Positions 1 to 22,112 of a stretch of DNA of 22,112 bases are shown here, in pieces (positions within the stretch are counted from its first letter, which is position 1; each line of letters opens with the position of its first letter). Made by a program: the position numbers and the translations under genes. The notes beneath the pieces were generated by a model. That model did no database searches. It had not been told where the DNA came from and worked only from the letters and a program-made list of their open reading frames with translations. This DNA is from a virus, in the IMG/VR virus record IMGVR_UViG_3300037089_000805, positions 1 through 22,112 of that record; one strand, given 5' to 3'.

Positions 1-2069
1 TACAAACTCCAACTTCTGTTATAAACAATGAAGTTTCTGATACATCTGCAGTAACTACATTCGATACATTTTATAACTGGGATGGAATTTCTCCTACAAA
101 ATATATTAACGGAATTACATTAGATATAATAAATTCCACAAGAAATTTAACAAATTTCACAAAATTAGAATCTTTTACTTCAGAAGAAAGTTATTATCTT
201 CCAGTTTTTATAAAAAGAGATACAAAGCAACTAAGTAGAAATATATTTGAAAATTGTCCAGATAAAGTAATTACACAATTAAGCAACATTAATGTAAGTC
301 AAAATATATCTAATACGATTTCTGCTTTTAACTTAGCAATTACACCTAATTTTAGTTTATTTTCAACAGGCTCTACTACAGGCATTACATCTGGCCCAAA
401 CACACCAAATGTTGGTCCAATGTCAGGAGATATTATAAATTCAGTGGTACAATGTTTTGTTGATTTAAATTTAAATACAAACCCTACTAATTATTGGTAT
501 ACTTATTTATTGAATGTAAACCTTAGTAATGTAATTTATTCTGTAATAGAAGATTCTTCCTTATCCATAGATGTATTCTTAAATAGTGCCAGTACATTAG
601 GAATAGAAGAAGTGGATGTTATTATTGAAAATGTAACTACTACAAATTCTGACTTTTCTCCTTTTATTTCTCCAATTAAACTTTCTTGGAGTGCTGGAGA
701 ACAACACAAGCAATTTGTAGTTTCCCCAATTACTGACTCGTTGTTCGAAGTTCCTGAAAAATTTATAATTAGACTAGATAATTTTGTTAGTTTAATACCT
801 GGTCCATCGTCTGCCGCCACTGTAAATGTAATTGATACTTCACTATTAAGATTTATGAGTATAAGTTCTGTAGGTGGAATTATATCAGGCGGAACATTAT
901 TTTTTAATGTGAATCAAGGTCAAAGTGTAACAGTTTCTGTTTCTCTAAATGGACCAAGTTTTTCAGGATTCGAATCAGCTGATGTAGTAATAAACAATAT
1001 TAGTACAAATTCATCCGATTATGCCCCTTCTGGTAGCCCCATCAACCTAAGCTGGTCCATAGGACAAACAACACAAACTTTTACATTTTCTGCATCCCCT
1101 ACATCTGTATTATTTCAGGGAGATAAAGCTTTTTCTATACAACTTCAAAATTTATCAAATTCGAGCTTAGATTCTCTTAATTTTAACCAAGCCAATATCA
1201 TTATTCATGACCCATCTCCTGATATACAATTTGCTAGAGTTAATATTCCTTCAATGTTTGTACAATTTGGACAGGGCAATTCAAATTCTCAATTAAGATA
1301 TTTATCCAACAATTCTCTGGCATCATTTATTCCTGATGAGCAGAATTGGCTTCTTAAATTTGGTGCTCCTGCAGAAGTAGGCCCATTTAATACAGGGCCT
1401 GGGCCAAACGCAATTACTGGAACAACGCAAACAACTTACTTTTTTGGATTAAATAATGATGTTAGAATGATTATAACTAATCATGGAAGCTATCCTGTAT
1501 CTTTTAATTCTCAATACGCTCTTCCTGGACAATCTTTTAGTGCTACAGTTAACTCTTTTAACTTTAATATTGATTTACCATCTAATGATGGTTTAATCCC
1601 GGTTGCTTCTTTAATATACTCAGCAGATACTTTAACTTTAGCAAAATATGATATTTCAATTCAAGTAGATTTTTCTGAAATAAACTTTGTTTTAAAGGAT
1701 TTAAGCAATTCTGTGGCTAATAACAATAAATTTAGTATAGGTTCGTATGCACTTAATACATTTGCAGGGCCAACAGATATACAAAATGGAACATACAAAT
1801 TTTTAACATCATATAGTAACATAAGCGCAGGAAGAGAAACATCTTCATCTAATGTATTATGTCCTGTTCAAATTAATGACTTTGGGCTTAATATTGAAAA
1901 TGTTACAATTGAAGGTATAGCATTTTTAGATTTCAATTCTAATACAACTTTTAGTGGTATTACATTATCTCCAAATAATGGAGGAATTACACCTGATTGT
2001 ACATTATTTCAGTTTAATCAACCTTCTCAAACGAGCTGGACAAGTATTGCATTTCAATCTCAAGTTTAA
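1..2069 (+). CDS. Large virion/tail-type protein with two tandem Calx-beta-like repeats (5' partial)
   Basis: The reading frame is open from base 3 to a TAA at 2067-2069, so the gene runs off the left edge. The ATG at 420 is internal: the upstream codons continue in the same Thr/Asn/Ser-rich style and contain no stop. Two repeats of about 100 residues are visible at about nt 528-840 and 897-1212. Each has a VDVIIEN / ADVVINN strand, then SPI-LSWS-GQ, then an acidic PE-F or GDKAF step followed by IxLxN and a closing IxD. This is the layout of Calx-beta domains. The last 280 or so residues are beta-rich and unrecognised. Calx-beta domains are beta-sandwiches common in adhesins and found in some phage fibres. 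A role as a fibre or baseplate surface protein is inferred from the neighbouring tail genes. Length and N-terminal domains are unknown. Confidence 0.75.
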   Translation, partial: QTPTSVINNEVSDTSAVTTFDTFYNWDGISPTKYINGITLDIINSTRNLTNFTKLESFTSEESYYLPVFIKRDTKQLSRNIFENCPDKVITQLSNINVSQNISNTISAFNLAITPNFSLFSTGSTTGITSGPNTPNVGPMSGDIINSVVQCFVDLNLNTNPTNYWYTYLLNVNLSNVIYSVIEDSSLSIDVFLNSASTLGIEEVDVIIENVTTTNSDFSPFISPIKLSWSAGEQHKQFVVSPITDSLFEVPEKFIIRLDNFVSLIPGPSSAATVNVIDTSLLRFMSISSVGGIISGGTLFFNVNQGQSVTVSVSLNGPSFSGFESADVVINNISTNSSDYAPSGSPINLSWSIGQTTQTFTFSASPTSVLFQGDKAFSIQLQNLSNSSLDSLNFNQANIIIHDPSPDIQFARVNIPSMFVQFGQGNSNSQLRYLSNNSLASFIPDEQNWLLKFGAPAEVGPFNTGPGPNAITGTTQTTYFFGLNNDVRMIITNHGSYPVSFNSQYALPGQSFSATVNSFNFNIDLPSNDGLIPVASLIYSADTLTLAKYDISIQVDFSEINFVLKDLSNSVANNNKFSIGSYALNTFAGPTDIQNGTYKFLTSYSNISAGRETSSSNVLCPVQINDFGLNIENVTIEGIAFLDFNSNTTFSGITLSPNNGGITPDCTLFQFNQPSQTSWTSIAFQSQV

Positions 2070-2085
2070 TATATTATATTTCTAA

Positions 2086-2094
2086 TTATTTATT
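2086..2094 (+). promoter_or_regulatory. WTATTTATW promoter-like motif (TTATTTATT)
   Basis: The motif ends 14 nt before the ATG at 2109, the same spacing as the copies before 9246 and 20306. It is the weakest match to the window consensus ATATTTATA, with a T at each end. Confidence 0.35.
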
Positions 2095-2108
2095 AAAAAC
2101 AAGTTACT

Positions 2109-2984
2109 ATGGCAGTTGGAATTTATGGCTCAAAAGCTTTGGCAAGTGTTGACTTTAATGATGTTGACATTCTTTTTACATTTTCTCCTACGAGAGAAGT
2201 ACTTGGTGGAATCCAAATGGCTCCGTTGTTCAATAGTATTACTAATAATGAATTTAGGAAATTGTTAGGTGCAGATGGAGTGTATAAACTTAGACTTCCT
2301 GCAGCTATCTTTAATCAACTTGGATTTTACAGTATCTTGATTAAGCCAAAGTCATTTGAAACACAAATTGTAGATTGTTCTTTTGTTGTTACAAATAATG
2401 ATAATGAAGTTCAAATTTCAAAAAAAGGAATTGTTATTCCTAAATTACAATTTCAAAGCGCCGGGAGTTTAATAGGTTATCAGATAGATTATTTTGATAA
2501 TAATGGGATAAAAATTAAGAATTTTTATCGAATTGTTACAAGTAGTGATTTAGTTAGTATTAGCCCTATTAATTCAAGTACTAATCCAAGCTCTAAAACT
2601 TATATTCTTGACCCTAATGGAAATAATTTATTTCTTACTTTAACTCCAGATGAAGTAAGTCTTATATCAAATGTTCAAGCTCCTGATTTAGGAAAAGCTG
2701 GTCAAAATATAATTATATCAAATACATTTTTTGACCCTACTATGATTGAGGTTGAAATGGTTGACCAAAATATAAAAACTTTGAGTTATGCGCTTTATGG
2801 AAATTCTACCAGAGACCTTGAATTTGGCATATTTTCTATTTTTGATGAGCAAAATAACTTGTATAGACAGTATAATTTGTTAACAAACAAAAAACAGTTT
2901 AGTACTGGACAGATAGATGTTAAACAAGAAAGAACTGACATTAATCTTAGTCAAACGTTTAATGGTGTTTCTCAAGGTCTATAA
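2109..2984 (+). CDS. Putative virion structural protein, 291 aa
   Basis: I do not recognise the family. The protein is beta-rich with many Asn, Ser, Thr and Ile residues, has no Cys-rich motif and has no signal peptide or membrane segment. This composition matches the flanking tail proteins. The ATG at 2109 is chosen because it is preceded by an A-rich leader and a WTATTTATW motif; there is no Shine-Dalgarno sequence. The N-terminus (MAVGIYGSKALASVDFNDV) reads like a compact beta domain, and the C-terminus ends in a polar NLSQTFNGVSQGL tail. It lies between the Calx-beta protein and the leftward baseplate operon. Its TAA directly abuts the stop codon of the leftward gene, leaving no intergenic base. 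Virion function is inferred from position and composition only. Confidence 0.7.
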   Translation: MAVGIYGSKALASVDFNDVDILFTFSPTREVLGGIQMAPLFNSITNNEFRKLLGADGVYKLRLPAAIFNQLGFYSILIKPKSFETQIVDCSFVVTNNDNEVQISKKGIVIPKLQFQSAGSLIGYQIDYFDNNGIKIKNFYRIVTSSDLVSISPINSSTNPSSKTYILDPNGNNLFLTLTPDEVSLISNVQAPDLGKAGQNIIISNTFFDPTMIEVEMVDQNIKTLSYALYGNSTRDLEFGIFSIFDEQNNLYRQYNLLTNKKQFSTGQIDVKQERTDINLSQTFNGVSQGL

Positions 2985-4613
2985 TCAAACAAAGAAATTA
3001 TCATTTGCCATTTTTCCAAATGTATCGTATGTATCACCCCATAGTAGCTTAAGTTTTAAGTTTAGAGATACATTATTTGACACATCAATTATTCTTGAAT
3101 CATTTTGATATCCTCTATATGAAGTTATCAATGTGTATAATCCAGGGTTTAGTCCAGAAAACGAGAAGAACCCTGTTAAATCAGTAGTTTGAGTAATAAA
3201 GCTTGTATCAGGGAATACAAATTGCATTGTAGCACCCGTTACAATACTTCCGGATACAAATCCACTAAATAGATAAGTTTCCCCAGGACTTTCTAATTCT
3301 ATTGAAGGAGGAGTTGTAAAACCTGCAATAGTTGGTGAATATGGACTATCAGATTCTGCCATTACATACACGCTAATTGGATTGCTTGGCGTGGTGGCCA
3401 TGAAATTATCAGAAAAAGTAACAACACTCTGTTTAACTCCAAATAAGTTTACAATTGATTTTACATTTCCAACCCTATATAAAAAATTGCTATTTGATTT
3501 AATAGAAGTTTCATATCTTCTTATTGTCTTAGATGTGGTAAATTCACTCACAGGATTTACTTGTTTATCTACAGATTGTTCTTTAAATTTATCATCTTTA
3601 ATTATAGGATAAGAAAAAAAAGTTCCTGTAAATCCTGTATCTCCAGTATTATAATTAACTTGTAACAAATACTCATCTCCATCCTCAACACTAGAAAAAT
3701 AAAATGTTGGAGTAAAAGTTGACAAAGGACCAGTAACAACAGGGTATTCTATTTTAGGTTTATTAGGTACAAAAAAATATGTAAAGAAGTTTCCTACGAC
3801 ATTTAATCCTTGAAATTGACCTTGATTTATTATGCTTCTTGAATTGTCAGTTACAACAGTATCTGTGGCATTATAATCTGATTGAATTATAACATATGGA
3901 TTAGACCCGCTTGTAGAGAAAAAATCATAATCTAACAATGTGGGGTCCTTTTGTATTAAAAATTTAATTTTTGTATCAATAAAATATTGTGATTTATCTT
4001 GGAAAAGTTGAGCTTTAAAAGTCCCTATGTTTTTTACATACTCATCCGGATAAAAATCATATATATGCTCTACAATACCAGATGTTACAGCAGTAAGAGA
4101 AAATATAGGGTTAGACAAAGAACTTTGTATATCATTTAATGAGGTAAACCCAAGGTCCTGAAAAGTGTTTTTATTATTAATTATACTAGTTACTTTTCTT
4201 GTAGTAGAAGTACTTATTACGCCATCTACATTTGTAGTGGATGTTTCTGTGGTTGTATTATTATCTGTTTCCATTCCAGCAACACTTGGAACAAAAGATG
4301 GTTGAAAATTTGAAAATGTTTTATAATCTAATCTATATACATCATGAATAAGGAAAGTTGTGCTGCTAAAACTCTGTGTGTTTGCTGTAAAATAAAACCT
4401 AAAAAATGGTCTAGTTAAATTAGTAAAAATAGAATGCACACTCTGTCCATAATAATCTTGAGTTCCACCAAATGTGATAAACATTGGCAATTTAAACTCA
4501 ATAAAATTTTGAGCACCCTGGTTTATTTTAACAAATGCATTGTTATAAAAAACTTGAGAAACAGAATTTTTATCTCCGGTAGTCTGGAATAATATGTTTT
4601 TTTCTATGTTCAT
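2985..4613 (-). CDS. Tail/baseplate-associated protein with C-terminal carboxypeptidase-regulatory-like domain, 542 aa
   Basis: This is the second gene of a two-gene leftward operon. Its ATG (4613-4611) is 4 nt after the stop of the gpI-like gene. Most of the protein is beta-rich with aromatic residues, and it has a Thr/Ser-rich low-complexity stretch near residues 115-140 (TTTETSTTNVDG). Residues of about 440-525 resemble a CarboxypepD_reg-like (transthyretin/Ig-type) beta-sandwich: a GFVSG strand, a loop, then TDLTGFFSFSGLNPGLYTL and a GYQ motif, matching the family pattern of TD-GxFxFxGLxPGxYxL with a following GY. Such domains decorate many phage structural proteins and can bind surfaces or act as spacers. 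There is no signal peptide. The role is inferred as a baseplate or fibre-connected component because it is co-transcribed with the gpI-like protein. Confidence 0.7.
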   Translation of the reverse strand: MNIEKNILFQTTGDKNSVSQVFYNNAFVKINQGAQNFIEFKLPMFITFGGTQDYYGQSVHSIFTNLTRPFFRFYFTANTQSFSSTTFLIHDVYRLDYKTFSNFQPSFVPSVAGMETDNNTTTETSTTNVDGVISTSTTRKVTSIINNKNTFQDLGFTSLNDIQSSLSNPIFSLTAVTSGIVEHIYDFYPDEYVKNIGTFKAQLFQDKSQYFIDTKIKFLIQKDPTLLDYDFFSTSGSNPYVIIQSDYNATDTVVTDNSRSIINQGQFQGLNVVGNFFTYFFVPNKPKIEYPVVTGPLSTFTPTFYFSSVEDGDEYLLQVNYNTGDTGFTGTFFSYPIIKDDKFKEQSVDKQVNPVSEFTTSKTIRRYETSIKSNSNFLYRVGNVKSIVNLFGVKQSVVTFSDNFMATTPSNPISVYVMAESDSPYSPTIAGFTTPPSIELESPGETYLFSGFVSGSIVTGATMQFVFPDTSFITQTTDLTGFFSFSGLNPGLYTLITSYRGYQNDSRIIDVSNNVSLNLKLKLLWGDTYDTFGKMANDNFFV

Positions 4614-4617
4614 TTAA

Positions 4618-7035
4618 TTAAGGTCCTTTTCTTATTGATAATGTCGTTGGTAAATTCATATTTCCTGCAGTTGAAAAAGTATTTATAGTGCTAGAAATAT
4701 TATTAGGATTAACAATACCTACTAAAGTTACAGGAGTTAATCCAGCATTAATATTTCCTGCTATACTCATATTTATCACTAAAGGAGTGATAACTGGACT
4801 AATAAAATTATTTACTATACTACTTATTTGAATAGGTGTTGTATTCATCGGAATATTTGGTGGGAGTCCTACTTGAAATTCTGACCCCGCGTTTATTCCT
4901 TCTCTATAAACAAATCTTTGTCTGTTAAATACAGTATTCCTATAAATAGTTCCCTGACAATCTAATATAGTTGTTGCAGGAATAAGTTGTAAAACATAAT
5001 CTTGAACTTGAGTTTCTAATAAATTTAAAAATGCTTCAAGTTTCTTAAACGTAAGTTGATGTGATTGGGGCTGACTTAGTAAATAATAATTTAAATATAT
5101 TCTTCTAAGTTCTGGATAATGCCACGATGTGTGAATCTGATTATTTGTTTTTCTATTTTTTGGTCCAACATTTGACATATATATAAAGTCTGTATATTGA
5201 CTTAATGTCATACCAGATATCATATTTGGAGCAACAAATTCGCAATTAGGAATTGTATAATAAAATGGAGTTGTATTAGCACTGAAAGGCGGAGCTAGAC
5301 TTCCCCAAACCCAACATGTTCCACTTAATTGATACCATCCTTTTACATCGCATTCAATAGCTGATGCAGGGTCTAATGCAGCACATAATTCTTTTGAATT
5401 TATAACATTTTGAGTACCAAATACATTTGTATCTCCTGTATAAACTTTTATATTATCAACCCTACTTTGTGGGTCGAATTCTGGCCTCCATTGATTTATA
5501 TAATTTTGACCATCTCCTCTTCCATCTCCGCCTTCTTGAAATGCAAATTGACTTCCATTATAATTTATATATCCATTATTATTTATTTTCACAAGAGACG
5601 CATTTGTAGCGCTGCTTAATGAGCCTAAATAAACTTGATTTATGTCATAAACAATTTCGTCAAGAGTTATTAAACAATCTGGAGCCCCAAGAAGTTTAAA
5701 CAAAAATATTAATGCATCTCTGGTTCCTTTTTTCTTAAACAACCAATTAATATTTACTAAAATTCTCTTCCATATTTCTATGTTAAATTGTGCAAGTGAA
5801 TTTCCTTGTCCATCTTCATCTCCAGCCAAATATTTAAATAAGTCAATTTCGCTAAAAGAGCTGGATAATTTCCAGCCTAACAGATTACTAAATTTTGCAA
5901 GAAATTTATTAGGCACACTCTCCTCGCCACTATAATTTATACTATGAGCAAATGCTAATCCATCAATGTATCTTTTTATTTCATCAAATTGATGTGCATA
6001 ACTTTGCACGATAGTTTTAAACACTTGACTATCTGAGTCTAATTCAATATAGTTTTCTCCAATTACTGTTTTAACAAGAATATTTGTTTTTGTTTCATCA
6101 ATATTGGCTGCAGCTTGAAGGATACTTGTTTGAAAAGCATCAAAGGCTCCGCCCATACTGTCAGGATTAAACCCGTCAATAGTTGTAGGCCATGTAAATC
6201 CAGATAAATTTTGAGTGTTATCATTTAGATTTATATCTGGAACAAGAAAATTTCCAGAAAGTAAGACTTGTCTTTCCAAGCTAGATAAATTCATTTTATA
6301 TGAACCTAATCTTTTACTTGATGGTCTAATGTAAAGTCCGTATGTACTTGTAACTTGAGACCCTGTAAATAAAAACCCATTGATTGTAAACTCTAAATAT
6401 GAACCTCCTGAAAAAAAGTAGTTTAATATATCGTGTACTTCAGTTGTAGCAGATGCATTTGTACTTGTTGCACTTAACTGTATTGAAAATAACTCTGGAT
6501 TATATACTAAACTTGGAGCTCCACCTGTAATTCCTGAGTTAATTATTACTCCACCTTGATTTGTTAGCCCTGATAAAGGAACTCTAAAAGTAGAAGTTTT
6601 ACTTCCAGTTGTATTATTAAAAGATTGAGAATAATTAAATATTGTAGTTCCAGTTCCATTGTCATATGCTAATATTGCATATGGAAAATTTGAGATAATG
6701 TTATTAATAGAATTTGCTACATCAGTATAAAAAGAACCAAAATATGTATAACTTTTTGGTTCTGTAGACTTTAATCTGAGTTCATTACTGTTTACAAAAA
6801 CACTAGTTTGAGCTGTAAAGTTTTTACTACCAAGACTATTTAATGTTGAAAATCCTCCAAAATGTAAACTTAGCGTGGTAGATGTTAATGAATCAGATGA
6901 AGTGTTTCTTTCTATATTAAAATCGCCAAATGTAAATATAGCTTCAGAGTTGGAAGGAGCGAGCCTCTTTTCTTGACCTGGGCTAAATTTGACTGATAAT
7001 GTATTTGCGGTATTTGGACTTGCAACTGAACCCAT
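4618..7035 (-). CDS. Baseplate/tail protein, P2 gpI-like (phage tail protein domain), 805 aa
   Basis: The first gene of a leftward operon. Residues 1-270 are beta-rich and virion-like. Residues of about 290-470 are mostly helical: a segment around IDETKTNILVKTVIGENY, then a long helix (FKTIVQSYAHQFDEIKRYID), then IWKRILVNINWLFKKKGTRDAL at about residues 420-441, and FLFKLLGAP. The pattern (helix, KKKGTxxAL, hydrophobic helix ending LLG) is typical of the P2 gpI / TIGR02242 tail-protein family, which forms part of the baseplate wedge. In contractile phages this protein connects the hub to the fibres. The C-terminal 110 residues are again beta-rich with short NMSIAGNI / TAGNMNL repeats. The ATG at 7035 lies 13 nt after a WTATTTATW motif on the same strand. 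It is longer than P2 gpI (under 200 aa), so the gpI-like region would be one module of a larger protein. Confidence 0.7.
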   Translation of the reverse strand: MGSVASPNTANTLSVKFSPGQEKRLAPSNSEAIFTFGDFNIERNTSSDSLTSTTLSLHFGGFSTLNSLGSKNFTAQTSVFVNSNELRLKSTEPKSYTYFGSFYTDVANSINNIISNFPYAILAYDNGTGTTIFNYSQSFNNTTGSKTSTFRVPLSGLTNQGGVIINSGITGGAPSLVYNPELFSIQLSATSTNASATTEVHDILNYFFSGGSYLEFTINGFLFTGSQVTSTYGLYIRPSSKRLGSYKMNLSSLERQVLLSGNFLVPDINLNDNTQNLSGFTWPTTIDGFNPDSMGGAFDAFQTSILQAAANIDETKTNILVKTVIGENYIELDSDSQVFKTIVQSYAHQFDEIKRYIDGLAFAHSINYSGEESVPNKFLAKFSNLLGWKLSSSFSEIDLFKYLAGDEDGQGNSLAQFNIEIWKRILVNINWLFKKKGTRDALIFLFKLLGAPDCLITLDEIVYDINQVYLGSLSSATNASLVKINNNGYINYNGSQFAFQEGGDGRGDGQNYINQWRPEFDPQSRVDNIKVYTGDTNVFGTQNVINSKELCAALDPASAIECDVKGWYQLSGTCWVWGSLAPPFSANTTPFYYTIPNCEFVAPNMISGMTLSQYTDFIYMSNVGPKNRKTNNQIHTSWHYPELRRIYLNYYLLSQPQSHQLTFKKLEAFLNLLETQVQDYVLQLIPATTILDCQGTIYRNTVFNRQRFVYREGINAGSEFQVGLPPNIPMNTTPIQISSIVNNFISPVITPLVINMSIAGNINAGLTPVTLVGIVNPNNISSTINTFSTAGNMNLPTTLSIRKGP

Positions 7036-7048
7036 TAATATAGTTTTT

Positions 7049-7057
7049 TATAAATAT
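7049..7057 (-). promoter_or_regulatory. WTATTTATW promoter-like motif (ATATTTATA on the minus strand)
   Basis: An exact ATATTTATA read leftward, 13 nt before the ATG of the gpI-like gene at 7035. It is half of a divergent control region (7036-7161) that also holds the rightward copy at 7137-7145. Confidence 0.5.
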
Positions 7058-7136
7058 TATCAAAAAAGAATTCGAAACTAAACTAATAAGAGCAAAACTA
7101 TTTACTTTACGGGCCATTTTAAATAAATTTTAAATC

Positions 7137-7145
7137 ATATTTATA
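7137..7145 (+). promoter_or_regulatory. WTATTTATW promoter-like motif (ATATTTATA)
   Basis: An exact copy, 16 nt before the ATG at 7162. It faces away from the minus-strand copy at 7049-7057, so the 126-nt gap between the two operons carries one motif per direction. A direct repeat of ATTTTAAAT lies just upstream (7116-7136). Confidence 0.5.
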
Positions 7146-7161
7146 TGAAAAATACATCCAT

Positions 7162-9207
7162 ATGAGCTTTTTGTTGAACGAACCGACTACTTTCATTAAT
7201 ATAAAACTTACCGATGATGGCAGGAGACTTCTTTCTTTAGGTAAATTAACATTTGATAAAGCTGTTATTTCTGATAGAGAAATCAATTACGGAATCGACC
7301 GTACCGGAAGCTATCAAATATGCATGAATAGAATTTTATCGCCAAAAGATGCTCATCCGCCTTTTACTACTAATTTTGATGGTTCTAGCGCTACCACGTT
7401 GTCTTCGAGGTTTGTAGGCTCTTCTAAATCAATTGTTACTGCTACAACAACTTCTACGGGATTTTTTACTGGAAGTACTAATGCATTTGCTATAGACCAG
7501 ACTGAAACATTAGGAACATCATATATTGCATATTCTGCAAATACTCCTAATGGAAGTTCAACAGTAATAATATTTTCAGCAGGAACTTATTTCCCAATTG
7601 GAGGAGAACTAGTTTATATTCCATGGCAACCTATTCAAAATAGTGGTAAAACATATACTTCTGATTCATTTGTAGCGTCAGGCAATCCAACTGTAGATTT
7701 ATGGTATAGAGTATTGTCTTCAAATACGGCATCAGCTACAATAACTCTTGATAGAGCTGTTCCAAACTTTGGAATTACCGACCCAACCTCATCAGAAAAA
7801 ATTAATATTTACTTTTATCCATTTAATGGAATAGAATCTTATTATGGTTCTGCAGCTACTATAAATACAAAAGTTTGGAATATGAATATTGTTAGAACAA
7901 GTTCAATTCCAGGAACTAATAGCTTAATTAGTGGCTATACCACATATGGTTCAATTCAATTTAATGGAACAAAACAGTATTTAGGATTTTCCGCTGAAAC
8001 TAGAGAAATAGGCATTGTACACTATACAAATGAATTCACTGGAAATACATATGCGGAACAACTTATAGAAAAAAGCGTAATTATAGATATTCCTAATTTA
8101 ATGTGGCATAATTTTCCTGCAACAGCAGGCTCTGCATTATTGTATGGAGTTAGATTAACAGATTCTTATGGAAATACTTTCTTTGATTCTGCTTCTCAAA
8201 CTACATATAGAGAACTTAGGGATTCTATTTCTAGTGCCGGAGTAGTTGTTGGAAGAGTATATCATAAATTAAAGATAATAGTAATAACAGACCCTGAATT
8301 ACTAACCGCTTTAACATACAAATCAAATAGAAATTATTCTCTGCCAAAAGCTAATTTAGGACTGACTTCAGTTCCTAAATATCCTCTTAATACAAGCAAT
8401 GCAACAGGATTGTGCCAAAGTGGCATGGTTTATTATGTTACATACATTACAAGTAGTGTGCCTGTTAATACATCAGGAGTTAGCTTTGGATATCCGCAAG
8501 CAATGCACTGTGGATATATAAATCAGATTAATGGCCAGGTGGATTCAAATGGTAATCCTCAATTTTTAACTGTTAATTTTCCATTTAATGCATTTCCATA
8601 TCTTAGAAGAAGTAGTGATATGAATGCTAATTCATCTTTCTCCGGAACCGGATGGAATGCTAATTCTGTACAAATATTGATTAATGAAGTCGCTTTATCT
8701 GCAGGGACAAGTTTAGATAGTATCCCTTCTGATAATTGGAGATTAATATCTAGTGGAGGTACAGGAAATGGAGTTTATACTGGAGATACTACAGATTTAA
8801 CTATTGACCCAATTAAACTTCTCGCAAATCAGTTTGTTGTTTCCAGACAGGATTTTGTAAGTGGAAGTACATATGCTCTTAGTGGAGAATTTTCAGCATT
8901 TACTCAAAATAACAACGTTTTCATTAGTGGGCTTACATTTGGAAATGAATCATTCTTCTTTGGGAATATACAAGCCGATATTTTAGCGACATCTTTTAAA
9001 TCAATAATAACAGTTCTTGCTAAAAACAACGATTTCAACTCATCTCTTAATCAATCATTTAACGGTACGTTGGACCCAAACACATTCATTACAGAAATAG
9101 GAATATTGAACTTAAATAATACACTTGTTGCAGTAGGGAAGCCAACATATCCAATTACCAAGAATTCATCAAGATATTTAGCTTTTCAATTAGAGATAGA
9201 TTTTTAA
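7162..9207 (+). CDS. Tail/baseplate-type virion protein with conserved end modules, 681 aa
   Basis: The N-terminal 45 residues (FLNEPTTFINIKLTDDGRRLL, then FDKAVISDREINYG) match a module I recall from many uncultured phage tail proteins: a 'KLTDxGRRxLSxGxL' stretch followed by SDxExxY. A related copy starts the next gene (9246). The C-terminal 45 residues (FITEIGILNLNNTLVAVGKP, then ITK and a closing beta strand) match the C-terminus of the gene at 10238. The centre is a long beta-rich, Gly/Ser/Thr/Asn-rich region without recognised catalytic motifs. There is no signal peptide or membrane segment. It is the first gene of a four-gene rightward run ending at the terminator at 11363-11400. A role as a baseplate or fibre-attachment protein is inferred from the shared modules and position. 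The family function is not established to my knowledge. Confidence 0.7.
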   Translation: MSFLLNEPTTFINIKLTDDGRRLLSLGKLTFDKAVISDREINYGIDRTGSYQICMNRILSPKDAHPPFTTNFDGSSATTLSSRFVGSSKSIVTATTTSTGFFTGSTNAFAIDQTETLGTSYIAYSANTPNGSSTVIIFSAGTYFPIGGELVYIPWQPIQNSGKTYTSDSFVASGNPTVDLWYRVLSSNTASATITLDRAVPNFGITDPTSSEKINIYFYPFNGIESYYGSAATINTKVWNMNIVRTSSIPGTNSLISGYTTYGSIQFNGTKQYLGFSAETREIGIVHYTNEFTGNTYAEQLIEKSVIIDIPNLMWHNFPATAGSALLYGVRLTDSYGNTFFDSASQTTYRELRDSISSAGVVVGRVYHKLKIIVITDPELLTALTYKSNRNYSLPKANLGLTSVPKYPLNTSNATGLCQSGMVYYVTYITSSVPVNTSGVSFGYPQAMHCGYINQINGQVDSNGNPQFLTVNFPFNAFPYLRRSSDMNANSSFSGTGWNANSVQILINEVALSAGTSLDSIPSDNWRLISSGGTGNGVYTGDTTDLTIDPIKLLANQFVVSRQDFVSGSTYALSGEFSAFTQNNNVFISGLTFGNESFFFGNIQADILATSFKSIITVLAKNNDFNSSLNQSFNGTLDPNTFITEIGILNLNNTLVAVGKPTYPITKNSSRYLAFQLEIDF

Positions 9208-9222
9208 AAAAATAAAAATATA

Positions 9223-9231
9223 ATATTTATA
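9223..9231 (+). promoter_or_regulatory. WTATTTATW promoter-like motif (ATATTTATA)
   Basis: An exact copy, 14 nt before the ATG at 9246, in the 38-nt gap after the previous stop. It continues into AATA, giving the palindrome TATTTATAAATA, so a T4-like TATAAATA is also present on the same strand. Confidence 0.5.
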
Positions 9232-9245
9232 AATAAAGAAATACC

Positions 9246-9677
9246 ATGGGATTTATACCATCATCATCAACTCTATATGCTACGGCTTATTTAACCGAGA
9301 AAGGCAGAGAGTATTTATTTAATAAAAATAATGTTAGATTTGATAACACTGGTAATGATTTATTTCAAATTACTTCTTTTACTTTAAGTGATTCAGATGT
9401 TAATTATCAAACAAATGTATTACTGGAATCAGGAGAAATACCTGATATTTCTGGTAAATCAGAAGGGTGTTTAAAAACCACAACTAATTATGCTCAAACA
9501 AATTTAGTTATTTTTCAAGGAACAATTAGTGCGCTTGCTACATCATCTTCAAGTGTAGCTTATAACACGAATCAAACAAATAATACAACAGTTGTAAGTT
9601 CAAATAGTTTACCCACTTCTAATGTTATACCAGTTGGCCCAATTGGTATAGGTCCAGCACCAGTAACAAAAGGATAA
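9246..9677 (+). CDS. Small virion-type protein sharing the N-terminal tail module, 143 aa
   Basis: The first 60 residues parallel the start of the 681-aa protein: AYLTEKGREYLF against IKLTDDGRRLLS, then FQITSFTLSDSDVNYQ against FDKAVISDREINYG. The rest is a low-complexity Ser/Thr/Asn region ending in a Pro/Gly/Val-rich tail (IPVGPIGIGPAPVTKG). This looks like the anchoring module of a tail protein without the large central and C-terminal parts. The start is the first ATG after a WTATTTATW motif. The structural role is inferred from the shared module and from lying between tail-type genes. No enzymatic motif is visible. Confidence 0.65.
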   Translation: MGFIPSSSTLYATAYLTEKGREYLFNKNNVRFDNTGNDLFQITSFTLSDSDVNYQTNVLLESGEIPDISGKSEGCLKTTTNYAQTNLVIFQGTISALATSSSSVAYNTNQTNNTTVVSSNSLPTSNVIPVGPIGIGPAPVTKG

Positions 9678-9714
9678 TTATTAAAACAAATGATTGTTAA
9701 CTAAAAAATTTAAC

Positions 9715-10227
9715 ATGGCAGTAGCAAATTTAAATCCTCAATCTATATTAAACACTGAAGTTGATTTTAGTACTACAGATACTTCAAGTGGTAATCCTAT
9801 AACAGAACCTTTTACTGTATCCGGGCCTAATGACTCAGGTATAATTGTGAATAACTTATCTGCAGGAAAGGCTGTTATACAATTAACTACTTCTACTGCA
9901 GAAGGTGCTTCATATTTAAAAATATGGTATCCTCAACCAAGTAGCAATAGCTTTTTTGTAACATATGCTACTAAAAATTCTAGTTGGACCGATGGATATG
10001 CAGATTATGGAACTACTGTATCTACAACATTTAAAAGCGATTTACAAGCCTGGATAGCACAGGGTAGAACATTCCCTCATGGAACTCAACCTCTTTTCAG
10101 AACTTTAACTTTTACTGCTTATGGGATAAATACAAATCAGCCATCAGCTGCTAGACAATTTACTGTTGTTTTTAGTTTTGCTCCAACAGTAGTTACTCCT
10201 ATACTTATAAATCCTGTATCAAAATAA
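9715..10227 (+). CDS. Putative small virion protein, 170 aa
   Basis: I do not recognise the family. The ATG at 9715 (MAVANLNPQSILN) is preferred to an in-frame TTG at 9694, because the TTG adds a basic stub in intergenic-type sequence and the leader before the ATG is A-rich (AACTAAAAAATTTAAC). The protein is beta-rich with a predicted immunoglobulin-like alternation of polar and hydrophobic residues, one possible short helix around the SDLQAWIAQG stretch, and no Cys. The C-terminal strand pattern (RQFTVVFSFAPTVVTPILI) could pack against a partner. It lies 37 nt after the 143-aa gene and 10 nt before the 368-aa gene, so all are probably one transcript. Virion function is inferred from context only. 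Confidence 0.6.
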   Translation: MAVANLNPQSILNTEVDFSTTDTSSGNPITEPFTVSGPNDSGIIVNNLSAGKAVIQLTTSTAEGASYLKIWYPQPSSNSFFVTYATKNSSWTDGYADYGTTVSTTFKSDLQAWIAQGRTFPHGTQPLFRTLTFTAYGINTNQPSAARQFTVVFSFAPTVVTPILINPVSK

Positions 10228-10237
10228 AAAATAAAAT

Positions 10238-11344
10238 ATGTCAAATCTAATTTATAAGCCAATTGATAGTTTTGTCTCAACAAGACAAGAAAATCAAAAT
10301 TTTATTACACTAAACGGAAGTGGCCTGACATATACTTTATGTGACAGAACCAATCTTAGCAGTAAAGGTGCAAACTATTTTGTATCTTTTAAATTGCCAT
10401 ATCAAAGAGATGCATTTTCTTCAGGTTCTACTTTGTCTTTGGCTAATCCTGAATTGCAACAGTTGAATGTAGATAAGATGCTTTTTTCTCCTATTCCAAG
10501 AGGTTCATATGATGAATTATTAGACGGAAGAACTATTACATTTACAGTGCCTCAATATAGTGGAAATACAGGTATATCTGCTGTAACTGTTGTTTCAAGT
10601 ACATATGTTACGCTTCAGAAAAGTCAGAATAATGCATTAATTGGAAAAAATATAGCTTTCTTATTTTCAGATAGTATAAATAAACCTTATAGCGGTGCAT
10701 CAAACGGCGGAACTCAAAATCACGCTACTGCTACTACATGGAATACAACTTCCGTATTTAACAGACCTCCAGCGGTTCCTTATTTCATTTTACAAGCCCC
10801 TGATATTAATACAGACCAGAGACCAAACAACACAATAAATTATGCTATTAATATGCCACCTAATTATCCAACTAATACAAACCTTGGATATAATTATGAT
10901 ATTCCAGTAGGATTTGTGGCCCTTGACAGAGGATTTTTAGTATTGACTCATCCATCACTTGTTAATAATGTTCCTTTTGAACAGGGTATTAATTTAATGT
11001 CTAACACATCTAATTTTGGTCCAACCTCTGCTACAACAAATGTTTATTTTTCTGCTGTATCTACTTCTCAACTTTCATTTAGTGAGATAAATGTTTCTTA
11101 TCTAACTTCTGTAGTTTGTCTGGCATTACCCGCAGAGTTTTATTTTACAAATAATCCAAGCTGGCCAGTTGCACAAAATCTTATTGAAGAACAGAATAGC
11201 ACAAACGGGTATACTCCGGTTTATCCAACAGAAATAGGGTTATATAATATTAACAATGAATTGATTGCAGTTGCTAAACTTGATAGGCCAATTCAAAAAA
11301 CTTATACGAATGTAATCACGTTTAATTTGAATATTAACGTATAA
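10238..11344 (+). CDS. Tail/baseplate-type virion protein with conserved C-terminal module, 368 aa
   Basis: The C-terminal 40 residues (YPTEIGLYNINNELIAVAKL, then PIQK and an alternating beta strand) closely match the end of the 681-aa protein at 7162. The pattern TEIGxYNxNNELxAVAKxxxPI is one I recall from phage tail/baseplate proteins. The N-terminal part (IYKPIDSFVSTRQENQNFITL) does not share the KLTDxGRR module. The body is rich in Asn, Thr, Ser, Pro and aromatic residues and has no membrane segment. It follows the 170-aa gene by 10 nt with an A/T-only leader, so it is read from the upstream promoter. It is the last gene before the strong terminator at 11363-11400 and so closes the virion block. 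Confidence 0.65.
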   Translation: MSNLIYKPIDSFVSTRQENQNFITLNGSGLTYTLCDRTNLSSKGANYFVSFKLPYQRDAFSSGSTLSLANPELQQLNVDKMLFSPIPRGSYDELLDGRTITFTVPQYSGNTGISAVTVVSSTYVTLQKSQNNALIGKNIAFLFSDSINKPYSGASNGGTQNHATATTWNTTSVFNRPPAVPYFILQAPDINTDQRPNNTINYAINMPPNYPTNTNLGYNYDIPVGFVALDRGFLVLTHPSLVNNVPFEQGINLMSNTSNFGPTSATTNVYFSAVSTSQLSFSEINVSYLTSVVCLALPAEFYFTNNPSWPVAQNLIEEQNSTNGYTPVYPTEIGLYNINNELIAVAKLDRPIQKTYTNVITFNLNINV

Positions 11345-11362
11345 TAAAAAATATAATTTTAG

Positions 11363-11400
11363 AAAAGCCTTTACTTTCGTAGGGGCTTTTTTTATTTTTT
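11363..11400 (+). terminator. Rho-independent terminator closing the virion gene block
   Basis: A 12-bp stem (AAAAGCCTTTAC / GTAGGGGCTTTT, two G-U pairs, all 12 positions paired) with a TTTC loop, followed by a run of T's. It lies 18 nt after the stop at 11344 and 3 nt before the next ATG. Confidence 0.85.
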
Positions 11401-11403
11401 GAT

Positions 11404-11955
11404 ATGACATTTTCTCTGGATATATCTACTACATGTGTTGGCTTTGCTCTCTTTAATGAAGATGGCAAGCTGCAGGAATTGAATTATGTAAAATTTAAAG
11501 ATAAATTAGGTGTTTTTGAAAAACTCGAAGAGTTTAAAAAAGCAATTTCACATTTAGAAAATGTAAAAATAAAAAGAATAGCAATAGAAGAACCTTTGCA
11601 AAGAATGCAAGGTAAATTTTCTTCAGCTCACACGATAGCAATTCTTAATTTTTTTAATGGAATGGTGAGTGCTTATGTTTATAGTCTTTTTAAAGTTATC
11701 CCAATTCATTATAATGTCAATAGTATAAGAAGTACTGTTTTTAAAGGCATTAAAGAAGACATTACGGAAAAAGGAGAAATAAAACACAAAGTTTGGAATA
11801 AAGTGAAAGAGTTGGAACCTCAAATTAACTGGAAATATGGAATTCGTTCAGCAAAACTTCTTCCTGAAAACTATGACATGTCAGATGCTTATTCGGTAGG
11901 AATTTATGATTTTATTATCCTCAACAAACAACTTGAAAAGTTAGAAAAAAAATAA
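11404..11955 (+). CDS. RuvC-like Holliday-junction resolvase, 183 aa
   Basis: The fold and catalytic residues of the RuvC / RNase H-like superfamily are visible. The first strand, FSLDISTTCVGFALF, holds Asp6. IKRIAIEEPLQR holds Glu62/Glu63 at the end of the second core strand. YDMSDAYSVGIY holds Asp158 and Asp161, three apart as in RuvC. The length of 183 aa is close to E. coli RuvC (173 aa). It would cut four-way junctions formed during phage recombination and before packaging, like T4 gp49 in role though not in fold. The ATG lies 3 nt after the upstream terminator. A poor TATTTTTTG box overlaps the leader, but no clear promoter was found. It precedes the fused Mre11-Rad50 gene and so belongs to the recombination block. 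Phage RuvC-like enzymes can also act as other structure-specific nucleases, so the exact substrate is uncertain. Confidence 0.8.
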   Translation: MTFSLDISTTCVGFALFNEDGKLQELNYVKFKDKLGVFEKLEEFKKAISHLENVKIKRIAIEEPLQRMQGKFSSAHTIAILNFFNGMVSAYVYSLFKVIPIHYNVNSIRSTVFKGIKEDITEKGEIKHKVWNKVKELEPQINWKYGIRSAKLLPENYDMSDAYSVGIYDFIILNKQLEKLEKK

Positions 11956-11960
11956 TTTGT

Positions 11961-11969
11961 ATATTTATA
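11961..11969 (+). promoter_or_regulatory. WTATTTATW promoter-like motif (ATATTTATA) with no ordinary gene at the usual distance
   Basis: An exact copy 5 nt after the resolvase stop. At the usual 13-17 nt spacing it reaches the base of the hairpin at 11979-12024 rather than a gene start. Confidence 0.45.
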
Positions 11970-11975
11970 GTTAAT

Positions 11976-12036
11976 AATGCCCTCCAAGCCTAGTTTACGA
12001 AAGTAAATGCTCAAATAGGAGGGCTCCTTGTTTTAA
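11976..12036 (+). ncRNA. Candidate small hairpin RNA or structured leader
   Basis: The outer stem GCCCTCC (11979-11985) pairs with GGAGGGC (12018-12024). Inside lies TTTAC-GAAA-GTAAA (11994-12007), a 5-bp stem with a GNRA-type GAAA loop, plus an AGC/GCT pairing below it. The 3' side continues TCCTTGTTTTAAT, a weak T-rich tail. A phage-type promoter motif stands at 11961-11969. The downstream gene has its own host-type promoter starting after this structure, so the element may be a separate transcript. It could instead be a terminator for the resolvase gene. A nine-codon ORF (11977-12006, MPSKPSLRK) also lies inside, but it is probably chance. No known RNA family was recognised. Confidence 0.35.
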
Positions 12037-12060
12037 TATCTCCATTTTACATATAATTTG

Positions 12061-12091
12061 TTGGTAATGCAGGTAGTTTTATCTATATTTG
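12061..12091 (+). promoter_or_regulatory. Bacteroidetes-type promoter of the Mre11-Rad50 fusion gene
   Basis: The -33 element is TTG at 12061-12063 (preceded by another TTTG), followed by 20 nt and a -7 element TATATTTG at 12084-12091, matching TAnnTTTG. The ATG at 12113 is 21 nt beyond the box. A TTG inside the box is in frame with the gene and would be a false start. Confidence 0.65.
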
Positions 12092-12112
12092 AAGGATATA
12101 AAACCCGGTAAT

Positions 12113-15100
12113 ATGAAAATTGCTCACTTAGCAGATATACAAATACGATTCGGTTCAAGACATGAAGAGTACAGACAGGTTTTTAAACGCACTTATAGTG
12201 ATTTAGAGAAACAAAAACCAGATAGAATATGCGTTGTTGGAGACATTAATCACCATAAAATTAATATTTCTCCTGGTTCTTTAGATATATCTTCAGAGTT
12301 TTTAATAAATTTATCCAGAATAGCTCCTACAGATGTGTTTTTAGGTAATCATGACATAAATCTCCAGCAATTAGAGCAAGGAGACTCTATTAGTCCTATT
12401 TTTAACCTTGCTAAGCTCCTACATAAAGAAGATTCTGATGCACAAATTGCATATATTGTCTCAAAAGAGAACAAAGATTCGATTGATTTTTCAAAAAATG
12501 CAATCTATTATTACCCGGATAGCGGGTTCTACAATATAGCAAAAGATTTGATTTACGGGGTTTACTCCTGCAAGGATGATATTATCCTCACCCTGGATAA
12601 AAAAGACCACAACAAGCATTATATAGGGTTCTATCATGGTACAGTTTATGGGGCCAGAGGTGACAATGGACACGAAATGAAAGGGGATAAGCTTATGAGG
12701 CTATCAACTTTTAATAATTTCGACGCTGTTTTATTAGGAGATATACATGAATATCAATCATTTAGAGATGATGAAGCAGTAGCTTATTGCGGTTCTCTTA
12801 TCCAGCAAAACTATGGGGAATCTATTGATAAAGGTTATCTCATATGGGATATAAATAAAAATGGGGCTACTCACAAAAGAAGGTATATTCTTAATGATTA
12901 TGGATTTGCCAAACTAACTGTCTCTAAAGGAGAAATTTTAGAGGAAAGAATAGAACATATCAAGTTTAGCAATAATAAGCGTAAGACAAAAGTTCACATT
13001 GTATGGGAAGACAATGAAGAGAATTATTCTATAGAAAGAGAAAATCAGATTAAAAAACTTATTAAAGACAAATATGGTTGTGAAGTTGTAAGAGTACAGT
13101 TTCAAGGAATAGTAAAAAATAACTCTCTCAAATTAGAGGATGCTGAAGCAGACACTAACAATATAAAAAATTATCTGTTAGAATTTATAAAAAACAATAA
13201 CTTCGATTGTGATGATGTCATGCTAAAAGAAGTCTTGACATTTTCTGAAGAAGTTGATAAGGCATTGGAAATAACAGAAGGTTCTACTGAGAGAAGTGAA
13301 TGGGAACTTGAAACCATGGAAGTTAGTAATATATTGTCTTTCCCTGAACAACCAGTATTTTTTGATTTTAATAGTCTAGCTAGAAAATTAGTTGGAATAT
13401 TTGGAAGTAACTATAGTGGAAAGTCTAATACGATAAGAGCATTGGCCTGGGGACTTTTCCAAAGTATACTTGGTGGAGCTGACTCTAAAAATATAATAAA
13501 TCTTTATACATCGTCTAACAAGGGATATGTAAAAATCCATTTAATAATAAATGGCGTAAGGTATTATATACGTAGAGGTGTCACCACAAAAGTAAATAAA
13601 GCCGGAGTTAAGGAGAACAGCTATTCCATAGAGTATAAGATGCTTAAAATAAAAGAAGACGGAACTGAGGAATGGGTTAATGAAATCTCTGATAATAAAA
13701 CTGCGGAGAAAACAGAGGTGAAGAAGATGGTTATTGAAGCAATAGGAACAGCGGATGACATTGCTAAAGTTTCTATAATGAATCAAGACAGTAAGGAAGA
13801 TTACATGAATTTAAAACAGCAGCCTAAAAATGATTTAGTAAATAAGTATTTAAATCTACAACCATATAGGGACCGACATGAATATGCAAATAAATATTTC
13901 CTAGAAGTTCAGCGTAATCAAAAAGAGCTTGGAAATTGTATGGACATGGAAGATAAAATCAAAACATACAAAGAAGAAGTTGTAATTAAATATGCTCAAT
14001 TACAATCTTTTAATGAAGAAAAAAGAAATGTAAATCTCAAAAAAGAAGATACTGATGTACAAATTCTTGAATTAACAAAAACGCTTGAAAAAGTAGAGAA
14101 GGTAGAAATTGATAATATAGACACATTAAAAAAAAGAGTTCTTGAAGAAAGGGAGCTATTGGGCAAAGAAAATAAGGAACTTTCAGATGTAAAGTCCTGG
14201 CTCGGTATTAATTTTAAAAAAGAATTACCTTTTGAAGAAGGTCAGAGTCTCAGTAAATTAGAAACTATAATTAAAAAAGAACAGGATGCTTTTGCGCAAG
14301 AGAAAAAAGAATTTTATGAAATAGACATTTGGCTAAAAAGTAATTCTAAAAAACAAGAATTATCTCAAGAAGAGGTATTAGATACAGAGACTAAAACAGA
14401 TAATTTAAAGAGAGTAAATATTACTCTTGATAATGAATTACCTATTCATCGTGGCAAAAACTGTCCTACTTGTGGAAAGGTAGAAAAACAAGCTAATCCA
14501 GACTTAGAAAGAGCATGTCTTGAGACTATTAAAAATAATAAAAATGAAATTGTTTTACTACAATCTAAGCTTACAGATAATAAATCAAATATTCAACTTA
14601 ACAATTTAATAGAAGTTAAATCTACAAAACTTAGCGGTTTAAAGAACTCTTTGACATCAAAAAAATATAAGCTAGAAGACGCTAAGGCTCAGCGAGATTT
14701 ATTTCTTAAATCTGAAGATATTATAAAGCATAATAAAGAAATAGAATCAAATTCAATAAAGCAAGACACTCTTAAATATTCTATTGAGTCCAGAACAAAA
14801 CTGATTGAAAAATATATTGATAATGCTAAGAAAATAAATGAAAACAAATCTAAGATACTTCATAATAAATCTGTAGATGATAAAATTGAAGAATTGCAGG
14901 AATTGTCCAAGGCTTATAAAATAAGTGTCTATAATTTAGATAAGGATATTAATGTTTTAAATGGAGATATACGAGTGCTGGATAATAACATTAAAAATCT
15001 TGACGAGAAGATTAGTAGGGTGAAAAACATTGAAAATTTATACAAAAAATACTCTATTTACCTGCAAGCTGTTCATAGAGATGGAATTCCAGCTCAGATT

Positions 15101-15574
15101 ATCAGAAAAAAACTTCCTATTATTAACAATAAAATTAATTCTATTTTAGCGGATTGTGTTAATTTCAAGTTAGATATAAAAGTTCTTGTTAATGGAGATA
15201 TTGTGGAATATTTTTATTTTAGTCCTGATAAATCTGATTCTTTGTCAATAGAAAGTGCTTCCGGGGCTATGAAATTTGTAATAGGATTGGCCATTCAAGA
15301 GGCAATGCATTATATAAGCACTTTCTCAAAACCTTCTTTCAAATTTATAGATGAAGGATTTGGAAAACTTGATGATAGACTAGTGTCTGAAATCCCAAAT
15401 GTCTTAAACTATTTAAGAAATAAGTATAAAAACGTATTCTTTATTACTCATAGAATTGATATAAAAGAATATGCAGATTACATGATAGAGGTCTCAAAAA
15501 ATAGCGCAGGGGTTTCTAAAGAAATACTAGCTAATAATCCGGATGCAGGAACATCAGTATTTAACTTTTCATAA
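12113..15574 (+). CDS. Fused Mre11/SbcD-type nuclease and Rad50/SbcC-type zinc-hook ATPase, 1153 aa
   Basis: Two enzymes normally encoded separately (T4 gp47 and gp46, SbcD and SbcC) are in one frame. N-terminal calcineurin-like nuclease: MKIAHLADIQ (Asp8), VVGDINHH (Asp44), GNHD (Asn79-His80-Asp81), HGTVYG (His175) and GDIH (Asp210, His212). A linker of about 330-395 follows. The ATPase half starts near Trp397 and has Walker A GSNYSGKS (431-438). A coiled coil of about 600-1010 is interrupted by a CPTCG zinc hook (Cys784, Cys787). The signature-like ESASGAMK (1047-1054), Walker B FKFIDEGFGKLD (Asp1080, Glu1081) and His1113 follow. The complex resects and trims double-strand ends. Position 10 is Gln where the family usually has His. 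The ATG at 12113 is chosen over an upstream TTG because MKIAHLAD is the canonical beginning and the TTG lies in the promoter box. Confidence 0.9.
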   Translation: MKIAHLADIQIRFGSRHEEYRQVFKRTYSDLEKQKPDRICVVGDINHHKINISPGSLDISSEFLINLSRIAPTDVFLGNHDINLQQLEQGDSISPIFNLAKLLHKEDSDAQIAYIVSKENKDSIDFSKNAIYYYPDSGFYNIAKDLIYGVYSCKDDIILTLDKKDHNKHYIGFYHGTVYGARGDNGHEMKGDKLMRLSTFNNFDAVLLGDIHEYQSFRDDEAVAYCGSLIQQNYGESIDKGYLIWDINKNGATHKRRYILNDYGFAKLTVSKGEILEERIEHIKFSNNKRKTKVHIVWEDNEENYSIERENQIKKLIKDKYGCEVVRVQFQGIVKNNSLKLEDAEADTNNIKNYLLEFIKNNNFDCDDVMLKEVLTFSEEVDKALEITEGSTERSEWELETMEVSNILSFPEQPVFFDFNSLARKLVGIFGSNYSGKSNTIRALAWGLFQSILGGADSKNIINLYTSSNKGYVKIHLIINGVRYYIRRGVTTKVNKAGVKENSYSIEYKMLKIKEDGTEEWVNEISDNKTAEKTEVKKMVIEAIGTADDIAKVSIMNQDSKEDYMNLKQQPKNDLVNKYLNLQPYRDRHEYANKYFLEVQRNQKELGNCMDMEDKIKTYKEEVVIKYAQLQSFNEEKRNVNLKKEDTDVQILELTKTLEKVEKVEIDNIDTLKKRVLEERELLGKENKELSDVKSWLGINFKKELPFEEGQSLSKLETIIKKEQDAFAQEKKEFYEIDIWLKSNSKKQELSQEEVLDTETKTDNLKRVNITLDNELPIHRGKNCPTCGKVEKQANPDLERACLETIKNNKNEIVLLQSKLTDNKSNIQLNNLIEVKSTKLSGLKNSLTSKKYKLEDAKAQRDLFLKSEDIIKHNKEIESNSIKQDTLKYSIESRTKLIEKYIDNAKKINENKSKILHNKSVDDKIEELQELSKAYKISVYNLDKDINVLNGDIRVLDNNIKNLDEKISRVKNIENLYKKYSIYLQAVHRDGIPAQIIRKKLPIINNKINSILADCVNFKLDIKVLVNGDIVEYFYFSPDKSDSLSIESASGAMKFVIGLAIQEAMHYISTFSKPSFKFIDEGFGKLDDRLVSEIPNVLNYLRNKYKNVFFITHRIDIKEYADYMIEVSKNSAGVSKEILANNPDAGTSVFNFS

Positions 15575-15978
15575 TGGATACTAAACAGATAGAACGAGAT
15601 AGCAAACTTAGAGCTGCTAAAGAAAATGAGCTTATTAAAAAAAATAGGCAAAAAAGAAGAGCAAAAGCTGCGTTTAAAAAACAGGTTAAAGAAAAAAATC
15701 ATGCAATAGCTTCTGCTAAACATGATATTATAAAATGGATTGATAAAGATAGGGGAAATTTATATTATGGTCAACACAATGAAAAACTCCTCTTCAGTAT
15801 TAAGAAAAGTTTAATACAATATACTTTAACTGTATTAGATAAAAATTTTATTAATGATAAGAAAGACCAAGGATTTAAAGTTTCTCCGCAATTACAAAAT
15901 CTTAAAGATAAAGCTAAGAAACTTTTGCTGAAGTATTTGAAGCAGGCTTCTTTAAAGGTTCCTCAGAAGGAGGCTTAG
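15574..15978 (+). CDS. Small basic protein translationally coupled to the Mre11-Rad50 fusion, 134 aa
   Basis: The ATG overlaps the fusion gene's stop by one base (TAATG), which implies translational coupling and a linked role. The protein is very Lys-rich. Its first 55 residues form a probable charged helix (KKNRQKRRAKAAFKKQVKEK). A short mixed region (WIDKDRGNLYYGQHNEKLLFSIKKSL) follows, then a helical Lys/Leu tail. Such a charge pattern suits binding DNA or an acidic partner, but no family is recognised. There is no Cys, signal or membrane segment. Its last 65 nt overlap the 3' end of the leftward gene that stops at 15914. An accessory factor to the nuclease-ATPase is a guess from coupling only. 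Confidence 0.65.
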   Translation: MDTKQIERDSKLRAAKENELIKKNRQKRRAKAAFKKQVKEKNHAIASAKHDIIKWIDKDRGNLYYGQHNEKLLFSIKKSLIQYTLTVLDKNFINDKKDQGFKVSPQLQNLKDKAKKLLLKYLKQASLKVPQKEA

Positions 15979-16579
15979 AGGTGTCTTCGTAATCTTTTTT
16001 AAAGAGCGGACGAATAAGTTTCTTCTTCTCATCTGCTGATTTTTGCTTACTTGCAGTTAATTCTGAAGATATTTTATCCTGATAAGCTTTTGCCTTTCCA
16101 AAATCAATCGCTGCTGAAATAGTCAGCATAGCTTTATCATGAGGATTATATCCTGGCATAGGTCCATGGAAATATCGACCTGTAAACCACATTGCTTTTA
16201 TATTAGAAGCTTTAAATAATCTCCATTCGTTGTGAGCCTCAGCGCTTCTTACTCCTGTTTGTATTGCTTTTTCTTCTGATTGCCCCATTACATGCAATCC
16301 TCTTATTACAAAATTGCCGTTTTTATCGGTTCCCATAGCTACAGGTTGAACAATTCTGAACTTTGTTACTGGCATTTTATATCTTACGTTGTTACTCTGG
16401 AATGAAAGGCCTATTTCCTGACCATTTAAAATGGCTTGTCTCATCATTTCTCTATTAAAAGGTACTCTTTCACCACTTTTTGCATATAGCTTCGCCCTGG
16501 CCTCTGTATCAACATCTTCTTTTATAAAAATGCCAGCCAATTCTTTTAATCTATTCTTGTATTTTTCCGTTAAGAGCAT
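15914..16579 (-). CDS. Phage protein with WYL-like (SH3-type) domain, 221 aa
   Basis: The N-terminus, LLTEKYKNRLKELAGI, is an amphipathic helix of a type I recall at the start of many phage structural or accessory proteins. Residues of about 45-135 look like a WYL-type small beta-barrel: MMRQAILNGQEIGLSF, FRIVQPVAMGTDKNGNFVIRGL, then EWRLFKASNIKAMWFTG. This matches the family pattern of R-x-V-x-P, an N-x-x-V-x-R strand and W-R-x-F-x-x-x-x-I. The last 70 residues are Lys/Ser/Pro-rich and probably disordered. WYL domains elsewhere sense nucleic acids or nucleotides, but the function of phage versions is not known to me. The gene is leftward within a rightward repair block and has its own WTATTTATW motif, suggesting late expression. 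Confidence 0.6.
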   Translation of the reverse strand: MLLTEKYKNRLKELAGIFIKEDVDTEARAKLYAKSGERVPFNREMMRQAILNGQEIGLSFQSNNVRYKMPVTKFRIVQPVAMGTDKNGNFVIRGLHVMGQSEEKAIQTGVRSAEAHNEWRLFKASNIKAMWFTGRYFHGPMPGYNPHDKAMLTISAAIDFGKAKAYQDKISSELTASKQKSADEKKKLIRPLFKKDYEDTSKPPSEEPLKKPASNTSAKVS

Positions 16580-16596
16580 ATCATGTAGCTATTACA

Positions 16597-16605
16597 TATA
16601 AATAT
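16597..16605 (-). promoter_or_regulatory. WTATTTATW promoter-like motif (ATATTTATA on the minus strand)
   Basis: An exact leftward copy 17 nt before the ATG at 16579. It sits in a 73-nt divergent gap next to the host-type rightward promoter at 16616-16647. Confidence 0.5.
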
Positions 16606-16615
16606 CTTTTAAAAA

Positions 16616-16647
16616 TTTGTAATTGAATTTACAAACTACTATATTTG
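16616..16647 (+). promoter_or_regulatory. Bacteroidetes-type promoter of the PD-(D/E)XK nuclease gene
   Basis: TTTG at 16616-16619, 20 nt, then TATATTTG at 16640-16647, a near-perfect fit to TTTG-N17/23-TAnnTTTG. The ATG at 16653 is only 5 nt after the -7 box, so the transcript should be leaderless or nearly so. Confidence 0.7.
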
Positions 16648-16652
16648 AACAC

Positions 16653-17585
16653 ATGACTACTACCTTAAATAAAAACGAAATATACAATGCACTGAATGCC
16701 AATCATTCAGATAAAATTCACATTAGTTTTAGTGAATTTTCATTGTTCAATGAATGTGGACATAAACATCTAATTTTCAAGTATTTAAAACTAGATGAAC
16801 AACCCCCTTCTATACATTTATTCTTTGGGAATGCAATACATGCAGCAATAGAACTTTCTTTAAATGAGGGGTCTGGAATTGAAAAAAGAATAGAGTTTTT
16901 CAAGAATACCTTTAAAAAAGAAATGATGGATAATATGAAAGATGACCCATCATTCAATGAAGTTGACAATTTTGTTGCGCAAGGAGAAAATATTTTGAAA
17001 ACATTATCGGTAGAAAAAATATTTCAAAAATATAGAATAGTCTCTGTTGAAGAAGCTCTATATGAAAACTTACATGGTAAATTTTTCTTTAAAGGTTTTA
17101 TTGACCTTGTAGTCCAGAATAAAGAAACTGGAAAATATGTTATCATTGACTGGAAAACTTCCGGAGAAGAGTGGAAGTTAGATAAAAAGTTAAAGGATGA
17201 AATATTTTTATGTCAAATGAGGTTTTATAAATACTTCTGGGCCAGGAAAAATAAAATAAACCTTTCTGATATAACCTGTAAATATGTTGTTTTAAACAGA
17301 TTAAATAAAAAGAATAATGCAAAAAGCGGTTTTGGCAAATTGCAACCAGTAGATATTAATTCAACAAACGAAGAGATAAAATTATCTCTTAAAAAATTAG
17401 CAAACACAATAAAAAGAATTCATGTAGAACATGACTTCTTTAAAATTAAACATACCGGAAGTGAAAAAATGGGATGTATGTTTTGTAAATTTAAAGGAGG
17501 AAGTCATACTTTATGTAATACAAGTATGAATCAATATGTTGTCCTTTTAAAAGAAAATAATAACAAAATAAAAGAAAAAATATAA
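16653..17585 (+). CDS. Cas4/AddB-like PD-(D/E)XK nuclease with Fe-S-type cysteines, 310 aa
   Basis: The protein has the RecB-family nuclease motifs in order. ISFSEFSLFNEC comes near the start, and FFGNAIHAAIE holds the motif I His63. GFIDLVV (Asp151) and VIIDWKTS (Asp166, Lys168) form the catalytic centre. QMRFYKYFW is the helical motif after it. Four cysteines sit as in Cas4 and AddB: Cys35 near the N-terminus and Cys275, Cys278 and Cys288 near the C-terminus (CMFC then C). In those families they hold a 4Fe-4S cluster that pins the two ends together. There are no CRISPR genes nearby, so a recombination or end-processing role is inferred. The ATG at 16653 is used because the in-frame TTG at 16623 lies inside the promoter. 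The next gene starts 2 nt after the stop. Confidence 0.85.
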   Translation: MTTTLNKNEIYNALNANHSDKIHISFSEFSLFNECGHKHLIFKYLKLDEQPPSIHLFFGNAIHAAIELSLNEGSGIEKRIEFFKNTFKKEMMDNMKDDPSFNEVDNFVAQGENILKTLSVEKIFQKYRIVSVEEALYENLHGKFFFKGFIDLVVQNKETGKYVIIDWKTSGEEWKLDKKLKDEIFLCQMRFYKYFWARKNKINLSDITCKYVVLNRLNKKNNAKSGFGKLQPVDINSTNEEIKLSLKKLANTIKRIHVEHDFFKIKHTGSEKMGCMFCKFKGGSHTLCNTSMNQYVVLLKENNNKIKEKI

Positions 17586-17587
17586 AG

Positions 17588-17953
17588 ATGTCATATTATT
17601 CAAAGAAAGAAGTTATCGAATATATTGAAACAAACAATGAAGCTATTTTATCATCTGGTTGGAAACCTCTTACTCCTTTGGAAGAATCTTTGTTAAAATT
17701 AACTAACAATGAAGATATAGTTGGTTTTCTCTGGGTAGAACTCATAAAAATTGAAGATGGGGCTCATTCTATTAGACCTAAGATGCAAGGCAAGCTTTTC
17801 GTTAAAATAGATGAAGATATATATTCGGATGATAGATATGCAGCTGATGAATATCAAGCTAAAAAAGAAGGGAAAACGGTTGGCCAGATTATAAAAGAAA
17901 GAAGAGAAGAAACAGAAAAAGCTAAACAAGGTATACAAAATGATGGAGCTTGA
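17588..17953 (+). CDS. Small acidic/charged protein of unknown function, 121 aa
   Basis: I do not recognise the family. The N-terminus, MSYYSKKEVIEYIETNNEAIL, is helical. A central stretch (GFLWVELIKIEDGAHSIRPKMQGKLFVKID) looks like a small beta unit. The C-terminal third is a charged helix (KERREETEKAKQG). There is no Cys, signal or membrane segment. It starts 2 nt after the nuclease stop with no visible Shine-Dalgarno, and its last 14 nt overlap the next gene. These three genes therefore form a tightly packed operon. An accessory role in DNA metabolism is inferred from position only. Confidence 0.6.
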   Translation: MSYYSKKEVIEYIETNNEAILSSGWKPLTPLEESLLKLTNNEDIVGFLWVELIKIEDGAHSIRPKMQGKLFVKIDEDIYSDDRYAADEYQAKKEGKTVGQIIKERREETEKAKQGIQNDGA

Positions 17954-18266
17954 AGAACTTAAAGAGTTAGAAGAATTAACAGAACTAGACTTGCTTCATA
18001 AACTTATAGCAATTTCTCAAGGTCAAAAAAAAGAAGTAGAGGAATGTCTTAAAGAAAATAAAGAGGCTGGAACCAGAGTTCGGGGTGTGATGCAAGATAT
18101 TAAATTAATAGCTGAATTAATACGAGATAAAGTTCAAGAGCGAAAAGGAATCTCTAAAAGTAAAAAAAGAAAGAATAAACTTTCTATTATTATTAAAAAA
18201 TCAGAAGATAAGCGCAGAAAAGAAAAAGAGAAATTATCGTTAGTTATCAAAAAAGAAGGAGAATAA
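17940..18266 (+). CDS. Histone H1 (Hc1)-like basic DNA-binding protein, 108 aa
   Basis: Residues of about 36-70 (CLKENKEAGTRVRGVMQDIK, then LIAELIRDKVQERKG) resemble the core of Bacteroidetes Hc1-type histone H1-like proteins, whose pattern is NKAAGxRARxxxxEIxxLxxxxR. This is followed by a Lys-rich tail (SKSKKRKNKL and KKSEDKRRKEKEK), as expected for nonspecific DNA binding. The N-terminal 30 residues are Leu/Glu-rich and probably coil. A role in compacting or bridging DNA is inferred from the family; the match is by memory of the pattern, not by alignment. The start ATG is followed at once by a second ATG. It overlaps the previous gene by 14 nt and is the last gene before the weak hairpin at 18249-18278. 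Confidence 0.5.
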   Translation: MMELEELKELEELTELDLLHKLIAISQGQKKEVEECLKENKEAGTRVRGVMQDIKLIAELIRDKVQERKGISKSKKRKNKLSIIIKKSEDKRRKEKEKLSLVIKKEGE

Positions 18267-18279
18267 CTCTTTTTTTTTG
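18249..18279 (+). terminator. Weak A/U-rich hairpin, possible terminator
   Basis: A-rich arm 18250-18261 pairs with CTC plus T-run 18267-18278 around an AATAA loop that holds the stop codon. Twelve pairs, two of them G-U. The T-run lies within the stem, so termination would be partial. Its end overlaps the TTTG of the helicase promoter. Confidence 0.3.
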
Positions 18280-18306
18280 TTTTATGCTATGATACTAATA
18301 TATTTA
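18276..18306 (+). promoter_or_regulatory. Bacteroidetes-type promoter of the SNF2 helicase gene
   Basis: TTTG at 18276-18279, 19 nt, then TATATTTA at 18299-18306 (one mismatch to TAnnTTTG). The ATG at 18313 is 6 nt beyond, again implying a very short or absent leader. Confidence 0.55.
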
Positions 18307-18312
18307 GATATC

Positions 18313-20256
18313 ATGGCAAAAGAAAAAGAACCCACAATAGTAAAAATAAGAAAACTCAAAACCAACTTTGAGTTTAGATATGATTATTTGCCTATTCTCT
18401 CCGAATTCATAAAGAGGTTCCCAAAAGAACATAGAAATATTAGGAAAGATAATGTTCTCACTCCAGATGGTGAATATAAAGATGAGTGGGTCAGAATAAT
18501 TCGGGAAGTAGAAATCGGTAAGCTTATTTCTTTTCTTATTGATAATAGCATCAAATTTTTATTTGAAAATTGCACTAAGGATGAGATATCTAGGCTTCAA
18601 CAGGAATATGTCGATAGACTAAATAGAATACACGAAGCCCTCAAAATGAAGGCAGATGTTTTAGATATATCTGGAGAAGACTATTCATTCTTAAAAAAAC
18701 CTCCATATGAATATCAAAAGAAAGCCATTAAGTTTTTTGAAATTAATAATGGCGTAGCTATTCTTGGAGATGAGCCTGGTGTTGGAAAGACACTTCCTGC
18801 TTTCGCATATGCTGCAAAACATAAACTTAGAACACTGATTATTTCCCCATCCCCATTAAAACTTATGTGGAAAGACCGAATTGCTGAATTTACCAATGAA
18901 AAAGCATTCGTATATGGTTACATCCCTTCAAAGAAAAGTTTACGAAAAGGAATTGCTCACACTAAAAAAGAAGCGCTTTTTCATGGTATTAATTATGAAT
19001 CTTTAGAAGGTTATATCCAACTTGAATACAATCATAAATGTAGAGGTAATACAGTCGATAAAGAAGGTAAATCTAAAAAATGTATTTGGGATAAATATGA
19101 TTTAATAAAAAAGCATAAAAAATGTCCTGAGTGTGAAAATACAGGAACTATTACATCAAGAATTAATAAATTAGTTTATTCTCAGGATAAAATGGGCAAT
19201 TCAATTAATCCTGAAGACTATGATTTAATAATTATTGATGAGTGCCATAGAATGAAGAATGAAAAAACATCTTGGACTAAAATCATTAAAAAATCATTTA
19301 GGGATGTAATAAAGAAAAAAATACTTATTTCTGGGACTGCTATAAAAAGTAGACCCATGGAATTATTTTCATTGCTTAATTTCATATTTCCTGAGGAATG
19401 GAATAGTTCTCATGATTTCGGAGTTAGATATTGTGCTGGATTTGAATCAAATTTTGGATGGGTATATACCGGAGCCTCCAATCTTGAAGAACTTTTTGAG
19501 CGTATATCTCCTTTCTTTCTGAGAAGATTAAAAAAAGATGTATTGAAGGAGCTTCCTCCAAAAACATATTCTAACATTGTCATTCAAATGACTGATGCAG
19601 AAGAAAAGGCATACAATAAATTAGAAAAATCAGTAGCGGAAGAAATAGCAAAGGAGGGAGAAATTACGGAAAAGAAAAAAGAGACCGTAATGGAAAAAAT
19701 GCATAAACTTAATTTATTCACAGGAAAAATTAAACTTGATAGATGTTTTGAAACTATTCAAGATGTTATTGATTCTGGAGAAAAAGTAGTTATATTCTCT
19801 GACCGATTAGAAATTACCCAGGGAGTTTATGAAGCTTTTAAAGAAATAGCTGTAATTCATACCGGACTCCAAACTAGTGAAGAACAAAATGAAGCTGAAT
19901 TTTCTTTTCAAAACAATAAAAACATAAAAGTTTTTGCTGGAAGTAATATGTCGGCTGGAGTTGGAATTACTCTAACGGCTGCAAGTAAACTTTTGAAAAT
20001 AGGATTTTCATGGACTCCTGCAGATGAAACACAAATAGAAGATAGAATTCATAGAGCTTCAGCTACCGCAGAAAAAATATTAATTATCACCTTTATTGTT
20101 CAAGGTACAATAGATGAAGATAGATATGAGCTTTTAATGGAGAAGTCACAAGTTGTCTCCAGAGTGCTTGATAATAAGAACTTTAAGAGAGAAGTTGAAT
20201 TATCTGACACCAGCATTATAAAGGAACTAGCTAGAAGAATTGCAGAAAAAAATTAA
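18313..20256 (+). CDS. SNF2-family helicase/translocase with zinc-finger-like insertion, 647 aa
   Basis: Helicase superfamily 2, SNF2 type. Walker A is GDEPGVGKT (152-160), motif II is DECH (309-312), followed by RMKN, and LISGTAIKS is motif III. The SNF2 hallmark FFLRRLKKDVLKELPPK follows. The second RecA domain has VVIFSDR, AVIHTG, AGVGITLTAA and QIEDRIHR (574-581, motif VI). Between motifs Ia and II lies a cysteine cluster, Cys243, Cys257, Cys271 and Cys274 (the last pair as CPEC), probably binding zinc. The N-terminal 120 residues are charged and helical. SMARCAL1-type and phage UvsW-type enzymes remodel forks and anneal strands; that role is inferred here. The ATG at 18313 (MAKEKEP) is used because the longer TTG start at 18277 lies in the promoter. 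Confidence 0.88.
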   Translation: MAKEKEPTIVKIRKLKTNFEFRYDYLPILSEFIKRFPKEHRNIRKDNVLTPDGEYKDEWVRIIREVEIGKLISFLIDNSIKFLFENCTKDEISRLQQEYVDRLNRIHEALKMKADVLDISGEDYSFLKKPPYEYQKKAIKFFEINNGVAILGDEPGVGKTLPAFAYAAKHKLRTLIISPSPLKLMWKDRIAEFTNEKAFVYGYIPSKKSLRKGIAHTKKEALFHGINYESLEGYIQLEYNHKCRGNTVDKEGKSKKCIWDKYDLIKKHKKCPECENTGTITSRINKLVYSQDKMGNSINPEDYDLIIIDECHRMKNEKTSWTKIIKKSFRDVIKKKILISGTAIKSRPMELFSLLNFIFPEEWNSSHDFGVRYCAGFESNFGWVYTGASNLEELFERISPFFLRRLKKDVLKELPPKTYSNIVIQMTDAEEKAYNKLEKSVAEEIAKEGEITEKKKETVMEKMHKLNLFTGKIKLDRCFETIQDVIDSGEKVVIFSDRLEITQGVYEAFKEIAVIHTGLQTSEEQNEAEFSFQNNKNIKVFAGSNMSAGVGITLTAASKLLKIGFSWTPADETQIEDRIHRASATAEKILIITFIVQGTIDEDRYELLMEKSQVVSRVLDNKNFKREVELSDTSIIKELARRIAEKN

Positions 20257-20282
20257 TATAGTAAAATTTTGCTTTTTTTTTA

Positions 20283-20291
20283 ATATTTATG
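20283..20291 (+). promoter_or_regulatory. WTATTTATW promoter-like motif (ATATTTATG)
   Basis: 14 nt before the ATG at 20306, with one mismatch (final G) to the consensus. Confidence 0.4.
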
Positions 20292-20305
20292 AGAAAGCAA
20301 AAAAC

Positions 20306-20722
20306 ATGACAAAGATAAAAAAGTCTGATTTAATACAGCTTATCAAAGAAGAAGCTGAAAGACTCAATAAAATTCAAGAACTTATTGAAGAGAAAAACTC
20401 AATCCAAACTCAACTTAATGAGATGTATGGAACAGGAGAAATGGAAGAAGGAATTTTTGGAAACATTAAGACTGCTATAATGGGTGACCCAAAAGCTAAG
20501 TTTGAAGCAGATGTTAATGCAAAGGCTGCAGCTTGGAGAAAACAAGGTTACAGATGGACAGCTGAGCAGTGGCAACAGATAATGACCCAGGCTGCTGCAG
20601 ATGGCTTTAAAGGTATACTTGGAGCAGACCCTAAAGCAAAAACTATAATGTACAGGCCATCCAATGCGATAAATTGGGGAAGTGCAGCAGGACATACCTT
20701 CGGAGGAGGAGCAGCTGCTTAA
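20306..20722 (+). CDS. Small phage protein with charged N-terminal helix and Gly/Ala tail, 138 aa
   Basis: No family is recognised with confidence. MTKIKKSDLIQLIKEEAERLNKI is a Lys/Glu-rich helix of a type often seen at the N-terminus of phage structural or core proteins. The middle has a conserved-looking block (AWRKQGYRWTAEQWQQIM, then AADGFKGILG). The phrase DPKAK occurs twice (GDPKAKFE and ADPKAKTI). The end is AGHTFGGGAAA. There is no membrane segment. The ATG at 20306 is used rather than an in-frame TTG at 20240 that overlaps the helicase end. A WTATTTATW motif upstream and a strong terminator downstream make it a single-gene unit, probably late. A virion-associated role is a weak inference. 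Confidence 0.6.
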   Translation: MTKIKKSDLIQLIKEEAERLNKIQELIEEKNSIQTQLNEMYGTGEMEEGIFGNIKTAIMGDPKAKFEADVNAKAAAWRKQGYRWTAEQWQQIMTQAAADGFKGILGADPKAKTIMYRPSNAINWGSAAGHTFGGGAAA

Positions 20723-20732
20723 TATTAAAACG

Positions 20733-20781
20733 ATATAAAAGAAAAATCCCGACAATGTGTGCCGGGATTTTTCTTTTATAT
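20733..20781. terminator. Bidirectional Rho-independent terminator
   Basis: A perfect 19-bp stem (ATATAAAAGAAAAATCCCG and its complement at 20763-20781) around an 11-nt loop. The A-run on the left arm and T-run on the right arm serve both the rightward gene ending at 20722 and the leftward gene ending at 20786. Confidence 0.85.
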
Positions 20782-20785
20782 TAAT

Positions 20786-21154
20786 TTAAATACCCATTTG
20801 TCGATAAAACATAAGCATTCCTCTATACTTAATATGGGAATACTTAAGAAAGTTGATACTGCGTAAAGACAGACAAATGAAAACTACTGTCCAAACGATG
20901 GCTAATGTTGGTCCCACCCACATGAAATCTGATTCAAAGACTCGATATATAGCAAGAAACCCTAGTAAAACGCTTAGTATTGATGAAAACAGCCCTATTT
21001 TCCATGTTTTGATGTCCAGCTTCATATCATTTATTTGAAGAGCTTTAAGTTCAGCCGGAGTTAAATTATCACAATGGTCTTCAAATTCACTTGAAATAGT
21101 TTCGAGGCTACTTTTTTCACTTTCCTTGTAATCTATGTTTGATTCTGACTTCAT
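20786..21154 (-). CDS. Two-helix membrane protein, possible holin, 122 aa
   Basis: The first 50 residues are polar and acidic (many Glu, Ser, Asp) and predicted soluble. Two hydrophobic segments follow, residues 53-70 (IGLFSSILSVLLGFLAIY) and 78-97 (MWVGPTLAIVWTVVFICLSL), each ending near Arg/Lys. A short basic tail (KYSHIKYRGMLMFYRQMGI) ends the protein. There is no signal peptide of the cleaved type. It lies next to, and diverges from, the endolysin gene, and holins are often small two-helix proteins beside the lysin. The long N-terminal soluble domain is unusual for a holin, so an unrelated inner-membrane protein is also possible. Its stop is 4 nt from the bidirectional terminator. Confidence 0.6.
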   Translation of the reverse strand: MKSESNIDYKESEKSSLETISSEFEDHCDNLTPAELKALQINDMKLDIKTWKIGLFSSILSVLLGFLAIYRVFESDFMWVGPTLAIVWTVVFICLSLRSINFLKYSHIKYRGMLMFYRQMGI

Positions 21155-21169
21155 GATGTAATTATTATG

Positions 21170-21202
21170 TTAGCTTATCTTCTTGTACGTAGGCATAGCC
21201 AT
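21170..21202 (-). other. Possible leader ORF (10 codons) before the membrane protein
   Basis: Leftward ATG at 21202-21200 reads MAMPTYKKIS then TAA, in frame with the membrane-protein ATG at 21154. It starts 16 nt after the leftward ATATTTATA at 21219-21227, exactly where other genes begin relative to this motif. It could be a translated leader or chance. Confidence 0.25.
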
Positions 21203-21218
21203 AAATGTTGCAAGCCAT

Positions 21219-21227
21219 TATAAATAT
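21219..21227 (-). promoter_or_regulatory. WTATTTATW promoter-like motif (ATATTTATA on the minus strand)
   Basis: An exact leftward copy, but 64 nt before the membrane-protein ATG rather than 13-17 nt. It implies a leader of about 55 nt or use of the ATG at 21202. Confidence 0.4.
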
Positions 21228-21254
21228 TTGATTATTTACCAAATTATGTCCTAT

Positions 21255-21263
21255 TTATTTATA
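21255..21263 (+). promoter_or_regulatory. WTATTTATW promoter-like motif (TTATTTATA) before the endolysin
   Basis: 13 nt before the ATG at 21277. It is followed by AATA, so the palindrome TATTTATAAATA recurs as before 9246. Confidence 0.45.
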
Positions 21264-21276
21264 AATAAGTGAGAAA

Positions 21277-22112
21277 ATGCTGTTAAAACTAGGTGATAAG
21301 AACGTGGAGGTGACAGAGGTACAGAAGCTTTTGTCTATGCTTGGCTATGACCTTATTATTGATGGAGAATATAATTCAAAGACGGTTAGGTCTATAAATT
21401 CATTTCAAAAGAAAAATAGACTTACCATAGATGGGGAAGTTGGTAAAAAAACACTTCAAGCGTTAAAAGCTGCCCAGAAAAATACAGCCAAAGAAATAAA
21501 AGGTTTATCAACCCCTATAGATTATGCCAAAGAGATAAAAGTTATTGTATCTAAGCAACTTGCTTCATCTCAATATATTAAGCAGAATTTTAAAAAATCT
21601 CAAATATTTGTTCATTTCACATTAGGAGGACAACATTCCGAGAATGTTATTAATAATTGGGATAGCGGAGAACCTCAAGTATCATCGGCTTATGTAATAG
21701 ATGGAGAAACTGCTCATATTCATGAAACATATAATCCTAATTTTTGGAGTTATCATTTAGGTATAAAAGGCACTAATGGAAAATTAGATAAAATATCTAT
21801 AGGAATTGAAATGTGCTCCTGGGGTCCTCTCACAGAAAAGGATGGAAAATTTTTTACTTATACTAACAAAGAAATAGAAGTCGATAAAGTGTACACTCTT
21901 GATGAACCATTCAGGGGATTTTTACATTATTATGCTTACTCTGAGGAACAATTGAATTCATTAGAAAAATTGATGTGTTGGTTAATAGAAAAATATGAAA
22001 TATCAGTACAAAATTTTTTCGACAAAAATTGGTTTGAATATAACGAGGATATAATAAAAAAAATAACTCCTGGAATATATTCTCATTCAAGTGTTAGACA
22101 TGATAAATATGA
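21277..22112 (+). CDS. Endolysin: peptidoglycan-binding domain plus type-2 N-acetylmuramoyl-L-alanine amidase (3' partial)
   Basis: The frame is open from the ATG at 21277 to the right edge (278 residues seen). Residues of about 5-62 form a PG_binding_1 domain: VEVTEVQKLLSMLGY, then DGEYNSKTVRSINSFQKKN and IDGEVGKKTLQAL, the classic two-DG-x-x-G/x-x-T layout. Residues of about 108-278 are an Amidase_2 (zinc) domain: IFVHFTLGG with His113, YVIDGETAHIHE, WSYHLG with His160, and YSHSSVRHDKY with His270, where the third zinc ligand and the conserved Lys are expected. It cuts the bond between muramic acid and L-Ala in the cell wall. Order is binding domain first, enzyme second, as in several phage lysins. 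There is no signal peptide, so a holin or similar would be needed for release. Confidence 0.9.
   Translation, partial: MLLKLGDKNVEVTEVQKLLSMLGYDLIIDGEYNSKTVRSINSFQKKNRLTIDGEVGKKTLQALKAAQKNTAKEIKGLSTPIDYAKEIKVIVSKQLASSQYIKQNFKKSQIFVHFTLGGQHSENVINNWDSGEPQVSSAYVIDGETAHIHETYNPNFWSYHLGIKGTNGKLDKISIGIEMCSWGPLTEKDGKFFTYTNKEIEVDKVYTLDEPFRGFLHYYAYSEEQLNSLEKLMCWLIEKYEISVQNFFDKNWFEYNEDIIKKITPGIYSHSSVRHDKY

Follow-up and report, generated by a model that had tools for sequence, protein, structure and literature searches.

Can a nuclease of the Mre11 type and an ATPase of the Rad50 type be encoded by one viral gene, and if so, in what process would the joined protein work? An earlier note on the window, a metagenomic fragment of 22,112 bases from IMG/VR, had claimed an uninterrupted single frame for both enzymes, and this was borne out by translation: on the plus strand, positions 12113 to 15574 (stop codon included) form one stop-free ORF of 1153 codons plus stop. 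The ATG at 12113 is likely to be the start of the gene, since close homologs begin with MKIAH at the equivalent position; an in-frame TTG at 12089, 24 bases upstream, is only mechanically possible as a start. A Pfam search of the 1153-residue product identified Metallophos (PF00149) at residues 1 to 214 (E value of 1.7e-5, above the cutoff) and AAA_23 at residues 403 to 662 (E value of 3.4e-10), while PHROGs returned an SbcD-like match over residues 1 to 360 (3.6e-16) and an SbcC-like match extending to residue 1136 (1.5e-38). When solved structures were searched by sequence, Mre11 chains matched the N-terminal part and Rad50 chains matched the C terminus. The Rad50 head is also matched by SMC, MukB, and Lamassu/Jet ATPases, as expected from the common ABC/SMC fold. 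The residues cited earlier for the nuclease (D8, D44, N79-H80-D81, H175, and D210-I-H212) and for the ATPase (Walker A GSNYSGKS at 431 to 438, CPTCG at 784 to 788, ESASGAMK at 1047 to 1054, D1080-E1081, and H1113) were all found in place, and the domain order fits the known Mre11-Rad50 complex.

The boundaries of the domains were examined in an AlphaFold2 monomer model built with 48 homologous sequences (mean pLDDT of 82.5, pTM of 0.47). Because the pTM was low, the placement of the two halves relative to each other is not confidently predicted. The Mre11 phosphoesterase core (residues 1 to 258, positions 12113 to 12886; this and all features below are on the plus strand) carries D8, Q10, D44, H47, N79, H80, H175, D210, and H212 and is followed by the capping domain (residues 265 to 333, positions 12905 to 13111), which was delimited by the secondary structure of the model and the structural match to SbcD. 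With VIA-align, residues 1 to 331 matched the nuclease and cap chains of S. aureus and E. coli SbcD with Z scores of 24 to 25 (24.7 for S. aureus), which together with the PF00149 match identifies the calcineurin-like phosphoesterase fold of Mre11/SbcD nucleases with its cap. A poorly predicted loop (residues 336 to 347) separates the cap from a putative helix-loop-helix (HLH) domain, the Rad50-binding domain at the C terminus of Mre11 (residues 351 to 385, positions 13163 to 13267), with helices predicted at 351 to 361 and 368 to 385. The cap and HLH segment used as a sequence query against solved structures gave no match up to an E value of 10, so that the HLH is assigned from the model and from its homology to relatives. 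Residues 330 to 395, which the note had read as a linker, are thus mostly HLH domain according to the model, and the real linker comprises only about 10 residues (386 to 395, positions 13268 to 13297).

The Rad50 head begins at the strand formed by residues 396 to 405. Its N-terminal ATPase lobe (residues 396 to 580, positions 13298 to 13852) contains Walker A at 13403 to 13426 and is joined through a coiled coil (residues 583 to 987, positions 13859 to 15073), bearing the zinc hook CPTC (residues 784 to 787, positions 14462 to 14473), to a C-terminal ATPase lobe (residues 992 to 1153, positions 15086 to 15571) with the signature SASGAMK at 15254 to 15274, Walker B D1080-E1081, and His1113. 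The features of a bipartite ABC head (GSNYSGKS, the Q-loop residue Q558, SASGAMK, IDE, and H1113) and of a long coiled coil with a CxxC hook were all found, in agreement with the claim of a full Rad50. Residues 397 to 1153 matched E. coli SbcC with a Z score of 29.2, and the head matched Rad50/SbcC with Z scores of 27 to 29. The second glycine of LSGG is replaced in the signature, and S-G with A, M, S, or K as the next residue is a clade feature. Twelve of 121 fused proteins (L032, L039, L076, L077, L083, L128, L144, L148, L150, L167, L178, and L181) had no CxxC in the coiled coil and hence lacked a zinc hook; the ones included in the tree were all on one branch. It had also been suggested that fusion fixes a 1:1 stoichiometry. 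This is reasonable, yet since the classical complex is a 2:2 assembly in any case, what fusion would bring is assembly in cis and not a new stoichiometry.

To either side of the fusion gene lie genes of DNA metabolism. A RuvC-like Holliday junction resolvase (positions 11404 to 11955; phrog_159, E value of 9.7e-8) is encoded upstream, a place that it keeps in related contigs. Between it and the fusion gene is a hairpin, GCCCTCC...GGAGGGC (positions 11979 to 12024; fold of -18.5 kcal/mol, z of -2.98), a candidate terminator that the terminator scan did not list, its loop being too long for that scan. About 1 kb downstream of the fusion is a PD-(D/E)XK nuclease (positions 16623 to 17585; PF12705, E value of 2.7e-19), and beyond it an SNF2-type SF2 helicase (positions 18277 to 20256; PF00176, E value of 1.2e-34; phrog_62, E value of 5.6e-87), with synteny placing both in the same module. 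The order tail genes, RuvC, (primase), fusion, PD-(D/E)XK, helicase is kept in related contigs. The primase, a DnaG-like gene, separates RuvC from the fusion in most relatives but is absent from the window (positions 11956 to 12112) and from two related loci (L012 and L016). By analogy with T4, whose gp46 and gp47 act in recombination-dependent replication (PMC3175470), this conserved neighborhood supports a module for recombination and replication.

It is very probable that the fusion is the phage Mre11-Rad50 (SbcCD, T4 gp47/gp46) in the form of one chain, working in recombination-dependent replication. For this reading the frame, domain order, conserved motifs, predicted HLH, recurrence, and synteny were shown, and from them we infer the dimer geometry, activity, and role. 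Two fusion chains would dimerize through their Mre11 cores, Rad50 heads, and CPTC hook to give the usual clamp, in which the Mre11 HLH would dock on the base of the Rad50 coiled coil, either in the same chain or in the partner, with the short linker leading from it to the Rad50 head. Opening and closing driven by ATP would admit the nuclease to DNA ends, and the ends would then be resected and tethered for recombination-dependent replication, with the neighboring RuvC-like resolvase, PD-(D/E)XK nuclease, and SNF2-type helicase as possible partners.

The main job might instead lie outside phage DNA replication, in the degradation of host DNA or in counter-defense. For T4 gp46/47, the record mentions host DNA degradation beside recombination, and the nearby PD-(D/E)XK nuclease would suit such a task. 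The neighborhood favors recombination but does not by itself separate replication from host DNA degradation; the linked RuvC and helicase and the primase of the relatives nevertheless indicate recombination and replication, and we consider degradation or counter-defense an unlikely main function.

Next to be weighed is the state of the nuclease site. The statement that all Mre11 motifs are present holds for D8, D44, N79-H80-D81, H175, and H212 but not for two metal-ligand histidines, which are replaced by Gln10 and Asp210; DIQ accordingly stands at motif I in place of D-x-H, and GDIH in place of GHxH at the last motif. In an 80-row alignment comprising 64 fused rows, 8 canonical split rows, and 8 rows of a cap-split type described below, Asp210 was present in 63/64 fused, 7/8 cap-split, and 0/8 canonical rows, the sole fused exception being Sphingomonas phage PAU with GHxH. 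Gln10 is confined to 12 of the 64 fused rows, the window included, with His in most relatives. Mimivirus R555 is reported to carry the same Asp (Asp242) in its last Mre11 motif (PMC3175470). As judged from the aligned sequences, the GDxH motif is diagnostic of the single-chain phage Mre11-Rad50.

With two ligand histidines replaced, one of them clade-wide and in R555 as well, the fused protein could serve chiefly to tether or clamp DNA, with the nuclease activity of its Mre11 half lost or altered. Aspartate, however, is itself a usual metal ligand, and D8, D44, N79, H80, H175, and H212 are invariant among the fused rows. Across 48 fused homologs, the invariant positions were G43-D44, G78-N79-H80-D81, H175, D210, H212, and Q231-Q232-N233 in the Mre11 half and Walker A G436-K437-S438, S1050-G1051, and D1080-E1081 in the Rad50 half. 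The nuclease half was also the slower-evolving one in 9/9 close pairs (dN of 0.05 to 0.13, versus 0.12 to 0.26 for the Rad50 half), which suggests a working active site. A mainly tethering protein is therefore distinctly improbable, and we retain the reading of a probably active nuclease-ATPase.

The fusion was found to recur with the same junction across phage and metagenome sets, contrary to the possibility that its homologs are always split. Independent contigs carry the single ORF with this junction at 40 to 52% identity. Comparison with phage records by tblastn gave a full-length match in Microcystis phage Mel-JY01 (WWT39521), and a second tblastn query linked the 735-kb phage LR756501, Tenacibaculum phages PTm1, PTm5, and pT24, Chryseobacterium phages MA9V-1 and MA9V-2, and Sphingomonas phage PAU; the fusion is annotated as one CDS in the records of PTm1, pT24, MA9V-1, PAU, and Mel-JY01. 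An alignment scan of IMG/VR confirmed 572 relatives among 600 stretches, of which 80 were kept. All three domains were in one ORF in 82/87 loci, and two more were truncated by the contig end, a count biased to fusions by a query that is itself a fusion. A scan with Mre11 only, which is fairer but still biased by patterns derived from fused proteins, gave 47 fused and 22 split loci, with 9 undetermined. The single-ORF fusions total 133 loci, a number that includes the window itself and counts five contigs twice. Bacterial genome contigs contained 11 relatives, several of them partial, canonical splits, or on short MAG contigs, and no plasmid record covered 80% of the fusion query. In close relative pairs, the HLH and linker stretch was under purifying selection (dN of 0.11 to 0.29 versus dS of 0.8 to 1.7, where computable). 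On this sequence evidence, the single-chain Mre11-Rad50 is common in large phages. An assembly or sequencing artifact joining two genes, conceivable for a 22-kb metagenomic fragment, has a negligible chance of being correct: the same single-ORF architecture is present in about 125 other, independent contigs and in cultured phages with complete genomes, and purifying selection acts on the junction in relatives. For the fusion family, an artifact is ruled out by this recurrence.

Interruptions of the gene were observed in some relatives. In three loci (L004, positions 1513 to 5738; L017, 5959 to 9979; L023, 2973 to 8799), an element with a homing-endonuclease-like ORF interrupts the Mre11 half just after GDIH, and this insertion spot is identical in these distant phages. 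Elsewhere the break is at the Walker A lysine of Rad50 (L174, positions 5529 to 9448; L117 and L118, near 5830), with intein-like end sequences (GGK/CIKENT... and ...NGIVSHN/TT; VGK/CVHPQT..., the slash marking the break). The arrangement resembles that of a split intein, and in L174 an endonuclease-like ORF lies between the parts.

The 22 split relatives (L123 to L125, L127, L130 to L137, L139, L141, L152, L154, L156, L159, L170, L172, L174, and L180) are divided not at the classical border of Mre11 and Rad50 but inside the Mre11 cap. The first ORF of these loci encodes 268 to 285 residues, the nuclease core only, and the second has about 125 to 143 residues ahead of the Rad50 head (in cap-split loci with a complete, uninterrupted Rad50), compared with 2 to 17 in canonical pairs. 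This N-terminal extension of Rad50 is homologous to the cap tail and HLH of the fused proteins (hhalign probability of 98.3, E value of 2.3e-14, 101 columns). Other genes intervene between the two halves in the seven cap-split loci that were read in detail. In the careful tree, which was built without R555, the cap-split forms were nested within the fusions (99/99), and the fused and cap-split rows together were set apart from the canonical pairs at 100/100. In the AU test, a single clade of fused proteins was not rejected (P value of 0.51), the constrained tree being 1.1 log units better, and the order of fusion and cap split is therefore unproven. We give about even chances to the simplest history, which is also the one that the tree of these sequences would suggest: a fusion ancestral to the phage clade, re-split inside the cap in one branch, where the second gene opens with half of the Mre11 cap plus the HLH. 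If this is true, fusion and then fission have moved the subunit border, and an Mre11 domain has stayed for good on Rad50. Among the papers listed in the general literature searches, none named the cap-split arrangement.

Fusions of Mre11 and Rad50 are themselves known. The note knew of no well-described case; 13 were in fact described in 2011 by Yoshida, Claverie, and Ogata, one of them in a phage, and such fusions were argued to be abundant in aquatic viruses (PMC3175470). The window's fusion is a further member of this kind. What is new beyond it is the commonness in large phages, the GDxH marker, and the seemingly shifted subunit border in some relatives. An Mre11-Rad50 enzyme in one chain would, moreover, be a useful reagent for the question of whether it works in cis or in trans, because nuclease and ATPase mutations can be combined in the same polypeptide.

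Compared by its published description (PMC3175470), R555 shares with the window's protein the N-terminal Mre11 and C-terminal Rad50 in one chain, the retained cap and HLH, the short linker (estimated at 9 to 12 residues for such fusions, with which the window's 10 or so agree), the substitution of Asp for the first His in the last metal motif of Mre11, and the occurrence in viruses, phage included. R555 is longer (1351 versus 1153 residues), and the window's protein adds the Gln at the motif I His. The best six structural matches among viral proteins were giant-virus proteins of 969 to 1389 residues, while PTm1 and pT24 ranked 10th and 12th. The fusions of cultured phages (Tenacibaculum PTm1 ORF-075 of 1318 residues, pT24, PAU gp288, MA9V-1, and Mel-JY01 WWT39521) are single genes of the same deep clade, are 21 to 25% identical to the window's protein where aligned, and are annotated merely as metallo-phosphoesterase, DNA repair, or AAA proteins. 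Outside the window, a 1009-residue "recombination exonuclease" of Listeria phage LMTA-57 (BFVD A0A068CB47) matched over its length and is possibly an independent fusion, or else an annotation artifact in an otherwise split family. The gp47/gp46 pair of T4 and the SbcD/SbcC pairs of Herelleviridae comprise the same two enzymes, presumably with the same task, but are encoded by two genes divided at the classical border and have the GHxH motif; the T4 signature is FSEGEK, in contrast to SGMEK/SGAMK. E. coli SbcCD and the archaeal and eukaryotic Mre11-Rad50 complexes share the fold of both halves with the window's protein, whereas they consist of separate subunits and are distant from it in sequence.
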